Below are positions 1-64,000 of a stretch of 64,000 nt of DNA, one piece after another. The notes beneath the pieces are model-generated. The model was not told the DNA's origin. It worked only from the letters and a program-made list of their open reading frames with translations, and searched no databases. Every line of letters begins with the position of its first letter. The first letter of the stretch is position 1. A program made the position numbers and the translations under genes. The stretch comes from Streptomyces sp. CA-210063 (GTDB lineage Bacteria > Actinomycetota > Actinomycetes > Streptomycetales > Streptomycetaceae), in the NCBI RefSeq assembly GCF_024612015.1, contig NZ_CP102512.1, positions 8,804,001 through 8,868,000 of the forward strand, in the 5' to 3' direction.

Positions 1-195
1 GAGGACAAGCGGGGCATCTTCCTCGCCGGTGACGACATCTCCTGGACGGCCGGCTGGGCCGAGGGCGCGATCCAGACCGCGCTCAACGCGGTCTGGGGGG
101 TCATGCACCACTTCGGCGGGGCGACGGACGCGACCAACCCCGGGCCGGGGGACGTCTACGACGAGATCGCGCCGGTGGAACTCCCGGAGGACTAG
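1..195 (+). CDS. Flavin monoamine oxidase, C-terminal end only
   Basis: The window opens inside this gene; 64 codons remain before TAG. The tail has AGDDIS followed by W-x-EGAIQTA (about residues 9-28), the C-terminal FAD-binding signature of the flavin amine oxidase (MAO/LAO) family, in which AGD contacts the flavin and W-x-EGA caps it. Known family members oxidise primary amines or L-amino acids to imines with release of peroxide; the substrate cannot be read from this fragment. It converges on the LLM oxidoreductase, with only 15 bases between the two stop codons. Confidence 0.8.
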   Translation, partial: EDKRGIFLAGDDISWTAGWAEGAIQTALNAVWGVMHHFGGATDATNPGPGDVYDEIAPVELPED

Positions 196-210
196 GGCGA
201 GTTCGGCGAC

Positions 211-1137
211 CTAGATCCCGGCCGCCCGGGCCGACGCGTACACCTCGGCGGCCACGTCCTTGAGTTCCTCGGCGTCCCGCAGGCCGTACTGGAGGTCGAG
301 GAAGATCTCGTCGAGGCCGATCGCGGCGTGGGCGGCGAGGTCCTCGGCGAGCTGGTCGGCGTTGCCCTGGAAGGGGTGGCGGTCCGCGCCTTCGTAGGCC
401 TTGACCTGGTACTGCACATTGATCCGCAGCACCGACCGGAGCGGCCTGATGCGGCGGCGTTCGGTGGCAAGATTGCGCAACTGGCGCCACTGGGTGGCCA
501 GTTCCTCGACGCCCAGGCCGACCGGCAGCCAGCCGTCGGCGTGGTCGACGAGTCTGCGCCGGGCTCTCGCGGTGCTCCCGGAGAGCAGGATGGGGATGGG
601 CCGGCGGGGCTTGGGACCCACGACGGCGGAGGCGATCTTCGTGAGCCGTCCGTCGTACGACACCGGGTCCGGGCCCCAGACCGCCCGACACACCCCGATC
701 AGCTCCTCCAGTACCTGGCCGCGCTCCTCGAAGGGCCGGACGGCCGCCGCGGCGTACTCGTCGAGGGACCAGCCGGTGCCGAGGCCCGCGACCACCCGGC
801 CGCCGCTCGCCGCGTCCAACGAGGCGAGGGACTTGGCGAGTTGGAACGGCACGTGCAGCGGGGCGATCAGGCTCGTGCCCAGCCGGACCCGCTCGGTGGC
901 GGCCGCGGCCAGGGTGAGCGTGACCAGGGGCTCGGCCACATGCCGGTAGTGGTCCGGCCAGGGCAGGCCCTCCAGGCCGTAGAGGCCCTGCGACGGTGGC
1001 TCCGGGAACAGGGCCCGTTCGAAGACCCACAGACTGTCGTAGCCGATGCCCTCGGCCGTACGCGCCACGTCGGGCACGTCCTTTCCGATGTCGTACTGCC
1101 GCATCTGGGGAAGGGCGAGCCCGAGCCGTAACGCCAT
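211..1137 (-). CDS. LLM-class F420-dependent oxidoreductase
   Basis: A 308-residue protein with the luciferase-like (LLM) TIM-barrel pattern: an N-terminal beta strand MALRLGLALPQ, RVRLGTSLIAP at about 83-93, SGGRVVAGLGTGW at about 111-123, and PRRPIPILLSGST near residue 180. In actinobacteria this family mostly uses reduced coenzyme F420 for hydride transfer to unknown substrates. Length is normal. The ATG has GAGGAG eight bases upstream, which fixes the start. A perfect palindrome lies 36 bases upstream (1173-1187). The cofactor is inferred from the family and the substrate is unknown. Confidence 0.85.
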   Translation of the reverse strand: MALRLGLALPQMRQYDIGKDVPDVARTAEGIGYDSLWVFERALFPEPPSQGLYGLEGLPWPDHYRHVAEPLVTLTLAAAATERVRLGTSLIAPLHVPFQLAKSLASLDAASGGRVVAGLGTGWSLDEYAAAAVRPFEERGQVLEELIGVCRAVWGPDPVSYDGRLTKIASAVVGPKPRRPIPILLSGSTARARRRLVDHADGWLPVGLGVEELATQWRQLRNLATERRRIRPLRSVLRINVQYQVKAYEGADRHPFQGNADQLAEDLAAHAAIGLDEIFLDLQYGLRDAEELKDVAAEVYASARAAGI

Positions 1138-1172
1138 GCCATGTGCTCCTCTGCGAGGGATCTGCTCAAGTC

Positions 1173-1187
1173 GAACGTATTACGTTC
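1173..1187. promoter_or_regulatory. Perfect 15-bp palindrome, probable operator
   Basis: GAACGTA-T-TACGTTC, centred 43 bases before the LLM oxidoreductase ATG. Its length, symmetry and AT-rich centre resemble operators of TetR- or LacI-type repressors. No regulator gene is adjacent, so the cognate protein is unknown. Confidence 0.45.
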
Positions 1188-1276
1188 ACAAAGCAGTGCG
1201 CTCGGCGCGGGTCTGTTCGCTCCGGTTCGGCGGGTCGGTCCGTTCCGGCCCGGCGGTGACGTCGGCGGCGTGCGGT

Positions 1277-1960
1277 TCAGTCCGGCAGCGGGGTCAGCAG
1301 CATGCGGCCCGCCAGGCCCACCGCCGCGTCCAGACGGTGGCCGAACTCCTCGGCGAGATCGGGGAGTCCGCGCAGCGCCCAGAGCGCGCGAGCGGCCGAC
1401 CAGGTGGCCTCACGGGCCCGTTCCAGACTCCACGCGCCGAGCAGATGGGTGAGCGGATCGGCGATCTGGAGGAGATCCGGACCCGGCATCAGCTCCTCGC
1501 GGATGCGCTCCTCCAACGACACGAGGACATCGCCCACATACTCGAACTCGTCCTCCAGATCGACGGGTTCGCAGCCGAGCGTACGGCAGGTGTCCACGAC
1601 GGCGAGCGCGAGATCGTGCCCGATGTGCGCATTGATGCCGGACAGGGCGAACTGCAGCGGTCGTACGCCGGGATGGCGCCGGAACTGCAGCAACGGCCGC
1701 CAGCACGCGGGCGTACACCCTCCCTCGGCGACCCGCAGATACCGCTCGGCGAAGAGCACGTCCAGGGTGATCGCGGCCTCGGCGTCCGGGAAGCGGCCGG
1801 CGTCCAGCCGCCGGTCGATGGCCTCCGTGACGGTGAGGTAGACGCGGTTGAAGACCGCGACCCCGTCCCGCTCGGGCAGGACCGCATCGAGGGCGCGCAT
1901 ACGGGAGACGACTGTGTCTACTGAATCCACGGAATTGGTGAAATGTTCCAACTGCGCCAT
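1277..1960 (-). CDS. DUF5995 family protein
   Basis: A 227-residue soluble protein without signal peptide or membrane segment. It fits the actinobacterial DUF5995 family: MRALDAVLPERDGVAVFNRVYLTVTE near the start, a VLFAERYL segment, WRPLLQFRRHPGVRPLQFALSGINAHIGHDLALAVV in the middle and a helical C terminus. The conserved NAHIGHDL stretch, with paired His and Asp, could bind a metal; this is my inference. I start it at ATG 1960 because upstream in-frame sequence (to 2131) is Arg/Pro-rich and unlike the body. It is divergent from the GH6 gene. Function unknown. Confidence 0.75.
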   Translation of the reverse strand: MAQLEHFTNSVDSVDTVVSRMRALDAVLPERDGVAVFNRVYLTVTEAIDRRLDAGRFPDAEAAITLDVLFAERYLRVAEGGCTPACWRPLLQFRRHPGVRPLQFALSGINAHIGHDLALAVVDTCRTLGCEPVDLEDEFEYVGDVLVSLEERIREELMPGPDLLQIADPLTHLLGAWSLERAREATWSAARALWALRGLPDLAEEFGHRLDAAVGLAGRMLLTPLPD

Positions 1961-2097
1961 AGGGGGCAGGGTCCCAGGCCTACGCTGACACCGGTGCCGC
2001 CGTGCCCGGCGCGTCCCCGGAACGGGGTAACGCGGGCGCGACGGGAAGTGCCGGGAAGCCGGGGGGCTTCGGTCCGGGGAGCAGGGGGGAGCACCAC

Positions 2098-3318
2098 GTG
2101 TCAGGCTTACGCGCCCAGCGTCTGGCCGCACGCCGAGCCGAACGCAGGCGGGCGGCGCGGCGCGGCGCCATGGTGGCCGCCGCGGCGGTCGTGGCCGTCG
2201 TCGGCACCGTCACCGGGATGGTGACCGCGTTGCACGGCGACAGAGGTGCCGACGAGGCCCGACCGCTGATGAGCCCCTCGCCGGGTCTTCGGTCCGATCC
2301 GGCCGATCCGGTCGAGTCGACGCCGGGCTCGCCCTCCCCGTCGAGGACCTCGCCCCCGCCGTCGCCCTCGAAGTCGCCCGCCCCCTCCAAGAGGGCCAGG
2401 GTGCGGCCCTCGGCGGAGAAGACCGAACCGCGGACGGAACCCGTGACCGACTCCGGTGAGCTCTACCGCCACCCCGACTCCCAGGTCCTCGACTGGGTGC
2501 GCGACAACCCGGGCGACCCGCGCAGCGCCGTCATCGAGGCCGGCATCGCCGAGCGGCCGGCCGCCGTCTGGTTCACCGACCCGACCCCGGCCACCACGAC
2601 CTCCCAGGTCGCGGCGGTCGCCTCCGGGGGCGCCGCGCAGGGGCGGGTGCCGGTCCTCGTGGCGTACGCGATCCCGGACCGCGACTGCGGCGGGGCCTCG
2701 CAGGGCGGGGCGTCGACCCTGGACGCGTACGACGCGTGGATCGACGCGTTCGCCGCCGGGCTCGGCTCGGACGACGTCATCGTGATCCTGGAGCCGGACG
2801 CGATCGCCCAGTCCGACTGCCTCTCCGCCGGCGCCCGCGCCGACCGCTTCGCCTCGCTCGCCCGCGCCGGCCGCGTCATCAAGGCGGCCAACCCCGACGC
2901 CCGCGTCTACTACGACGCCGGGCACTCGGAATGGAACGCGCCGGACAAGCAGGCCGCACTCCTGCGTCAGGCGGGCGCCGCCTCGCCCGACGGCTCCGAC
3001 GGCGTCTTCAGCAACGTGTCCAACTTCAACCCCACCGACGCCGAGGCCGCCTATACCCGCCGGGTCCTCGACGCCCTCGGCGGCCCCGCGGGCCTCGGCG
3101 CGGTCATCGACACCAGCCGCAACGGCAACGGTGCCCCGCCCGACGGCGCATGGTGCGACCCCGCCGGCCGCGGCCTCGGCCGGTCACCGACCCTCGACAC
3201 CGGTGAGCCCCGCGTCGACGCCTACCTGTGGGTCAAGCTGCCGGGCGAGTCCGACGGGTGCCGGGGGAGGGCGGGGGCGTTCTCCCCGGGGTACGCGTAC
3301 GAGCTGGCGCGGGGGTGA
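2098..3318 (+). CDS. Membrane-anchored glycoside hydrolase family 6 (endoglucanase/cellobiohydrolase type)
   Basis: About 406 residues. Arg-rich N terminus, one hydrophobic segment (about 25-45; no evident lipobox or Ala-x-Ala cleavage site), a Pro/Ser/Lys linker (about 60-118), then a GH6 domain to the end. PDRDCGG at 193-199 places Asp196 where GH6 enzymes have the catalytic acid region, and LEPDAIA holds Asp234 as second catalytic Asp; Cys197 and Cys241 are placed for the family disulfide. GH6 enzymes cleave beta-1,4-glucan with inversion. There is no cellulose-binding module and no CebR-type TGGGAGCGCTCCCA box upstream. GTG 2098 has GGGGGGA upstream; in-frame ATG 2002 would add 32 Gly-rich residues and is less likely. 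Confidence 0.85.
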   Translation: MSGLRAQRLAARRAERRRAARRGAMVAAAAVVAVVGTVTGMVTALHGDRGADEARPLMSPSPGLRSDPADPVESTPGSPSPSRTSPPPSPSKSPAPSKRARVRPSAEKTEPRTEPVTDSGELYRHPDSQVLDWVRDNPGDPRSAVIEAGIAERPAAVWFTDPTPATTTSQVAAVASGGAAQGRVPVLVAYAIPDRDCGGASQGGASTLDAYDAWIDAFAAGLGSDDVIVILEPDAIAQSDCLSAGARADRFASLARAGRVIKAANPDARVYYDAGHSEWNAPDKQAALLRQAGAASPDGSDGVFSNVSNFNPTDAEAAYTRRVLDALGGPAGLGAVIDTSRNGNGAPPDGAWCDPAGRGLGRSPTLDTGEPRVDAYLWVKLPGESDGCRGRAGAFSPGYAYELARG

Positions 3319-3399
3319 GAGGCCCCGGCGGCGGACGTCGGCGATCGGGGCCGGTCGGCCACGCGCACGGCACCCACTGAGCGTCCGCCCGGGACCACT

Positions 3400-4611
3400 T
3401 CAGGCCTTGGGGTCGGGGACCGCCACGCCCGGCCGATCGACCCGCGGGCGGTCCCGCTCGCCGGGCCGCAGCACGCCCGCGAAGAGGACGAGCCCGCACG
3501 CCAGCACGGTCACCAGGCCGAACGACACGACCAGGCTGGTCAGCTCTGCCAGACCGCCGATCGCGCTCGGCGCGACCAGCCCGGAGGTGTACGTGATGGT
3601 CGCGACGCCCGCGATGGCCTGGCTGGGGTTCGGCCCGCTGCGGCCGGCGGCGGCGAAGCAGAGCGGTACGACGACGGCGATGCCCAGGCCCATCAGCGCG
3701 AAGCCGGACATCGCGACCGCCGGATCGTTCGCGACGACGATCAGCAGACCGCCGAGCGCGGCGAGGACCCCGCCCGCCCGTACGGTGCGGACCGCGCCGA
3801 ATCGGTTGACCACCGCGTCGCCCGCGATCCGGGCCAGCGCCATGGTCAGCATGAAACCGGTGGTGCACGCCGCCGCGAGCCCGGCAGAGGTCGCCAACTG
3901 GTCCCGCAGATAGACCGCCGACCAGTCCAGCGCCGCCCCCTCCGCGAACACCGCGCAGAACCCGACCGCGCCGATCAGCAGCGCCGACCTCGGCGGCAGC
4001 GCGAACCGGGGCGGCGGCTCCTCGTCCTCGGTGGGCCTGAGGTCCAGCACCCACTGGCAGGCGACCAGACCGAGGACCGTGAGCGCGGCCGCCGCCAGCG
4101 CGTGGTGCAGCCGCGCGTCCGAGCCCAGGTGGGCGGCGAGAGTGCCGGCCGCCGAGCCGACCAGGGCGCCCGCACTCCACATGCCGTGCAGGCCCGACAT
4201 GATCGACTTCCCCAGACGGTTCTCGACCTCGACGCCGAGCGCGTTCATCGCCACGTCCGCCATGCCCGCCGTCGCGCCGTACACGAACAGTGCGAGGCAC
4301 AGCGTCCACAGACTCGGCGCGAGGGCCGGCAGGATCAACGCGATCGTCCACAGCGAGATCAGCCCGCGCAGCGCCGTACGGGCGCCGAAGTGGTGGCTGA
4401 TCCGGCCCGCGAGCGGCATCGCCACGGACGCCCCGATCGCCGGGAAGGCGAGCGCGAGACCCAGCTGGCCCGCGCTGACCCCGGCATGGTCCTGGATCCA
4501 CGGCACGCGCGTCGCGAACGAGCCGGTGACGGCACCGTGCACCGCGAACACGGCCGCCACGGCGTACCGCGCCCGCCTCACCTCGCGCTGCTCGTAGACC
4601 ACCGCGCTCAT
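3400..4611 (-). CDS. MFS transporter next to rokL6-like repressor (SCO1448-like)
   Basis: A 403-residue, 12-helix major facilitator with an MFS motif-A-like loop near residue 70 (AGRISHHFGARTALRG) and GAVTGSFATRVPWIQDHAGVSAGQLGLALAF at the N terminus, as in the YbjJ-like branch. It is divergent from the ROK repressor, with the 23-bp operator between them. I recall that in S. coelicolor the equivalent gene (SCO1448) is the main target of RokL6 and its product is thought to export toxic glucosamine-derived metabolites; I assign the same role here by synteny and operator match, not from sequence alone. The C-terminal 20 residues are charged and cytosolic. Confidence 0.8.
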   Translation of the reverse strand: MSAVVYEQREVRRARYAVAAVFAVHGAVTGSFATRVPWIQDHAGVSAGQLGLALAFPAIGASVAMPLAGRISHHFGARTALRGLISLWTIALILPALAPSLWTLCLALFVYGATAGMADVAMNALGVEVENRLGKSIMSGLHGMWSAGALVGSAAGTLAAHLGSDARLHHALAAAALTVLGLVACQWVLDLRPTEDEEPPPRFALPPRSALLIGAVGFCAVFAEGAALDWSAVYLRDQLATSAGLAAACTTGFMLTMALARIAGDAVVNRFGAVRTVRAGGVLAALGGLLIVVANDPAVAMSGFALMGLGIAVVVPLCFAAAGRSGPNPSQAIAGVATITYTSGLVAPSAIGGLAELTSLVVSFGLVTVLACGLVLFAGVLRPGERDRPRVDRPGVAVPDPKA

Positions 4612-4697
4612 TCTCCGCCCTCCCTGGTTCCCCGGAACTCCTGGACCCGGGTCTGTCGGTGGCCCCCAGCCTCCGGCCTCCGCTCGCGCCGCGTAAA

Positions 4698-4720
4698 CTA
4701 TCAGGAACCCTGCCTGATAG
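4698..4720. promoter_or_regulatory. RokL6-type operator
   Basis: CTATCAGG, seven bases, CCTGATAG: a perfect inverted repeat in the divergent promoter region of the MFS gene and the ROK gene. It agrees with the consensus I recall for RokL6 of S. coelicolor (C/T-TATCAGG, 7 nt, CCTGATAG). Its position lets one repressor dimer control both directions. Confidence 0.8.
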
Positions 4721-4782
4721 ATAGGGAGTCGCGTCCGAGGCCCACAGGCCGTACGGCGTCGCCGATCTGGGAGGATCCCGGC

Positions 4783-6315
4783 ATGCCCGCATCACCCAGC
4801 ACCGCCCGGGCCATCAACGACCGGCTCGCCCTGCGGCTGCTGCAGCAGGAAGGGCCGCTGACGGCAGGGCGGTTGAAGCAGCTCACCGGCCTGTCCCGGC
4901 CCACGGTCGCCGACCTCGTGGAGCGCCTGGGGGCCGCCGGGCTGATCGAGGTCGTGGGGGAGTCGGGGGAGCAGCGGCGCGGGCCCAACGCCCGGCTCTA
5001 CGGCATCGTCGCCGGCCGGGCGCACCTCGCCGCCCTCGATGTGCGCACGGAGGGCGTCACGGTCGTCGTCGCCGACCTGCTCGGTACGGAGCTGGCGCGG
5101 GCGTCCGTCCCGATCGCGGACGACACGGGCACGGGGCCCGCGGTGGAGCAGGCGGTCACCCTGGTGGAGCGCACCGCGAAGGAGGCGGGCGCCGACCGGC
5201 TGCACACGGTGGCGATCGGCGCCCCCGGCCTGATCGACCCGGCCACGGGCGAGCTCCGGAACTCCACGGGCCTCCCCGAATGGCACCGCCGCCTGGTCGC
5301 GGCCCTCGGCGAACGCCTCCCGGCGCGGGTCCTCGTCGAGAACGAGACGAACCTCGCCGCCCTCGCCGAACAGCGCGACGGCGTCGCCCGCGACCGCGAC
5401 ACCTTCGTCCTCCTCTGGCTCGGCCTCGGCACCGGCGCCGCCGTCGTCCTCGACGGCCACCTCCGCCGGGGTGCCTCCGGCGGCACGGGCGAGATCGGCT
5501 TCCTCCCCGTCCCGGGCACGACGGCGATCCCGTCGGCCACCGACTGCGAGGGCGGCTTCCACTCCCTCGGCGGCGCCGCGGCGGTGGCGGCACTGGCCGC
5601 CGAACACGGAGTGACGGCCACCGGGGAGGGACACGAGCCGCATGCGGCCGCGTTGGTACGGGCGGCTGTGGCGGGGCTTTCGGGGGGTTGGGCGGCTGCC
5701 TCGGCGAATAGACCGGGCCTCGCGGTGGGCGGTTCGGTGGGCGCGGTGGGCGGTTCGGCGGGCTTGGTGGGCGGTTCGGTGGGCGCGGTGGGCGGTTCGG
5801 CGGGCTTGGTGGGCGGTTCGGTGGGCGCGGTGGGCGGTTCGACGGGCTTGGCGGGCGGCTCCGCGGGCGCGGTGGGCGGTTCGACAGGCACGGTGGGCGG
5901 GGCGGCGGGGGGCGAGTGCCTTTCGGCGGAGACGCGGAAGCTCTCGGCAGAGGCCGGGAGCCCATCGGCGGACGGAACGCATCCTTCGCCGCCCGGAACC
6001 CGCCCCTCGGCGGCACCCGCCCCCTCGGCCGACCCCAACGCCCGCTTCCTCGACGCCCTGGCCGACCGCCTCGCCATAGGCGCCGCCTCCGTCGTCGCTG
6101 TCCTCGACCCCGGCTGTGTGGTGCTCGGCGGTGAGGTCGGGCAGGCCGGCGGGGACGTCCTCGCCGCCCGCGTGGAGGCCCGGCTGACGGCCATGTCGCC
6201 GCTGCCGACCGAGGTCCGGCCCAGCGGCCTCGGCGGGGCCGCCGTTCTGCGGGGCGCGCTGCTCATGGCCCGGGAAGCGGCTCAGGACGAACTGTTCGCA
6301 CCGGCGCCTCGGTGA
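4783..6315 (+). CDS. rokL6: ROK-family repressor, RokL6-like, with Gly-rich insertion
   Basis: 510 residues. Winged helix at about 10-65 (LTAGRLKQLTGLSRPTVADLVERL), then a ROK domain: VENETNLAALAEQ at 185-197 and GTGAAVVLDGHLRRGASGGTGEIGF at about 216-240. The usual ROK zinc motif CxCGxxGCxE is not intact (only TDCEGG near 253-258). Residues 316-371 are eight Gly/Ser heptads (GGSVGAV-like), followed by a Ser/Pro/Ala-rich stretch to about 418; the ROK fold resumes at ARFLDALADRLAIGAASVVAVLDPGCVVLGG. Without about 100 inserted residues the length would be typical (about 400). ATG 4783 has GGGAGG upstream. The ligand is probably an amino-sugar derivative (family inference). Confidence 0.8.
   Translation: MPASPSTARAINDRLALRLLQQEGPLTAGRLKQLTGLSRPTVADLVERLGAAGLIEVVGESGEQRRGPNARLYGIVAGRAHLAALDVRTEGVTVVVADLLGTELARASVPIADDTGTGPAVEQAVTLVERTAKEAGADRLHTVAIGAPGLIDPATGELRNSTGLPEWHRRLVAALGERLPARVLVENETNLAALAEQRDGVARDRDTFVLLWLGLGTGAAVVLDGHLRRGASGGTGEIGFLPVPGTTAIPSATDCEGGFHSLGGAAAVAALAAEHGVTATGEGHEPHAAALVRAAVAGLSGGWAAASANRPGLAVGGSVGAVGGSAGLVGGSVGAVGGSAGLVGGSVGAVGGSTGLAGGSAGAVGGSTGTVGGAAGGECLSAETRKLSAEAGSPSADGTHPSPPGTRPSAAPAPSADPNARFLDALADRLAIGAASVVAVLDPGCVVLGGEVGQAGGDVLAARVEARLTAMSPLPTEVRPSGLGGAAVLRGALLMAREAAQDELFAPAPR
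5728..5895 (+). repeat. In-frame 21-bp tandem repeats inside rokL6-like gene
   Basis: Eight copies of a 21-bp unit coding for GGSVGAV, GGSAGLV, GGSTGTV and similar heptads; the first five alternate in a 42-bp higher-order unit. All units keep frame. Upstream and downstream codons look normal, so this is an expansion within one gene rather than a fusion. Confidence 0.9.
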
Positions 6316-6347
6316 CCGCAAGGTCCTCGGTGCCTCGGTGCCTCCCC

Positions 6348-7103
6348 TCACCGCCCCTTCGTGCTCCCGAACCGCTCCGCCAGATACTCCCCGAAGGTCC
6401 CCTTCCCCACGGCCCGCTCCGGCGTGAGGTGGCCCCCGTCCCGAAAGCCCCGGTACGCCTTGCCGAACAGGGGCACGTTCAGCAGGCGGCGCCGACGGCC
6501 GGTGGCCGCCAGGTAGGCGTGGGCCAGTTCGGGGAAGGTCAGGATCTCGGGTCCGCCCATGTCGTCCATGCGTCCGGCGGGGGCGCCGACGGCCAGTTCG
6601 GCCAGGCGGTCGGCGACCTCGGCGACGGCGACCGGCTGGTCGCTCACCCCGGCGGGCAGCATCATGACCGGCGGCTTGGCGAGGATCTGGAAGAGCATCA
6701 CGAGGAGGTCGTGGAACTGGGTCGCGCGCAGGGTCGTCCAGCCCAGCCCCGACTCCTCGACCAGCCGCTCGACGGCCAGCTTGGACCGGTAGTAGCGGAA
6801 CGGCACCCGGTCCACGCCGACGATCGAGATGTAGACCAGGTGCCGCACCCCGGCCCGGCGCGCCGCCGCGATCAGGTTCGCCGTCGCCTTCTCGTCACCC
6901 CCGCGCGGCGAGGTCATGCAGTGCACGATCGTGTCCACCCCCGCCACGGCCGTGTCCAGCCCGCTGCCGCCCGCGACGAGATCGACGGCGTACGGCTGCG
7001 CGTGCCGGCTGAGCACCCGCACGTCGTGCCCGGCCGCCCGCAGCCGCTCGGTGACGGGCCGGCCGAGGACGCCGGTGCCGCCGGTCACCAGGATCGTGGT
7101 CAT
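6348..7103 (-). CDS. NmrA-like NAD(P)-binding atypical SDR protein
   Basis: About 251 residues. The N terminus TTILVTGGTGVLGRPVTERL has the atypical short-chain dehydrogenase nucleotide-binding motif (GGTGVLG). A classical Tyr-x3-Lys is replaced by an RYYRSKLAVERLVEESGL segment, as in the NmrA/NAD(P)H-binding group related to complex I NDUFA9. Such proteins act as quinone reductases, epimerases or redox sensors, so the role is open. I use ATG 7103: GAAGGGG lies nine bases before it but directly abuts the upstream ATG at 7112. A chitinase-type promoter about 280 bases upstream points at this gene. Confidence 0.75.
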   Translation of the reverse strand: MTTILVTGGTGVLGRPVTERLRAAGHDVRVLSRHAQPYAVDLVAGGSGLDTAVAGVDTIVHCMTSPRGGDEKATANLIAAARRAGVRHLVYISIVGVDRVPFRYYRSKLAVERLVEESGLGWTTLRATQFHDLLVMLFQILAKPPVMMLPAGVSDQPVAVAEVADRLAELAVGAPAGRMDDMGGPEILTFPELAHAYLAATGRRRRLLNVPLFGKAYRGFRDGGHLTPERAVGKGTFGEYLAERFGSTKGR

Positions 7104-7599
7104 GCTGTCCATCCCCTTCGTACGCCTGGCGCTCCCGGCCGGAGACGCCCTACGGCAGCTACGACGGGGCGGCCCCCGTGGAATGTGACAACCGCGGCGA
7201 TGAAGGTCGGTGCGCGGTCACCCGCCGGCCGGCTGCCGTCCCGCGAACACCAGCTTGTCCGGGTTCACCCCGACCCGCACGTCCTCACGCACTCGTCGGC
7301 GGTGGTGGTCGCAGGGAGGTGGGACCCGGCGGCGGGGCAAGGGCCGTCGTCACCGCCGCCGGGCCGTTCGAGGCGGGTACCGCGCCGCCAGACTTTAAAA
7401 GGACTAGACCAAGCAGGTCAATGGGTCCGGACCGCTTCGAGTGGGGTGGGTGGCACGGAAGTTGACCCATGGTCAGTGATAGCCGAAACCCGTCGGTGTC
7501 CGCTGTGGAAGTCCAGTGACACGGCCTGTGAGCCACCCCACAGCCCTCACTCGCATGGGTGCCGATCGGGCGTGGCACACTGGCCGTGTACCAGAAGCA
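7104..7599. other. Gene-free stretch before the riboflavin riboswitch
   Basis: Contains the orphan chitinase-type promoter (7392-7433) and, on the minus strand, a short open stretch ending VNPDKLVFAGRQPAGG-stop (about 7219-7270), which could be the tail of a lost gene. No other reading frame has convincing codon bias. A CACACT hexamer near 7576 may be the -10 box of the riboflavin operon. Confidence 0.4.
7392..7433 (-). promoter_or_regulatory. Orphan chitinase-type promoter with GGTC direct repeats
   Basis: On the minus strand, -35 TTGACC (7416-7421) and -10 TAAAGT (7392-7397) are 18 bases apart. The boxes GGTCCGGACC and TTGGTCTAGTCC sit around the -35 exactly as in the promoter of the chitinase gene in this window (22554-22593). 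Chitinase genes of Streptomyces are known to use such repeats, and GGTCTAG resembles half of a DasR site. The next gene on this strand is the NmrA-like gene, about 280 bases on. Confidence 0.55.
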
Positions 7600-7726
7600 G
7601 CGCACTCCGGGGTCGGTGAAAGTCCGAACCGGCGGTTACAGTCCGCGACCCGGTCGCTTCCAGCGGCCGGTTGACCAGGTGAAATTCCTGGACCGACGGT
7701 TAAAGTCCGGATGGGAGGCAGTGCGC
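7600..7726 (+). ncRNA. FMN riboswitch (RFN element)
   Basis: Conserved RFN landmarks are all present: closing stem GCGCAC/GTGCGC (7600-7605 with 7721-7726), GGTGAAAGTCCGAACCGGCGG, ACAGTCCGCGACCC, a variable hairpin, then GACCGACGGTTAAAGTCCGGATGGGAG. It lies about 160 bases upstream of ribE. FMN binding stabilises the closing stem and is expected to favour the terminator that follows directly. Confidence 0.95.
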
Positions 7727-7763
7727 GGCGGGCGGGCATACGTGCGCGCCGCCGTCTGTTTTT
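7723..7763 (+). terminator. Riboswitch-controlled intrinsic terminator
   Basis: A GC-rich hairpin (GCGGCGGGCG against GCGCGCCGCC) followed by TCTGTTTTT (T5 at 7759-7763). Its left arm begins inside the riboswitch closing stem, so folding of the aptamer and of this hairpin are linked. It sits 120 bases upstream of ribE. Confidence 0.75.
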
Positions 7764-7883
7764 GGCCTACCTCGTCAGGGGTGGGCCTTACGCGGCGTCG
7801 CTCCCTGTGCCACTGTCCGCTCATGTCTGTCGTCTTCGACAGCCCCGGAGTCCGTGCCCTTACGAGGCAGGAGGACCCGGGAA

Positions 7884-8504
7884 GTGTTCACCGGAATCGT
7901 CGAAGAGCTGGGTGAAGTCACCGCCGTCGAGAACCTCGGCGACTCCTCCCGCTTCCGCTTGCGTGGCCCCGTCGTCACGCAGGGCGCGCGCCACGGCGAC
8001 TCCATCGCCGTCAACGGCGTCTGTCTCACGGTCGTCGAGCACGAGGACGACTGGTTCACCGCCGACGTCATGGCCGAAACCCTCGAACGCTCCAGCCTCG
8101 GCGCCCTCACCGTCGGCTCCCGCGTCAACCTCGAACGCCCCATGGCCGTAGGCGAACGCCTCGGCGGGCACATCGTGCAGGGCCACGTCGACGGCACCGG
8201 CCAGGTCATCGAGCGCAAGCCGTCCGAGAACTGGGAGATCGTCAAGATCTCGCTCCCCGCCGACCTCACCCGGTACGTCGTCGAGAAGGGCTCCATCACC
8301 GTCGACGGCATCAGCCTCACCGTCGTCGACGCCGGCCCCGACTACTTCACCGTCAGCCTCATCCCGACCACCCTCGACCTGACCACGCTCGGCCGCAAGC
8401 AGCCCGGCGACCCGGTCAACCTGGAAGTCGACGTCATCGCCAAGTACGTCGAGCGGCTGCTGGGCAACCAGGGGGCGGCGAGCACACGAGGGGCGGGGCA
8501 GTGA
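7884..8504 (+). CDS. ribE: Riboflavin synthase alpha chain
   Basis: 206 residues, beginning with the diagnostic [10 protein letters not shown] at GTG 7884 (CAGGAGG nine bases upstream). Two lumazine-binding barrels in tandem: residues about 1-95 with NGVCLTVV and [13 protein letters not shown], and about 96-195 with [13 protein letters not shown] and [16 protein letters not shown]. It dismutates two 6,7-dimethyl-8-ribityllumazine molecules to riboflavin plus the pyrimidine donor, in the cytoplasm, working with RibH. First gene of the FMN-controlled operon; its TGA overlaps the next GTG. Confidence 0.96.
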
Positions 8505-9133
8505 ACTCGCTGAACACCGTCGCCTTCACCGCCTTCGGCCAGCAGATCCTCTGGTCGGACATGATCGGCAACATCCTGGGTCTGATCGCCCTCGCCCTCG
8601 GCGCGATCCGCTCCCTGTGGAACTGGCCCGTGCAGTTCCTCTCCGGCCTCATCCTCTTCGGCGCCTTCGCCGGCCACCTGACCGGCAGCGCCGGCAAGCA
8701 GGTCATCGTCATGGCCGTCGCCGCGTACGGCTGGTGGCAGTGGAACCGTACGAAGGGGCGGACGGCGGACGGCGCCATCGCCCCGCGCTTCGCCACCTGG
8801 CGCGAGCGGGGCTTCCTCATCGGCGGCGCCGTCCTCGGCACCCTCGCGGTCGGCGCCCTCTTCACCGCCTTCCCGACCCTGTCCTGGGACCCCTGGCCGG
8901 ACGCGTACATCTTCACCGGCACCATCGTCGCCATGTACGCCCAGGCGCGCGGCATGGTCGAGTTCTGGTTCGCCTGGCTGCTGGTCGACCTCGTGGGCGT
9001 ACCGCTCAACTTCGCCAACGGCTACGCCTTCTCCGGTTTCGTCTACATCATCTACGGCGCGCTCGTCCTGTGGGGCATGCGCGACTGGTGGCTGCGCTCC
9101 CGCAAGCCCACCCTGGAAGGAGCCCCGGCATGA
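8501..9133 (+). CDS. ribM: PnuC-family riboflavin transporter, RibM type
   Basis: 210 residues with about seven hydrophobic helices and the PnuC signature [17 protein letters not shown] and YGWWQWNR. PnuC proteins carry nicotinamide mononucleotide or riboside, but the copy inside actinobacterial rib operons (RibM, studied in S. davawensis and Corynebacterium) carries riboflavin. Position between ribE and ribBA under an FMN riboswitch supports that assignment here. GTG 8501 overlaps the ribE stop by four bases, and its own stop overlaps the ribBA ATG, so all three are translationally coupled. Confidence 0.88.
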
Positions 9134-10428
9134 CCACGGCGCCGATCCTGTACAGCACCGACTACGCCGAAGACACCGCGAACTTCGGGCTCGACCCCAT
9201 CGAGCAGGCCATCGCCGACATCGCGGCGGGCCGCCCGGTCGTGGTCGTCGACGACGAGGACCGCGAGAACGAGGGCGACCTCGTCATCGCCGCCGAGAAG
9301 GCCACCCCCGAGATCATCGCCTTCATGATGAGCGAGTGCCGGGGCATGATCTGCGCCCCCATGGAGGGCGACGAACTGGACCGGCTCGAACTGCCGCAGA
9401 TGGTGCAGCAGAACACCGAGTCCATGCGCACCGCCTTCACCGTCACCGTCGACGCCGCTCCCCAGCACGGCGTCACCACCGGCATCTCCGCCTCCGACCG
9501 CACCACGACGCTCCAGCTCCTGGCGAGCGGCACGGCCGAGCCGGGCGACTTCGTCCGCCCCGGCCACATCTTCCCGCTGCGCGCCCGGTCCGGCGGGGTG
9601 CTCGTGCGCGACGGCCACACCGAGGCCGCCGTCGACCTCGCCCGCCTGGCGGGCCTGCGGCCGGCCGGTGCCATCGTCGAGATCGCCGGCGAGGACGGCC
9701 GCATGCTGCGGCTGCCCGAGCTGATCCCGTTCGCCCGCAAGCACGGCCTGACGATCATCTCCATCGAGGACCTGATCGCCTACCGCCGCTCCTCCGAGCC
9801 CACCGTCAAGCGCGAGGCGAAGACCCAACTCCCCACCGCCTTCGGTGACTTCACGGCGTACGGCTACCGCTCCACCGTCGACGGCGTCGAGCACGTCGCC
9901 CTCGTCCACGGCGAGATCGGCGACGGCGAGGACGTCCTCGTCCGCGTCCACTCCGAATGCCTCACCGGCGACATCTTCCACTCGCTGCGCTGCGACTGCG
10001 GCCCCCAGCTCCAGACCTCCCTCGAACGCATCGCCACCGAGGGCCGGGGCGTGGTCGTCTATCTGCGTGGCCACGAGGGACGCGGCATCGGACTGCTCTC
10101 CAAGCTGCGCGCCTACGAACTCCAGGAACTCGGCCACGACACCCTCGACGCCAACCTGGAACTGGGCCTGCCCGCCGACGCCCGGGACTACGGCGCCGGC
10201 GCGCAGATCCTCAAGGACCTCGGCGTCCGCAGCCTCCGGCTGATGACCAACAACCCCGAGAAGACCGAGGCCCTCGTCCGCCACGGCCTCGACGTCAACG
10301 ACCGCGAGCCGATGCCCGTCCGCGCGGGCGAGCACAACCTCCGCTATCTGCGCACCAAGCGGGACCGGATGGGCCACGACCTGCCCTGGCTGGACACGAC
10401 CACCGCGTCCACCTGCGGCAACCAGTAA
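9130..10428 (+). CDS. ribBA: Bifunctional DHBP synthase / GTP cyclohydrolase II
   Basis: 432 residues. The N-terminal DHBP synthase domain (about 20-215) has [11 protein letters not shown] at 41-51, the acidic metal and ribulose-5-phosphate loop, intact. The C-terminal GTP cyclohydrolase II domain (about 222-420) has the zinc cysteines Cys277, Cys288 and Cys290 in [17 protein letters not shown] and the [13 protein letters not shown] substrate loop. It makes both precursors of riboflavin: the four-carbon unit and the pyrimidine. ATG 9130 overlaps the ribM stop. Both active sites look complete, so no loss of either activity is expected. Confidence 0.96.
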
Positions 10429-10467
10429 CACCAGCGAGTACGAGATGCAGAAGAACCAAGGAGCAAC

Positions 10468-10953
10468 GTGAGCGGCAAGGGCGCACCCGAACTGTCCGTA
10501 CGCAACTGCGGCGACCTGCGCGTCGCGGTCATCGCGGCCCAGTGGCACGAGAAGGTGATGGACGGCCTCGTGGACGGCGCCCTGCGCGCCCTGCGCGACC
10601 TGGGCATCGACGAGCCGACCCTCCTGAGGGTCCCCGGCAGCTGGGAGCTCCCCGTCGTCGCCAAGGTCCTCGCGGGCCGCGGCTACGACGCGATCGTCGC
10701 CCTCGGCGTCGTCATCCGCGGCGGCACCCCCCACTTCGAGTACGTGTGCCAGGGCGTCACCCAGGGCCTCACCCAGGTCTCCGTCGACACCGGCGTCCCC
10801 ATCGGCTTCGGCGTGCTGACCTGCGACACCGAGGAACAGGCCCTGGACCGCGCGGGCATCGAGGGCTCGAACGAGGACAAGGGGCACGAGGCGGTGACGG
10901 CGGCCGTGGCGACCGCCGCCACCCTCCGCTCAGTATCCGAACCCTGGCGCTGA
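10468..10953 (+). CDS. ribH: 6,7-dimethyl-8-ribityllumazine synthase
   Basis: 161 residues, usual length. [11 protein letters not shown] and [15 protein letters not shown] (substrate phosphate loop and the catalytic His region) and [16 protein letters not shown] are family hallmarks. It condenses the RibBA products to the lumazine that RibE uses, assembling as pentamers or 60-mer capsids. GTG 10468 follows AAGGAGCAAC. It lies 39 bases after ribBA, last gene of the operon. Confidence 0.96.
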
Positions 10954-10987
10954 GGCACAGTCGGTAGCGCGTAGGCTGAGCCTCACC

Positions 10988-11260
10988 ATGTCCAAGAAGA
11001 CGTTCGAGGAGCTCTTCACCGAGCTCCAGCAGAAGGCCGCCCACGGCGACCCCGCCACTTCCCGCACCGCCGAACTGGTCGAGAAGGGCGTCCATGCCAT
11101 CGGCAAGAAGGTCGTCGAAGAGGCCGCCGAGGTCTGGATGGCCGCCGAGTACGAGGGCAAGGAAGCCGCCGCCGAGGAGATCTCGCAGCTGCTGTACCAC
11201 GTCCAGGTGATGATGGTCGCCCGCGGCATCTCCCTGGACGACGTGTACGCCCACCTCTGA
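10988..11260 (+). CDS. hisE: Phosphoribosyl-ATP diphosphatase
   Basis: 90 residues, an all-helical MazG-like protein with [31 protein letters not shown]: the paired acidic EExxE / ExxQ motifs bind magnesium. Second step of histidine synthesis (PR-ATP to PR-AMP). ATG 10988 has no Shine-Dalgarno; a TAGGCT hexamer ends 11 bases before it, so it may be transcribed as a leaderless or near-leaderless mRNA separate from the rib operon 34 bases upstream. Confidence 0.95.
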
Positions 11261-11312
11261 GCCGTACCCCGCACACAACTCCGTACAGAACCGAACGAAG
11301 GAAGCTCGCCTC

Positions 11313-12170
11313 ATGCTGCGCATCGCCGTCCCCAACAAGGGTTCCCTCTCCGGCCCTGCGGGGGAGATGCTGCATGAGGCCGGCTACCAGCAGCGCCGGG
11401 AGTCCAAGGAGCTGCGGATCGTCGACCCGGAGAACGAGGTCGAGTTCTTCTACCTCCGCCCCCGCGACATCGCGATCTACGTCTCCTCAGGCCGCCTCGA
11501 CATCGGCATCACCGGCCGCGACCTGCTCATCGACTCCGGCGCCAACGCCGAGGAGATCCTGCCGCTCGGCTTCGCCCGCTCCACCTTCCGCTTCGCCACC
11601 AAGCCGGGCACGGCGAACGGCATCGCGGACCTCAAGGGCATGACGGTCGCCACCTCCTATGAGGGCATCGTCGCCAAGCACCTCGCCGACAGCGGCATCG
11701 ACGCCTCCGTCGTCCACCTCGACGGCGCCGTCGAGACCGCCATCGAGCTGGGCGTCGCCGAGGTCATCGCGGATGTCGTCGAGACCGGAACCTCGCTGCG
11801 CAACGCGGGCCTGGAGGTCTTCGGCGACCCCATCATGAAGTCCGAGGCCATCGTCATCCGCCGGGTCGGCGCCGACACCTCCTCGGAGAACGAGCCCAAG
11901 GTGCAGCAGTTCCTGCGCCGCCTCCAGGGCGTCCTCGTCGCCCGGACGTACGTGATGATGGACTACGACTGCCGCGTCGAGCAGTTGGAGAAGGCCGTCG
12001 CCCTCACGCCGGGCCTGGAGTCCCCGACCGTCTCGCCGCTGCACAACGAGGGCTGGGTCGCCGTGCGCGCCATGGTCCCGGCCAAGGAGGCCCAGCGGAT
12101 CATGGACGACCTGTACGACATCGGTGCCCGGGCCATCCTGACGACGGCCATCCACGCCTGCCGCCTCTGA
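11313..12170 (+). CDS. hisG: ATP phosphoribosyltransferase, long form
   Basis: 285 residues. MLRIAVPNKGSLS and DIGITGRDLL mark the catalytic domain; EVIADVVETGTSLRNAGLEVFGDPIMKSEA is the PRPP loop; the C-terminal about 75 residues (LTPGLESPTVSPLHNEGWVAVRAMVPA) form the ACT-like regulatory domain of HisG-long, which binds histidine for feedback inhibition. First and committed step of histidine synthesis. It lies 52 bases after hisE with GAAGGAAG upstream, likely the same transcript. Confidence 0.96.
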   Translation: MLRIAVPNKGSLSGPAGEMLHEAGYQQRRESKELRIVDPENEVEFFYLRPRDIAIYVSSGRLDIGITGRDLLIDSGANAEEILPLGFARSTFRFATKPGTANGIADLKGMTVATSYEGIVAKHLADSGIDASVVHLDGAVETAIELGVAEVIADVVETGTSLRNAGLEVFGDPIMKSEAIVIRRVGADTSSENEPKVQQFLRRLQGVLVARTYVMMDYDCRVEQLEKAVALTPGLESPTVSPLHNEGWVAVRAMVPAKEAQRIMDDLYDIGARAILTTAIHACRL

Positions 12171-12190
12171 CGGCCGGGGAGTCGTACACC

Positions 12191-12664
12191 ATGTCGGACC
12201 AGTCCGCCCGCCCCGCTCTGCCCGCCCTGCCCGTCACTTTTCGGCCGGGACGCACCCGGGCCGTGCTGCTGACCGCGGCGGGCGCGATCTTCGTGGTCAT
12301 CACGGTGGTCGCGCTGCTGCTGCCGACGCTCGGCCCGGGGGAGCGGCTCAGCTTCGTCTTCACGGCGGCCATGCTCGCCGGAGTGCTGTGCATGCTGTCC
12401 CGGCCCAAGGTGGTCGCCGACGAGTCCGGTGTGACCGTCGTCAACATCGCCGGGAAGCGGCACCTCGGCTGGGCGGAGATCGTCCAGGTGAACCTGCGGG
12501 TCGGCGACCCCTGGGTCTTCCTCGACCTCACCGACGGCACCAGCCTGCCCGCGCTCGGCATCCAGCCCGGCATCGCCAAGCAGCGCGCCATCGAGGACGC
12601 CCGGGCCCTGCGGGCGCTGGTGGAGGCCCGCTCGGTCACCGAGCCCGAACAGCGTCAGGGCTGA
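12191..12664 (+). CDS. PH-domain-like small membrane protein
   Basis: 157 residues: two hydrophobic helices (about 22-48 and 56-72) followed by a bacterial PH-like beta domain (PKVVADESGVTVVNIAGKRHLGWAEIVQVNLRVG), the usual layout of actinobacterial PH domain-containing membrane proteins found after hisG. The exposed domain probably faces the cytoplasm. Function unknown. GGGGAG precedes the ATG by about ten bases; it lies 20 bases after hisG, so it is probably co-transcribed. Confidence 0.8.
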   Translation: MSDQSARPALPALPVTFRPGRTRAVLLTAAGAIFVVITVVALLLPTLGPGERLSFVFTAAMLAGVLCMLSRPKVVADESGVTVVNIAGKRHLGWAEIVQVNLRVGDPWVFLDLTDGTSLPALGIQPGIAKQRAIEDARALRALVEARSVTEPEQRQG

Positions 12665-12758
12665 TCCGCTTCCGCTTGGGGGACGACTCCGAGCAAGATC
12701 AGGGCCGACTCATGGCCGTCGCCCCTGCCGTAACCGCCCATGTCTTGATTAATCTGTT

Positions 12759-12816
12759 GGCGGAGGTGTTTTCGTTGCGCCTCCGCCTCCGCTGTTCCGG
12801 TCCGGAAAGCGGAGGC
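12759..12816 (+). promoter_or_regulatory. Two competing hairpins in the leader of the DUF21/CBS operon
   Basis: GGCGGAGG (12759-12766) pairs with CCTCCGCC (12780-12787). The next bases GCCTCCGCT (12785-12793) pair with AGCGGAGGC (12808-12816), extended inward by TTCC/GGAA. The CCTCCGC motif occurs twice, so the first hairpin can also shift into the arm of the second, making the two mutually exclusive. The pair lies 93 bases before the ATG. No clear U-run follows. It could equally end the preceding transcript. Confidence 0.4.
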
Positions 12817-12908
12817 TCCCTGCTATTCGAGGAGTGACTCCCTCCAGCGATGGACGGATCGTCCTGTAGTACCTGCGCCGCCCCCTCCCCGCATATCGAG
12901 GCGGCGGC

Positions 12909-14252
12909 ATGACCATCCCCCTGCTGCTCCTCGGAGCCGCGTTCCTGCTGATCCTCGCCAACGGTTTCTTCGTGGCGGCCGAGTTCGGCCTCGTGACGGT
13001 CGAGCGGCCGGAGGCCGAGAAGGCCGCGGCCGAGGGCGACCGCCGGGCCCACAAGGTGGTGGACGCGCTCAAGGAGCTGTCGTTCCAGCTCTCCGGCACC
13101 CAGCTCGGCATCACCATCACCTCCCTCGTCGTCGGCATGCTCGCCGAACCGGCGCTCGCGGAGATACTCCACGGCCCCTTCACCGCCATCGGCATACCCG
13201 AAGGCGCCGTCTCCGGAGTCTCCGTCGTCGTCGGCATGCTGCTGGCCTCCGCCGTGCAGATGGTGATCGGCGAGCTGGTGCCCAAGAACTGGGCGGTGTC
13301 GAAGCCGATGCAGGTCGCCCGCTTCGTCGCGGGCCCCCAGCACGTCTTCTCCCGTCTCTTCCGCCCGGTCATCGCCGGCCTCAACGCGGTCGCCAACCGC
13401 CTGGTCCGCGCCTTCGGCGTCGAGCCCACCGACGAGCTGGCCTCCGCCCGCACCCCGGGCGAACTGGTCTCCCTCGCCCGGCACTCGGCCCAGGCCGGCG
13501 CCCTGGAACAGGACACGGCCGACCTCTTCGTCCGGACCCTCTCCCTGGGCGAGCTGACCGCGGAGAACGTGATGACGCCCCGCGTCAAGGTCAGCGCCCT
13601 GCAGTCGTCGGCCACCGCCGAGGACGTGGTCAATCTGACCCGCGCCACCGGTCTGTCCCGCTTCCCCGTCTACCGGGAGCGGATCGACGAGATCGTCGGC
13701 ATGGTCCACCTCAAGGACGCCCTCGCGATCCCGGCCCACGACCGGCTGCACACCCCGGTCACCCGCATCGCCAAGCCCCCGCTGCTCGTCCCGGAGACGC
13801 TGCCCGTGCAGCCGCTCCTGGCCCGGCTGCGCAGCGAGCAGCCCATCGCCGTCGTCGTCGACGAGTACGGCGGTACGGCGGGGGTCGTGACCCTCGAGGA
13901 CATCGTCGAGGAACTGGTCGGCGAGGTGCGCGACGAGCACGACGGGCACGACCTGCCCGAACTCGCCGCCGCCCCGCCCGAGGACGGCCGCCCCGCCTGG
14001 GACGTCGACGGCAGCTGCCGTGTCGACGTGCTCCAGCGCATTGGCCTCGACGTCCCGGAGGGCCCGTACGAGACGGTCGCCGGCCTCGTCGCCGACCTGC
14101 TCGGCCGTATCCCCGCGCCCGGCGACAAGGCCGAACTTCCGGGCTGGCGCCTGGCGGTACGGCAGGTCGGGCACTACCGGGCAGAGCGCGTACGACTCGT
14201 ACGGACCGCTGCCGCCACGGAACCCCTCGCCGTGGTGGAGGCGGCCCGATGA
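12909..14252 (+). CDS. HlyC/CorC (CNNM) family membrane protein with CBS pair
   Basis: 447 residues. DUF21/CNNM membrane domain at about 1-190 (LLLILANGFFVAAEFGLVTVERP, then three further helices and VIGELVPKNWAVSKP), a CBS pair at about 205-335 (MTPRVKVSALQSSATAEDVVNL; VVVDEYGGTAGVVTLEDIVEELVGEV), and a C-terminal CorC_HlyC domain (about 345-435). Relatives bind Mg-ATP through the CBS pair and move or sense magnesium (CNNM, MpfA) or cobalt. ATG follows GCGGC without a strong Shine-Dalgarno. Coupled by ATGA to the second copy. Confidence 0.9.
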   Translation: MTIPLLLLGAAFLLILANGFFVAAEFGLVTVERPEAEKAAAEGDRRAHKVVDALKELSFQLSGTQLGITITSLVVGMLAEPALAEILHGPFTAIGIPEGAVSGVSVVVGMLLASAVQMVIGELVPKNWAVSKPMQVARFVAGPQHVFSRLFRPVIAGLNAVANRLVRAFGVEPTDELASARTPGELVSLARHSAQAGALEQDTADLFVRTLSLGELTAENVMTPRVKVSALQSSATAEDVVNLTRATGLSRFPVYRERIDEIVGMVHLKDALAIPAHDRLHTPVTRIAKPPLLVPETLPVQPLLARLRSEQPIAVVVDEYGGTAGVVTLEDIVEELVGEVRDEHDGHDLPELAAAPPEDGRPAWDVDGSCRVDVLQRIGLDVPEGPYETVAGLVADLLGRIPAPGDKAELPGWRLAVRQVGHYRAERVRLVRTAAATEPLAVVEAAR

Positions 14253-15337
14253 GCGTGCTCCAACTCCTGTTCGCCCTGCTCCTCGTCCTCGCCAACGGCT
14301 TCTTCGTCGGCGCCGAGTTCGCCCTGGTCTCCGTCCGCCGCAGCCAGATCGAACCGCTGGGCACCGCACGGGCCCGCCAGGTCCTCTACGGCCTGGAGAA
14401 CCTGCCGCAGATGATGGCGGCGGCCCAGTTCGGCATCACCGTCTGCTCGCTGACGCTCGGCGCGGTGGCCGAGCCGACGGTGGCGAAGCTGCTGGAGCCG
14501 GTGTTCGAGGCGATCCATCTGCCGCACGGCGTGATCCACCCCTTGGGGTACGTGATCGCCCTCGCCGCCGTGGTCTTCCTGCACCTCGTCGTCGGCGAGA
14601 TGCTGCCGAAGAACCTGGCGATGGCCGCGCCGGAGAAGACGGCGCTGTGGCTGAGCCCGGCGCTGGTGGCCTTCGCCCGGCTCTGCAAGCCGGTCACCGT
14701 GGGCCTCGGCGCCTGCGCCCGCCTCGTCCTGAAGCTCTTCCACGTCGAGCCCAAGGACGAGGTCGAGGCCGTCTTCACCAGTGTCCAACTGGTTCGGCTG
14801 GTCGAGGACTCCGGCCAGGCCGGGCTGCTCGACCCCGAGGAGCAGGAACGCCTGGAGGACGCGCTGGAGCTGGGCTCCCGCCCGGTCACGGACGTCCTGC
14901 TGAAGCGGGACTCCCTGGTGACGGTGGTGCCCTCGGTGACCCCGGCCCAGGTCGTGGCCCTCACCGCCCGCACGGGTTACTCCCGCTTCCCGGTGGTCGC
15001 GGAGAACGGCGCCTTCATGGGCCGCTACCTCCACGTCAAGGACGTCCTCGACCTGGAGGACTCCGACCGCGCCGTCCCCCAGCAGATCTGGCGCCCCATG
15101 ACGACCCTCCGCGCCGAGCTGCCGCTGGACGACGCGCTGACGGTCATGCGCCGCGCCGCCACCCATCTGGCCCAGGTGGCGGACGCCTCCGGCAAGGTCC
15201 TGGGCCTGGTCGCCCTGGAGGACGTCCTGGAACTCCTGGTCGGCGAAGTCCGCGACCCGGCCCACCGCGAGCCACCACCGGTCCGGGTGACGGAGCCGAG
15301 GGGCAGCGAAACCCCGGAGGAGGCCTTGGCGAGCTGA
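14249..15337 (+). CDS. Second HlyC/CorC (CNNM) family protein, lacking CorC_HlyC tail
   Basis: 362 residues, paralogue of the upstream gene: DUF21 domain about 1-190 (LLVLANGFFVGAEFALVSVRRSQIEPL; VVGEMLPKNLAMAAPEK), CBS pair about 205-330 (VTDVLLKRDSLVTVVPSVTPAQVVAL; GLVALEDVLELLVGEV). It stops soon after the second CBS motif, so the C-terminal acidic domain of its partner is missing. Its ATG overlaps the upstream stop, so equal translation and a heteromeric channel are likely (inference). Ion specificity unknown; magnesium is the best family guess. Confidence 0.9.
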   Translation: MSVLQLLFALLLVLANGFFVGAEFALVSVRRSQIEPLGTARARQVLYGLENLPQMMAAAQFGITVCSLTLGAVAEPTVAKLLEPVFEAIHLPHGVIHPLGYVIALAAVVFLHLVVGEMLPKNLAMAAPEKTALWLSPALVAFARLCKPVTVGLGACARLVLKLFHVEPKDEVEAVFTSVQLVRLVEDSGQAGLLDPEEQERLEDALELGSRPVTDVLLKRDSLVTVVPSVTPAQVVALTARTGYSRFPVVAENGAFMGRYLHVKDVLDLEDSDRAVPQQIWRPMTTLRAELPLDDALTVMRRAATHLAQVADASGKVLGLVALEDVLELLVGEVRDPAHREPPPVRVTEPRGSETPEEALAS

Positions 15338-15392
15338 TTCCGCCCCCCAGACCCCCGGGCCGGTTGTTCGGCTGCGGGTGGGTGGTGCTTCT

Positions 15393-15438
15393 CGCGCAGT
15401 TCCCCGCGCCCCTCAATAGGGGCGCGGGGAACTGCGCG
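15393..15438. terminator. Perfect 21-bp inverted repeat, bidirectional terminator-like
   Basis: Arms 15393-15413 and 15418-15438 (CGCGCAGTTCCCCGCGCCCC and its complement) are fully complementary around a CAAT loop. It sits between converging genes. Single arms of the same element recur at 29581, 29611, 49665 and 55405, so it is also a member of a dispersed family common in Streptomyces intergenic DNA. Confidence 0.75.
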
Positions 15439-15473
15439 AACGGGGTCCGGGGCGGAGCCCCGAGTCTTTGACG

Positions 15474-15537
15474 GGGGTCGAAGGGGCACGCGGCCCCTGG
15501 GGATGGGACGGGTAGGGGCGGCGGGGGCGAAAAAACC
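15474..15537 (+). repeat. Dispersed GC-rich repeat, copy 1
   Basis: GGGGGTCGAAGGGGCA-x-GGCCCCTGGG, then TGGGACGGGTAGGGGCGGCGG and GGGCGAAAA. The same about 60-base string occurs in reverse orientation at 29457-29519, again next to the CGCGCAGTTCCCC element and in the same relative order, so the two elements form one composite module of about 145 bases. Confidence 0.75.
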
Positions 15538-15551
15538 CGGACGCCCGCCAC

Positions 15552-17426
15552 TCACATCGCCGAAGGATCCTGCGGCCCCCGCCCCGACAGAACCTCCCCG
15601 TACGCCTGCATCAGATCCGGCAGCCGCAGCGTCGACAAATCGTCCCGGGTCGGAATCGACGGATACCCCGACAGCCGCAGATCCCGGTACGCGCAGCTCT
15701 TCTCGTACAGCGTCCGCAGGAACCGCCCGTTGCCGAGCTCGTCGATCCACCCCTGGTCGACGACGTGCCCGGAGATGGAGCGCAGCTCGTCGAGGGCCTC
15801 CTCGTCCCAGACATCGCCGTTCTCGGCGGCGAGAACCTCGCCGATGGAAGTCAGCTCCAGGGGCCGGTAGGAGGGGAAGTCGACGCGGGTCGTGAAGCGG
15901 GAGGACAGACCGGGGTTCGCGGTCAGCAGCCGGTCCATGCCCTCCGGATAGCCCGCGAGGATCACGACCAGATGATCCCGGTTGTCCTCGGCCCGCTTCA
16001 ACAGCACCTGCAGCGCCTCGTCACCGTACGCGTCGCCCTTCCCATACCCGGAGTTGGACAGGGAGTACGCCTCGTCCACGAACAGCACACCACCGATCGC
16101 CGAGTCGATCAGCTCGTTGGCCTTCACCGCGGTCTGCCCGAGGTACTCGCCCACGAGGTCCGCGCGCTGGGCCTCCACCAGGTGATCCCCGCCCAGCAGC
16201 CCGAGCGCGTAGAAGACACGGCCCAGTATTCGCGCCACGGTCGTCTTCCCGGTCCCGGACGGCCCGGAGAAGACGAAGTGCCGCTTGGGCGGCTGAACGG
16301 GCAACCCCTGCCCCGCCCGCAACCGCGCCATGTTCAGCTGCGCGGACAACGCCTTGACCTGCCGCTTCACCGGCTCCAGCCCGACCATCCGCTCCAGCTC
16401 CGCGAGCGCCTCCTCCAGCAGCTCCGGATCCGTCGGCCCGGCCGGCAGCGGCAGCGGCTCCACCGGCGCCACGGACTTCTCCCGTACGAAGGTGTCACCG
16501 GCCTCGGGCGGCAGCCCGCCCGGCGGTGGCAGTCCGGGATCGGAGACCTTCACATCACGTCCGTCGGCGTCGAAGAACGGCTCCAGCCCGTCCCCGTCGA
16601 GCACGTCCTGTCCGATCCCGGCGAGCGCTATCGCCGCGAAGTCGCTCGCGTCGTCGTCGTACCCGTCCCCCTCGGCGATCGCCGCGAGCCGCGCGGAGGT
16701 GTCCATGAAGGCGGGGTCGACCCGGTGCACGGCCCGATACAGCGGCAGTGCGGCGGCGCTGCGCCCGGTGCCCTCATGGGCGCGCGCCAGCCAGTACCGC
16801 AGCTCCTTGCGCTGCGGCTGCTCGCTGCGACATCGCATCAGCGCGGCGGAGAGCAGCGGCTCGGCCTGCCCGTAGGTCTCCAGACGGACCCGGGCCATCC
16901 CGCCGAACAGGCCCGCCTCGATCCCGAGCAGCGGATCGTCGAGCAGCGGATCGGTGTGCCGGACCAGCTGCTCCCAGTCCTTGACGAGATAGGCGCGGCA
17001 GGCGTGCAGAAAGCGCACCTGGTGGTCCGCGTCGACCGGCGGCAGCCCCGCGAGCGCCCGGTCCAGCTCGGGCACATGGCGCCCGTCCAGCCAGTGCGAG
17101 GCGTGCGCGAGGAGGAGATCACGCGGGCTCTCCAGCACCGGCTGCACCCACCAGCCCAGCCAGTACCAGGAGTTGAGGGTGCGCCGGTGTCGTGAGCGCT
17201 GTTCCCCGAAGCGCTCCCGGTGCCGGAACATCCGGAGCAGCGCGGTCGTCGTGTCCACCCGCAGCGCGTGCAGCCCGAGCCAGCCGTCGGCCATCCCGGG
17301 ATCCATCCGCACCGCGGCGCGGAACTCCTCCTCCGCCTGCGGATAGGCGCCCATCGTGTAGGCGTCCACGCCTCGCAGCCAGGCGAGGTCGGCCGGAGCC
17401 TCGGGGCCCCGCGAGCCGAAGTCCAT
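15552..17426 (-). CDS. AAA+ ATPase with TPR-like N-terminal domain (CbbX / EccA-like)
   Basis: 624 residues. The N-terminal half is helical and TPR-like (DAYTMGAYPQAEEEFRAAVRMDPGMADGWLGL). The C-terminal AAA+ domain (about 335-600) has Walker A GPSGTGKT (388-395, Lys394), the pore-loop region DLVGEYLGQTAVKANELID, Walker B GGVLFVDEAY, and a sensor arginine region PGLSSRFTTRVDFPSY. The family includes CbbX, the Rubisco activase, and EccA of type VII secretion; no ESX genes are adjacent, so the client is unknown. ATG 17426 follows GGGGGAC; sequence further upstream in frame lacks coding character. Confidence 0.85.
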   Translation of the reverse strand: MDFGSRGPEAPADLAWLRGVDAYTMGAYPQAEEEFRAAVRMDPGMADGWLGLHALRVDTTTALLRMFRHRERFGEQRSRHRRTLNSWYWLGWWVQPVLESPRDLLLAHASHWLDGRHVPELDRALAGLPPVDADHQVRFLHACRAYLVKDWEQLVRHTDPLLDDPLLGIEAGLFGGMARVRLETYGQAEPLLSAALMRCRSEQPQRKELRYWLARAHEGTGRSAAALPLYRAVHRVDPAFMDTSARLAAIAEGDGYDDDASDFAAIALAGIGQDVLDGDGLEPFFDADGRDVKVSDPGLPPPGGLPPEAGDTFVREKSVAPVEPLPLPAGPTDPELLEEALAELERMVGLEPVKRQVKALSAQLNMARLRAGQGLPVQPPKRHFVFSGPSGTGKTTVARILGRVFYALGLLGGDHLVEAQRADLVGEYLGQTAVKANELIDSAIGGVLFVDEAYSLSNSGYGKGDAYGDEALQVLLKRAEDNRDHLVVILAGYPEGMDRLLTANPGLSSRFTTRVDFPSYRPLELTSIGEVLAAENGDVWDEEALDELRSISGHVVDQGWIDELGNGRFLRTLYEKSCAYRDLRLSGYPSIPTRDDLSTLRLPDLMQAYGEVLSGRGPQDPSAM

Positions 17427-17859
17427 CACGTCCCCCACAAACCGTGCCCCCGTTGGAAACCGAACGGGCCGGTGCCCGTCGGCAGCCTTCGTCGAACCGC
17501 TGTGCCGCGGACGGGAGTTGCGTCGGTGCGTTGCTGCAGCCGTCCGAAGGTCGCACCTTGGGCATCGTACCTGCGGGTCGGTCGCCCTTCGAAGGGTGCC
17601 GCAGCCCTCGTCTGACGAGGTGGGAGCAGACGGGGCGCATTGCGGACGGTGACCGAGGGTGAAGGAATCGTGTCTCAGCCGTTCCGGAAAACCGGAAGAA
17701 GACAGAACGAAGCCCCCGATCACGGGGGAACAACCGGGGGCTTCGCGTCTCTGGGCGGCATCGAATGGCCGCACATTGAGAACGTAAGTCCTGTACGGCC
17801 CCCCGGTCAAGCCGAGTTGAGGCACTCGAGGAAGTTCTCGGACGGGGCTCTTCACAAGT
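17427..17859. other. Gene-free stretch between AAA+ ATPase and kinase genes
   Basis: 433 bases holding the promoter region of the AAA+ gene and a strong hairpin terminator (17708-17745) for the kinase gene. I see no convincing open reading frame and no RNA gene. Confidence 0.5.
17708..17745 (-). terminator. Intrinsic terminator of the P-loop kinase gene
   Basis: CGAAGCCCCC (17708-17717) pairs with GGGGGCTTCG (17736-17745), with an inner CCCCGATCACGGGG alternative hairpin. On the minus strand it is followed by TTCTGTCTTCTTCC. It lies 115 bases after the kinase stop. Confidence 0.75.
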
Positions 17860-18513
17860 TCAGCACATTGCGGATGGTCCGTCACCCTGAGTGAGGTGCG
17901 GCCCCGATCCGGGAGTCGTCGCAGGTCCCGTGAGCACCTCGTACCCCATGTGTCCCGGCCGAATCAGAAGATCTGCGAACGGCCGAGAAGGATCCTCGGA
18001 GAAGTGCCGTCGTTCCGCCTCGACCCAGCCGACCCAGAAATCACTCTGTTCCGCCCCGTCCCGCGCGCGCCCACGCGCCCAGGCCTCCTCGTCCGGCAAC
18101 TCCATCCACATCAGCCGCGCCAGATACGGACGCAGCGCGCGCCGGCCCGCGCCGACCCCCTCCACGACGATCACGGGCGCGGCCGGCAGGACGCGCGCGG
18201 GGCCGAAACCGCGCTCACTCCAGTCGTACGGGGCATAGCGCGCGCTCTCCCCGCGCCGCAGCGGCTCGATCACCTGATCCAGCAGTCGTGGCGTCCACGC
18301 GAAGAGCTCCTCGTGCGTGGCGATGTCGTCGAGGTGCAGCACCGGGGCGCCGCCGAGCGCGTCGGCCAGCCGTCCGGCGAAGGTGCTCTTCCCGGAACCC
18401 GCGTGCCCGTCGACCCCGACCAGCCGGACCGGCCCGCAGGAGGGCGGCAGCAGCCGCAGCCGGGCGGCGAGGTCGTCGACGGTGGGGTCCGCGGGGGCGG
18501 GAGAGGCGTGCAT
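17860..18513 (-). CDS. Uridine kinase-like P-loop kinase
   Basis: 217 residues. Walker A GVDGHAGSGKST (33-44, Lys42), then VLHLDDIATHEELFAW with the DD pair seen in uridine/phosphoribulokinase-type kinases, and PVIVVEGVGAGRRALRPYL as Walker B. The C-terminal half is rich in Trp and acidic residues (FWVGWVEAERRHF). It matches the small actinobacterial uridine kinase-like/ATP-binding proteins; the phosphate acceptor is not known. The start has no strong Shine-Dalgarno. A DasR-like site lies 43 bases upstream, shared with the divergent peptidase gene. Confidence 0.8.
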   Translation of the reverse strand: MHASPAPADPTVDDLAARLRLLPPSCGPVRLVGVDGHAGSGKSTFAGRLADALGGAPVLHLDDIATHEELFAWTPRLLDQVIEPLRRGESARYAPYDWSERGFGPARVLPAAPVIVVEGVGAGRRALRPYLARLMWMELPDEEAWARGRARDGAEQSDFWVGWVEAERRHFSEDPSRPFADLLIRPGHMGYEVLTGPATTPGSGPHLTQGDGPSAMC

Positions 18514-18555
18514 ACCCGGATTGAAACACCGGGACGGGCGCCCCTGGAGTGCGCC

Positions 18556-18571
18556 AGTGGTGTCGACCAAT
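18556..18571. promoter_or_regulatory. DasR-like site
   Basis: AGTGGTGTCGACCAAT agrees with 13 of 16 positions of the DasR consensus A(C/G)TGGTCTAGACCA(C/G)T as I remember it. It lies between the kinase and the divergent C39-like peptidase genes. Without a genome-wide score distribution this is only a candidate. Confidence 0.35.
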
Positions 18572-18687
18572 ATTGGCGGGCGTGGCGAGGCGCGAGGTGC
18601 TGGCAGAAGTCGTGGCCCGGCGTCCATAGTTGGCGAACAGCCGTGCGTCTGAACCGTTCCTTCCGGACCACTGGGGGTCACCCGCAG

Positions 18688-20070
18688 ATGACGAGCCTTT
18701 CCGAGCCGTCCCGCAGGACCGTCCTGGCCGCAGCCGTCGCCACCGCCGCCGCGGCGGCCGGTGGATCGGCGGGCCCGGCGGCAGCCGACACGACAAGCGG
18801 CCGGGGCGAGGCCCCCGTCCGCCCCGCGCGAGCGCCGGAACGCTTCGCGGACAACCACTTCTGGACCTCGTACACCGACTGGCGCGCGGGCAGTGCGAAG
18901 GGCACCCGGGCGAGGGCGGGGGAGCGGCCGGGGCTGGTGATCGACGTGCCGGTCGGCACGACCGACTACCCCGACCCGCACACCGGGCGGACGGCCGCCT
19001 GGGAGTACGCGACCTGGACCTCCCCGGTCCACCGGCTCGCCGTGCCCGCCACCGAGGTGATCGCGTCCTGGAACGCGCACACCCCCGACGGAACCTGGGT
19101 CCAGATCGAGCTGCGGGGCACGTACTCCGACGGCACGGACACGCCCTGGTACGTCCTGGGCCGGTGGGCGGCAGGCGACCAGGACATCAGACGGACCTCC
19201 GTCGACGGCCAGGAGGACGGCAAGAGCAGCATCTGGACCGACACCTTCGCGATCGACGACCCGGCCACGGGCCTGCGCCTCGCCTCGTACCGGCTGCGTC
19301 TGACCCTGTACCGCACGCCCGGCACCCGGCTCACCCCCACGGTGTGGCGGCTGGGCGCGATGGGCTCCGACGTCCCCGACCGCTTCACGGTCCCGGCGTC
19401 CACCCCCGGGCTCGCGCGGGAGCTGAACGTCCCGCGCTACTCCCAGGAGACCCACAAGGGCCAGTACCCCGAGTACGACAACGGTGGCGAGGCCTGGTGC
19501 AGCCCCACCTCCTCGCAGATGATCATAGAGTTCTGGGGCCGCAAGCCCAGCGCCGCGGACCTGGCCTGGGTCGATCCGGCGTACGCGGACCCGCAGGTCT
19601 GCCACGCGGCGCGGTTCACCTACGACTACCAGTACGAGGGCTGCGGCAACTGGCCCTTCAACGCCGCGTACGCCGCCACCTACAAGGACCTCCAGGGCGT
19701 GGTGACCCGGCTCGGCTCGCTCACCGATCTGGAGACGCTGATCGCGGCGGGCATCCCGGCGATCACCTCCCAGTCGTTCCTCGCCGAGGAGCTGACGGGG
19801 GCCGGCTACGGCACGGCCGGCCATCTGATGACGGTGATCGGCTTCACCGCCGACGGCGACGTCATCGCCAACGACCCGAACTCGCCGACCAACGAGGCGG
19901 TGCGCCGGATCTACCGGCGGCGCGAGTGGGAGAACATCTGGCTGCGGACCAAGCGGTACAACGCCGCCGGCAAGGTCGTCTCCGGCACCGGCGGTGTCTG
20001 CTATCTGTACTTCCCGGCACGGCCCACGGCCCGCCAGCGCGCGGCGCTCGCGGCGGTGGGAGTGCGCTGA
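18688..20070 (+). CDS. Tat-exported C39-like cysteine peptidase
   Basis: 460 residues. The N terminus SEPSRRTVLAAAVATAAAAAGG is a twin-arginine signal ending near PAAADT. A beta-rich domain (about 60-235) precedes a peptidase C39-like domain: EAWCSPTSSQMIIEFWG carries Cys271, AGHLMTVIGF carries His379, and VIANDPNSP the third polar residue. In this family the secreted member has no C39 ABC transporter and is thought to be an extracellular hydrolase. Normal length. Divergent from the kinase gene; a small membrane-protein gene follows. Confidence 0.85.
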   Translation: MTSLSEPSRRTVLAAAVATAAAAAGGSAGPAAADTTSGRGEAPVRPARAPERFADNHFWTSYTDWRAGSAKGTRARAGERPGLVIDVPVGTTDYPDPHTGRTAAWEYATWTSPVHRLAVPATEVIASWNAHTPDGTWVQIELRGTYSDGTDTPWYVLGRWAAGDQDIRRTSVDGQEDGKSSIWTDTFAIDDPATGLRLASYRLRLTLYRTPGTRLTPTVWRLGAMGSDVPDRFTVPASTPGLARELNVPRYSQETHKGQYPEYDNGGEAWCSPTSSQMIIEFWGRKPSAADLAWVDPAYADPQVCHAARFTYDYQYEGCGNWPFNAAYAATYKDLQGVVTRLGSLTDLETLIAAGIPAITSQSFLAEELTGAGYGTAGHLMTVIGFTADGDVIANDPNSPTNEAVRRIYRRREWENIWLRTKRYNAAGKVVSGTGGVCYLYFPARPTARQRAALAAVGVR

Positions 20071-20207
20071 CGCCATGCGGCCCCCGGCATTCCGGGGGCC
20101 GCGCCGTCGTGTGACCAAGCTCTCGGCCGTGAACCGCCCGTGCGGTGGCAAGGTGGACGCAAAGGTGGGGGGAACCCACCGCGCGCCGACCACACCAGCG
20201 AGCTGCC

Positions 20208-20354
20208 ATGACCGCGACCTCCGCCACCACCACCCGTGTCCACAGCCGCACGGGCGGCCCCAAGGACGACGGCCCGAAGATCGTCGAGCATGTGATGGGC
20301 TGGACCCTGGTCGTGGTGGTCGCGATGCTGGTGACCCAGCTGGGTCTGCTGTGA
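20208..20354 (+). CDS. Small single-helix membrane protein (48 aa)
   Basis: MTATSATTTRVHSRTGG, a charged stretch KDDGPKIVEH, then one hydrophobic helix VMGWTLVVVVAMLVTQLGLL at the very C terminus. It has strong Streptomyces codon bias and ends just before the TetR promoter. Likely a tail-anchored membrane peptide; function unknown. It is conserved next to chitinase chiD in Streptomyces as far as I recall. Confidence 0.65.
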   Translation: MTATSATTTRVHSRTGGPKDDGPKIVEHVMGWTLVVVVAMLVTQLGLL

Positions 20355-20457
20355 CCTGATTCCCCGGCTCGATTCTGTCGATCAGAGTCGAACAAGCTGG
20401 TGGTGAGGGTCTGCCATACTGCGGTTGTCCCGCTGGCAGTTGAGACCAGGACCGAAA

Positions 20458-21117
20458 TTGAATAGTAGTCAACAGCGTGGTGTCGAACCGCCGCGGGCCC
20501 GCGGCACCGACCGCTCGTTAGCTCGCCGCGCCGAACTCATCTCCATCGGGCGGAAGTTGTTCGCCGACACGTCGTACGACACGTTGTCGATGGACGACAT
20601 CGCGCGGCAGGCGCACGTGGCCAAGGGACTGATCTACTACTACTTCAAGTCCAAGCGCGGCTACTACCTCGCGATCGTCGAGGACTCGGTGGCCGATCTG
20701 ATCACGTTCGCCGCGAGCGGCATCCAACTGCCGCCCGTGGAGCGGGTGCACCGCACCATAGACGGCTATCTGCGCTACGCGGAGGACAACCAGGCCGCGT
20801 ACCGCACGATCGTCAGCGGCGGCGTCGGCTTCGACGCCCAGGTGCACGCCATCCGGGACGGCGTCCGCGAGGCGATCGTCGCCACCATCGCCGAGGGCGC
20901 GTACGGCAGGAGCGACATCGAACCGGTGGCCCGTATGGGTTTGTTCGGCTGGGTGTGCGCGGTCGAGGGCGCCACCCTCGACTGGATCGACCGCCCGGAA
21001 CTGCCCCGCGACACCATGCGCGACCTGCTCGTCAAGATGCTGGGCGGCTCGCTGCGCGCCATCGAGGAGCTCGCCCCGGCCTATCTCGCGCCGGAGCCCG
21101 CCCGCCGGGACATCTGA
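20458..21117 (+). CDS. TetR-family transcriptional regulator
   Basis: About 219 residues. HTH at about 25-70: ELISIGRKLFADTSYDTLSMDDIARQAHVAKGLIYYYFKSK, with the TetR-typical GLIYYYF recognition end. The C-terminal ligand domain is helical, with VHRTIDGYLRYAEDNQAAYR as in TetR_C regulators of fatty-acid and drug genes. I start at TTG 20458: a CATACT -10 box at 20415-20420 makes the earlier TTG (20425) too close to the transcript start. Target unknown; the acyl-CoA dehydrogenase promoter nearby has a TetR-type palindrome. Confidence 0.8.
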   Translation: MNSSQQRGVEPPRARGTDRSLARRAELISIGRKLFADTSYDTLSMDDIARQAHVAKGLIYYYFKSKRGYYLAIVEDSVADLITFAASGIQLPPVERVHRTIDGYLRYAEDNQAAYRTIVSGGVGFDAQVHAIRDGVREAIVATIAEGAYGRSDIEPVARMGLFGWVCAVEGATLDWIDRPELPRDTMRDLLVKMLGGSLRAIEELAPAYLAPEPARRDI

Positions 21118-21201
21118 ACTCCGCGGCGGTGACATCCGGGCAACGCACTCGGGGTGGGGGTCCGCCGACCGACCCCCACCCCAAGTCCCCCGTCGCGGCG
21201 G

Positions 21202-22458
<1,257 letters not shown>

Positions 22459-22553
22459 CGTGACTCCGGAGGAGGGGGAGCGTGGCGGGGAAGGTGCTGC
22501 CTGGACCCTGCTGTGCCGATTGGCATGAACGCGGTGACGCGTTGTTGGGGGAG

Positions 22554-22593
22554 ACCGTAGAGGACTAGACCATTGGGGTCAATGGTTCGGACC
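22554..22593 (-). promoter_or_regulatory. Chitinase promoter with GGTC repeats / DasR-like box
   Basis: Minus strand: -35 TTGACC (22577-22582), 17 bases, -10 TACGGT (22554-22559). Boxes TTGGTCCGAACC and ATGGTCTAGTCC flank the -35; the second matches 13 of 16 positions of the DasR consensus. Transcription should start near 22547, about 90 bases before the ATG. Substrate induction and glucose repression through such repeats are known for Streptomyces chitinases. Confidence 0.75.
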
Positions 22594-22636
22594 AATTCCC
22601 GCGAGGGTGCGGCGGGCCGTCGAATGTGTCCTAATG

Positions 22637-22646
22637 AACGGTCGTT
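22637..22646. promoter_or_regulatory. Palindrome upstream of acyl-CoA dehydrogenase
   Basis: AACGGTCGTT, within TGAACGGTCGTTAAC, resembles short TetR-type operators. CATACT at 22675-22680 is a possible -10 box, placing the palindrome over the -35 region. A further perfect palindrome CCGCTGATCAGCGG (22694-22707) lies in the leader. Confidence 0.35.
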
Positions 22647-22817
22647 AACTGGTGACTCGCTGCTCCGGATCGGGCATACTCCAAGCGCCACCACCGCTGA
22701 TCAGCGGCTTCCGTGATCCGGAGGAGGATCGTCGGCTGTGGCACGTGAGACCCGGCGGCACCACTTCATCCCCGGTGCGTGTCCGCCGCAGTGCCCGACA
22801 GGGAGGAGAGCGTCGCC

Positions 22818-24026
22818 ATGTCAGACCGCGCGCCGCAGCCGGTGGACCGTCAACTGCCCACGGAAGAGGCCCGGGATCTGATCTCGCTCGTCCGCGAGAT
22901 CGCACAGCGGGAGATCGCCCCGTACGCGGCCGAGGAGGAGGAAGCCGGTCGCTTCCCGCGCGAGCTCTTCAGCCTGCTCTCGGAGTCGGGACTGCTCGGC
23001 CTGCCCTACGACTCGGAATACGGCGGCGGCGACCAGCCGTACGAGGTCTATCTCCAGGCCCTGGAAGAGCTCGCCATGGCCCGCCTCACCGTCGGCCTCG
23101 GCGTGAGCGTCCATACGCTCGCCTGTCACGCCCTCGCCAACTACGGCACCAAGGAGCAGCAGGCCGAGCACCTGCCGTCGATGCTCGGCGGCCGTCTGCT
23201 CGGCGCGTACTGCCTCTCCGAGCCGTCGTCAGGCTCGGACGCCGCGTCCCTGCGGACGAAGGCCGTCCGGGACGATGGGGGTCCCTCCCGCTCGAGCGGA
23301 GCCGAGAGTGGGGGAGGCTGGCTGATCACCGGCACCAAGGCCTGGATCACCCACGGCGGCATCGCCGACTTCTACACGGTCATGGCGCGCACGGGCGGCG
23401 AGGGCTCCCGGGGCATCACGGCCTTCCTGGTGCCCGGCGACGCCGAGGGGCTGAGCGCGGCGGCGCCCGAGAAGAAGATGGGCATGAAGGGCTCACCCAC
23501 CGCGCAGCTCCACTTCGACGGGGTGCGCGTCTCCGGCAGTCGGCGCCTGGGGGAGGAGGGCCAGGGTTTCGCGATCGCCCTGTCCGCGCTCGACTCCGGG
23601 CGGCTCGGCATCGCGGCCTGCGCGATCGGCGTGGCCCAGGCTGCCCTGGACGAGGCGGTCGCCTACGCCACCGGGCGGCAGCAGTTCGGGCGGCCGATCT
23701 CCGACTTCCAGGGACTGCGCTTCATGCTCGCGGACATGGCGACCCGGATAGAGGCGGGCCGGGCGCTCTATCTGTCCGCCGCACGGCTCCGCGACGCGGG
23801 CAGGCCCTTCTCCAAGCAGGCGGCCATGGCGAAGCTGCTGTGCACCGACACCGCGATGAAGGTCACCACGGACGCCGTCCAGATCCTCGGCGGGTACGGC
23901 TACACGGCGGACTTCCCCACCGAGCGGTACATGCGCGAGGCCAAGGTGCTCCAGATCGTCGAGGGCACCAATCAGATCCAGCGCATGGTCATCGCCCGTC
24001 ACCTCGCGGGGCCCGAGTCACGCTGA
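22818..24026 (+). CDS. Acyl-CoA dehydrogenase with in-frame repeat insertion
   Basis: 402 residues, about 15 longer than usual. Motifs: AYCLSEPSSGSDAASLRTKA (FAD/substrate loop), TGTKAWITHGG, GVRVSGSRRLGEEGQGF, GRQQFGRPISDFQGLRFMLADM, QILGGYGYTADFPTERYMREAKVLQIVEGTNQIQR, where the Glu before GTNQIQ is the family catalytic base. It oxidises acyl-CoA to enoyl-CoA with FAD. Residues 152-167 (DDGGPSRSSGAESGGG) are encoded by a dispersed repeat (23276-23316) and replace the normal tight turn before GWLITGTKAW. ATG 22818 follows GGGAGGAGAG. Confidence 0.92.
   Translation: MSDRAPQPVDRQLPTEEARDLISLVREIAQREIAPYAAEEEEAGRFPRELFSLLSESGLLGLPYDSEYGGGDQPYEVYLQALEELAMARLTVGLGVSVHTLACHALANYGTKEQQAEHLPSMLGGRLLGAYCLSEPSSGSDAASLRTKAVRDDGGPSRSSGAESGGGWLITGTKAWITHGGIADFYTVMARTGGEGSRGITAFLVPGDAEGLSAAAPEKKMGMKGSPTAQLHFDGVRVSGSRRLGEEGQGFAIALSALDSGRLGIAACAIGVAQAALDEAVAYATGRQQFGRPISDFQGLRFMLADMATRIEAGRALYLSAARLRDAGRPFSKQAAMAKLLCTDTAMKVTTDAVQILGGYGYTADFPTERYMREAKVLQIVEGTNQIQRMVIARHLAGPESR
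23276..23316 (+). repeat. Dispersed GC-rich inverted repeat inside a coding region
   Basis: TGGGGGTCCCTCCCGCTCGAG followed by CGGAGCCGAGAGTGGGGGAGG: a partial palindrome (CTCCCGCTCGAGCGGAG) of a type I know from Streptomyces intergenic regions. Here it keeps the acyl-CoA dehydrogenase frame and codes for a Gly/Ser-rich loop. Confidence 0.75.
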
Positions 24027-24285
24027 AGGAGCCGCGGAAGGAGTCGGGCGCGGAGGTGTCCGGGGTGGTGCCGAACTGGTTGATGCCGCTCGGCGGCGTC
24101 GCCAGTCGGACCCACTCCGGATCGTGACGTCCCGGCAAGGTGCGGCCCCGGTCGGCCCAAGTCCGCATCAGGGCCCGGTAGATCGGCGGGTCCTGCGGTG
24201 CGGTCTGCCTCTGCGGAAGCGATTCTGCCGAAGCCGGCACGAACACGTGACGCCGACGTCCGGCCACCGAGAATGTAGGAGTCAT
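23989..24285 (-). CDS. Small hypothetical protein (98 aa)
   Basis: Begins MTPTFSVAGRRRHVFVPASAESL; the middle PPIYRALMRTWADRGRTLPGRHDPEWVRLA has a clear amphipathic and aromatic pattern and good codon bias, unlike shadow frames. The tail overlaps the 3' end of the acyl-CoA dehydrogenase gene by 38 bases on the opposite strand. No Shine-Dalgarno is visible before ATG 24285. No family recognised; a genuine small gene is likely but not certain. Confidence 0.5.
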   Translation of the reverse strand: MTPTFSVAGRRRHVFVPASAESLPQRQTAPQDPPIYRALMRTWADRGRTLPGRHDPEWVRLATPPSGINQFGTTPDTSAPDSFRGSFSVTRAPRGDGR

Positions 24286-24519
24286 ACCGGGCCAACGCGC
24301 GTGAGGGCGGGCCGGTCACCGCTCCCGGGAATCGCGCCTGAGTTCGCGACAGGGCCGAACGGGGTATGACGAGCCCCGGCCGCCGGACGCGCCGAACCTG
24401 CACCATGGCAGCGTGCGTGACGCCATGGTGCGGGGCGACTGCTGGGAGCGGATCCTCCGGTACGGCCGCGTCGGCTCAGCGAGAGAGCACGGACGCCGCA
24501 GGCCGAACCTGCCCTGGAA
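24286..24519. other. Short gene-poor stretch
   Basis: Holds the upstream region of the 98-aa gene. A weak open stretch on the plus strand (GTG 24413 to TGA 24532, 39 codons, starting VRDAMVRGDCWERILRYGRVG) looks faintly protein-like but lacks a ribosome site. Nothing else is seen. Confidence 0.3.
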
Positions 24520-24945
24520 TCAGGCGGCTTGACGCCGCATCACCGGCACGCGCATCGGGCGCGAGCCCGGGCCGCCGACGTGCGAGAAGGGCTGTGTCCG
24601 CCAGTCGAGGCCCTGCGGGAGCGTCAACAGAAGGGCGGTGTCCTGCTCCTGCGGCTCGACGGACTCGTCCGCGGGCCGGGCGTCACCGGCCGAACGGCCC
24701 GTACCGGCGCAGACCGTGAGCCCGAACGGGTTCCACGGCGACACGACCAGCGCGTGTTCCGGCAGGGTGTCCTCGTCGGACAGCAGGGCGATGGGCTGGG
24801 CGCAGTCCGGGCAGATCACCCGGTACATCTCGAAGGTGTCGTACGCGTCGAACTCGTCGTCCGGTTCGACGCCCTCCGGCTCGGGCTCGATGACCGCCTG
24901 GAGACGCTTGGGTGCGGTACGACCAGGGCGCTTAAGACTCTGCAT
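24520..24945 (-). CDS. Hypothetical protein with Cys-pair (zinc-ribbon-like) segment
   Basis: 141 residues. Basic start MQSLKRPGRTAPKRLQAV, an acidic run EPEPEGVEPDDEFDAYDTFEMY, then RVICPDCAQPIALLSDEDTLPEHALVVSPWNPFGLTVC: CPDC plus a third Cys suggests a partial zinc knuckle. The remainder is low in structure. A good Shine-Dalgarno (GAGGGGGA) precedes ATG 24945. The family is actinobacterial and of unknown function. Confidence 0.75.
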   Translation of the reverse strand: MQSLKRPGRTAPKRLQAVIEPEPEGVEPDDEFDAYDTFEMYRVICPDCAQPIALLSDEDTLPEHALVVSPWNPFGLTVCAGTGRSAGDARPADESVEPQEQDTALLLTLPQGLDWRTQPFSHVGGPGSRPMRVPVMRRQAA

Positions 24946-25213
24946 GGGATTCTCCCCCTCGGGCTGGGCCGTGTAGGCACTGCGGCCTCGACCACAGCAA
25001 GCACTTCCCGCCCCGTCTCGGCGGTAATCGCGAGATCATCACGCAGCCTGTTCGGGCACTGTGGTCTTCGTCACATGCCGCCCGCAGGTGCCGAGTGCCG
25101 CGGCGCTGTCACCCGTATGGCTCACGGGCCGCTCTCCGCCACATCACGAACCGGGCATGAGCTGCACCGCTCAGGTATCGGAGGAGATCAACCGCCCTGT
25201 AGGTTCTTGCGCC

Positions 25214-25654
25214 ATGGAGGAGCTGGACCGACAGATCGTGCAGCTGCTCGTCGCGGACGGGCGGATGAGCTACACCGACCTGGGCAAGGCCACGGGCCTG
25301 TCCACGTCGGCGGTGCATCAGCGTGTGCGCCGACTTGAGCAGCGTGGCGTCATCCGGGGCTATGCCGCGGTCGTCGACCCCGAGGCCGTCGGGCTGCCGA
25401 TGACCGCCTTCATCTCGGTCAAACCCTTCGATCCCAGTGCCCCCGACGACATCGCCGAACGCCTCGCCGGCGTCCCGGAGATCGAGGCCTGCCACAGCGT
25501 CGCCGGCGACGAGAACTACATCCTCAAGGTCCGCGTGGCGACCCCCCACGAGCTGGAGGAACTGCTGGCACGGGTGCGGTCCCTGGCGGGGGTGTCGACA
25601 CGGACGACGGTGGTGCTGTCGACGCCGTACGAGGCCAGGCCGCCGAGGATCTGA
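25214..25654 (+). CDS. Lrp/AsnC-family transcriptional regulator
   Basis: 146 residues. HTH at about 1-50 (LDRQIVQLLVADGRMSYTDLGKATGLSTSAVHQRVRRLEQRGVI), then the RAM/AsnC ligand domain (GLPMTAFISVKPF; IEACHSVAGDENYILKVRVAT). Typical length. ATG 25214 has no Shine-Dalgarno but TAGGTT ends nine bases before it, so a leaderless mRNA is likely. It probably senses an amino acid; targets unknown. The amidohydrolase gene follows in the same direction. Confidence 0.9.
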   Translation: MEELDRQIVQLLVADGRMSYTDLGKATGLSTSAVHQRVRRLEQRGVIRGYAAVVDPEAVGLPMTAFISVKPFDPSAPDDIAERLAGVPEIEACHSVAGDENYILKVRVATPHELEELLARVRSLAGVSTRTTVVLSTPYEARPPRI

Positions 25655-25767
25655 CGGGCGGGCGATCGTTCCGCAGGGCGGGGCGGTGGGCACAGTCGAC
25701 AGTGCCGGGTGCCTTGAAACGACGGCCCTGGTGCAACGCGGCAGCCAACGCACGCGAAACTGTCTCC

Positions 25768-27372
25768 ATGAGTGATCGCACCGCCTCGTCGAAGACCGTG
25801 TTGCTGCGCGGTGGAGAAGTCCACAGCCCCGCGGACCCGTTCGCCACCGCGATGGTCGTGGAGCACGGCCAGATCGCCTGGGTCGGCTCAGAGGGCGCCG
25901 CCGACGCCTTCGCGGCCGGCGTCGACGAGGTGATCGACCTCGAAGGAGCCCTGGTCACCCCGGCGTTCACCGACGCCCATGTGCACACCACCGCCACCGG
26001 CCTCGCGCTCACCGGCCTCGACCTCTCCACGGCCCCCACCCTGGACGCCGCCCTCGTTCTCGTACGGGAATTCGCGGCCGCCCGCCCGGACGACCGCGTC
26101 CTCCTCGGCCACGGCTGGGACGCCGCCCGCTGGCCCGGCGGCCGCCCGCCGACCCGCGCCGAACTCGACGAGGCCACCGGCGGCCGTCCGCTCTACCTCA
26201 GCCGGATCGACGTCCACTCGGCGGTCGTCACCACCGCCCTGCTCGACCTGGTCCCGGGCGCCGACGCCTTCGAGGACGGCCCGCTCACCCGCGACGCCCA
26301 CCACGCCGTACGCGCCACCGCGCTCGGCGCCGTCACCCCCGCCCAGCGCACCGAGGCCCAGCGGGCCGCCCTCGCCCGCGCCGCCTCGCTCGGCATCGGC
26401 TCGGTCCACGAGTGCGCGGGCCCGGAGATCTCCTCCGAGGACGACTTCACGGGGCTGCTGCGGCTCGCCGCCGAGGAGCCCGGCCCGCGCGTCGTCGGCT
26501 ACTGGGCGGAGCGCGATGTGGAGAAGGCGCGCGCCCTCGGGGCCGTCGGCGCCGCGGGCGACCTCTTCGTCGACGGTGCCCTCGGCTCGCACACGGCGTG
26601 TCTGCACGAGCCGTACGCCGACGCCGCGCACACCGGTACGGCGTACCTGGACACGGAAGCGGTCGCCGCCCATGTGGTCGCCTGCACCGAGGCGGGCCTC
26701 CAGGCGGGTTTCCACGCCATCGGGGACGCCGCGGTGACGTCGGTGGTCGAGGGCGTGCGCGCGGCCGCCGAGAAAGTCGGCCTGGTCCGTGTGCGGGCCG
26801 CCCGGCACCGCGTCGAGCACGCCGAGATGCTCACCCCCGAGACCGTCGCCGCCTTCGCCGAACTCGGCCTCACCGCCTCCGTCCAGCCCGCCTTCGACGC
26901 GCTGTGGGGCGGCGAGGACGGCATGTACGCCCAGCGGCTGGGCGTCGACCGCGCCCGCACCCTCAACCCGTTCGCGGCCCTGCTGCGCGCCGGCGTACCG
27001 CTGGCCTTCGGCTCCGACAGCCCGGTCACCCCTCTCGACCCATGGGGCACCGTCCGCGCGGCGGCCTTCCACCGCACGCCGGAGCACCGGGTGTCCGTGC
27101 GCGCCGCGTTCACGGCGCACACGCGGGGCGGCTGGCGGGCGATCGGACGGGACGACGCGGGCGTCCTCGTACCGGGCGCGCCCGCGGACTACGCGGTGTG
27201 GCGCACCGGCGAACTCGTCGTCCAGGCCCCCGACGACCGCGTCGCCCGCTGGTCCACCGACCCCCGTTCCGGTACCCCCGGCCTGCCCGATCTGAGCCCC
27301 GGCACCGACCTGCCCGTCTGTCTGCGGACCGTGGTCGCGGGGCGGACGGTCTTCGTACGGCCGGGCGAGTGA
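25768..27372 (+). CDS. Amidohydrolase family 3 protein (YtcJ/AepA-like)
   Basis: 534 residues. An N-terminal beta part (VLLRGGEVHSPADPFATAMVVEHGQIAWVG), metal motif FTDAHVHTTATG at about 72-82, GHGWDAARWPGGRPPTRAELDEATGGRPLYLSRIDVHSAVV, a lysine-region LFVDGALGSHTACL, HAIGDAAV, HRVEHAEML, and FGSDSPVTPLDPWGT near the C terminus. This is the imidazolone/cytosine-deaminase-like metal hydrolase fold with two His clusters and a late Asp. Substrates of YtcJ-type members are mostly unknown (amides, formyl groups). Start at ATG 25768 by motif position; no good Shine-Dalgarno. Confidence 0.85.
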   Translation: MSDRTASSKTVLLRGGEVHSPADPFATAMVVEHGQIAWVGSEGAADAFAAGVDEVIDLEGALVTPAFTDAHVHTTATGLALTGLDLSTAPTLDAALVLVREFAAARPDDRVLLGHGWDAARWPGGRPPTRAELDEATGGRPLYLSRIDVHSAVVTTALLDLVPGADAFEDGPLTRDAHHAVRATALGAVTPAQRTEAQRAALARAASLGIGSVHECAGPEISSEDDFTGLLRLAAEEPGPRVVGYWAERDVEKARALGAVGAAGDLFVDGALGSHTACLHEPYADAAHTGTAYLDTEAVAAHVVACTEAGLQAGFHAIGDAAVTSVVEGVRAAAEKVGLVRVRAARHRVEHAEMLTPETVAAFAELGLTASVQPAFDALWGGEDGMYAQRLGVDRARTLNPFAALLRAGVPLAFGSDSPVTPLDPWGTVRAAAFHRTPEHRVSVRAAFTAHTRGGWRAIGRDDAGVLVPGAPADYAVWRTGELVVQAPDDRVARWSTDPRSGTPGLPDLSPGTDLPVCLRTVVAGRTVFVRPGE

Positions 27373-27974
27373 TCTGCGAGGGCCGGGTGGATCCGATCAT
27401 GGTTCGTCGGCGCGACGCTCGACCTGCGGGTCCTGCCCGCCGACCAGGCGTTTGAGGGAATCTCCGCAGGTCAAACGGCAGTTGACAGCTGGCCGCAGGT
27501 GGCGGGTAGGTTCTGCCGGGTCCACCACCGGACGTCCGACCGGGGAACTTCCGCGCGGTCGTCGAAGCGCCTCTGGGTCACGGATGGTGTGCCGCACCGG
27601 CGCACCGCCACTGGGAGCCAGGCCCAGGGTTCGCGCTCCGGCGAGGGAACGTTCCGGCTCGGTCGGTAGGTGTGACCCGGGTGGGGCCCGGACGCTCAGT
27701 AGACAACGGCTTTCGGTCGACCCGCAGCCAGCGGGTCCCAGGTCGGCCCGAAGGGCGCCGGGCCCCCATCCGCAGTCGGAGGAAATCCGCGGACGGCATC
27801 GGGAGTCCTTTCCGCGTTGGTACGAGATGTGTTCTGTGGCGGCGCACAGGCCACTCAGGGCGCGCTTCCGCACACCCCTTGTTGAATCGACACTCCTCTG
27901 GACACCAGCCGACACTCCATCGCAGGCCGTGGCCACTATGGTGGTCCCCTGCGTACGGACATGAAGGGGCAGCA
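27373..27974 (+). other. 602-base gene-free stretch, possible long leader or small RNA
   Basis: A consensus-like promoter (27482-27512) predicts transcription from about 27519. The following about 440 bases are very GC-rich with many short inverted repeats (for example CCCGCAGCCAGCGGG near 27722) and no frame with good codon bias; a 28-codon frame at ATG 27583 has no ribosome site. It is either a long 5' leader of the mannose synthase gene or an independent RNA. I match it to no known RNA family. Confidence 0.35.
27482..27512 (+). promoter_or_regulatory. Strong SigA/HrdB-type promoter
   Basis: TTGACA at 27482-27487, 19 bases, TAGGTT at 27507-27512. It is the closest match to the vegetative consensus that I noticed in the window. 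It lies 463 bases before the GTG of the mannose synthase. Confidence 0.6.
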
Positions 27975-28811
27975 GTGAACGACGGCGACGGGACCCTCGC
28001 GGCGGAAGGCCAGGAGAGGCGGTTCGGCCCGCTCGGCACGGCCTTGGTGATCATCCCGACCTACAACGAGGCGGAGAACATCAAGGCGATCGTCGGCCGG
28101 GTGCGGAAGGCCGTTCCCGAAGCGCACGTCCTGGTGGCCGACGACAACAGCCCCGACGGCACCGGCAAGCTCGCCGACGAACTGGCCGTCGGGGACGACC
28201 ATGTCCAGGTGCTGCACCGCAAGGGCAAGGAAGGGCTCGGCGCCGCCTACCTCGCGGGCTTCCGCTGGGGCATGGAGCACGGCTACGGCGTACTGATCGA
28301 GATGGACGCCGACGGCTCCCACCAGCCCGAGGAACTGCCCCGGCTGCTGACCGCGCTCAAGGGCGCCGACCTCGTCCTCGGCTCCCGCTGGGTGCCGGGC
28401 GGGCGCGTGGTGAACTGGCCCAAGTCCCGCGAGTTCATCTCCCGCGGCGGCAGCCTCTACTCCCGTGTCCTGCTGGACGTCCCCGTCCGGGACGTCACCG
28501 GCGGCTACCGCGCCTTCCGCCGCGAGACCCTCGAAGGCCTCGGCCTCGACGAGGTCGCCTCCCAGGGCTACTGCTTCCAGGTCGACCTGGCCCGCCGCGC
28601 GATCAAGGCGGGCTATCACGTCGTCGAGGTGCCCATCACCTTCGTCGAGCGCGAGCTGGGCGACTCCAAGATGAGCCGGGACATCCTCGTCGAGGCGCTG
28701 TGGCGGGTCACGGCGTGGGGCGTGGGGGAGCGGGTCGGCAAGGTCCTGGGGCGGGACGCCAAGGGGCCCGGGCAGGACAGCAGGACGTCAGGGCAGGACA
28801 AGCGGGGCTGA
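27975..28811 (+). CDS. ppm1: Polyprenol-phosphate mannose synthase
   Basis: 278 residues, GT2 fold: LVIIPTYNEAENI (start of the nucleotide-binding domain), ADDNSPDGT, EMDADGSHQPEELP with the DxD metal site, VLGSRWVPGG, VTGGYRAFRRETLEGLGL, EVPITFVERELGDSKMS. It moves mannose from GDP-mannose to polyprenyl phosphate, which feeds protein O-mannosylation and mannolipid assembly in actinobacteria. No C-terminal membrane domain and no fused acyltransferase, as usual in Streptomyces (SCO1423). GTG 27975 follows AAGGGGC. The last about 20 residues are repetitive GQDSRTSGQDK. Confidence 0.92.
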   Translation: MNDGDGTLAAEGQERRFGPLGTALVIIPTYNEAENIKAIVGRVRKAVPEAHVLVADDNSPDGTGKLADELAVGDDHVQVLHRKGKEGLGAAYLAGFRWGMEHGYGVLIEMDADGSHQPEELPRLLTALKGADLVLGSRWVPGGRVVNWPKSREFISRGGSLYSRVLLDVPVRDVTGGYRAFRRETLEGLGLDEVASQGYCFQVDLARRAIKAGYHVVEVPITFVERELGDSKMSRDILVEALWRVTAWGVGERVGKVLGRDAKGPGQDSRTSGQDKRG

Positions 28812-28857
28812 TCATCCCCTTATCCCGTGCTGAGCCCTGGCCAGGCACACTGGGAGC

Positions 28858-29451
28858 ATGACGACTGGCGCTTCGACCCCGACGTACCCCGCACGGCCCC
28901 GGCGCTCCCGGCTGCGCACGTTCGTGCCGTTGGGTGTCGCGGCGTGGCTCGTGCTGGAGATCTGGCTGCTCACCATGGTCGCGAGCGCGGCCGGCGGTCT
29001 GACCGTCTTCCTCGTCCTCGTCGCCGGATTCCTCCTCGGCTCCGCGGTGGTGAAGCGGGCCGGGCGGCGGGCGTTCCGGGCGCTGAGCGAGACGCTGCAA
29101 CAGCAGCAGGGCGGTGGCGGTACGGCCGCGCCCGGCGCCCGCAAGAGTGAGGGCAACGGCTTCCTGATGCTGGGCGGTCTGCTGCTGATCCTGCCGGGGC
29201 TGCTCTCGGACGCGGTGGGGCTGGTGCTGTTGATTCCGCCGGTGCAGAAGGCGCTGGGTCGCTACACGGAGCGGACCTTCGAGCGGAAGATCCGTGCGGC
29301 GAGTGCCGGGTCTGTCGGGGATGCCTTTCAGCAGGCGCGCATTCATCGGCCTGACGGCAAGGTCGTGCCGGGTGAGGTGATTCGGGACGATGCCGGTGCC
29401 GGTGCCGGTGACGCGTCGCCGGAGGGGCCTCGGCCGCCGCTGAATCGTTGA
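28858..29451 (+). CDS. fxsA: FxsA family membrane protein
   Basis: 197 residues. Two or three helices in the first about 65 residues (FVPLGVAAWLVLEIWLLTMVASAAGG), then GFLMLGGLLLILPGLLSDAVGLVLLIPPVQ, the FxsA hallmark, and a hydrophilic Gly/Ala-rich tail. In E. coli FxsA eases F-plasmid exclusion of phage T7; its role in actinobacteria is not known. It lies 46 bases after ppm1, probably the same operon, with a dispersed repeat and a terminator downstream. Confidence 0.9.
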   Translation: MTTGASTPTYPARPRRSRLRTFVPLGVAAWLVLEIWLLTMVASAAGGLTVFLVLVAGFLLGSAVVKRAGRRAFRALSETLQQQQGGGGTAAPGARKSEGNGFLMLGGLLLILPGLLSDAVGLVLLIPPVQKALGRYTERTFERKIRAASAGSVGDAFQQARIHRPDGKVVPGEVIRDDAGAGAGDASPEGPRPPLNR

Positions 29452-29456
29452 AGGGT

Positions 29457-29628
29457 TCTTTTCGCCCCCGCCGCCCCTACCCGTTCCCATTCCCAGGGGC
29501 TGCTGCCCCTTCGACCCCGCCATGCGTCAGCGCTGGGGGGCTCGGATTCGTGGGTCGGTGCGGGTTGTTTGTGGTTGCTCGCGCAGTTCCCCGCGCCCCT
29601 CAAGACGCACGCAGTTCCCCGCGCCCCT
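29457..29628 (-). repeat. Dispersed composite repeat, copy 2, with duplicated arm
   Basis: Reading the minus strand it has the same order as 15418-15537: AGGGGCGCGGGGAACTGCG arm(s), spacer, GGGGTCGAAGGGGCA, TGGGAACGGGTAGGGGCGG, GGGCGAAAA. On the plus strand GCAGTTCCCCGCGCCCCT occurs twice, at 29583-29600 and 29611-29628, separated by CAAGACGCAC; GAAGACGCACGCA follows the second copy, so this is a local 30-bp duplication. Confidence 0.75.
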
Positions 29629-29643
29629 GCTGAAGACGCACGC

Positions 29644-29690
29644 AACGACCGCAGGCGCCGTACATGAAGCGTACGGCGCCCGCGGTCGTT
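29644..29690. terminator. Long bidirectional terminator between fxsA and rbpA
   Basis: AACGACCGC-AGGCGCCGTAC (29644-29663) pairs with GTACGGCGCC-CGCGGTCGTT (29671-29690): about 20 nearly perfect pairs around ATGAAGC. It sits between two converging genes, 40 bases after the rbpA stop. No T-run, as is common in Streptomyces. Confidence 0.8.
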
Positions 29691-29730
29691 GGTTGCGCTG
29701 TGTGTTCCGCCTGACCCCCAAGGGGGCGGG

Positions 29731-30105
29731 CTAAGCGGACTTGCGGCTGTCTCGCGGATGTACCGCGATGTTCATCGCGCCGGAGCGGAGGACCGCGAGG
29801 CGCTCTTCGAGGACCTCTTCGAGTTCCTCACGGGTGCGCCGCTCCATCAGCATGTCCCAATGCGTACGCGCGGGCTTGGCCTTCTTTTCCTCAGGGCCGT
29901 CGCCGTCCACCAGGAGTGCCTGGGCCCCGCAGACCTTGCACTCCCACTCCGGCGGGATCTCCGCCTCGACCGAGAAGGGCATCTCGAAGCGGTGCCCCTT
30001 CTCGCATGCGTACTCCACGGCCTGGCGCGGAGCCAAGTCGATGCCGCGGTCCGTCTCGTAGCTGGTCACCACGAGGCGCGTGCCGCGAAGAGCTCGCTCA
30101 CTCAT
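29731..30105 (-). CDS. rbpA: RNA polymerase-binding protein RbpA
   Basis: 124 residues. The core MSERALRGTRLVVTSYETDRGIDLAPRQ is the RNA-polymerase-binding tail; Cys34, His38, Cys56 and Cys59 form the zinc-like RCD site; residues about 72-124 (THWDMLMERRTREELEEVLEERLAVLRSG) are the basic linker and sigma interaction domain that contacts the principal sigma factor. RbpA stabilises open complexes and is essential or nearly so in actinobacteria; S. coelicolor SCO1421. GGGAGG precedes the ATG. Transcribed from a SigR-type promoter (30166-30193). Confidence 0.97.
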   Translation of the reverse strand: MSERALRGTRLVVTSYETDRGIDLAPRQAVEYACEKGHRFEMPFSVEAEIPPEWECKVCGAQALLVDGDGPEEKKAKPARTHWDMLMERRTREELEEVLEERLAVLRSGAMNIAVHPRDSRKSA

Positions 30106-30165
30106 GAATCGTGCCTCCCGGGCTTGTCGCCCACAGGACAGGTGTCGCTGTCGTCGTCATCCGGT

Positions 30166-30193
30166 CAACGTCCGGTCGGCGGTAAAGATTCCC
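30166..30193 (-). promoter_or_regulatory. SigR-type (disulfide stress) promoter of rbpA
   Basis: Minus strand GGGAAT (30188-30193), exactly 18 bases, GTTG (30166-30169). The SigR consensus is GGAAT-N18-GTT, and rbpA is a known SigR target in S. coelicolor. Transcription should start about 55 bases before the ATG. Confidence 0.85.
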
Positions 30194-30279
30194 GTTGCGT
30201 GTCCCGTTCCGGGTCATGCGTCGCCGTCGTAGCCGCAGTCTTGCTGACCAATCTCGTACCCACCGGCGCCCGGTTTGTC

Positions 30280-30297
30280 ACATCTGACAGCAGATGT
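30280..30297. promoter_or_regulatory. Inverted repeat, candidate operator
   Basis: ACATCTG-ACAG-CAGATGT, with flanking TGTC/GTCA extension on one side. It is 87 bases upstream of the SigR -35 box of rbpA and 86 bases after the MFS stop, so it could belong to either. No regulator is adjacent. Confidence 0.25.
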
Positions 30298-30382
30298 CAC
30301 CCAGCGTTTCGGCATCTTTGACGCGCAGTAACGGTACGCCTGGCAGGCCAAACGCGTACACTACAGCCTTTCTCTCCAGGCG

Positions 30383-31747
30383 CTAAATCCTGTCGGGTAC
30401 GGGGTTGCCCGCGTCGCTGATCGCCCGGCGTACCGGAACCCTGGCGAGCAGGGCGAATCCCAGGACGAAGAAGGCGACCAGGGAGATGATCGCGTCCCGA
30501 TAGCTTCCGGTCAGCTGGTACGTCACACCGAACAGGAGCGGGCCCAGCCAGCTCATGCCGCGGTCGCTCATCTCGTACGCGGAGAAGTATTCGGCCTCCT
30601 TGCCGGGCGGTACGAGGTGGGAGAAGAGGGCGCGGGAGAGGGCCTGGCTGCCGCCGAGGACCAGGCCGATGCCCGAGGCGAGGACGAAGAACCACAGCGG
30701 CGCGCCCGCCGGGAGGAAGTAGCCGGCGGCGAGGATCACGGTCCAGGCGACCAGGGAGCCGAGGATCGTGCGCTTGGCGCCGTAGCGGCGGGACAGGCGG
30801 CCCATGCCGAGGGCGCCGCCCACCGCCAGGATCTGCACCAGCAGTACCGCCACGATGAGCGTCGACTGCTCCAGGCCGAGTTCCTCGGAGCCGTACACCG
30901 AGGCCTGGGAGATGACCGTCTGGATGCCGTCGTTGTAGATCAGGTAGGCGAGGAGGAAGCCCAGGGTGAGCGGATGGCGGCGCATGTCGCGGACGGTCGC
31001 CGCGAGCTGGCGCAGGCCGGGGGCCGTGGCCTCCTGGGACTCCTTGGACTCGCCCGCCGGGCTGCGACGGTCGCGCAGGCGGCGTAGCGGGATCAGGGTG
31101 AAGGCGCCCCACCACAGGCCGGCCGAGGCCAGACAGATGCGGACGGCCATGCCCTCGGAGACGCCGAAGGAGTCGTGGGCGGTGAACAGGATCAGGTTCG
31201 CGACCAGGACCAGGGAGCCCGCCGCGTAGCCGAAGGCCCAGCCCCGGGAGGAGACCGCGTCGCGTTCCTCGGGGGGTGCGATCTGAGGGAGGTAGGAGTT
31301 GTAGAGCATCATCGCGACGGACTGGGCCGCGTTCGCGATGATCAGCAGGACGCCGCCGAGGAAGTAGCGGTCGCCGTCGAGGAAGAACATGCCCGCGGTC
31401 GCGGCGGCCCCGACATAGGCGGCCGCGCCCAGGAGGGGCTTCTTGCGGCCCGTGCGGTCGGCGGCCACGCCCACCAGGGGCATGATCACGACGGCGAGGA
31501 TCACCGACAGGGACACCGAGTAGGCGAAGAAGGAGCCCGCGCGGACCGGTATGCCCAGCGGGTGCACGTAACCGTCGGCGTCGGCGGCGGACTTGGCGAT
31601 CTCGGTCAGATAGGGGCCGAGGAACACGGTCAGGACGCTGGTCGAGTAGACGGAGCAGGCCCAGTCGTAGAAGTACCAGCCGCGCTGCTCGCGCCGTCTG
31701 CCCTCGGCCTCGTCGGCCGCGTCCGTCCGCACGGTGTCGGTGCCCAC
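30383..31747 (-). CDS. UMF1-family (Atg22-like) MFS transporter
   Basis: 454 residues, 12 helices. REQRGWYFYDWACSVYSTSVLTVFLGPYL is the UMF1/Atg22 opening signature; AADRTGRKKPLLG is the motif-A loop; RRYGAKRTILG a second one between helices 8 and 9. Members are permease-like proteins of unknown substrate (Atg22 moves amino acids out of the vacuole). I start at GTG 31747 with GAGGGGC upstream; an earlier in-frame ATG (31813) would overlap the GDPD gene. It lies 40 bases after the GDPD stop, likely one operon with GDPD and YczE. Confidence 0.85.
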   Translation of the reverse strand: MGTDTVRTDAADEAEGRRREQRGWYFYDWACSVYSTSVLTVFLGPYLTEIAKSAADADGYVHPLGIPVRAGSFFAYSVSLSVILAVVIMPLVGVAADRTGRKKPLLGAAAYVGAAATAGMFFLDGDRYFLGGVLLIIANAAQSVAMMLYNSYLPQIAPPEERDAVSSRGWAFGYAAGSLVLVANLILFTAHDSFGVSEGMAVRICLASAGLWWGAFTLIPLRRLRDRRSPAGESKESQEATAPGLRQLAATVRDMRRHPLTLGFLLAYLIYNDGIQTVISQASVYGSEELGLEQSTLIVAVLLVQILAVGGALGMGRLSRRYGAKRTILGSLVAWTVILAAGYFLPAGAPLWFFVLASGIGLVLGGSQALSRALFSHLVPPGKEAEYFSAYEMSDRGMSWLGPLLFGVTYQLTGSYRDAIISLVAFFVLGFALLARVPVRRAISDAGNPVPDRI

Positions 31748-31787
31748 CCGTGCCCCTCGCTTCCCCGTGAAGGGCCGCGCGAGGGCG

Positions 31788-32555
31788 TCAGACCCAAGTC
31801 CCCCGGTCCTCAAGCACCTTGCGCAGCGTGTCGATGTGATCGGTCATGATGCCATCGACGCCGAGGTCGAGGAGCCGGTGCATACGTTGCGGTTCGTTCA
31901 CGGTCCACACATGGACGTGCAGTCCGCGCGCATGGGCGGCGCGCACGAACCGGTGGTCCACCACGGGCACCCCGGACTGCGCCTCGGGCACCTGTGCGGC
32001 GACCGCCGAGCGGCGCACCGTGGCGGGGATGCCCCAGGAGCGCAGCCGCAGCCCCAGGACGCCGCTCGTGCCGTACGAGGTGGCCAGGCGCGGGCCGGCG
32101 AGGCGCTGGGCGCGGGCGACCCGGGGCTCGGAGAAGGAGCCGACGCAGACGCGGTCCCAGGAGTCGGTGCGGGCGATCAGTTTGAGGAGGGGGTGGAGGG
32201 CGGGCTCCGCCTTGATGTCGACGTTCCAGCGGACGTCGGGGAAGGTTTCGAGGAGTTCCTCGAAGAGGGGGACCGGTTCCACACCCGCCACGCGCGCGTG
32301 CCGGATGTCCTTCCAGGGCAGGTCCGCTATCCGGCCCGCCCCGTCGGTCACCCGGTCCAGGGTCGCGTCGTGGAACGCGACGAGCTTGCCGTCGCGCGTG
32401 GCGTGCACATCGGTCTCGAGGTAGCGGTAGCCCGACTCCACCGCTCGCCGGAACTGGGTCATGGTGTTCTCCAGGCCGTCCGCCGCCCCGCCCCGGTGGG
32501 CGAAGGCGATCGGGCCCGGATGGTCCAGGTAGGGGTGGCGTATGAGGGCGGTCAC
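31788..32555 (-). CDS. Glycerophosphodiester phosphodiesterase
   Basis: 255 residues. FAHRGG (His20, Arg21), YLETDVHATRDGKLVAFHD (Glu47, Asp49, His62) are the GDPD catalytic metal and acid-base residues; VDIKAEP and GIMTDHID follow in order. It hydrolyses deacylated phospholipids to glycerol-3-phosphate and an alcohol. No signal peptide, so cytoplasmic. GTG 32555 overlaps the yczE-like stop by four bases (GTGA), indicating translational coupling. Confidence 0.92.
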   Translation of the reverse strand: MTALIRHPYLDHPGPIAFAHRGGAADGLENTMTQFRRAVESGYRYLETDVHATRDGKLVAFHDATLDRVTDGAGRIADLPWKDIRHARVAGVEPVPLFEELLETFPDVRWNVDIKAEPALHPLLKLIARTDSWDRVCVGSFSEPRVARAQRLAGPRLATSYGTSGVLGLRLRSWGIPATVRRSAVAAQVPEAQSGVPVVDHRFVRAAHARGLHVHVWTVNEPQRMHRLLDLGVDGIMTDHIDTLRKVLEDRGTWV

Positions 32556-33298
32556 CCGGGCAGTATGGCTCGCTTCGATGGACCGGTGGCAACGACCGTG
32601 CTGCCGGATTCCGAGGGGACGGCGAACACACGCAGGAAGAGCTGGGCGAGCGGGCCGATGGAGAGGGCGTAGAGGAGGGTGCCCGCGCCGACCGTGCCGC
32701 CGAGGGCGAAGCCGGTCGCCAGCACCGTCACCTCCACGGCCGTCCGCATCAGACGGACCGAGCGGCCGGTACGCCGGTGCAGTCCCGTCATCAGGCCGTC
32801 GCGCGGGCCCGGACCGAACCGGGCCGCGATGTAGAGGCCGGTCGCCACGCCGTTGAGCACGATGCCGGCGATCAGGAGGGGTATGCGTACGGCCATGGTG
32901 TGTGTCTCGGGCACCAGCGCCAGGGTGGCGTCCATCGCGATGCCGACCACGAAGACGTTGGAGACCGTGCCGAGGCCCGGGCGCTGGCGGAGCGGGATCC
33001 ACAGGAGGAGCACCACCGCGCCCACGACGATCGACACCACGCCGATGGTCAGGCCGGTCAGTTCCGCCAGGCCCTGGTGCAGCACGCCCCAGGGTTCCAG
33101 GCCGAGGCCCGCCTCCACGAGGAGCGCGGAGCTGGTGCCGTACAGCGCGAGGCCGGTGTACAGCTGGGTCAATCGTCGGCCCAGACGGCGCTGTGGAAGG
33201 TGCGGCGGGATCTGTTGCGTTTCGTGCGGTGGCCCGTGCGGCGGCTCGTGCTGTGCGGGCAAGGCTCTCCCCCTGGTGGTGCCGGTGGACTGACGCAT
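32552..33298 (-). CDS. YczE-family membrane protein
   Basis: 248 residues: Pro/His-rich cytosolic N terminus, then about five helices (LYTGLALYGTSSALLVEAGLGLEPWGVLHQGLAELTG; IGVVSIVVGAVVLLLWIPL; PLLIAGIVLNGVATGLYI), with GPGPRDGLMTGLHRRTGRSVRL between helices four and five, the YczE/YyaS signature. Function unknown (B. subtilis YczE affects a 4'-phosphopantetheinyl pathway). I use ATG 33298, whose position abuts the divergent MocR gene, as in the known yczR-yczE pairs. Confidence 0.85.
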   Translation of the reverse strand: MRQSTGTTRGRALPAQHEPPHGPPHETQQIPPHLPQRRLGRRLTQLYTGLALYGTSSALLVEAGLGLEPWGVLHQGLAELTGLTIGVVSIVVGAVVLLLWIPLRQRPGLGTVSNVFVVGIAMDATLALVPETHTMAVRIPLLIAGIVLNGVATGLYIAARFGPGPRDGLMTGLHRRTGRSVRLMRTAVEVTVLATGFALGGTVGAGTLLYALSIGPLAQLFLRVFAVPSESGSTVVATGPSKRAILPG

Positions 33299-33323
33299 GA
33301 CACTCTGTGGCTTGGAGAGAGAT

Positions 33324-33335
33324 GCCATCCATGGC
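33324..33335. promoter_or_regulatory. Inverted repeat between yczE-like and MocR-type genes
   Basis: GCCAT-CC-ATGGC in the 64-base divergent region, 28 bases before the MocR start. Candidate autoregulatory site of the MocR protein; the known YczR sites elsewhere are longer and AT-rich, so this is weak. Confidence 0.3.
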
Positions 33336-33362
33336 CAATTCGGGGAAGGTGGACTGGGAATC

Positions 33363-34862
33363 ATGGCGCAGTGGACTTCAGCGGTCGGTGCGGCGCAGCT
33401 CGCGCGGCTGCTCACCTCGCAGCAGGAGCGTCCCGCAGGCCCCGGCACGCGCCGCCCGCCCGCCTACCGCGCGCTCGCCGACGGGATCCGGTTGCTGGTG
33501 CTGGAGGGCAGGGTGCCCGTGGCCGCCCGACTGCCCGCCGAGCGCGAGCTGGCGCTGTCCCTCTCCGTCAGCCGTACGACGGTCGCGGCGGCCTACGAGG
33601 CGTTGCGTACGGAGGGGTTCCTGGAGTCCCGGCGGGGAGCGGGCAGTTGGACCGCCGTACCGGCCGGGAAGCCGCTGCCCGCGCGAGGACTGGAGCCGCT
33701 GCCGCCCGAGGCGCTCGGCTCGATCATCGATCTGGGGTGCGCGGCGCTGCCCGCGCCCGAGCCCTGGCTCACCCGGGCCGTGCAGGGCGCGCTGGAGGAA
33801 CTGCCGCCGTACGCCCACACACACGGCGACTATCCGGCCGGGCTGCCCGCGCTCCGGTCCATGCTCGCCGAGCGCTACACGGCGCGCGGGATCCCGACCA
33901 TGCCCGAGCAGATCATGGTGACCACGGGTGCCATGGGCGCCATGGACGCCATCTGTCACCTCTTCGCGGGGCGCGGTGAGCGGATCGCGGTGGAGTCGCC
34001 GTCGTACGCCAACATCCTGCAGTTGATGCGGGAGGCGGGGGCCCGGCTGGTGCCGGTCGCCATGGCCGACGGGCTCGCCGGCTGGGACATGGACCGGTGG
34101 CGGCAGGTCCTGCGGGACGCGGCGCCGCGGCTCGCGTACGTCGTCGCCGACTTCCACAATCCGACCGGCGCGCTCGCCGACGAGGACCGGCGGCGGGGGC
34201 TCGTCGACGCCGCCCGGGGCGCCGGGACGGTGCTCGTCGCCGACGAGACGATGAGTGAGCTGTATCTCGACGACGAGGTGCGGATGCCGAGGCCTGTGTG
34301 TGCCTTCGACCCGGCGGGGTCCACGGTCATCACGGTCGGGTCGGCCAGCAAGGCGTTCTGGGCGGGCATGCGGATCGGGTGGGTACGGGCGGCGCCGGAT
34401 GTGATCCGGAGTCTTGTCGCGGCGCGGGCGTACGCGGACCTGGGGACGCCTGTGTTGGAGCAGTTGGCCGTGAACTGGCTGATGAGTACGGGGGGTTGGG
34501 CGCAGGCCGTGGGGATCCGGCGGGAGCAGGCGCGGGGGAACCGGGACGCGTTGGTGGCCGCGGTGCGTCGGGAGCTGCCCGACTGGGAGTTCTCGGAGCC
34601 TCGGGGTGGGCTGACGTTGTGGGTCCGTACGGGGGGTCTGTCGGGGTCGCGGCTCGCGGAGATGGGCGAGCGGGTGGGGGTTCGGGTGCCGTCGGGGCCT
34701 CGGTTCGGTGTCGACGGGGCTTTTGAGGGGTATGTCCGGCTGCCGTTCACCGTGGGCGGAGCGGTCGCTGACGAGGCGGCCGTGCGGTTGGCTGCGGCGG
34801 CGCGGTTGGTGCGGGACGGGGTGTCCGGTGGCGGCGAGGGGCCGCGGACGTTTGTGGCGTGA
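33363..34862 (+). CDS. MocR-type GntR/aminotransferase regulator (YczR-like)
   Basis: 499 residues. GntR winged helix at about 35-105 (RALADGIRLLVLEGRVPVAARLPAERELALSLSVSRTTVAAAYEAL), then a fold-type I PLP domain with YPAGLPALRSMLAERY, GRGERIAVESPSYANIL, ADFHNPTGALADEDRR, and the lysine in VGSASKAFWAGMRIG that should bind PLP. It regulates the divergent yczE-like gene by analogy with YczR/YczE. ATG 33363 has GGGAATC just upstream. Full length. Confidence 0.9.
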   Translation: MAQWTSAVGAAQLARLLTSQQERPAGPGTRRPPAYRALADGIRLLVLEGRVPVAARLPAERELALSLSVSRTTVAAAYEALRTEGFLESRRGAGSWTAVPAGKPLPARGLEPLPPEALGSIIDLGCAALPAPEPWLTRAVQGALEELPPYAHTHGDYPAGLPALRSMLAERYTARGIPTMPEQIMVTTGAMGAMDAICHLFAGRGERIAVESPSYANILQLMREAGARLVPVAMADGLAGWDMDRWRQVLRDAAPRLAYVVADFHNPTGALADEDRRRGLVDAARGAGTVLVADETMSELYLDDEVRMPRPVCAFDPAGSTVITVGSASKAFWAGMRIGWVRAAPDVIRSLVAARAYADLGTPVLEQLAVNWLMSTGGWAQAVGIRREQARGNRDALVAAVRRELPDWEFSEPRGGLTLWVRTGGLSGSRLAEMGERVGVRVPSGPRFGVDGAFEGYVRLPFTVGGAVADEAAVRLAAAARLVRDGVSGGGEGPRTFVA

Positions 34863-34937
34863 GTGCGGGGCCGGCCTGTCGGGTGCCCGGCGGCTCGTGC
34901 GGGGCGGGGGCTGGGTGTCGCTCACCGGCGCCGGCCG

Positions 34938-35113
34938 GGTGCCGCTGCGCCCACCCGTGCCGCCCCAGCGGCAGGACTGCCCGCAGTTGTCGGTGGCGGG
35001 GTGCCGCTGGGCCTACCGGTGCTGCCCCTGGCGGTACGACTGCCCGCAGTTGTCGGTGGCGGGGTGCCGCTGGGCCTACCGGTGCTGCCCCTGGCGGTAC
35101 GACTGCCCGCAGT
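34938..35113. repeat. 63-bp tandem repeat, two perfect copies plus partial ones
   Basis: Two identical 63-bp units, 34975-35037 and 35038-35100, start GACTGCCCGCAGTTGTCGG and end CCCCTGGCGGTAC. A truncated third begins at 35101 (GACTGCCCGCAGT), and a diverged half unit lies before the first (34938-34974). Each unit can fold (CCGCTGGGC against GCCCCTGGCGG). It lies between two converging genes. Confidence 0.9.
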
Positions 35114-35161
35114 GGGGACGGGCGGGGAGGGTGGGCGTCGGTCCTCAGGAGGGCTGCCGAC

Positions 35162-36715
35162 TCAGCTCTCGGCCACCGCTGCCTTCGTCGTGAGGGAGTC
35201 CGCCGGTGTCGTGTGGGGCGGGAGGAGGGACAGGACTGCCTGGCGGTGGGGTTCGGGGGTGTTCTCGTCGTGGGGGTCGGGGGTGGCCGGGACCTGGAGG
35301 CGGAGGGAGGGGGTGGGGCCCAGGCGGGCGTAGCCGCGGCCTGGGGGGACGTCCGGCGTGGGGGTGGTGGCGGGCGGGGCACCCAGGACCGATTCGACCT
35401 GGTCGGCTGAGGCGGGGCCCAGGACCACGCGGGCGCGGGTGTGCTGGCGTACCGCGTCCGTGAGGGTGTCGAGCTGGTCGAACTGCTCGGTGACCACCAC
35501 GGTGACGTTGGCCGCGCGGCCGTGGCGGAGGGGGACCTGGAGGAGGGACTGCGGATCGCGTTGGCCGTCGGCCGTGGCGAGGTGGGTGAGCACGCTCGGG
35601 CGGTCGAGGAGGAGCCAGAGGGGGCGGCCGACGTCGTCCGGTGCGGGGTGGCCCGCCTGGCGGGCGCGGTTCGTGGCGATCAGCCGGCGTTCCGTCTCCT
35701 GGGACGCCCACTCCAGGCTCGCGAGGGCACCGGAGAGGCCGCACTCCACGGCCAGGACCCCGTCGCGGCCGGTCAGGCACGCGTACTCGCCGCTGCCGCC
35801 GCCCTCGACGATGACGATGTCGCCGTGCTGGAGGGCCTGGAGGGCGATCGAGCGGAGGAGGGTGGTCGTGCCGCTGCCCGGTTCACCCACGGCCAGCAGG
35901 TGCGGTTCGGTGGAGCGGACGCCGGTGCGCCAGACGACCGGCGGTTCGTCGCGCTGTTCCTCTCCGGAGGAGACGGGCAGGGTGCGCTGGACGTCGGTCG
36001 CGTCGGTGAAGCCGAGGACCGTCTCGCCCGGCGCCGTCACGAACCGCTGGGCGGCGATGTCGGTGCCGAGGGGGGCGAGGACGGTGACGGTGAGTTCGTT
36101 GCCCTCCTCGTCCCAGCTGAAGCGGTACTCGCGGCCGCGGCCCGCCTTGGTGTGCAGCAGGTGCTCGATGCGCGCACGGGCCTCGGCCTCGCCGTCCGTG
36201 AAGTACGCCGGGTAGCGGATCAGCAGGTGGCTGACGCGGCCGGTGCCGTCGAACGCGTAGGTGGGGAAGGCCTTGTCCCATGCGCCGCCGTGCGCATAGA
36301 GGGGCTCGGGGTCCTCGGCGGCCGAGAAGTACGGGACCAAGGCCTCGTAGAGCGAGCGCAGGCGCTGGGTCTGGGACTCGTCCGGGCCGGAGGAGTCCTC
36401 GGCGGCGCCGTCGCGGCCCGCCCAGGCTGCCGCCGCCATCAGGGCGATGGCGGCGAGCAGCGGGCCGTACGGCACCAGGGTGACGACCAGGACGACCGAG
36501 GCCGCCAGGAAGAGCAGTGACCCGCGCCGGTCCTTCGGGGTCTCGGCCCACCTGCGCCGCCCGGCCGCCGCCAGCCGGCGCAGTCCACGCGTGATCGTGA
36601 TCAGCGGGTGGAGGACGTCGGTGGCGCCGTCGGCCGCCGTCCGGGCCAGCTCCCGGCTCCTGGCGAGGTGCGCGGTGCCGCTGCTCAGAATGCGGGGGAG
36701 GGGGGCCCGGACCAC
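35162..36715 (-). CDS. FtsK/TraA-like membrane ATPase with degenerate Walker A
   Basis: 517 residues. Two adjacent membrane helices at about 65-100 (SLLFLAASVVLVVTLVPYGPLLAAIALMAAAAW), then a domain with QTQRLRSLYEALVPYFSAAEDPEPLY and a C-terminal P-loop-like domain: GEPGSGTTTLLRSIALQALQ (about 272-291) and DIVIVEGGG. The Walker A lysine is replaced by Thr (GSGTTT), so ATP hydrolysis may be lost. PLWLLLDRPSVL could be the Walker B. It is similar in layout to Streptomyces conjugation/FtsK proteins but has no other transfer genes near. GTG 36715 follows AGGAGA. Operon with the next small gene. Confidence 0.65.
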   Translation of the reverse strand: MVRAPLPRILSSGTAHLARSRELARTAADGATDVLHPLITITRGLRRLAAAGRRRWAETPKDRRGSLLFLAASVVLVVTLVPYGPLLAAIALMAAAAWAGRDGAAEDSSGPDESQTQRLRSLYEALVPYFSAAEDPEPLYAHGGAWDKAFPTYAFDGTGRVSHLLIRYPAYFTDGEAEARARIEHLLHTKAGRGREYRFSWDEEGNELTVTVLAPLGTDIAAQRFVTAPGETVLGFTDATDVQRTLPVSSGEEQRDEPPVVWRTGVRSTEPHLLAVGEPGSGTTTLLRSIALQALQHGDIVIVEGGGSGEYACLTGRDGVLAVECGLSGALASLEWASQETERRLIATNRARQAGHPAPDDVGRPLWLLLDRPSVLTHLATADGQRDPQSLLQVPLRHGRAANVTVVVTEQFDQLDTLTDAVRQHTRARVVLGPASADQVESVLGAPPATTPTPDVPPGRGYARLGPTPSLRLQVPATPDPHDENTPEPHRQAVLSLLPPHTTPADSLTTKAAVAES

Positions 36716-36754
36716 GGCTGTCTCCTGGAGGTGCGTGCGGATGGGGGGACGGGA

Positions 36755-36949
36755 TCAGAACTTGATCCCACCGAGGAGGCTCGCGAGGCTCTCGCCGCCC
36801 GCCGTGATGCTCGGGGCGATACCCGTACTGGCGAGGTAGAAGCCGAAGAGGGTGACGACGATGCAGTGCGAGGCCTTCAGGCCGTCCTTGCGGAAGAACA
36901 GGAAGACGATGACGCCGAGCAGGACGACGCCTGAGATGTTGAGGATCAT
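36755..36949 (-). CDS. Small membrane protein (64 aa), partner of the FtsK-like gene
   Basis: MILNISGVVLLGVIVFLFFRKDGLKASHCIVVTLFGFYLASTGIAPSITAGGESLASLLGGIKF. Two helices separated by a charged RKDGLK turn, with small residues at the end. A strong GGAGAG precedes the ATG. It lies 39 bases upstream of the FtsK-like gene in the same direction. Streptomyces integrative plasmids have similar two-helix spread proteins (SpdB-like) beside Tra, but I cannot claim homology. Confidence 0.75.
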   Translation of the reverse strand: MILNISGVVLLGVIVFLFFRKDGLKASHCIVVTLFGFYLASTGIAPSITAGGESLASLLGGIKF

Positions 36950-37033
36950 TTTGGCTCTCCTGGTTGATGGGGACAGTCACCATGAGTTCTTCCAAGGTCA
37001 CAGCATGTATCCATACGATAAAAGGTGCAACTG

Positions 37034-37056
37034 GGTGAAATTCCGTCGATTTCACC
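37034..37056. promoter_or_regulatory. Perfect inverted repeat upstream of the FtsK-like operon
   Basis: GGTGAAAT-TCCGTCG-ATTTCACC, unusually AT-rich for this genome. It lies 85 bases before the small membrane-protein ATG, next to TTGCAC (minus strand), so it may be an operator. Confidence 0.4.
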
Positions 37057-37219
37057 TGGGTGGCCGAATCGGCGTTGGGCCGTCCGAGCTGGGCTGTTGC
37101 GCCCGGCGGGACTCGATGTGATCTTTGCCTCGGCTCTGTCCGCGCATGTGCGCGAGGAGCCAGTACCCTGGCGATTCACCCGTTCGGCTCGTGCGCGCAT
37201 GTGAGAGGTGGTCCCGGCG

Positions 37220-37612
37220 ATGAGCGAAGCCCCCGACCCGGAGGTCGTGGAGCTGGCGACCAAGATCTTCGATCTGGCCCGGCGGGGCGAGACCGAGGCG
37301 CTCGTGGCGTACGTCGACGCGGGTGTTCCGGCCGACCTCACCAATGACCGCGGCGACTCGCTCGTGATGCTCGCCGCGTATCACGGCCACGCCGACGCGG
37401 TACGGGCCCTCCTGGCCCGTGGCGGTGAGGCCGACCGTGTCAACGACCGAGGCCAGACTCCCCTCGCCGGGGCGGTTTTCAAGGGCGAGGAGAGCGTCAT
37501 CCGGGTCCTTCTGGACGCCGGGGCCGATCCGCTCACGGGCACTCCGAACGCGGTCGACACCGCCCGGATGTTCGGCAGGACCGAACTGCTCCAACTGTTC
37601 GCAGCACGCTGA
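37220..37612 (+). CDS. Ankyrin-repeat protein
   Basis: 130 residues. Three ankyrin-like repeats: TEALVAYVDAGVPADLTNDRGDSLVMLAAYHGHADAVRALLARGGEADRVNDRGQTPLAGAVFKGEESVIRVLLDAGADPLTGTP, followed by a capping helix. Soluble and short. Ankyrin proteins mediate protein contacts; the partner is unknown. GAGGTGG precedes the ATG by nine bases. Confidence 0.85.
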   Translation: MSEAPDPEVVELATKIFDLARRGETEALVAYVDAGVPADLTNDRGDSLVMLAAYHGHADAVRALLARGGEADRVNDRGQTPLAGAVFKGEESVIRVLLDAGADPLTGTPNAVDTARMFGRTELLQLFAAR

Positions 37613-37914
37613 TCCACATGTTCTGACCAGGTAAAAAACGAAAGACGGGGGAGGCGGTACGGGGCCGCCGGATATTTCGGTCGCGGCAGGAAGAACCGCC
37701 GGGTCATCATGACGTCGTGAATCACGGACATGATGGCTGGGCAGGTGTTGCCGCACCGCGTGGACCGTGACGCGGTCCGCATGGGCCACCGACGAGAGGC
37801 AGAGGAAGATGGTCTACAGCAAGCAAGAGACGGCGGGCGCCCCGACGTGTTGTCACGCGGCCAGGTAGTGCACGATCCCCGGTTGCGTCGACGCTTGATG
37901 TGAGGCTGTTTCCC
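37613..37914. other. Intergenic stretch upstream of the HEAT-like gene
   Basis: About 300 bases with no convincing frame. Two long-range inverted repeats stand out: CATCATG and CATGATG (37706-37733), and GACCGCGTC-type GC arms further right. It contains GTAAAAAACGAAAGACGGG, a slightly A-rich run after the ankyrin stop. Confidence 0.3.
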
Positions 37915-39333
37915 ATGTTCGAACCGGTCATAGCGCCCAGCGGTACGCTGCTCGGTCTGCTGCAGCGGGGCCGCGGCGACGGCACCCTGCACGCGCTCAC
38001 CGCCCCGCGGGCCGAGGCGCTCGCGGCACTGAACCAGTGTGTGCTGAGCGACCCCCGCCACGACTGGCAGGTGGAGAACCGCTCCCTGTACTACGCCCGT
38101 CTCTACCTCGACCTGCACGGCGAGCTGGACGAGATAGAACGGCACCTCTTCGACGCCGAGGACGTGCTGGACACCGACGAGTCACGCACCGGGCTGGCCC
38201 TCGCGGTACTCGGGCACCTCGCCTCGTACGGCAGGCGGGACGCGCTCGCACTGTTGCGCAGGTACGCCGCCGTGGGCACCAGCTGGGCCTGGGCCCTCGA
38301 CGAGCTGGCGCTCAGGGACGACGACGAAGGGCTGCGCGCCCTCGCCGAACCCGTCCTGGCCCGCTTCACCACCGACCCGGAGGGCGAGGCCGAACTGGCC
38401 GCCGCCGTCCGCGACGCCTTCGAACCCCGGCCCTGGCGGTTGTGGGCCGACGATCCCCGCGAAGCGATCGCCACGCGCGTGCGTGCCGCCCAGGAGACGG
38501 GCTGCTTCGACCGCTGGCAGCGCCAGATGCGACCAAGTGGGCCCCGGCCGGGGTGGAGCGTCAAGGCCGTGTTCGAGTGGGCCCAGCAGGGCATCGAACG
38601 CGGAGCCGTCCTCCATGTGCCGGCCGCCCGGTGTCTCACGGCCGTCGCCGGCCCCGAGGACCGGCCCGAGATTCTTCTGGCCGCCCGATCCGGTGACGAC
38701 GGTGCCCGGTGCACCGCCCTTCGCTACCTCGCCGACGGCAACGATCCCGACGCCCTCGACCTGATCGAGGGCGCCGTGACCGACGGAACGACGATGGTCG
38801 TGGAAGCCGCCGTCGCCGCCTTCGAACGGATGCGCAGCATGGCCGCCGTCGACCGGGCGCGCGGCTGGGTCCACCGGCCCGACCCGCTGGGCGCCGCCGC
38901 CGGACGCATGCTCGCCTGTCTCGGCGGAGCCAAGGACAGCGACCTGGTGCTGGGGGCGCTACGGGAGGCCGTACGCGGGGAAGGGCCCGACGCTCCGACC
39001 CTGTGGACGCTCGTCGACGGCACCGGCCGTCTGGGCATCGTCTGCGCCGCGCCCGTGCTGCGCCACATCTACCGCGAGACCGCCTCCTCCCACCTCCGCG
39101 GCCGGGCGGCCCGCGCGCTCGCCGCCACCGACCCCACCTTCCCGGCCGGCTTCGCCGTCGAGTGCCTCTGGGACTGTGAGGAGACCACCCGCGAGATCGC
39201 CGCCCGGTACGCCGAGACGGGTGATGCGCGAGTCGTCGACCAACTTCGCCGACTGGCCGCCGACCCGGCCGAGGAGGCCGAGGTCCAGACAGCCGTACGC
39301 AGCCGAATCGGCCCTGACATGCCCGCAGTGTGA
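37915..39333 (+). CDS. HEAT-repeat-like protein
   Basis: 472 residues of helical repeats: RSLYYARLYLDLHGELDEIERHLFDAED, DESRTGLALAVLGHLASYGRRDALALLRRYAAVGTSWAWAL, PEILLAARSGDDGARCTALRYLADGNDPDALDLIEGAVTDGTTMVVEAAVAAFERM. These have the paired helix pattern of HEAT/PBS lyase repeats. No signal peptide. A scaffold-like function is inferred; no pathway is evident. ATG 37915 is preceded by GTGAGG nine bases upstream; GTG 37900 in frame would overlap that site. Confidence 0.75.
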   Translation: MFEPVIAPSGTLLGLLQRGRGDGTLHALTAPRAEALAALNQCVLSDPRHDWQVENRSLYYARLYLDLHGELDEIERHLFDAEDVLDTDESRTGLALAVLGHLASYGRRDALALLRRYAAVGTSWAWALDELALRDDDEGLRALAEPVLARFTTDPEGEAELAAAVRDAFEPRPWRLWADDPREAIATRVRAAQETGCFDRWQRQMRPSGPRPGWSVKAVFEWAQQGIERGAVLHVPAARCLTAVAGPEDRPEILLAARSGDDGARCTALRYLADGNDPDALDLIEGAVTDGTTMVVEAAVAAFERMRSMAAVDRARGWVHRPDPLGAAAGRMLACLGGAKDSDLVLGALREAVRGEGPDAPTLWTLVDGTGRLGIVCAAPVLRHIYRETASSHLRGRAARALAATDPTFPAGFAVECLWDCEETTREIAARYAETGDARVVDQLRRLAADPAEEAEVQTAVRSRIGPDMPAV

Positions 39334-39472
39334 ACATCGGGTGACTCGGAGATCAGCAGGACGTGGACAGGGCCTGACCTGGGCATGTGCGCAGCGCAAC
39401 GCTCATGGGACGTTCCCCGCCCGGAAAGATCCACGTTGACGCGGCCACGTCCAGCACGACGACAACACGGGT

Positions 39473-40603
39473 ATGCGTGTCGTCATAGTGACCGAGTCCT
39501 TTCCCCCGGATGTGAACGGCGTGGCCCACTGCGCCCTGCAGACCGCGCGACACCTCGTCGCGCGGGGGCACGCCCCCCTCGTCGTGGCCCCGGCCACCGC
39601 CCAGGGCACCGGAGCAGGTGCCGATCTTCAGGCGCCGTGCCCCGTCGTCCGCGTCCCCTCCCTTCCGCTCCCGGGCTATCCCCAGGTCCGTGTCGCCCTC
39701 CCCAGCCGCCGCGTGGCGGCGGCGATCGTCGAGCACCGGGCCGACATCGTCCACCTGGCCAGCCCCTTCGTCCTCGGCGTGCGGGGCATGGCGGCCGCCG
39801 CCCGCCTCGGTGTCCCCGCCGTCGCCATCTACCAGACCGACCTCGCCGGATACGCCCGCACCTACGTGCACGCGGGCGAAGCGGCGGCCTGGCGGCGTAT
39901 CCGCTCCGTGCATGCCGCCGCCGACCGCACCCTCGCCCCGTCCAGCGCGGCCCTGCGCGACCTGGAGGCACACGGCGTGCCCCGGGTCAGCCTGTGGCCG
40001 CGCGGCGTCGACACCGCCCGGTTCCGCCCCGAGCTGCGTGACGAGGCGCTGCGCCGCGAACTGGCGCCGAACGGTGAGCTGATCGTCGGCTACGTCGGCC
40101 GCCTCGCCCCCGAGAAGCAGATCGAACTGCTGGCCGGGGTGTGCGGCCTGGACGGCGTACGCGTCGTCGTCGTGGGCGACGGACCCAGCGAGCCCGGGCT
40201 GCGCGAGGTCCTGCCCGGGGCCGTCTTCCTGGGCCGCCGCACCGGCGACGAACTCGCCCGGATCTTCGCCTCGTTCGACATCTTCGCCCACACCGGCCCC
40301 TTCGAGACCTTCTGCCAGACCGTGCAGGAGGCCATGGCGAGCGGGGTGCCCGTGGTGGCGCCCGCTGCCGGAGGCCCGCTGGACCTCGTCGCCCACGGGC
40401 GCACGGGCCTGCTGGTCCCGCCGCGCGACGCGGCCGCCGTACGCGACGCCGTATGGTCGCTCACCGCCGATCCGGGGCTGCGGATCGCGTACGGGGCCGC
40501 CGGACGAGCCATGGTCGAGGGGCGCACCTGGGCGGCCGTCGGCGATCAGCTCATCGGGCACTACGCCGATGTGCTGGCGGCGCGGACGGTGGTGGCGGCA
40601 TGA
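39473..40603 (+). CDS. GT4 glycosyltransferase (mannosyltransferase MgtA-like)
   Basis: 376 residues, two Rossmann halves. N-half: VTESFPPDVNGVAHCALQTARHL and YQTDLAGYA. C-half: GYVGRLAPEKQIELLAGV, FGPFETFCQTVQEAMASGVPVVAPAAGGPLDLV-like acidic/nucleotide motif (HTGPFETFCQTVQEAMASG) and GRTGLLVPP. The FETFCQTVQEAMA motif is that of GDP-mannose-dependent alpha-mannosyltransferases acting on phosphoinositol or glucuronic-acid lipids. Probably at the inner face of the membrane. Short upstream region; no strong Shine-Dalgarno. Stop overlaps the next ATG. Confidence 0.88.
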   Translation: MRVVIVTESFPPDVNGVAHCALQTARHLVARGHAPLVVAPATAQGTGAGADLQAPCPVVRVPSLPLPGYPQVRVALPSRRVAAAIVEHRADIVHLASPFVLGVRGMAAAARLGVPAVAIYQTDLAGYARTYVHAGEAAAWRRIRSVHAAADRTLAPSSAALRDLEAHGVPRVSLWPRGVDTARFRPELRDEALRRELAPNGELIVGYVGRLAPEKQIELLAGVCGLDGVRVVVVGDGPSEPGLREVLPGAVFLGRRTGDELARIFASFDIFAHTGPFETFCQTVQEAMASGVPVVAPAAGGPLDLVAHGRTGLLVPPRDAAAVRDAVWSLTADPGLRIAYGAAGRAMVEGRTWAAVGDQLIGHYADVLAARTVVAA

Positions 40604-41760
40604 GCGGGACTGCTTCCCAGAGGCTGCGGATCGTACGGCTCGCCAACTTCGTCGCGCCCTCCTCGGGCGGGCTGCGGACCGCGTTGCGGGAGCTGGGCAA
40701 GGGGTTCGAGGCGGCCGGGCACGAGGCCGTGCTCGTCGTGCCCGGTGAGCGGTACACCGACCGTGAGACGGAGCAGGGGCGGGTCATCACCCTGCCCGGG
40801 CCGCTGCTGCCGGGCACCGGCGGCTACCGCGTCCTCATGGACAAGCGGCGGGTGGCCAACCTGCTGGAGTCGCTGGAACCCGACCGGCTGGAGGTCTCCG
40901 ACCGCACCACGCTGCGCTGGACGGGGAAGTGGGCCCGGCGGGCCAGGGTGCGCGCGGTGATGGTCTCCCACGAGACCGCCGACGGGGTGCTGCGGACCTG
41001 GGGCCTCTCCGAGGGGATGGCCCGCCGGACCTCCGACGCCCTCAACGTCCGTACGGCCCACACCTACTCGCGGGTGGTCTGCACGACCGAGTTCGCGGAA
41101 CGGGAGTTCGTACGGATCGGCGCCCGGAACGTCGTACGGGCCCCGCTGGGCGTCGACCTCGTGGGACGCCACCCCGCTCTGCGGGACCCGGGGCTGCGCG
41201 AGCGGCACGCGCGCGTGGACGACGTTCTGCTGGTGATGTGCTCCCGGCTGTCCGTCGAGAAGCGGCCCGGGACCGCCCTCGACGCCCTGGAGGCGCTGGT
41301 GCGGCGAGGACGGCGGGCCGTGCTCGTCGTCGCCGGGGACGGACCGCTGCGCGGCAGGCTCGAACAGCGCGCGAAGGGGCTGCCGGTGACCTTCCTGGGA
41401 CATGTGGGCGACCGCGACATGCTGGGCGCCCTGCAGGCCTCCGCCGATGTGGCCCTGGCCCCCGGGCCCGCTGAAACGTTCGGCCTCGCCGCGCTGGAGG
41501 CCATGGCCTGCGGTACGCCCGTGGTGGCCAGCTCCTCGTCCGCGCTGCCGGAGGTGATCGGGTCGGCCGGGGCGACGGCGGCGGACAACGGGGACGCCTT
41601 CGCGGACGCCGTCGAGCTGCTGCTGGACCGGCCCGAGGACGAGCGCCGGGAGGCGGCACGCGCGCGTGCCGAGTGCTTCGGCTGGCAGACCGCGGTGGAC
41701 GCGTTCCTCGCCGCGCACGACGCGACCGTCGGGCGCCCGGTGCGGGAGGGCGTCGGATGA
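40600..41760 (+). CDS. GT4 glycosyltransferase, second of the pair
   Basis: 386 residues. GGLRTALRELGKGFEAAGHEAVLVVPGERY, SRLSVEKRPGTALDALEALV, FLGHVGDRDMLGALQASADVALAPGPAETFGLAALEAMACGTPVVASSSSALPEV: the ETFGLAALEAMACG motif is the nucleotide-sugar site. It overlaps its neighbours at both ends (ATGA), so the three proteins are made in similar amounts. Likely acts one step after or before the first GT4 on the same glycolipid (inference). Confidence 0.88.
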   Translation: MSGTASQRLRIVRLANFVAPSSGGLRTALRELGKGFEAAGHEAVLVVPGERYTDRETEQGRVITLPGPLLPGTGGYRVLMDKRRVANLLESLEPDRLEVSDRTTLRWTGKWARRARVRAVMVSHETADGVLRTWGLSEGMARRTSDALNVRTAHTYSRVVCTTEFAEREFVRIGARNVVRAPLGVDLVGRHPALRDPGLRERHARVDDVLLVMCSRLSVEKRPGTALDALEALVRRGRRAVLVVAGDGPLRGRLEQRAKGLPVTFLGHVGDRDMLGALQASADVALAPGPAETFGLAALEAMACGTPVVASSSSALPEVIGSAGATAADNGDAFADAVELLLDRPEDERREAARARAECFGWQTAVDAFLAAHDATVGRPVREGVG

Positions 41761-42605
41761 GATCCCCGCGGTTCGTGGCCCTCGGCGACTCCCTCACCGA
41801 GGGCGTGGGCGACCCCGTCGAAGGCGGTTGGCGGGGCTGGGCCGCGCTGCTCGCCGGCGGGCTCGGACCCGGGGCGGAGTTCACCAACCTCGCGGTCAGC
41901 GGATCCCAGACGCGCGACGTGCTGGACCGGCAGCTCTCCGCCGCGCTCGCGCTCCGCCCGGACCTCGCCTCCGTCGTCATCGGCGTCAACGACACCCTGC
42001 GCTGCACCTTCGACATCCACGCCGTCGCCGCCCGCCTCGACGAGGTCTACGGGGCCTTCCGGGAGCGGGGCGTGGTGCTGCTCACCGCGTGTCTGCCCGA
42101 CCCCGGGGCGATGCTCGGCCTGCCCGGCGCCCTCGCCAGGCCGCTCGCCCGGCGGCAGCGGGCCGTCAACACGGTCGTGCACGCCCTGTCCGAGCGCCAT
42201 GGGGCGGTCCATCTGCACGCCTCGGAGGGCGCCTGGCTGACGGACCGCGCGATGTGGAGCGCGGACCGGCTGCACCCCGGCGAGCGGGGGCACCGCCAGC
42301 TCGCCGTCCGCTTCCACGCGCTGCTCACGGAAGCCGGGATCGCGACGGGACCCGCGCCTTCCACCGAGCCCGAGTTCCCGGTGCCCACGCGCAGTGCCAG
42401 CCTGTGGTGGCTGGCCACCGCGGGGACGGGCTGGGTGGCCCGGCGCTGCACCGACCTGCTCCCGCAGCTCCTCACCCTCGCCGCCGCCGAGGTCCGCCAC
42501 AAGGCCCGCGGCACCAGCGCCCGGCTGGACCTGTCCGCCTCCCACGCGGTGGCGTCGGCCCTGGCGGCACTGGCCGTACCGGACCAGCGGCCGGAGGTGG
42601 CGTGA
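41757..42605 (+). CDS. SGNH/GDSL-family esterase
   Basis: 282 residues. Block I GDSLTEGVGD (Ser12), Block II Gly in NLAVSGSQTRD (about 49), Block III GVNDTLRC (Asn78) and Block V DRLHPGERGH (Asp170, His173). Full catalytic set. After about residue 200 there is an extra C-terminal about 80-residue segment (SLWWLATAGTGWVARRCTDLLPQLL) that is amphipathic and may touch the membrane. Coupled by ATGA to two glycosyltransferases, so it could remove or move an acyl group on their product. Confidence 0.88.
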   Translation: MRSPRFVALGDSLTEGVGDPVEGGWRGWAALLAGGLGPGAEFTNLAVSGSQTRDVLDRQLSAALALRPDLASVVIGVNDTLRCTFDIHAVAARLDEVYGAFRERGVVLLTACLPDPGAMLGLPGALARPLARRQRAVNTVVHALSERHGAVHLHASEGAWLTDRAMWSADRLHPGERGHRQLAVRFHALLTEAGIATGPAPSTEPEFPVPTRSASLWWLATAGTGWVARRCTDLLPQLLTLAAAEVRHKARGTSARLDLSASHAVASALAALAVPDQRPEVA

Positions 42606-42648
42606 GGCGGCTCCGGAGGAGTGGTGGGCAGCGGTTCGATGCCGCTGG

Positions 42649-43521
42649 TCAGCGGCGGTGTCGTACGGCGACGAACCGCACTGGTGTGCCCGGCGTGGCC
42701 TGGGCCGCGCCGGGCAGGTCCGACGGGTGGACCACGGCGATCACCGGGTAGCCCCCGGTGGTCGGATGGTCGGCGAGGAAGACGACCGGGCGGCCGTCCG
42801 GCGGCACCTGGACGGCGCCCAGCACCATCCCCTCACTGGGGAGTTCCCCCGGCCGGGCACGTTCCAGGGCGGGACCTTCCGTGCGCAGCCCGATGCGGTT
42901 GCTCGCGGAGGAGACGGTGTAGGGGTGCCTGGTGAGGGTGCGCAGTGCCGCGTCCGTGAACCAGTCGTCGCGGGGGCCGAGGGTGACACGCAGGACGAGT
43001 TCCGAGGGCGGCGCGGGATGCGGGACGACGTCCACGCGCGCGTGGACATGCGTCGGGCGGCCGAGCGGGAGCACGGTGCCGTCCGTCAGCGGCGGCGGAC
43101 CGAGGCCCGACAGCAGGTCGGTGGAGCGGCTGCCGAGCACCGGATCCACGGCCACGCCCCCGGAGACGGCCAGATAGCCGCGTACGCCGGAACGCGCCGC
43201 CCCGATGTCCAGCACCGCCCCTCCGGGGACCCGTACGGGCGCTCCCCAGGCCACCGGGCGGCCGTCCACGGTGACGGGACAGGGGGCGCCTCCGACGGCC
43301 ACGGTGACCGTCGAGCGGGGGCGTACGGAGCAGCCGTTGAGGGTGGTCTCCAGGACCGCCGCGTCCGGGGGGTTGCCCACCAGACGATTGACCAAGGCCG
43401 CGGCCGGCGGATCGAGGGCGCCCGACCGGGGCACGCCGAGGTGGGCGTGTCCGGGGCGGCCCAGGTCCTGGACGGTGGTCAGGGCACCGGAGCGGACGAC
43501 GGCGAGGGCGCGGTCGGTCAC
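42649..43521 (-). CDS. pxpC: 5-oxoprolinase subunit C (biotin-dependent carboxyltransferase fold)
   Basis: 290 residues. LAVVRSGALTTVQDLGRPGHAHLGVPRSGALDPPAAALVNRLVGNPPDAAVLE, GYLAVSGGVAVDPVLGSRSTDLLSGLG, EGMVLGAVQVPPDGRPVVFLADHPTTGGYPVIAVV: the KipA/PxpC signature. With PxpB it forms the subunits of ATP-dependent 5-oxoprolinase (5-oxo-L-proline to L-glutamate). GTG 43521 overlaps the pxpB stop. Confidence 0.93.
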   Translation of the reverse strand: MTDRALAVVRSGALTTVQDLGRPGHAHLGVPRSGALDPPAAALVNRLVGNPPDAAVLETTLNGCSVRPRSTVTVAVGGAPCPVTVDGRPVAWGAPVRVPGGAVLDIGAARSGVRGYLAVSGGVAVDPVLGSRSTDLLSGLGPPPLTDGTVLPLGRPTHVHARVDVVPHPAPPSELVLRVTLGPRDDWFTDAALRTLTRHPYTVSSASNRIGLRTEGPALERARPGELPSEGMVLGAVQVPPDGRPVVFLADHPTTGGYPVIAVVHPSDLPGAAQATPGTPVRFVAVRHRR

Positions 43522-44129
43522 CGGGCCGCCATGGGCGTGAAGCGGACCCGGGTGCCCGGCGCCAGCAGAGCGGCGGGCACGCGCGCGTGGTCCCACAGAA
43601 CGGTGTCCGTCGTACCGATCAGCTGCCAGCCGCCGGGGGAGGAGCGCGGGTACACGCCGGTGTACGGGCCGGCCAGGGCGACCGAACCCGCCGGGACGGC
43701 CGTACGCGGGGTCGCCCGGCGCGGGACCTCGCGGGGCAGCCCGGTGAGGTAGCCGAAGCCGGGCGCGAAGCCGCAGAAGGCCACGCGGAACTCGGCCGCC
43801 GCGTGGATACGGGCCACCTCGGCCGCGTCCACGCCCCAGTGGGCGGCGACGTCCGACAGGTCGGGGCCGTCGTACCGCACGGGGATCTCGACGACGTCCT
43901 CCGCGCGCGCGGGGACGGGCGGTACCTCCCAGGTGGCGAGGCGCTCGGCGAGGCGGGACGGGTCGTCGAGGCCGTCCAGGAGGACCGTACGGGCGGCGGG
44001 GACGATCTCGGCCGCCGACAGGTCGCCCGTCGCGCGGCGGCGCAGCAGCTCGGCGTGCAGGGCCTCGGCCTCCTCCCCCGTGCCCACCTCGATCAGCAGC
44101 GCGCGGTCCCCGACCGGCAAGGCCCTCAT
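43518..44129 (-). CDS. pxpB: 5-oxoprolinase subunit B
   Basis: 203 residues. MRALPVGDRALLIEVG, EIPVRYDGPDLSDVAAHWGVDAAEVARIH, FRVAFCGFAPGFGYLTGLPREV, GSVALAGPYTGVYPRSSPGGWQLIG: the KipI/PxpB signature. It starts at ATG 44129, overlapping the pxpA stop. B. subtilis KipI also inhibits a sporulation kinase, but the order A-B-C here points to the oxoprolinase. Confidence 0.93.
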   Translation of the reverse strand: MRALPVGDRALLIEVGTGEEAEALHAELLRRRATGDLSAAEIVPAARTVLLDGLDDPSRLAERLATWEVPPVPARAEDVVEIPVRYDGPDLSDVAAHWGVDAAEVARIHAAAEFRVAFCGFAPGFGYLTGLPREVPRRATPRTAVPAGSVALAGPYTGVYPRSSPGGWQLIGTTDTVLWDHARVPAALLAPGTRVRFTPMAAR

Positions 44130-44884
44130 GCGAACGCCTCCACGCGCACCCCCGAGGCCACCAGCTCGGCCCGGACCCGCCGGGCCAGCTCCACCGCGCC
44201 CGGCGTGTCGCCGTGCAGGCAGAGGGAGCGGGCGCGGACGGGGATGCGCTCCCCGGAGTGGGACGTGAGGGTGCCTTCGCCCGCGAGGCCGACCGACCGC
44301 TCGACCACGGCGTCGGCGTCCGTGATCACGGCACCGTCCTGACCACGCGGCACCAGAGTGCCCTGGTCGGTGTACGCGCGGTCCGCGAACGCCTCGGTGA
44401 CGGCGGGCAGCCCGGCCGCCTCGGCCACCTTGAGGAAGCGCGAGCCGGGCAGGCCGAGGACGGGGAGCGTGGCGTCGGCGAGGAGCACCCCGTCGACCAC
44501 CGCCGCCGCCTGCTCCTCGTCGTGCACGACGCGGTTGTAGAGCGCGCCGTGCGGCTTCACGTAGGACACGCGCGTGCCCGCCGCGCGCGCGAAGACCTCC
44601 AGGGCGCCGATCTGGTAGGCCACCTCGGCCGCCAGTTCGGCGGGCGGCACGTCCATCGCGCGCCGCCCGAACCCCGCCAGGTCGCGGTACGAGACCTGGG
44701 CCCCGACCCGTACCCCGCGCTCGGCCGCCAGCTCGCACACCCGCCGCATGGTGGCCGCGTCCCCTGCGTGGAAGCCGCAGGCCACATTGGCGCTGGTGAC
44801 GACGGACAGCAGCCGCTCGTCGTCGGTCAGCGTCCAACGGCCGAAGCCCTCGCCGAGGTCGGCGTTGAGATCGATGGAGATCAT
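44126..44884 (-). CDS. pxpA: 5-oxoprolinase subunit A (LamB/YcsF family)
   Basis: 252 residues. ISIDLNADLGEGFGRWTLTDDERLLSVVTSANVACGFHAGD is the family's N-terminal signature; VKPHGALYNRVV and EAFADRAYTDQGTLVPRG follow. It is the subunit that takes 5-oxoproline after ATP-dependent activation. Start ATG 44884 is favoured by family N termini; an earlier ATG (44893) would add three residues. Confidence 0.94.
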   Translation of the reverse strand: MISIDLNADLGEGFGRWTLTDDERLLSVVTSANVACGFHAGDAATMRRVCELAAERGVRVGAQVSYRDLAGFGRRAMDVPPAELAAEVAYQIGALEVFARAAGTRVSYVKPHGALYNRVVHDEEQAAAVVDGVLLADATLPVLGLPGSRFLKVAEAAGLPAVTEAFADRAYTDQGTLVPRGQDGAVITDADAVVERSVGLAGEGTLTSHSGERIPVRARSLCLHGDTPGAVELARRVRAELVASGVRVEAFA

Positions 44885-44937
44885 GGGTCCCATTCTGCTG
44901 GTCGGTCCGTCGGCCGGTGACCGCCGGAATCCGGGGG

Positions 44938-45819
44938 TCAGGCCACGCGGTACTGCTCGTCGCGGGCGTCGGTCAGGAACATCTGGCCCGGTGCGTGGGT
45001 GATCGCGAAGGGCGGGCGGGAGGCCATCACCGCGGCCTGGGGCGTCACCCCGCAGGCCCAGAACACCGGGATGTCGTCCGGCTCGGCGTCCACCGGGTCG
45101 CCGAAGTCCGGGCAGGACAGATCCGCGATGCCGAGGCCCGCCGCCTCGCCGCAGTGCACCGGGCCTCCGTGCACGGCCGGCAAGAGACTGCTCTCCCGGA
45201 TCGCGGCGGCCAGATGCTCGGGCGGCACCGGGCGCATCGACACCACCATCGGGCCCCGCACGCGCCCGGCGGGCCGGCACTGACGGCCGGTGACGTACAT
45301 GGACACGTTGCGGCCCTGCTCGATGTGGCGCATCGGGACGCCCGCCTCGGTGAGCGCCCACTCGAAGGTGAAGCTGCACCCGATCAGGAACGACACCAGG
45401 TCCTCCCGCCAGACGTCCACCACGTCCGTCGGCTCGTCCACCAACTCACCGTGCTCCCACACCCGGTAGCGCGGCAGATCGGTGCGCAGGTCCGCGCCCT
45501 CCGCGAGCGGAGTCGTCCACGCACCGGCGTCCGTGACGTCCAGAACGGGACAGGGCTTGGGGTTGCGCTGGCAGAACAGCAGCATGTCGTACGCCCAGTC
45601 GGCGGGCACCGAGATCAGGTTCGCCTGGGTGTGCCCGGCGGCGACCCCGGCGGTGGGCCCCGCCACACCCGAGCGGAACCGGGCGCGCGCCTTCTCGGGG
45701 GTCCACGCGCGCGCGTGCGGGTCGACGAAGGTCAAGGGACGGTCCTGCGCGGTGGGGGCCGGAGGACGGTCCTGGTCGGTGCGGGATCGGGGACGGTCCT
45801 GGGTGGTCACGTGGTTCAC
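44938..45819 (-). CDS. D-glutamate cyclase-like / putative hydro-lyase (DUF1445)
   Basis: 293 residues. [138 protein letters not shown] are the conserved blocks of the D-glutamate cyclase family. The human member makes 5-oxo-D-proline from D-glutamate. In an operon with PxpABC this links D-glutamate or related cyclic amides to the oxoprolinase. GTG 45819 overlaps the MFS stop (GTGA) with AAGGAACT upstream. Confidence 0.85.
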
Positions 45820-47135
45820 ACCAGTTCCTTTCCGCGTGTCTCCGGAAGGCCGAACAGGGCCACCGCCGCCAGGCCGTAGCCGATCGCGCCGAAGATCAGC
45901 GCGCCGCCGACGCCCCAGCTGTCGGCCAGGAAGCCGACCGTGGTGGGGAAGACGGCGCCCACCGCCCGCCCGGTGTTGTACGTGAAGCCCTGCCCGGTGC
46001 CCCGGACGGCCGACGGGTACAGCTCGCTGAGGAACGAGCCGAAGCCACTGAAGATCGCCGACATACAGAAACCGAGCGGGAAACCGAGCACCAGGAGAAG
46101 GGTGTTGGCGCCGCTCGGGATGTTCGCGTACGCCAGGATGCACAGCGCCGAGAGCACCGCGAAGAGCCAGATGTTCCGCCGGCGGCCCAGCCGGTCGGTG
46201 AGATAGCCGCCGGTGAGGTAGCCGATGAAGGCGCCGGAGATCAGGAACGTGAGATAGCCGCCGGTGCCCACGACCGACAGACCCCGCTCCGTCTTCAGGT
46301 AGGTGGGCACCCAGGTCGCCAGCGTGTAATAGCCGCCCTGGACACCGGTGGAGAGCAGCACCGCGAAGACCGTGGTGCGCAGCAGACCGGGAGCGGTGGC
46401 CGTGCCCGGCCGGAAGATCGCGGCGAACGAGCCCCTCTCGGCGCTCTTCTCCCGCGCGGCCGCCGCCTCCGGGGCGTCCTCGACCGAGCGGCGTACCCAG
46501 ATGACGAGCAGTGCGGGGAGCGCGCCGGTCCAGAACATCACGCGCCAGGCGAGGTCGTCGTCGAAGAAGGAGAAGACCATCGTGTAGACGATCACGGCCA
46601 GTCCCCAGCCCACGGCCCAGGAGCTCTGGATCGCGCCGAGCGTACGTCCCCGGTGCTTGGCGCTCGCGTACTCGGCGACCAGGATCGCGCCGACCGCCCA
46701 CTCACCGCCGAAGCCCAGCCCCTGAAGGGCGCGGAAGACCAGCAGCGTCTCGTAGTTGGGGGCGAAGCCGCAGGCCACGGTGAAGACCGCGTACGTGATC
46801 ACGGTGATCATCAGCGCCTTCACGCGCCCGATCCGGTCCGCGAGGACGCCCGCGACGGCGCCGCCGATCGCCGAGACGACCAGCGTGACCGTGGTGAACA
46901 GCCCGGACTGGCCGTTGTCCAGTCCGAAGTAGGCCGTGAGCGCGACCATGCTCAGCGGCAGCGTGAAGTAGTCGTACGAGTCGAGCGCATAGCCACCGAA
47001 CGCGCCGCCGAAGGCGCGGCGGCCGCGCGGGCCGAGGGCGCGCAGCCAGCCGAACGCGCCGTCGTCGGAGGCCGGTTCGCCCGGGGCGGGTTGAGTGGCG
47101 GAGGTCAGGGACTGGGCGGGAGGGGTCGTGCTCAT
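45816..47135 (-). CDS. MFS transporter of the 5-oxoproline operon
   Basis: 439 residues, 12 helices. [11 protein letters not shown] (motif A), [33 protein letters not shown] (motif characteristic of metabolite:H+ symporters), [22 protein letters not shown]. Related to the aromatic-acid/dicarboxylate branch (JEN, PcaK-like). Likely the importer of 5-oxoproline or a related acid, by context. GAGGTG precedes ATG 47135. Its 3' end overlaps the cyclase-like gene, so it heads the operon. Confidence 0.85.
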
Positions 47136-47253
47136 GGGCACCTCGCAGTGAGGGAGGAGAGTGCGTAGGGACTGAGTCGTGCCGTGTTGCCGTGCCGTGC
47201 GGGAGCGGTCGGCGCCGGGAGCCGAGCGGAGGACGCCTGCCCAGCAAGGTAGA

Positions 47254-47270
47254 GGATCGTTGAACGATCC
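47254..47270. promoter_or_regulatory. GntR/FadR-type operator
   Basis: GGATCGTT-G-AACGATCC: perfect 17-bp palindrome with the FadR-subfamily core TnGTnnnACnA (TCGTTGAACGA). It lies in the 184-base divergent region between the MFS operon and the GntR gene, 119 bases from the MFS ATG and 50 from the GntR ATG. Confidence 0.8.
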
Positions 47271-47319
47271 CTCAATACCTATGTTGTTTCGTTCTTGTGT
47301 CTGCGGTTGAATTCCGGGC

Positions 47320-48015
47320 ATGGCCGCCGAACTGACCGGACTTGCCGACGACCGCGCCCTCCTCGGGCGCACCAGCACCGCCGAGCGGGTTTCGGACATC
47401 CTCCGAAGCCGGATCGCCGAGGGCTTCTTCCCGCCCGGGACGCGACTGTCCGAGGACAGCATCGGCGGCGCCCTCGGCGTCTCCCGCAACACCCTCCGCG
47501 AGGCGTTCCGCCTGCTCACCCATGAACGGCTCCTCGTCCACGAGCTCAACCGCGGCGTCTTCGTACGGGTGCTGACCGTCGAGGACGTCGAGGACATCTA
47601 CCGCACCCGCCGCCTCGTCGAGTGCGCCGTCGTACGCGGCCTCGGTGCCCCGCCGTACGGACTCGACGGGCTCGCCGAAGCCGTCGCGGAGGGGCAGCGG
47701 GAGGCGCGCGAAGGTGACTGGAAAGGTGTGTCCACCGCGAACATCCACTTCCACCGCGAACTGGTCGCCCTCGCCGGCAGCGCCCGCACCGACGAGCTGA
47801 TGCGCAGCGTCTTCGCCGAACTCCGGCTCGCGTTCCACGTGGTGGACAATCCACGCAAGTTGTACGAGCCGTATCTGGCGCGAAACCTGCTGCTCCTGCA
47901 GACACTGCAGCGGGGGGAGCGGGACGAGGCCGAGCGGATGCTGGCGGAGTATCTCGACGACTCGCTGAAGGGGCTGGTCGAGGTGTACGGGCGACGGGTT
48001 GCCGACGTCTCCTGA
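47320..48015 (+). CDS. GntR-family regulator with FCD domain
   Basis: 231 residues. Winged helix at about 18-85 (TAERVSDILRSRIAEGFFPPGTRLSEDSIGGALGVSRNTLREAFRLLTHERLLV), FCD domain about 95-225 with the metal-binding pattern ... NIHFHRELVALAGSARTDEL .. LLLLQTLQRGERDEAERMLAEYL. The HxxH-type region fits metal/carboxylate ligands. It is divergent from the 5-oxoproline operon and should repress it, induced by a pathway acid. The ATG has no Shine-Dalgarno. Confidence 0.9.
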   Translation: MAAELTGLADDRALLGRTSTAERVSDILRSRIAEGFFPPGTRLSEDSIGGALGVSRNTLREAFRLLTHERLLVHELNRGVFVRVLTVEDVEDIYRTRRLVECAVVRGLGAPPYGLDGLAEAVAEGQREAREGDWKGVSTANIHFHRELVALAGSARTDELMRSVFAELRLAFHVVDNPRKLYEPYLARNLLLLQTLQRGERDEAERMLAEYLDDSLKGLVEVYGRRVADVS

Positions 48016-48087
48016 GACGCCGGTCCCGGCCTCGCCCCGACGGAACGATTTGGGTCGTTGTCAGACCCAGGACCTAGTCTGTGCACC

Positions 48088-49611
48088 GTGACTTCACCCG
48101 CATCGACGGACAGCGTTCCGCCCCAGCTCAGCGCGGGGCCGCGCCCCGCGCTGGGCCCGGCCGCCGACGAGGGACTGGCGCGGCGGCTGCGCGCGCTCGC
48201 CTGCACCGCGCCGTTGCACGACCTGGACGCCCGCAAGGCGAACCTCGCCGGTGAGTACTCGGTGTACGGCATGGCGGAGGTAGCCCTCGCCGCCATCGAC
48301 CTGGTCACACTGAACATGGACTTCGACACGGGCGCGGACCACGACCAGATAGTCGCCCGCCTCATCCCCCGCATCGCCGCCCAGGCCCCGCGACGCCCCG
48401 TCGAGGAGCACGAGCGGGTGGCCCGCTGGGTCCTGGAGAACCTGATCAACGTCGGCAGCGTCGACCGCGGCTTCCGGGCCGTATACGGAACGTTCGCGCC
48501 CGACGGCACGTATGTGCGCCGCGACTACGACTTCAAGCTGATCGAGGAGGTCCCCGGCTTCGGGGGCGGCGTCTATCTCCGTACGACCGACGAGGCCGTC
48601 AACGTCCTCGTGGGTGCCCTCGACACCGATGTCACCAGCGCCCAGATCGCCGCCGAGGTCAAGCTCGAGGTGCTGATCAGCCGAGGCCGGCTCGCCGACG
48701 CCCAGCTCGCCGCGGAGCAGGCGCGCTACCGGACCGTGCAGTACTCGGAGACGCTCAGGAAGGCGCTGGACGCCACCCGGCGCAATGTCCGCGCGGTCGA
48801 CTGGCTCCAGACCGTGCCCGACATGATCGCCGAGGCGCTCGACCACGTCGCCGACCGCTACCGCCACGAGAACGCGATCCTCACCAACATCCGCAAGGCC
48901 CGTGACGAGTCCGAGGACCCCGAGCACAAGCGGCGCGCCGCCGAGCTCGTCGACATCGTCAAGGACTGCATCCGGCGGCACACTCAGCTGCAGTCCCGGC
49001 TGCTGGAGGCCGGTCCGCTGTTCCGCGCGGAACAGGACCGGCAGGCCTTCGCCACGCCGATGACGACGTCGGGGATAGATCTGTACGGGCATCTGGTCGC
49101 GCCCCTGCTGCCGCTGCCGGTGGAGCAGGCGCGGAAGGTGACCGACGCGTTCTTCGCCGGTGGGACGGGGTTGCGTACACCGGGGTCTGTGCGGGTGGGG
49201 GACCTTGTCGATCTGCTGTTCACGCCGCCGGTGGAGCGGGAGCACCTCGGGGCGGAGATGCCGGAGCCGGATCTGATCGCCACGCCCGACGACAGCCGGT
49301 TCAGTGAGGAGCAGTTGACGGCGGCGAAGGAGCTGTTGGATCTGCCGGCCGACGCGCCGCGGAGGTTGTCCGGGTTGTTGGCGGAGGCGCGGCTTCAGGA
49401 TGCGGAACTGCCTTATCTGGTCGCCCTGTTGGCCGTGCATGCGGCGAGTCCGCCGGTCGGTACGGCTTATCGGCAGGGGGAGGAGAAGCTGCTGTTCGCC
49501 GTGGACGACGGGACGGAGCTGGACGATCCCGAGTTCGGTGGGGCGGATTTGATCGTGGGGATGGCTTTGTTGGATGCGGCGGGGATGGCAGCCGATCGGG
49601 AGGCTGCGTGA
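48088..49611 (+). CDS. Kleisin-like subunit of an SMC/MukBEF-like complex (hypothetical)
   Basis: 507 residues, first of three genes. N-terminal region with winged-helix character (GEYSVYGMAEVALAAIDLVTLNMDFD; HERVARWVLENLINVG), a beta segment RRDYDFKLIEEVPGFGGGVYLRTTDEAVNVLVGALD, then a helical middle (residues about 190-320: KLEVLISRGRLADAQLAAEQARYRTVQYSETLRKALDATRRNVRAVDWLQTV ... DIVKDCIRRHTQLQSRLLEAG) reminiscent of MukF/JetA. The C-terminal part is winged-helix-like. This is my structural reading; no signature is decisive. The GTG appears leaderless: TAGTCT ends 7 bases before it. Confidence 0.6.
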   Translation: MTSPASTDSVPPQLSAGPRPALGPAADEGLARRLRALACTAPLHDLDARKANLAGEYSVYGMAEVALAAIDLVTLNMDFDTGADHDQIVARLIPRIAAQAPRRPVEEHERVARWVLENLINVGSVDRGFRAVYGTFAPDGTYVRRDYDFKLIEEVPGFGGGVYLRTTDEAVNVLVGALDTDVTSAQIAAEVKLEVLISRGRLADAQLAAEQARYRTVQYSETLRKALDATRRNVRAVDWLQTVPDMIAEALDHVADRYRHENAILTNIRKARDESEDPEHKRRAAELVDIVKDCIRRHTQLQSRLLEAGPLFRAEQDRQAFATPMTTSGIDLYGHLVAPLLPLPVEQARKVTDAFFAGGTGLRTPGSVRVGDLVDLLFTPPVEREHLGAEMPEPDLIATPDDSRFSEEQLTAAKELLDLPADAPRRLSGLLAEARLQDAELPYLVALLAVHAASPPVGTAYRQGEEKLLFAVDDGTELDDPEFGGADLIVGMALLDAAGMAADREAA

Positions 49612-49664
49612 GAGCGCCGTTGAGCTGCGGGTTCGCGTTCGGCTGCAGGTTGTTTGTGGCTGGT

Positions 49665-49685
49665 CGCGCAGTTCCCCGCGCCCCT
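49665..49685 (+). repeat. Dispersed CGCGCAGTTCCCC element, single arm
   Basis: One arm of the element seen complete at 15393-15438, preceded by CTGCAGGTTGTTTGTGGCTGGT, which is also found before the copy at 29581. It lies in the 121-base gap between the first and second gene of the SMC-like cluster. Confidence 0.75.
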
Positions 49686-49732
49686 TACTTCGCTGCCCCG
49701 CCCTCTTGTTATGAGACCAAGGAGTTCCCGCC

Positions 49733-50611
49733 GTGAGTGAGCAAGTCGAGTGGAGTGAGCCTGAGACGGCTGCCGCTCCGGTGGTTGCTGCCCTCACTCC
49801 CGCCGACGCCGCCGATGCCGCTCGGCTCGTTGCCTTTGGGTTGCAGCCCAAGCTTCAGCCTGCGCGGGACCAGGAGTACGGGGAGTTGCTGCGGCGGTAT
49901 CGGGAGGACCCGGCGTTCGCGCGGCTGGCCGATGCCGTGGCCACCGGGCTCGGGCTGGTCGTGCTGGAGGTGTCGCCGCGGGCGGGAATGGCGGTCACGG
50001 CGGCCGAGGACTCGGTGTTCGCGGTGCGGATGGGGGACTACGCGCGGCGGACGTCGGCGGACTCGGTGGACCGGTTCCTGCACGGGCTGGCGCATCTCGC
50101 GGTCGCCGCGATGGCGTTTCCGCGGCCGGAGGACCTCGCGGACGACGGGTACATCGGGCGGGTGTCGGTCAACGGGGTCGACGCCTTCGTCCGGCAGGCC
50201 TGTCGGCGGCTGGAGGAGCGGGCCGAGGCGCAGGGGGAGAACACCGACCCGGCGAGCGACGCGCCAGGCCTTGAGTCGGCCTGGCGGATCTGGGCGAGAC
50301 GCAGTTCCACCGGTGCCACGAAGGACGCGCGCCGCCTGGCCGGCTCGACCACCGGCATCATCGGCAAGGCGGTGGGCTTCCTGACCGACTCGGGATTCCT
50401 GCAGCGCACGGGCGACGACAACGGCGGTACGTATCGGACGACCGCGCGTTATCAGCTCCAGGTACGGGACATGGCGGGCAGTGCCGCGATGGCCGAGCTG
50501 CTGGAGCTGGGGATCGTACCGGTCACCGACGGCACGGCCACGCTGCTGCCCGCCGAGGAGACCGACGATCTGGAGCTGGTGGCCGACGCCGGACTGCCGT
50601 TCCACTCCTGA
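49733..50611 (+). CDS. Winged-helix (KITE/MukE/JetB-like) subunit of the SMC-like complex
   Basis: 292 residues. An N-terminal variable part, then a first helical/winged-helix domain (EYGELLRRYREDPAFARLADAVATGLGLVVLEVSPRAGMAVTAAEDSVFAVRMGDYARR) and a central region SADSVDRFLHGLAHLAVAAMAFPRPEDLADDG. A second winged helix is at about 180-245: AWRIWARRSST ... TTGIIGKAVGFLTDSGFLQRTGDDNGGTYRTTARYQLQVRDM. Two tandem winged helices are the layout of KITE proteins (MukE, ScpB, JetB). GTG 49733 follows AAGGAG. Gene order (kleisin-like, this, ATPase) equals JetA-B-C and MukF-E-B. Confidence 0.6.
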   Translation: MSEQVEWSEPETAAAPVVAALTPADAADAARLVAFGLQPKLQPARDQEYGELLRRYREDPAFARLADAVATGLGLVVLEVSPRAGMAVTAAEDSVFAVRMGDYARRTSADSVDRFLHGLAHLAVAAMAFPRPEDLADDGYIGRVSVNGVDAFVRQACRRLEERAEAQGENTDPASDAPGLESAWRIWARRSSTGATKDARRLAGSTTGIIGKAVGFLTDSGFLQRTGDDNGGTYRTTARYQLQVRDMAGSAAMAELLELGIVPVTDGTATLLPAEETDDLELVADAGLPFHS

Positions 50612-50707
50612 TGTCCTGCTCATTCCTGTCTATTTCCGCCCGTTCCCGACTCCTGACCTCACGAACCACCGACCGCACCACCGATACGACCGCGAAAGTC
50701 CGCCGCC

Positions 50708-53700
50708 ATGTACGAGCTGTCCCGGGTCCGCCTCTACTCCATCGGGCCGGCCGGTGCGCGCTACGCCGACACCGTGCTGGACCTGAGGGGTGTCGGCGAG
50801 TACGTGCCCGACCCCGCGCCGCAGCAGGCGGAGTTCTTCGAGGAGGAGCCCACCGGGCCGCCGCGTCGCCCCGCGCCCGCGGGTGTGCTCTTCCTGGAGA
50901 ACGGCGGTGGCAAGTCGGTCCTGCTCAAGCTGATCTTCTCGGTGATGCTGCCGGGCCACCGGAACACGCTGGGCGGTGCCAGCTCGGGTGTGCTGCGGAA
51001 GTTCCTGCTGGCGGACGACTGCGGGCATGTCGCGCTGGAGTGGCAGCACACGCTGACCGGTGAGTGTGTCGTCGTCGGCAAGGTGAGCGAGTGGCGCGGA
51101 CGGCAGGTCTCCAACGATCCGCGGAAGTTCGCCGAAGCCTGGTACTCGTTCCGGCCCGGGCCCGGACTGAGCCTGGACAACCTGCCCGTCGCCGAAGCCA
51201 CCGCCGTACGGCCGCCCGTCGAAGGCGCGTCGGGAGCGCAGGGGCGGCGGCGGACCATGAAGGGCTTCCGGGACGCCATCACCGAGGCCGGCAAGGCGTA
51301 TCCGCACCTCGAAGTGCACTGGGAGGAGATCCACGACCGCTGGAACGAGCATCTGACGGACCTCGGTCTCGACCCCGAACTCTTCCGCTATCAGCGGGAG
51401 ATGAACGCGGACGAGGGTGAGGCCGCCGGGCTGTTCGCGGTGAAGAAGGACTCCGACTTCACGGATCTGCTGCTGCGGGCGGTCACTGATACGCGTGACA
51501 CCGACGGTCTCGCCGACCTGGTCGGCGGCTTCGGCAACAAGCTCGGCCGGCGGGCCGAGCTGATCGCCGAGCGGGACTTCACGGCCGGGTCCGTGGACCT
51601 GCTCGGGCGGATCGTCGAGGCCGCCGAGGGCCGGGCACGGGCGCGGGACATCCACGCGGGCGCCGAGCGGCGCACCCGCACACTGGCCCGGCGGCTGTCG
51701 GCGCGGGCCGCGCGGGAGCGGCTGCGGGGCACCGATCTCGCCCAGCGGGTCACCGCCGCCGCATACGCGGTCACGCATTCCGAGGCCGCCCGTGATCGCA
51801 GCGCGCTGATCGCGGCCGAACTCGCCTACCGGCACGCCTCGTTGGCACTGGCCGCCGCCGAGAAGACGGCCGCAGCCCAGAAGCGGGAGCTCGCCGACGC
51901 GCGCACACTGCACTCCGCCTGGCAGGCCGCCGAGGCCGTCCTCAGGCACCGGGCCGCCGCCGACCGGGTGGCCCGCGTGGCCGCCGCCATCCAGGAGGCC
52001 GAACGGGACGCGGCCCCGGCGCTCGCCGCCCGCGCCAAGGCCGCCGTCGACCTCGTACGTGCCCTGGCCGCCGCCGCCGAGAGCGCCGAGGAACTGGCGA
52101 ACGAGGGCGAAGAGCGGTCGGCCGCCCTGCAGGAGGTCGGCGAGGCCGCCCACCGGGACTCGACCGTCGCGGCCACCGAGGCGCAGCGCGCCCGCAGCGA
52201 AGTCGGGCACCTGAAGCAGCGGCTCAGCGAGGTCGAACAGGAGACCGCCGAGGCCGTCCGCGCGGGCTGGCTCGACGACAGCGCGCCCGACGCCGATCCG
52301 GCCCGGGCCGCCCTCGCCGCCAGCGACGCGGAGAAGACGGCCGTCGCCGCCTGGGACACCGCACGCGAGGCCTCGCGCCGTGCCTCCGAGCACGCCCGGG
52401 AGGCGGCCTCCGCCGAGTCCCGCGCGGAGCTGACGGCCGCCCGCGCGGCGGACGCGGCCGTCGCCGCCGAGCGCGCCTACGACGGGGAGCGCCGTACGGC
52501 GGAGGCCCTGGCGGGGGAGGAGCGGCTGGCGGAACTGCTGAGCCTGCCGGGTGCCTCCGGCAGAGCGCGGCCTGCGGTGCCCGTGCCGCGCAGGGGCGGT
52601 GCCACCGATGCCGACCCGGGTACGGCCACCGAGGCGGCCGACGGCTCCCGTACGGCCTCCGGCGACGCCACGGGTGCTCACGCCGAAGGCACCCTCACCC
52701 CCGAGGAGCTGGACCGCTTCGCCGACGAGCTGCGCGAGTTGCTCGACGAGAGCGTGTCGTCCGCCGAGCGCCACCTCTTCGAGCTGCGCACCGCCGCGGC
52801 CGACGACTCCCGCATCCTGGGCGCTCTCGGCGACGGCGGGCTGCTGCCGCCGGGCCCCGACGTCCTGGCGACGGTCGAGTTCCTCGGCGAGCACGGCATC
52901 CCGGCCCTCCCCGGCTGGCGCTACCTCGCCCAGGCTGTGGACCCGGCCGACCACGCGCGCGTACTGGCCGCCCGCCCCGAACTGGTCGACGGCGTGATCA
53001 TCACCGATCCTGCCTCGCACGCCCGGGCCCGCGAGGCGCTGAGCGACGCGGCACTGCTCCCGAGGTCCGCCGTGGCCGTCGGTACGGCAGCGGCCCTGCT
53101 GGCACCGACCCCGCCCGTGGACTCGGGCGACGGTGACGTCTTCCTCGTACCGCCGAACCCGGCCATGCACGACGAGCACGCCGCCGACGAGGAGCGGCAG
53201 GCGCTGCGCGCGCGGGCGACCGAGCGGGACGAGGAGATCCGGGAGCTGGCGGCCCGGCTCGGCAAGGACCGGGAACTCGCCGCGCGACTCGCCTCGTGGC
53301 GCACGGGCTGTCCGGCGGGGCGGCTCACGGAGCTGGCCGCGGCCGCGCAGGAGACGCGGGCGTTCGCCGCGGAGTCCGAGGCGGAGCTGGCGGAGGCGCG
53401 GACCGTGCGGGCCGAGGCCGAGGAGGCGGCGGCCGAGGCCGCCCAGGTGCGGGACGAGCGGCAGGAGGCCGCGCAGAAGGCCCGGCGTGCCGCCGACGCC
53501 CTCGCCGGGCTCGCCTACCGGCTGCGCGAGCGCGCCGGCTGGCAGGTCAAGCTCCGCGAACTCGCCGACGAGGCCATGGAGTCCGAGGCCCGCGCCCAGT
53601 CCTGTCTCGAGCGCGCCCGCGCCGCCGACGAGGACCGGCGTGCCACCCAGCGCGGCGCCGACGACGCCCGCCGCACGGCGCGCGCCCTGCGCGCCGAGCG

Positions 53701-55405
53701 CGCCGAGATCGCGGGAGCCCCCGACGACGTACCGGAGGCCGACTCCGACGCGCCGAAGCAGCCCCTCGCCGCCCTCCGCGAGGCCTACCGGGCAGCCTCC
53801 CAGGTGTACGAGAAAGTCGGCGTCGGCGCCGATCTACGTGCCGAGCAGGCGCGGGCCGAGAGCGACGAGAGCGCCGCGATCGCCGAGCTGGACCGGCTCA
53901 CCAACAAGGTCCACAACCGTGCCGCGCAGTTGCTCCAGTCGCCCGATGGCTCCGACGGGCCGTCCCGGCAGGCCGCGGCAGCGCGCGCCGAGGAACTCGT
54001 CCAGCTCCTCGAAACCCGTGTGTCCACCGCGAGCGAGCAGCTCGGGCGGCTGCGCGGTGAGGCCGAGCGGCACGCGCCCAAGGACGGCGAGGCGCACACC
54101 GAGCTGCCCGAGGAGCTGATCCCGCGCGACGCCGACCACGCCCAGGCCCTGCTGCGCACCGCCACCGCCGAACTCGCCTCCCGGACCGAGGCATTGACGC
54201 AGGCCCGCGAGGCCCACGCCGAACTGCTGGAGTCCCACCGCGCCGCGGAGGACGCGGCCGGCGGCTTCGACGAGACGGCCGCCCTGCTCCGGGACCTCCT
54301 GCGCGACCATTCCACGGACGACGACCAGGAGGAGCCCGAGCCCTACCCCGGCTGTCTCGAGGACGCCCGCAAGGCCGCGGCCGAGGCCCGCCGTTCGCTG
54401 CGCGGCTGCGCCGCCGACCTCTCCGCCGCCGAGGGCGCCGTCCGCGAGGCGAGCGACATCCTCGTACGCCATGCCAACTCCACCCGCTACGAGCAGGTCC
54501 GCACGCCCGCCCGCCAGCAGATCCGCGAGCTGCCCGCCTCCTCGCTCCCCGAGCACGCCCAGAAGTGGGCCGACGCCTTCGCGCCCCGACTCCGGGTCCT
54601 CACGGACGAGTTGGCGCAGCTGGAACGCAACCGGGACTCGATCGTCGACCGGCTGCGAGGCCTCGTGGAGTCGGCCCTCGCGACCCTCCGGTCCGCCCAG
54701 CGGCTGTCCAGGCTCCCCGAGGGGCTGGGGGAGTGGTCCGGCCAGGAGTTCCTGCGCATCCGCTTCGAGGAGCCCGACCAGGCCACCCTCGCCGAGCGGT
54801 TGGGCGAGGTCGTCGACGAGGCGACCCGCGCGGCGGTGAAGAAGAACTCCGACATGCGCCGCGACGGCATGTCCCTGCTGCTCCGGGGCGTCAGCGCCGC
54901 GCTCCAGCCCAAGGGCGTCGCCGTGGAGATCCTCAAGCCGGACGCGGTGCTGAGGGCCGAGCGCGTCCCCGTCGGACAGATGGGCGATGTCTTCTCCGGC
55001 GGCCAGCTGCTCACCGCCGCCATCGCCCTGTACTGCACGATGGCCGCCCTCCGCAGCAACGACCGGGGCCGGGACAAGCACCGCCACGCGGGAACGCTGT
55101 TCCTCGACAACCCCATCGGCCGCGCCAACGCGACGTACCTGCTGGAACTCCAACGGGCGGTCTCGGACGCCCTGGGCGTCCAACTCCTCTACACCACGGG
55201 CCTGTTCGACACGACCGCCCTGGCGGAGTTCCCCCTGGTCATCCGCCTCCGCAACGACGCCGACCTACGAGCGGGCCTGAAGTACATCAGGGTGGAGGAA
55301 CACCTCCGCCCGGGACTGCCCCGTGAGACAGCGGCCGGCGAGGCCGCACACACCGAGATCACCGCGACCCGTATGTACAAGAGACCAGCTACAACCGCCC
55401 CGTAA
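50708..55405 (+). CDS. SMC/MukB/JetC-like ATPase with long coiled coils (1565 aa)
   Basis: Head-coil-hinge-coil-head layout. N-head: FLENGGGKSVLLKLIFSVMLPG, P-loop Lys69. Coil 1 (about 255-600): Ala/Glu/Arg-rich heptads. Hinge-like globular region (about 695-805): ADDSRILGALGDGGLLPPGPDVLATVEFLGEHGIPALPGWRYLAQAV ... VDGVIITDPASHARAREAL. Coil 2 (about 820-1350). C-head: ABC signature FSGGQLLTAAIALYC (Ser1430) and Walker B TLFLDNPIGRANATYL with Asp1467 followed by Asn1468, where SMC proteins have Glu. FtsK/RecN-like repair ATPases are less likely because the hinge is present. ATP-driven DNA loop extrusion is the family function; plasmid/phage defence is one known use. Confidence 0.7.
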   Translation: MYELSRVRLYSIGPAGARYADTVLDLRGVGEYVPDPAPQQAEFFEEEPTGPPRRPAPAGVLFLENGGGKSVLLKLIFSVMLPGHRNTLGGASSGVLRKFLLADDCGHVALEWQHTLTGECVVVGKVSEWRGRQVSNDPRKFAEAWYSFRPGPGLSLDNLPVAEATAVRPPVEGASGAQGRRRTMKGFRDAITEAGKAYPHLEVHWEEIHDRWNEHLTDLGLDPELFRYQREMNADEGEAAGLFAVKKDSDFTDLLLRAVTDTRDTDGLADLVGGFGNKLGRRAELIAERDFTAGSVDLLGRIVEAAEGRARARDIHAGAERRTRTLARRLSARAARERLRGTDLAQRVTAAAYAVTHSEAARDRSALIAAELAYRHASLALAAAEKTAAAQKRELADARTLHSAWQAAEAVLRHRAAADRVARVAAAIQEAERDAAPALAARAKAAVDLVRALAAAAESAEELANEGEERSAALQEVGEAAHRDSTVAATEAQRARSEVGHLKQRLSEVEQETAEAVRAGWLDDSAPDADPARAALAASDAEKTAVAAWDTAREASRRASEHAREAASAESRAELTAARAADAAVAAERAYDGERRTAEALAGEERLAELLSLPGASGRARPAVPVPRRGGATDADPGTATEAADGSRTASGDATGAHAEGTLTPEELDRFADELRELLDESVSSAERHLFELRTAAADDSRILGALGDGGLLPPGPDVLATVEFLGEHGIPALPGWRYLAQAVDPADHARVLAARPELVDGVIITDPASHARAREALSDAALLPRSAVAVGTAAALLAPTPPVDSGDGDVFLVPPNPAMHDEHAADEERQALRARATERDEEIRELAARLGKDRELAARLASWRTGCPAGRLTELAAAAQETRAFAAESEAELAEARTVRAEAEEAAAEAAQVRDERQEAAQKARRAADALAGLAYRLRERAGWQVKLRELADEAMESEARAQSCLERARAADEDRRATQRGADDARRTARALRAERAEIAGAPDDVPEADSDAPKQPLAALREAYRAASQVYEKVGVGADLRAEQARAESDESAAIAELDRLTNKVHNRAAQLLQSPDGSDGPSRQAAAARAEELVQLLETRVSTASEQLGRLRGEAERHAPKDGEAHTELPEELIPRDADHAQALLRTATAELASRTEALTQAREAHAELLESHRAAEDAAGGFDETAALLRDLLRDHSTDDDQEEPEPYPGCLEDARKAAAEARRSLRGCAADLSAAEGAVREASDILVRHANSTRYEQVRTPARQQIRELPASSLPEHAQKWADAFAPRLRVLTDELAQLERNRDSIVDRLRGLVESALATLRSAQRLSRLPEGLGEWSGQEFLRIRFEEPDQATLAERLGEVVDEATRAAVKKNSDMRRDGMSLLLRGVSAALQPKGVAVEILKPDAVLRAERVPVGQMGDVFSGGQLLTAAIALYCTMAALRSNDRGRDKHRHAGTLFLDNPIGRANATYLLELQRAVSDALGVQLLYTTGLFDTTALAEFPLVIRLRNDADLRAGLKYIRVEEHLRPGLPRETAAGEAAHTEITATRMYKRPATTAP

Positions 55406-55425
55406 GGGGCGCGGGGAACTGCGCG
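55405..55425 (-). repeat. Dispersed CGCGCAGTTCCCC element, single arm, reversed
   Basis: AGGGGCGCGGGGAACTGCGC directly follows, and shares a base with, the TAA stop of the SMC-like gene; GCCCCGTAAGGGGC also makes a short hairpin over the stop codon. A second partial CCGCAGTTCCCC follows at 55446. Probably acts as terminator of the cluster. Confidence 0.7.
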
Positions 55426-55474
55426 ACCAGCCACAACGGACCCGCAGTTCCCCACTTTTTTGGCAGCGCAGCGA

Positions 55475-57025
55475 CTACGCGTCGGCCTTCAAAAGATCCG
55501 CACACTTCTCGCCGATCATCATCGTCGTGATGCACGGATTGACGGTGACGAGATCCGGCATGACCGACCCGTCCGCCACCCGCAGCCCCTCGACCCCCTT
55601 GACCCGCAGCCGCGCGTCCAGCGGGGCCGAGGTGTCGTCGTCCGCGCCCATCTTCACGGTGCAGGACGGGTGGTAGACGGTGTTGTGGGTCTTGTGGATG
55701 TAGTCGAGCAGCTCGTCATCGGTCCGGACGTCCGGACCGGGTGCCAGCTCGGCCCCGGCCCACCCGCTCAGGGCCGGCTGCGCCGCGATCTGCCGGGCGA
55801 GACGGAGGCCGTACGTCATCACGCGCACATCGTGCTCGTGCGTGAAGTAGCGCGGGTCGACCTTCGGCTTGTCCCGGTAGTCCCGAGTGCGCAGCCGCAC
55901 GGTGCCCCGGGACTTGGCCCGCGTCACGTTCGGCGTCAGACAGAACGCGTTCTCGGACGTGGGGTAGCCGTGCCGGGCGGTGTTCATGTCGAACGGGACG
56001 GACCCGTAGTGGAACATCAGGTCCGGCCGGTCCAGGCCCGGTTCGGTGTCGTAGAAGATGCCCGCCTCCCACCACTGGTTGGACGTGGTGGGCATCGGCT
56101 GGGCGGCCTCCCACATGATGACGCCCTCGGGGTGGTCCTGGAGGTTCTCGCCGACGCCCGCCGAGTCCACGACCACGTCCACGCCCACCTCGCGCAGGTG
56201 TTCCGCGGGGCCGATGCCGGAGAGCATCAGGATCTTGGGGGTGTCGATGGAGCCGCAGGAGACGATGACCTCACGCCGGGCGCGTACCGTCCGGGTGTGG
56301 ATGAGGTCCGGGTCCAGATACTCGGCTCCGACGCAGCGCCGCCCTTCGAACACCAGTTTCTTGGCGCGGACCCCGGTGCGCACCTCCAGGTTCGGGCGCT
56401 TGCCCATGATCGGGTGCAGATACGCCACCGACGAGGACTGCCGGATGTTGTTCTCGTCGGAGTTGATCTGGAACCAGTTGGCACCCCGGACCACCGTCGT
56501 ACCCGTGTTGAAGGGCGTCGTCGGGATACCCGCCTGGACGCACGCCTCCAGCAGGGCGTTGCCGCACGGGTCCTCGCTCTTGATCGTGCGGAGCTTCACG
56601 GGCCCGGTGCGGCCGTGGTGGTCGCCGGGCGCGTCGTTGTTCTCGAGCCGCTGGTAGAGCGGGAAGAGGTCGGCCGCGGACCAGCCCGTACAGCCCGCGG
56701 CCGCCCAGTCGTCGAGGTCCTCCGCCGGTGCCCAGAAGGCGATGCAGGAGTTGTGGGAGGAACAGCCGCCGAGCACCTTCGCTCTCGCATGGCGCATGAA
56801 GCTGTTGCCGCTGGCCTGCGGCTCGACCGGATAGTCCCAGTCGTAGCCGGACTCCAGCAGGCCCATCCAGCGTTCCAGCTTCATGACGTCGTCGTCGCCG
56901 ACGTCACTGGGTCCCGCCTCCAGTACGCACACCGTGACCGACGGATCCTCGGAGAGCCGGGCCGCCACCACGTTTCCCGCGGTGCCGCCGCCGACCACGA
57001 CATAGTCGAACTCATCTGCCTTCAT
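55475..57025 (-). CDS. betA: GMC oxidoreductase, choline dehydrogenase type
   Basis: 516 residues. Rossmann FAD motif YVVVGGGTAGNVVAARLSE at about 8-26, KVLGGCSSHNSCIAFW (GMC signature 1), SCGSIDTPKILMLSGIGP (signature 2), and C-terminal YHPSCTVKMG and NPCITTMMIGEKCADLL carrying the catalytic His and Asn. It oxidises choline to betaine aldehyde. Context (aldehyde dehydrogenase and permease upstream in the same direction) supports choline. AGGAGGT precedes ATG 57025. Membrane-associated or cytosolic. Confidence 0.88.
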   Translation of the reverse strand: MKADEFDYVVVGGGTAGNVVAARLSEDPSVTVCVLEAGPSDVGDDDVMKLERWMGLLESGYDWDYPVEPQASGNSFMRHARAKVLGGCSSHNSCIAFWAPAEDLDDWAAAGCTGWSAADLFPLYQRLENNDAPGDHHGRTGPVKLRTIKSEDPCGNALLEACVQAGIPTTPFNTGTTVVRGANWFQINSDENNIRQSSSVAYLHPIMGKRPNLEVRTGVRAKKLVFEGRRCVGAEYLDPDLIHTRTVRARREVIVSCGSIDTPKILMLSGIGPAEHLREVGVDVVVDSAGVGENLQDHPEGVIMWEAAQPMPTTSNQWWEAGIFYDTEPGLDRPDLMFHYGSVPFDMNTARHGYPTSENAFCLTPNVTRAKSRGTVRLRTRDYRDKPKVDPRYFTHEHDVRVMTYGLRLARQIAAQPALSGWAGAELAPGPDVRTDDELLDYIHKTHNTVYHPSCTVKMGADDDTSAPLDARLRVKGVEGLRVADGSVMPDLVTVNPCITTMMIGEKCADLLKADA

Positions 57026-57087
57026 GGGGAGTTGACCTCCTGTGTTGCTGTGTTGCTGTGCTGCGCCGGATTCTCGGGAGTCGTTTC

Positions 57088-58677
57088 TCAGTCGGCCGCC
57101 GGGGAGGCGACGGGCGCGGCGGGCGGCGCGGGCGGTGTGGCCTGGGCTTCGACGGCCACGCGGTGCTCGGCGAGCACGCCTGTCTTGTGCCGCTGGATGA
57201 ACCAGTAGTAGGCGAAGCCGCCGCCAGCGATGATCCCGACGAAGAGGACGGCACCCCACTGCAGATACCAGTGGAACGGGGCGGCCGCGTTGTAGACCGC
57301 GGCCCGCGGCCAGATCAGGTTGAGGGTCATGCCCCCGCCCCACAGCACGGCGAGGATGTTCACGAGGAGGCCCCAGCGGCCCAGTGAGAACCGGCCGTCC
57401 CCGGCGGGCTGCCACTTGCCTCGCAGCCGCGCCACCAGCATCGGCACGGTGACGCCCAGGTAGGCCAGGTAGATCATGATGATGCCGATGCTGGTCACCA
57501 CGGTGAAGATCTGCGGCTGGCGGATGTTGACCACGAGGATCGCCAGCGCCAGGACACCGATGATCACGGTCGGCAGCACCGGCGTCTGGAAGCGCGGGTG
57601 GCACTTGGCCAGCTTCGAGGACGCGGGCAGGTTGTTGTCCCGGGCCATCGCGAACGCCAGCCGGACCGCGGCGGTGTGGACGGCCAGGGCGCAGACGGTG
57701 ACCGCGATCAGCACGCACCACAGCATCGCCTTGCCGGCCGTCGGACCGAGCACGTTGAGCACGACGTACTGCAGCCCGTCGGTGGACAGCTGCTCACCCT
57801 TCAGACTGGAGACGCTCATCAGCGCCAGCAGCAGGATCAGGCCGCCGAGGAGGAACGAGGCGACGATCGCCCGGATGATCGCGCGCGGCGCGTTCCGGGT
57901 CGGGTCCAGCGACTCCTCACCGAGCGAGGCGGCCGTGTCGAAGCCGTACATGACGTACGCGGACGCCAGCGAGGCCACGAGGAACGCGCCCAGGTACCCG
58001 TTGCCGTAGCCCTCTCCGGTGCCGTTCGTCTCCAGCACCACCTGCGGGCCACGCGTGATGTGCACGGCGAACAGCACGATCAGTACGACGGTGGCGATCA
58101 GCTCGATGAACACGCCCGCCGTGTTGATCCGGGCCATCAGCTTGACGCCGAAAGCGTTCACCAGGGTCGTGAACAGGATCAGCACCGCGGCCAGGATGAC
58201 CGCGTTGGTCGCCACGTCATACGTACCCGTGCCGTCCCCGACGATCTGGAACACGTCGGAGATCTGGGGCAGCGTCAGCTGGTAGGCCAGTGCGACCGCA
58301 GCGATCGACACGATCGAGGCGATCAGCATCATCCAGCCGGCGAGCCAGCCCAGGTGCGGGTTGCCTATCTTCTTCGACCAGTTGTAGACGGAGCCCGCGA
58401 CCGGATAGCGGGCCGCCAGCTCCGCGAAGCAGAGCGCGACCATGAACTGGCCGATGAACACCATGGGCCACGACCACCAGTAGGCGGGGCCGCCGCTGCC
58501 GTAGCCGAAGTAGAACAGCTGGAAGGTGCCGGTCAGGATCGAGATGTAGCTGATCCCGGCGGCGAAGGTGTGGAAGTTGCCGAGAGTGCGCTTGAGTTCG
58601 GGCTTGTAGCCGAACTCGGTGAGTTCCGCATCGTCGGACGTGCTCTTTGGTCCGGGGGGTTGCTCGATTGTCGTCAT
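57088..58677 (-). CDS. APC-superfamily amino acid/choline permease
   Basis: 529 residues, 12-14 helices. ELTEFGYKPELKRTLGNFHTFAAGISYISILTGTFQLFYFGYGSGGPAYWW is the amino acid/choline permease (GabP/Hnm1-type) opening; AELAARYPVAGSVYNWSKKIGNPHLGWLAGW and GFDTAASLGEESLDPTRNAPRAI follow. Placed between betB and betA it probably imports choline or carnitine-like amines, rather than the BCCT transporters used in other bet operons. ATG 58677 follows AGGAG. Confidence 0.87.
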   Translation of the reverse strand: MTTIEQPPGPKSTSDDAELTEFGYKPELKRTLGNFHTFAAGISYISILTGTFQLFYFGYGSGGPAYWWSWPMVFIGQFMVALCFAELAARYPVAGSVYNWSKKIGNPHLGWLAGWMMLIASIVSIAAVALAYQLTLPQISDVFQIVGDGTGTYDVATNAVILAAVLILFTTLVNAFGVKLMARINTAGVFIELIATVVLIVLFAVHITRGPQVVLETNGTGEGYGNGYLGAFLVASLASAYVMYGFDTAASLGEESLDPTRNAPRAIIRAIVASFLLGGLILLLALMSVSSLKGEQLSTDGLQYVVLNVLGPTAGKAMLWCVLIAVTVCALAVHTAAVRLAFAMARDNNLPASSKLAKCHPRFQTPVLPTVIIGVLALAILVVNIRQPQIFTVVTSIGIIMIYLAYLGVTVPMLVARLRGKWQPAGDGRFSLGRWGLLVNILAVLWGGGMTLNLIWPRAAVYNAAAPFHWYLQWGAVLFVGIIAGGGFAYYWFIQRHKTGVLAEHRVAVEAQATPPAPPAAPVASPAAD

Positions 58678-58806
58678 GAGCGGACTCCTGGTGGGCCTTG
58701 GGGAGGGGGGAGGGAGCGGCTCTTGCGGGTGCCGAGAGGAAAGTGCGGGGGAAGGCGCTTGGGGGGAGATACAACTACGCCTCAACTACCCTTTGTCGCA
58801 AGGGAG

Positions 58807-60273
58807 TCAGGCGAACCAACCCTGAGGTGAGGGGTCCGTGTTCCGCCAGATGTGCTTCGCCTCGCGGTACTCGGCGAGCCCTGAGGGCCCGAGTTCGCGG
58901 CCGAAGCCGGACTGCTTGAAACCGCCCCACTCGGCCTGCGGCACATACGGGTGGTAGTCGTTGATCCACACCGTGCCGATCCGCAGCCGGGCCGCGACCC
59001 GCTGCGCCCTGGCCTCGTCCGTCGTCCATACGGCGCCGGCCAGACCGTAGATGGTGTCGTTGGCCAGCCGTATCGCCTCGTCCTCGGTGCTGAACCGTTC
59101 CACCGTCAGCACCGGCCCGAACGACTCGTCCTGGATCACGGACATCGTGCTCGTGCACTCGTCCAGGACGGTCGGCAGATAGTAGAAGCCCTTGTCGTAC
59201 GCGTCGCCACTCGGCCGGTCGCCGCCGCAGCGCAGTACCGCGCCCTCGGCGATGCCCTTGGCGACGTACTCCTCGACCTTCGACCGGTGTGCCGCCGAGA
59301 TCAGCGGCCCGGTCTGCGCCTGCTCGTCGAACGGGCCGCCGAGCCGGATCTCCTGCGCCCGGCGGACGACCTCGTCGACGAACCGGTCGTGCAGCGAGTC
59401 CTCCACCAGCAGGCGGGCGCCCGCCGAGCACACCTGACCCGAGTGCAGGAACACCGCGGTCAGCGCCATGTCGACGGCCGTGTCGAAGTCGGCGTCGGCG
59501 AAGACGATGTTCGGGTTCTTGCCGCCGAGCTCCAGGGCGACCTTCTTCACGCTCGCGGCGGCGTTGGCCATCAGCCGCCGACCGGTCTGGAGACCACCGG
59601 TGAAGGAGACCAGGTCCACGTCCGGGTGATCGGAGAGCGGGGCGCCCGCCTCGGGGCCGGCGCCGAGGACCAGGTTGGCCACGCCCGGAGGCAGCCCCGC
59701 CTCCTCCAGGAGGCGCATGAGGTGGATCGCGGTGTGCGGGGTCAGCTCGCTCGGCTTCAGCACGAAGGTGTTGCCCGCCGCGAGCGCCGGGGCGACCTTC
59801 CAGGCCGTCTGGAGGAGCGGGTAGTTCCACGGAGTGATCAGCGCGCACACCCCGACCGGCTCGTACACGACCCGGCTGTCGACGCCCGCCTGGCCCGTGT
59901 CGACGACCCGGCCCGTCTCGGCGGTGGCCGCCCGCCCGAAATAGCGGAAGCAGTTCGCGATGTCGTCGATGTCGTACTCGCTCTCCACCAGCCGCTTGCC
60001 GGTGTCGAGGGACTCGGCGCGCGCGAGCGCGTCCTTGTCGCGTACGAGGAGGTCGGCGACCCGAAGCAACAGGTCACCGCGGTCCGCGGGCGAGGTGGTG
60101 GGCCAGGGGCCCTCGTCGAAGGCGCGACGTGCGGCCGCGATCGCCTCCACGGTGTCCTTGCCGCCGGCCTCGTCGACGACCGCGACCAGGCTGCCGTCGG
60201 CGGGACAGCGGATCTCACGGGTCCGCTCATCGAGCGCGGCTCGCCACGCTCCGCCGATGAAAAGTTCGGGCAT
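58807..60273 (-). CDS. betB: Betaine-aldehyde dehydrogenase type ALDH
   Basis: 488 residues. TPWNYPLLQTAWKVAPALAAGNTFVLKPSELTP, FTGGLQTGRRLMANAA, ALELGGKNPNIVF (Glu general base) and FLHSGQVCSAGARLLVE (catalytic Cys) are intact; PQAEWGGFKQSGFGRELG near the C terminus. It oxidises betaine aldehyde to glycine betaine with NAD(P). First gene of the osmoprotectant operon with a strong AGGAGG site. The aldehyde specificity is inferred from the operon. Confidence 0.92.
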   Translation of the reverse strand: MPELFIGGAWRAALDERTREIRCPADGSLVAVVDEAGGKDTVEAIAAARRAFDEGPWPTTSPADRGDLLLRVADLLVRDKDALARAESLDTGKRLVESEYDIDDIANCFRYFGRAATAETGRVVDTGQAGVDSRVVYEPVGVCALITPWNYPLLQTAWKVAPALAAGNTFVLKPSELTPHTAIHLMRLLEEAGLPPGVANLVLGAGPEAGAPLSDHPDVDLVSFTGGLQTGRRLMANAAASVKKVALELGGKNPNIVFADADFDTAVDMALTAVFLHSGQVCSAGARLLVEDSLHDRFVDEVVRRAQEIRLGGPFDEQAQTGPLISAAHRSKVEEYVAKGIAEGAVLRCGGDRPSGDAYDKGFYYLPTVLDECTSTMSVIQDESFGPVLTVERFSTEDEAIRLANDTIYGLAGAVWTTDEARAQRVAARLRIGTVWINDYHPYVPQAEWGGFKQSGFGRELGPSGLAEYREAKHIWRNTDPSPQGWFA

Positions 60274-60530
60274 GTCTCTCGTCCTCCTGGTCAGCGCCGT
60301 ACGGCAGGCGCCCTCGCGGCTGGGCACCTAACCGGACGACCGCGTTCTATGCCAAAAGCGACGCCAAATGTGACGGTCAACACGCCTGGTCAGAAGCCTG
60401 GACATCCGTGGGAGCGGCCTCGGCTTCTGGAGTGGCAACTCGTGGAAGATCCCGGATGTGGTGCTCCGTGTGCACCAGCACACCACCCTTCCGGCGCGCG
60501 CGACACCCTCAGGGGACCAGGAGAGGGGCC

Positions 60531-60602
60531 ATGCCGTTGAAGCCTTCCTCGGTCTCCGTCGCGCGCAGCGCGGGCATCGGGCGCGGCAGTCGTCCCAGCT
60601 AG
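60531..60602 (+). CDS. Possible small peptide (23 aa)
   Basis: MPLKPSSVSVARSAGIGRGSRPS, with AGGAGAGGGG ending a correct seven bases before the ATG. Basic and Ser-rich, no helix. A strong ribosome site before such a short frame is unusual, but the composition gives no further support. Confidence 0.25.
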   Translation: MPLKPSSVSVARSAGIGRGSRPS

Positions 60603-60705
60603 GGCGCAGTCTCCTGCGTGAGCGGGGCGCGCGGACGGCATCACGACGGCGACACGGATTTATGCGGCCAGACGTGAACTGGCGTGCGCGGCACGTGAGG
60701 TGGCA

Positions 60706-60761
60706 CCGGAGATGGGCTGACGAGCCGTCCGGACCGGAGGTGGGCTGACGAGCCGTCCGGA
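60706..60761. repeat. 28-bp tandem duplication
   Basis: CCGGAGATGGGCTGACGAGC-CGTCCGGA occurs twice in direct succession (60706-60733 and 60734-60761) with a single change (GATGGG to GGTGGG). No coding frame is kept. Confidence 0.85.
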
Positions 60762-60800
60762 GGGGCGGGCCGTGTGTCACAACGGCCCGCCCCGGCCGTC

Positions 60801-61352
60801 CTACGGGTGCGACAGCTGCCCGGCGCCACCCCGCCGACGTATCCGCTCCTGCGTGCGCTCCGCCGCCCGTGCCTCGCGGCGGACCCGCCGCCGCTCGCGC
60901 CGCAGTGAGCGCGCCGTGCTGCTGGGGACCGAGATCACGCCGTTGCGCTGGTTCCACACCTGCCGGGTCACCCAGACGTCCAGCGCGCCCCAGGTCGCCG
61001 CGACCGTGCTCGCCACGCTGCTCAGCACCATGGGGAACGCCAGCCAGGAACCGGCCAGGGTGCACAGGAACGCCACCATCGCCTGAATCAGTGTCACCGC
61101 GATGATGAGGACCGCGCGCACCGCCGCCGTCCGCACCGGGTCGGGCAGCCGCCGCTTGCGCGCCGGCTCCTCGATCCACAACGGCCGGTAATACACCCGC
61201 TCTTCGTCGCCACGGGCGGAGAGCTTCCGTTCTTCCACCGCGACACCCTCCCCCGTCAGGAGGCCGCGCCCCGGTGCCTGTGCGCTTCGCGCTGCCACCT
61301 CGGGCGTCGCCGCACCGTCCCCGGGCGCTACGCGCCGCTCCGCCGTGCCCAT
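60801..61352 (-). CDS. Actinobacterial membrane protein, two helices
   Basis: About 183 residues from ATG 61352. Hydrophilic N-terminal about 85 residues, two helices (AVRAVLIIAVTLIQAMVAFLCTLAGSWLAFPMVLSSVASTVAATW), then a basic tail SSTARSLRRERRRVRREARAAERTQERIRRRGG likely on the cytosolic side. Function unknown. Ribosome site weak (GGGAG 13 bases upstream), so the true start may be a nearby GTG. Divergent from the sensor kinase. Confidence 0.7.
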   Translation of the reverse strand: MGTAERRVAPGDGAATPEVAARSAQAPGRGLLTGEGVAVEERKLSARGDEERVYYRPLWIEEPARKRRLPDPVRTAAVRAVLIIAVTLIQAMVAFLCTLAGSWLAFPMVLSSVASTVAATWGALDVWVTRQVWNQRNGVISVPSSTARSLRRERRRVRREARAAERTQERIRRRGGAGQLSHP

Positions 61353-61773
61353 CAACTCGTCACTCCCCACCGCCGGTGGCCCAGTTGGTGCCGGATCCTG
61401 AGACCCGGTCCCCCACTGGTGCCCGACTTCCTCTGAATTACGCCGCCTGAGAGCGGCATCCGGGACCTGTGGCCCATTCCGGCCCCCCAATTCCCGTACA
61501 GAAAGACGATCGACGTACGCGGAAGATTCCCACCGAACGAAGAAATCCGGCCAACCGGCCGACTTCCCCGACGGGATGTCATGGGTTCAAGTGCCCGACA
61601 GGAGGAGGCAATCTCCCGTAATGAACGGACAACTCCCCATGTCCTGTTCGCTTCAGAGGGGGCGTGAGTCCAGGCGGCTCTTCGAGATACGTGTGTGTCG
61701 GTAGTAGGCTCACGCCGTTTGTTGACGCACATGTGTGCCCCCGGGCCGGACGGGGGACGAGCTGGGGGAGGCC
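61353..61773. other. Divergent promoter region, membrane protein / sensor kinase
   Basis: 421 bases, no gene seen. TAGGCT at about 61706-61711 may be the -10 box of the sensor kinase. The upstream half is moderately rich in A (CGAACGAAGAAATCC). Confidence 0.35.
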
Positions 61774-64000
61774 ATGCGCTTTCGCGGGAAATCGATCCGC
61801 CGGAAGATCGTGGCGCTGCTGCTCGTGCCCCTGGTGGCTCTGACCGGTGTCTGGACGTTCGCCACGGTGCTGACGGGCCGTGAGGCGAGCGATCTCTTCA
61901 GGGTGGCGGACATCGTCGAGGAGGTCGGCTTCCCCACCGAGGACACCATCCGTGTGCTTCAGCAGGAACGCCGCCAGACCCTCGTCTACCTCGCCGACCC
62001 GAGGGCCTCCGAGGCGCGCACGGCGCTCGAACGCAGCCGGTCCGCCACCGACGAGGCCGTCGACGAATTCCGCGAACACGCTCGGGATCCCGACCTGCGG
62101 GACGAGATGGGCGAGGCCACCTCGCTGCGGCTCACGGCCATTCTCGACGCCCTCGACGGCCTGCCCTCCCTGCGCGCGACCGTCGAGGACGGCACCGTCA
62201 CCGTCCCTCAGGCCCTCGGCCACTACAACAACCTCGTCGACCCCTGCTTCACCCTGCTGTCCAACCTCCCCGCCCTCGACGACGTGGAGATGGACAAGCA
62301 GGGCCGCGCCCTGGTCAACGTCGGCCGGGCCCGCGAACTCCTCTCCCGCGAGGACGCCCTGCTCAGCTCCGTACTCGTCGCGGACCGGATCACCCAGGAA
62401 GAGATCCGGGACTTCTCCGACCTCGTGGCCCAGCGCACCCTGATGTACGACATCAGCCTGCCGCAACTGCCCTCCTCCGAGCGCGACCGCTTCCAGCGCT
62501 ACTGGAGGAACGCGAACACCGCGCCCCTGCGCTCGGTCGAACAGGCCGTCATCGCCTCCGATCCCGGCAGGCCCAGCGGCGTCACCGCCAAGAGCTGGGA
62601 CACCGCCGTCGAGCCCGTCCTCTCCGACCTCCGCGACCTCAGCGTCGAGGCCGGCGACCGCTATCAGGACCGCGTCCGGCCTTTGGCCACCAACGTCATC
62701 CTCAAAGCCGCCGTCGCCGGCGTCCTCGGCCTCTTCGCCGTGCTCTTCTCGCTCTTCATGTCCGTCCGCATCGGCCGGGTCCTCATCCGCGACCTGCGCA
62801 GGCTCCGCCAGGAGGCCCACGAGACCGCGGGAGTGCGGCTGCCCAGCGTGATGCGCCGGCTCGCCGCGGGCGAACAGGTCGACGTGGAGACCGAAGTGCC
62901 GCGCCTGGAGTACGACAGGAACGAGATCGGCGAGGTCAGCCAGGCCCTCAACACCCTGCAGCGGGCCGCCGTCGAGGCCGCCGTCAAGCAGTCCGAACTC
63001 CGCAGCGGCATCTCCGAGGTCTTCGTCAACCTCGCCCGCCGCAGCCAGGTTCTGCTCCACAAGCAGCTCACCCTCCTCGACACCATGGAACGCCGGACCG
63101 AGGACACCGACGAACTCGCCGACCTGTTCCGCCTGGACCATCTGACGACCCGTATGCGCCGGCACGCCGAGGGCCTGGTCATCCTCTCCGGTGCCGCCCC
63201 GTCCCGGCAGTGGCGCAAGCCCATCCAGTTGATGGACGTCGTCCGCGCGGCCGTCGCCGAGGTCGAGGACTACGAGCGCATCGAGGTCCGCCGGCTGCCC
63301 CGGGTGGCCGTGACCGGCCCCGCGGTCGCCGACCTCACCCACCTCGTGGCCGAACTCCTGGAGAACGCCACGGTGTTCTCGCCCCCGCACACCGCCGTGC
63401 AGGTGCTGGGCGAGCGTGTCGCCAACGGCTTCACCCTGGAGATCCACGACCGCGGCCTCGGTATGTCGGCCGAGGCGCTCCTCGACGCCAACCTCAAGCT
63501 CGCCGAGACCCCCGACTTCGAGCTCTCCGACACCGACCGGCTCGGTCTCTTCGTGGTCAGCCGGCTCGCCCAGCGGCAGAAGGTCCGCGTCTCCCTCCAG
63601 CCGTCCCCGTACGGCGGCACCACGGCCGTGGTCTTCATCCCGGACGCCCTGCTCACCGACGACGTCCCCGACACCAACGGCATCGGCTTCCGCCTCGACC
63701 GCGCCCACCCCACCCGGGAAGCCGAGCTGGAGGAGGAGCGCAACGCGGCCCTCTCCCAGGTACCCGTACGGCTTCCGGGGCTCTCCGCCGCCATCCTGGA
63801 CGGCCCGGTGGAACTGGAGGCGCCGGTCGAGCTGGAGCCCCTGGACGGCTTCCCGGGCGCCCTCGACGACGAGGACGGCGAGCGGGGCGGACTGTTCCGG
63901 CCCCGCCGCTCCCTCACCGGCGTCGCAGACGAGCAGCAGCAGGCGCGCGACGGCGAAGGGCAGCAGGCTCCCCTCACCGATCCCGACCCGACGGTCGGGC
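61774..64000 (+). CDS. Nitrate/nitrite-sensor-like histidine kinase (CvnA type), cut by window end
   Basis: 742 codons seen, no stop before the edge. One helix at about 9-35 and a second at about 310-335, enclosing a mainly helical extracytoplasmic domain (NIT-like: EVGFPTEDTIRVLQQERRQTLVYLADPRAS). Then HAMP-like RIGRVLIRDLRRLRQEAHETA, a dimer region LDHLTTRMRRHAEGLVILSG with the candidate His, and an HATPase: HLVAELLENATVFSPP (N box), IHDRGLGMSAEAL (G1), TDRLGLFVVSRLA. The long variable C-terminal tail is typical of CvnA of Streptomyces conservons; downstream CvnB-C-D genes are expected beyond the window. GGGGGAGG precedes the ATG. Confidence 0.88.
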   Translation, partial: MRFRGKSIRRKIVALLLVPLVALTGVWTFATVLTGREASDLFRVADIVEEVGFPTEDTIRVLQQERRQTLVYLADPRASEARTALERSRSATDEAVDEFREHARDPDLRDEMGEATSLRLTAILDALDGLPSLRATVEDGTVTVPQALGHYNNLVDPCFTLLSNLPALDDVEMDKQGRALVNVGRARELLSREDALLSSVLVADRITQEEIRDFSDLVAQRTLMYDISLPQLPSSERDRFQRYWRNANTAPLRSVEQAVIASDPGRPSGVTAKSWDTAVEPVLSDLRDLSVEAGDRYQDRVRPLATNVILKAAVAGVLGLFAVLFSLFMSVRIGRVLIRDLRRLRQEAHETAGVRLPSVMRRLAAGEQVDVETEVPRLEYDRNEIGEVSQALNTLQRAAVEAAVKQSELRSGISEVFVNLARRSQVLLHKQLTLLDTMERRTEDTDELADLFRLDHLTTRMRRHAEGLVILSGAAPSRQWRKPIQLMDVVRAAVAEVEDYERIEVRRLPRVAVTGPAVADLTHLVAELLENATVFSPPHTAVQVLGERVANGFTLEIHDRGLGMSAEALLDANLKLAETPDFELSDTDRLGLFVVSRLAQRQKVRVSLQPSPYGGTTAVVFIPDALLTDDVPDTNGIGFRLDRAHPTREAELEEERNAALSQVPVRLPGLSAAILDGPVELEAPVELEPLDGFPGALDDEDGERGGLFRPRRSLTGVADEQQQARDGEGQQAPLTDPDPTVG

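What the first reader, a model, noticed from the sequence alone, without database searches (positions are those of the whole stretch)
48088..55405. Three-gene condensin-like (MukBEF/Wadjet-style) locus lacking a nuclease gene
A 507-aa protein with winged-helix and long helical segments, a 292-aa protein with two winged helices and a 1565-aa SMC-like ATPase lie in the same order as JetA-B-C and MukF-E-B. Wadjet systems add JetD, a topoisomerase-like nuclease that cuts plasmids; the gene after the ATPase here is choline dehydrogenase, so no JetD-like gene is present on either side. This may be a chromosome-organising condensin of Streptomyces distinct from Smc-ScpAB, or a defence system using another effector. 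Gene order and ATPase motifs are seen directly; the subunit roles are inference.
Basis: partly seen in the sequence, partly recalled or inferred. Interest (0 to 1): 0.78.

Follow-up and report, generated by a model that had tools for sequence, protein, structure and literature searches.

The report
Nuclease-free Wadjet-like condensin of streptomycetes
Streptomyces and their relatives almost all carry, at a conserved chromosomal place, a DNA-folding machine that looks like the plasmid-cutting Wadjet defence system without its cutting enzyme, and its promoter resembles those of their DNA-repair genes, which suggests that it helps handle damaged chromosomes rather than kill plasmids.

Summary
Window 48088-55405 encodes JetA-, JetB- and JetC-like proteins (type III Wadjet by PADLOC for A and C; JetB by fold) and no JetD. 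It is a core locus, not a stray fragment. JetA at 80% identity or more is in 146 of 150 Streptomyces genomes, and strong matches are in 16 of 17 sampled Streptomycetaceae genera. JetD was not found at any of 33 informative family loci. Strong JetD3 is in only 12 of 150 Streptomyces, at least 0.30 Mb from the core JetA or on another contig. Coding sequences are under purifying selection; ATPase motifs are intact.

Unexpectedly, 81 of 82 family loci carry TGTC-N12-TANNNT with a GTG start 6-8 nt after the -10 box. This resembles the RecA-NDp/PafBC DNA-damage promoter (strict form in 15 of 82; a variant in this window). Other sites in this genome precede recA, uvrB, ruvC and an MGMT gene.

Best reading: a JetD-less JetABC loop extruder kept for the chromosome, probably within the DNA-damage response. 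Composition, conservation and promoter are shown by sequence; induction and chromosomal action are inferred. New variant of a known kind (compare MksBEF without MksG). No paper on it was found in the library searched.

The parts
48047..48053 (+). TTTGG-type box (family consensus CGTTT(C/G)G; the window reads GATTTGG), 12 to 6 nt upstream of the TGTC box
   Evidence: Columns 0.91-0.98 conserved over 81 loci except the variable C/G; no consensus at that place in 30 other motif sites of this genome; window letters
48058..48080 (+). RecA-NDp/PafBC-like promoter element TTGTCAGAC-N8-TAGTCT (variant of TTGTCRGTG-N8-TANNNT), -10 box 7 nt before the GTG start (leaderless geometry)
   Evidence: TGTC-N12-TANNNT in 81 of 82 family loci, reversed control 2, 50 shuffles at most 1; one of 43 TTGTCRG-N10-TANNNT sites in the genome against 6 reversed
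48088..49611 (+). JetA/MukF-like kleisin subunit, 507 aa
49733..50611 (+). JetB/MukE-like KITE (winged-helix) subunit, 292 aa
50708..55405 (+). JetC/MukB-like SMC ATPase, 1565 aa
   Evidence: PDLC00588 1400 bits
50897..50917 (+). Walker A ENGGGKS of JetC
54992..55006 (+). ABC signature FSGGQ of JetC
55100..55120 (+). Walker B FLDNPIG of JetC (D-N where SMC proteins usually have D-E, recalled; D-N also in the JetD-bearing relatives)

Best explanation
The three genes encode a JetABC-type SMC complex (JetC ATPase, JetA kleisin, JetB KITE) that descends from type III Wadjet, lacks the JetD nuclease, and has been kept as a core chromosomal complex by Streptomycetaceae. The promoter most likely puts it in the RecA-NDp/PafBC DNA-damage regulon beside recA, uvrB and ruvC. 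On this model, single-stranded DNA from damage activates PafBC, which switches the operon on. The complex then loads on chromosomal DNA and extrudes loops by ATP hydrolysis, holding or compacting damaged arms or sisters while repair proceeds. With no JetD, a completed extrusion does not end in a cut. Shown by sequence: three subunits, intact ATPase motifs, no JetD beside them, vertical core distribution, purifying selection, promoter conservation. Inferred: complex formation, loop extrusion, induction by damage, PafBC as activator, action on the chromosome.
For: JetA3/JetC3 profile hits; MukF- and MukE/JetB-type folds. JetA match in 147 of 150 Streptomyces, 146 at 80% identity or more, and in 198 of 200 family genomes (genus of G445 only weakly). 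JetD absent at 15 Streptomyces and 18 other-genus loci with at least 2.5 kb after JetC. Strong JetD3 in 12 of 150, nearest 0.30 Mb from the core JetA; all 12 have a second JetA match. JetA+JetB tree: JetD absence needs one change. dN/dS 0.07-0.40 over 7 pairs. pxpA-like neighbour in 26 of 35 loci. Promoter 81 of 82; motif 43 v 6 in this genome, 472 v 4 in 31 family genomes. Co-sited genes recA, uvrB, ruvC, MGMT, RecD2-like, dnaX, ligA. P. aeruginosa MksBEF, thought to be JetABCD that lost JetD, acts on the chromosome (PMC10586767, passages).
Against: No expression or phenotype data. The window's own site has GAC in place of GTG; only 20 of 82 loci keep TGTCRGTG, 9 of 63 in Streptomyces. In the other JetD-less family (f18) only 2 of 15 loci have TGTC-N12-TANNNT and none TGTCRGTG. 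One JetD-bearing relative of seven, L096, has the full motif, and so has L094, whose JetD state is unknown: the promoter may predate the loss of JetD and does not by itself mean 'not defence'. A few genomes lack the locus. The joint branch of the two JetD-less families is 85/75, not starred. A JetD acting in trans is not excluded. PMC9380542 (passages) reports that an initial search did not support the M. smegmatis PafBC motif in S. venezuelae.
Confidence: 0.52

Rival explanations
1. A house-keeping second condensin: like P. aeruginosa MksBEF it organises or segregates the chromosome (for example in sporulating hyphae) all the time, and the promoter element is only a leaderless promoter that resembles the damage motif.
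For: Core distribution and conserved place; the MksBEF precedent in P. aeruginosa (PMC10586767, passages); the GTG of the motif is lost in 54 of 63 Streptomyces loci; a second conserved box, not seen at 30 other motif sites, suggests extra control.
Against: TTGTCA lies only 11 nt from the -10 hexamer, too close for a -35 box (established sigma-factor spacing), yet the arrangement is kept in 81 of 82 loci; the same layout precedes recA, uvrB and ruvC in this genome.
Confidence: 0.25
2. A defence system without a cutter: JetABC compacts or silences circular foreign DNA, or borrows a nuclease encoded elsewhere (such as the JetD of the second operon).
For: Descent from Wadjet; a JetD3 exists in this genome; a JetD-bearing relative has the same kind of promoter (L096).
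Against: Near-universal presence at a conserved place, unlike patchy JetD3; only 12 of 150 genomes have a strong JetD3 to borrow; the subunits of the two loci in this genome are only about 25-30% alike; no conserved fourth gene in the flanks surveyed.
Confidence: 0.15
3. A decaying Wadjet remnant that lost JetD and does nothing.
For: JetD is missing.
Against: Open frames in the loci inspected, dN/dS 0.07-0.40, Walker A and signature motifs kept, promoter kept in 81 of 82. Two of the listed JetA matches do hold a stop inside, G087 and G028.
Confidence: 0.02

Closest known systems
Wadjet type III (JetABCD, PADLOC JetA3/JetC3/JetD3)
   Same: JetA and JetC profile matches, gene order A-B-C, fold of JetB
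   Different: No JetD; core instead of patchy; a damage-type promoter, which at least one JetD-bearing relative shares
MksBEF of Pseudomonas aeruginosa (without MksG)
   Same: SMC, kleisin and KITE without a nuclease, beside SMC; [quoted passage not shown]
   Different: This one matches type III Wadjet profiles, is actinobacterial and has a damage-type promoter
MukBEF
   Same: MukF- and MukE-type folds for JetA and JetB; gene order as the finding states
   Different: No usable PDB sequence match; MukBEF replaces Smc-ScpAB (PMC10586767, passages), whereas here ScpA is present
MksBEFG of Corynebacterium glutamicum
   Same: Actinobacterial second SMC complex beside Smc-ScpAB
   Different: Has the MksG nuclease, controls plasmids and leaves chromosome architecture alone (PMC7083940, passages)
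RecA-NDp/PafBC damage regulon
   Same: Promoter layout TTGTC...N8-TANNNT, shared with recA; SCO6735 of S. coelicolor is a UV-inducible gene with such a promoter (PMC5087735, passages)
   Different: No SMC complex is named as a member in the passages that I read

Membership tests
Wadjet (JetABCD) | JetA, JetB and JetC encoded in order | tested here: met
   JetA3 and JetC3 profile hits; JetB by fold only
Wadjet (JetABCD) | JetD Toprim nuclease gene in the operon | tested here: not met
   None next to the trio or at 33 family loci searched with three JetD3 proteins; strong JetD3 genes of 12 of 150 genomes lie at least 0.30 Mb away or on another contig
Wadjet (JetABCD) | Restriction of small circular plasmids | not testable with these tools
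   Needs transformation or conjugation assays
MukBEF/MksBEF-type condensin | SMC ATPase with Walker A, ABC signature and Walker B | tested here: met
   ENGGGKS, FSGGQ, FLDNPIG; Walker B is D-N
MukBEF/MksBEF-type condensin | MukF-like kleisin | tested here: met
MukBEF/MksBEF-type condensin | MukE-like KITE subunit | tested here: met
MukBEF/MksBEF-type condensin | Acts on chromosome structure or segregation | not testable with these tools
   Needs deletion, Hi-C and microscopy
Smc-ScpAB | ScpA-type kleisin in the locus | tested here: not met
   No Pfam hit at E up to 1 for any of the three proteins; ScpA is encoded elsewhere, G000:C1:8405876
RecA-NDp/PafBC regulon | TTGTCRGTG-N8-TANNNT upstream of the gene | tested here: inconclusive
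   Window has GAC for GTG; strict form in 15 of 82 family loci, core TGTC-N12-TANNNT in 81 of 82
RecA-NDp/PafBC regulon | Induction by DNA damage that depends on PafBC | not testable with these tools
   No expression data within reach

The most novel reading that the evidence does not exclude
Streptomycetes turned a plasmid-cutting Wadjet into a dedicated DNA-damage condensin: the nuclease was lost, the operon stands under the ssDNA-sensing PafBC promoter (perhaps inherited from a JetD-bearing ancestor), and the loop extruder holds broken or entangled chromosomes together, a bacterial functional counterpart of Smc5/6.
Probability: 0.35. Interest if true: 0.85.

Novelty: new variant of a known kind. 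Interest (0 to 1): 0.66.

Why it matters
In the papers that I saw, Streptomyces chromosome biology is described with SMC as its condensin (PMC13121528, passages). A second SMC complex kept by nearly the whole family, whose JetB records are named 'hypothetical' or 'uncharacterized' almost throughout the 120 listed, would be a missing player. It is also a natural case of an SMC immune machine without its cutter, with JetD-bearing relatives in some of the same genomes, so the change can be tested side by side. The motif counts bear on an open question too: PMC9380542 (passages) left open whether Streptomyces has a PafBC-type damage response.

Tried and rejected
Pfam PF09983 as a JetD detector found none in the genome although a JetD3 is there; it was replaced by PADLOC PDLC00594. 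PDB sequence searches with the JetB and JetA alignments and with JetC found nothing usable. JetB N-termini were read for a JetD-contact motif like the IFDR of type I JetB; nothing recognisable, not pursued. A first gene caller for the flanks gave antisense ORFs and was replaced by a codon-trained one, whose largest downstream cluster (16 of 35) still looks, by eye, like an antisense ORF. Tblastn hits of the query D74 inside JetC were rejected: D74 was read stop to stop and its first part lies opposite JetC; only its residues from about 500 on are JetD. JetC could not be folded (1565 aa, limit 1200). Rows dropped before counts: the 82-locus promoter count leaves out the f18 and JetD-bearing loci, told apart; the tree uses 39 of the loci in hand, one of them (L094) without a JetD state because its contig ends in JetC. 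Of 17 fetched Streptomyces core loci, 2 (L073, L077) end within JetC. Of 19 loci of other genera, L148 has only 0.5 kb after JetC. Of 15 f18 loci, 5 (L081, L086, L088, L091, L092) end before, within or 0.1 kb after JetC. So 15, 18 and 10 are informative.
Full report

2. Neighbours. Upstream is a GntR regulator (47320-48015, +), downstream a GMC oxidoreductase on the - strand. No JetD is on either side. The genome (10.86 Mb, one contig) has ScpA and another JetABCD operon about 3.9 Mb away, whose JetD matches PDLC00594.

3. Distribution. JetA matches in 147 of 150 Streptomyces genomes (one per species); 146 have a listed match of 80% identity or more, one of them partial (G081), while G121 has only a weaker match. 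In the family, 198 of 200 genomes match; 16 of 17 genera strongly, the genus of G445 only at E 3.7e-15; G499 and G547 not at all. In the class, 43 of 296 genomes and 5 of 114 genera match: the own genus and four genera of one other family, f18, at about 60% identity. Named relatives are Streptomyces and one Kitasatospora (80 best loci); JetB records named S. venezuelae and S. avermitilis are among the 120 listed of 1193 matches.

4. JetD. Searched with three JetD3 proteins, none was found at 15 Streptomyces core loci and 18 loci of other genera with 2.5 kb or more after JetC, nor at 10 informative f18 loci of 15. All seven divergent loci fetched with complete JetC (L065, L066, L074, L095-L098) carry JetD after JetC. 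Over 150 Streptomyces, 22 match JetD3 at E 0.001 or better, 12 of them strongly (best E 9.6e-50 or better); the other 10 are partial, E 2e-7 to 8e-4. Set, the 12 strong ones are on other contigs or at least 0.30 Mb from the core JetA, and all 12 genomes have a second JetA match. On the JetA+JetB tree the Streptomycetaceae clade has 100/99, f18 100/100 and their union 85/75; absence of JetD needs one change. One loss is the simplest reading, not proven.

5. Core gene. An upstream neighbour that I recognise as pxpA-like (not searched) recurs in 26 of 35 loci, 15 of 19 from other genera. Downstream, where the stretches hold mostly 2.5-4.5 kb, the largest cluster is 16 of 35 and looks antisense; the next is 8 of 35. 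In 15 contiguous genomes that I picked, the trio lies 0.21-3.44 Mb from the nearer contig end. NG86 dN/dS over seven chosen pairs is 0.07-0.22 (JetA), 0.09-0.40 (JetB), 0.13-0.32 (JetC). Georjon et al. (PMC10482375, passages) report Wadjet in 42% of Actinobacteria and enriched towards chromosome ends in Streptomyces; the core trio differs in being near universal.

6. Promoter. At 48058-48080 the window reads TTGTCAGAC-N8-TAGTCT, 7 nt before the GTG start. Over the 82 Streptomycetaceae core loci in hand (63 Streptomyces, 19 of ten other genera, one per genome), TGTC-N12-TANNNT occurs within -100..+60 in 81 (reversed control 2; 50 shuffles, at most 1), with GTGA 6-8 nt after it in all 81; TTGTCRG-N10-TANNNT in 50; the strict form in 15. 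TGTCRGTG-N8-TANNNT is in 20 of 82: 9 of 63 Streptomyces, 11 of 19 others. A further box, CGTTT(C/G)G, just upstream is conserved at 0.91-0.98 and has no counterpart at 30 other sites of this genome. In this genome TTGTCRG-N10-TANNNT has 43 sites against 6 in the reversed control; the strict motif has 35 against 0 here and 472 against 4 over 31 family genomes. Of the 42 other sites I scanned the downstream ORF of 30 with Pfam. Ten look like repair, replication or helicase genes: recA, uvrB, ruvC, MGMT, RecD2-like, two DEAD-type helicases, dnaX and, at GAC-type variant sites, ligA and an SNF2-type helicase; the others do not. No background rate of repair genes was measured. Two adjacent WYL genes lie at 8585768 and 8586758, as pafB and pafC would (inference). 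PafBC engages a -26 element and is activated by ssDNA (PMC11804915, passages); its motif closely resembles RecA-NDp (PMC8223512, passages), and RecA-NDp promoters are known in Streptomyces (PMC5087735, passages).

7. Promoter outside the family clade. With chosen start codons, 2 of 15 f18 loci (L089, L091) have TGTC-N12-TANNNT at -30/-29, none TGTCRGTG. Of seven JetD-bearing loci one, L096, has TGTCAGTG-N8-TANNNT at -46; so has L094 at -29, whose JetD state is unknown. The damage-type promoter may therefore be older than the loss of JetD. I left the odds as they were: this widens the footprint, yet shows that the promoter alone does not tell repair from defence.

8. Mechanism. Motor, kleisin and KITE are kept, the cutter is gone, the locus is core, and the promoter resembles those of repair genes. 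The simplest model is a damage-responsive loop extruder for the chromosome. P. aeruginosa MksBEF, thought to be JetABCD without JetD, acts on the chromosome (PMC10586767, passages), while C. glutamicum MksBEFG, with its nuclease, does not (PMC7083940, passages). Induction, PafBC dependence and chromosomal action are inferred.

9. Novelty. Searches of the held library for Wadjet with Streptomyces, JetABC without JetD, MksB with Streptomyces, MksBEF/MksG combinations (20 of 147 listed), Wadjet/PafBC/MksB combinations and MukB-like/JetC combinations listed no paper whose title or abstract start treats this trio. Most subscription papers and all bioRxiv preprints are outside that library, so this is no proof that it is unpublished.

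Noticed in passing
L098 (G000:C1:4960000-4979900): JetA 7640-9157, JetB 9021-9935, JetC 9935-14320, JetD 14320-15357: The same genome has a divergent type III JetABCD operon (about 25-30% identity to the window's trio).
   Followed up: partly
G000 genome and 30 other Streptomycetaceae genomes: The strict RecA-NDp/PafBC motif is strongly enriched (472 sites against 4 reversed), although PMC9380542 reported that an initial search did not support the M. smegmatis PafBC motif in S. venezuelae.
   Followed up: partly
window 48047-48053 and family loci: A second conserved box, CGTTT(C/G)G, sits just upstream of the TGTC element of the trio and has no counterpart at 30 other motif sites; its binder is unknown.
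   Followed up: no
L096 (G107) upstream of JetA 8248; L094 (G384) upstream of JetA 8298: A JetD-bearing JetABCD operon and a divergent operon of unknown JetD state have the full damage motif upstream: some true Wadjet operons may be damage-controlled.
   Followed up: partly
L148 10583-14838 (G580): About 4.2 kb separate JetB from JetC and hold a 765-aa ORF that looks like a molybdopterin oxidoreductase (recalled resemblance, not searched).
   Followed up: no
G445, G499, G547; G050, G073, G079, G121: Family genomes with no or only a weak JetA match; several are incomplete or in many contigs.
   Followed up: no
window 45819-47597 (-) and 47320-48015 (+): The MFS transporter ORF and the GntR ORF overlap head to head by 278 bases; the MFS start is probably further in (the codon-trained caller gives 441 aa).
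   Followed up: no
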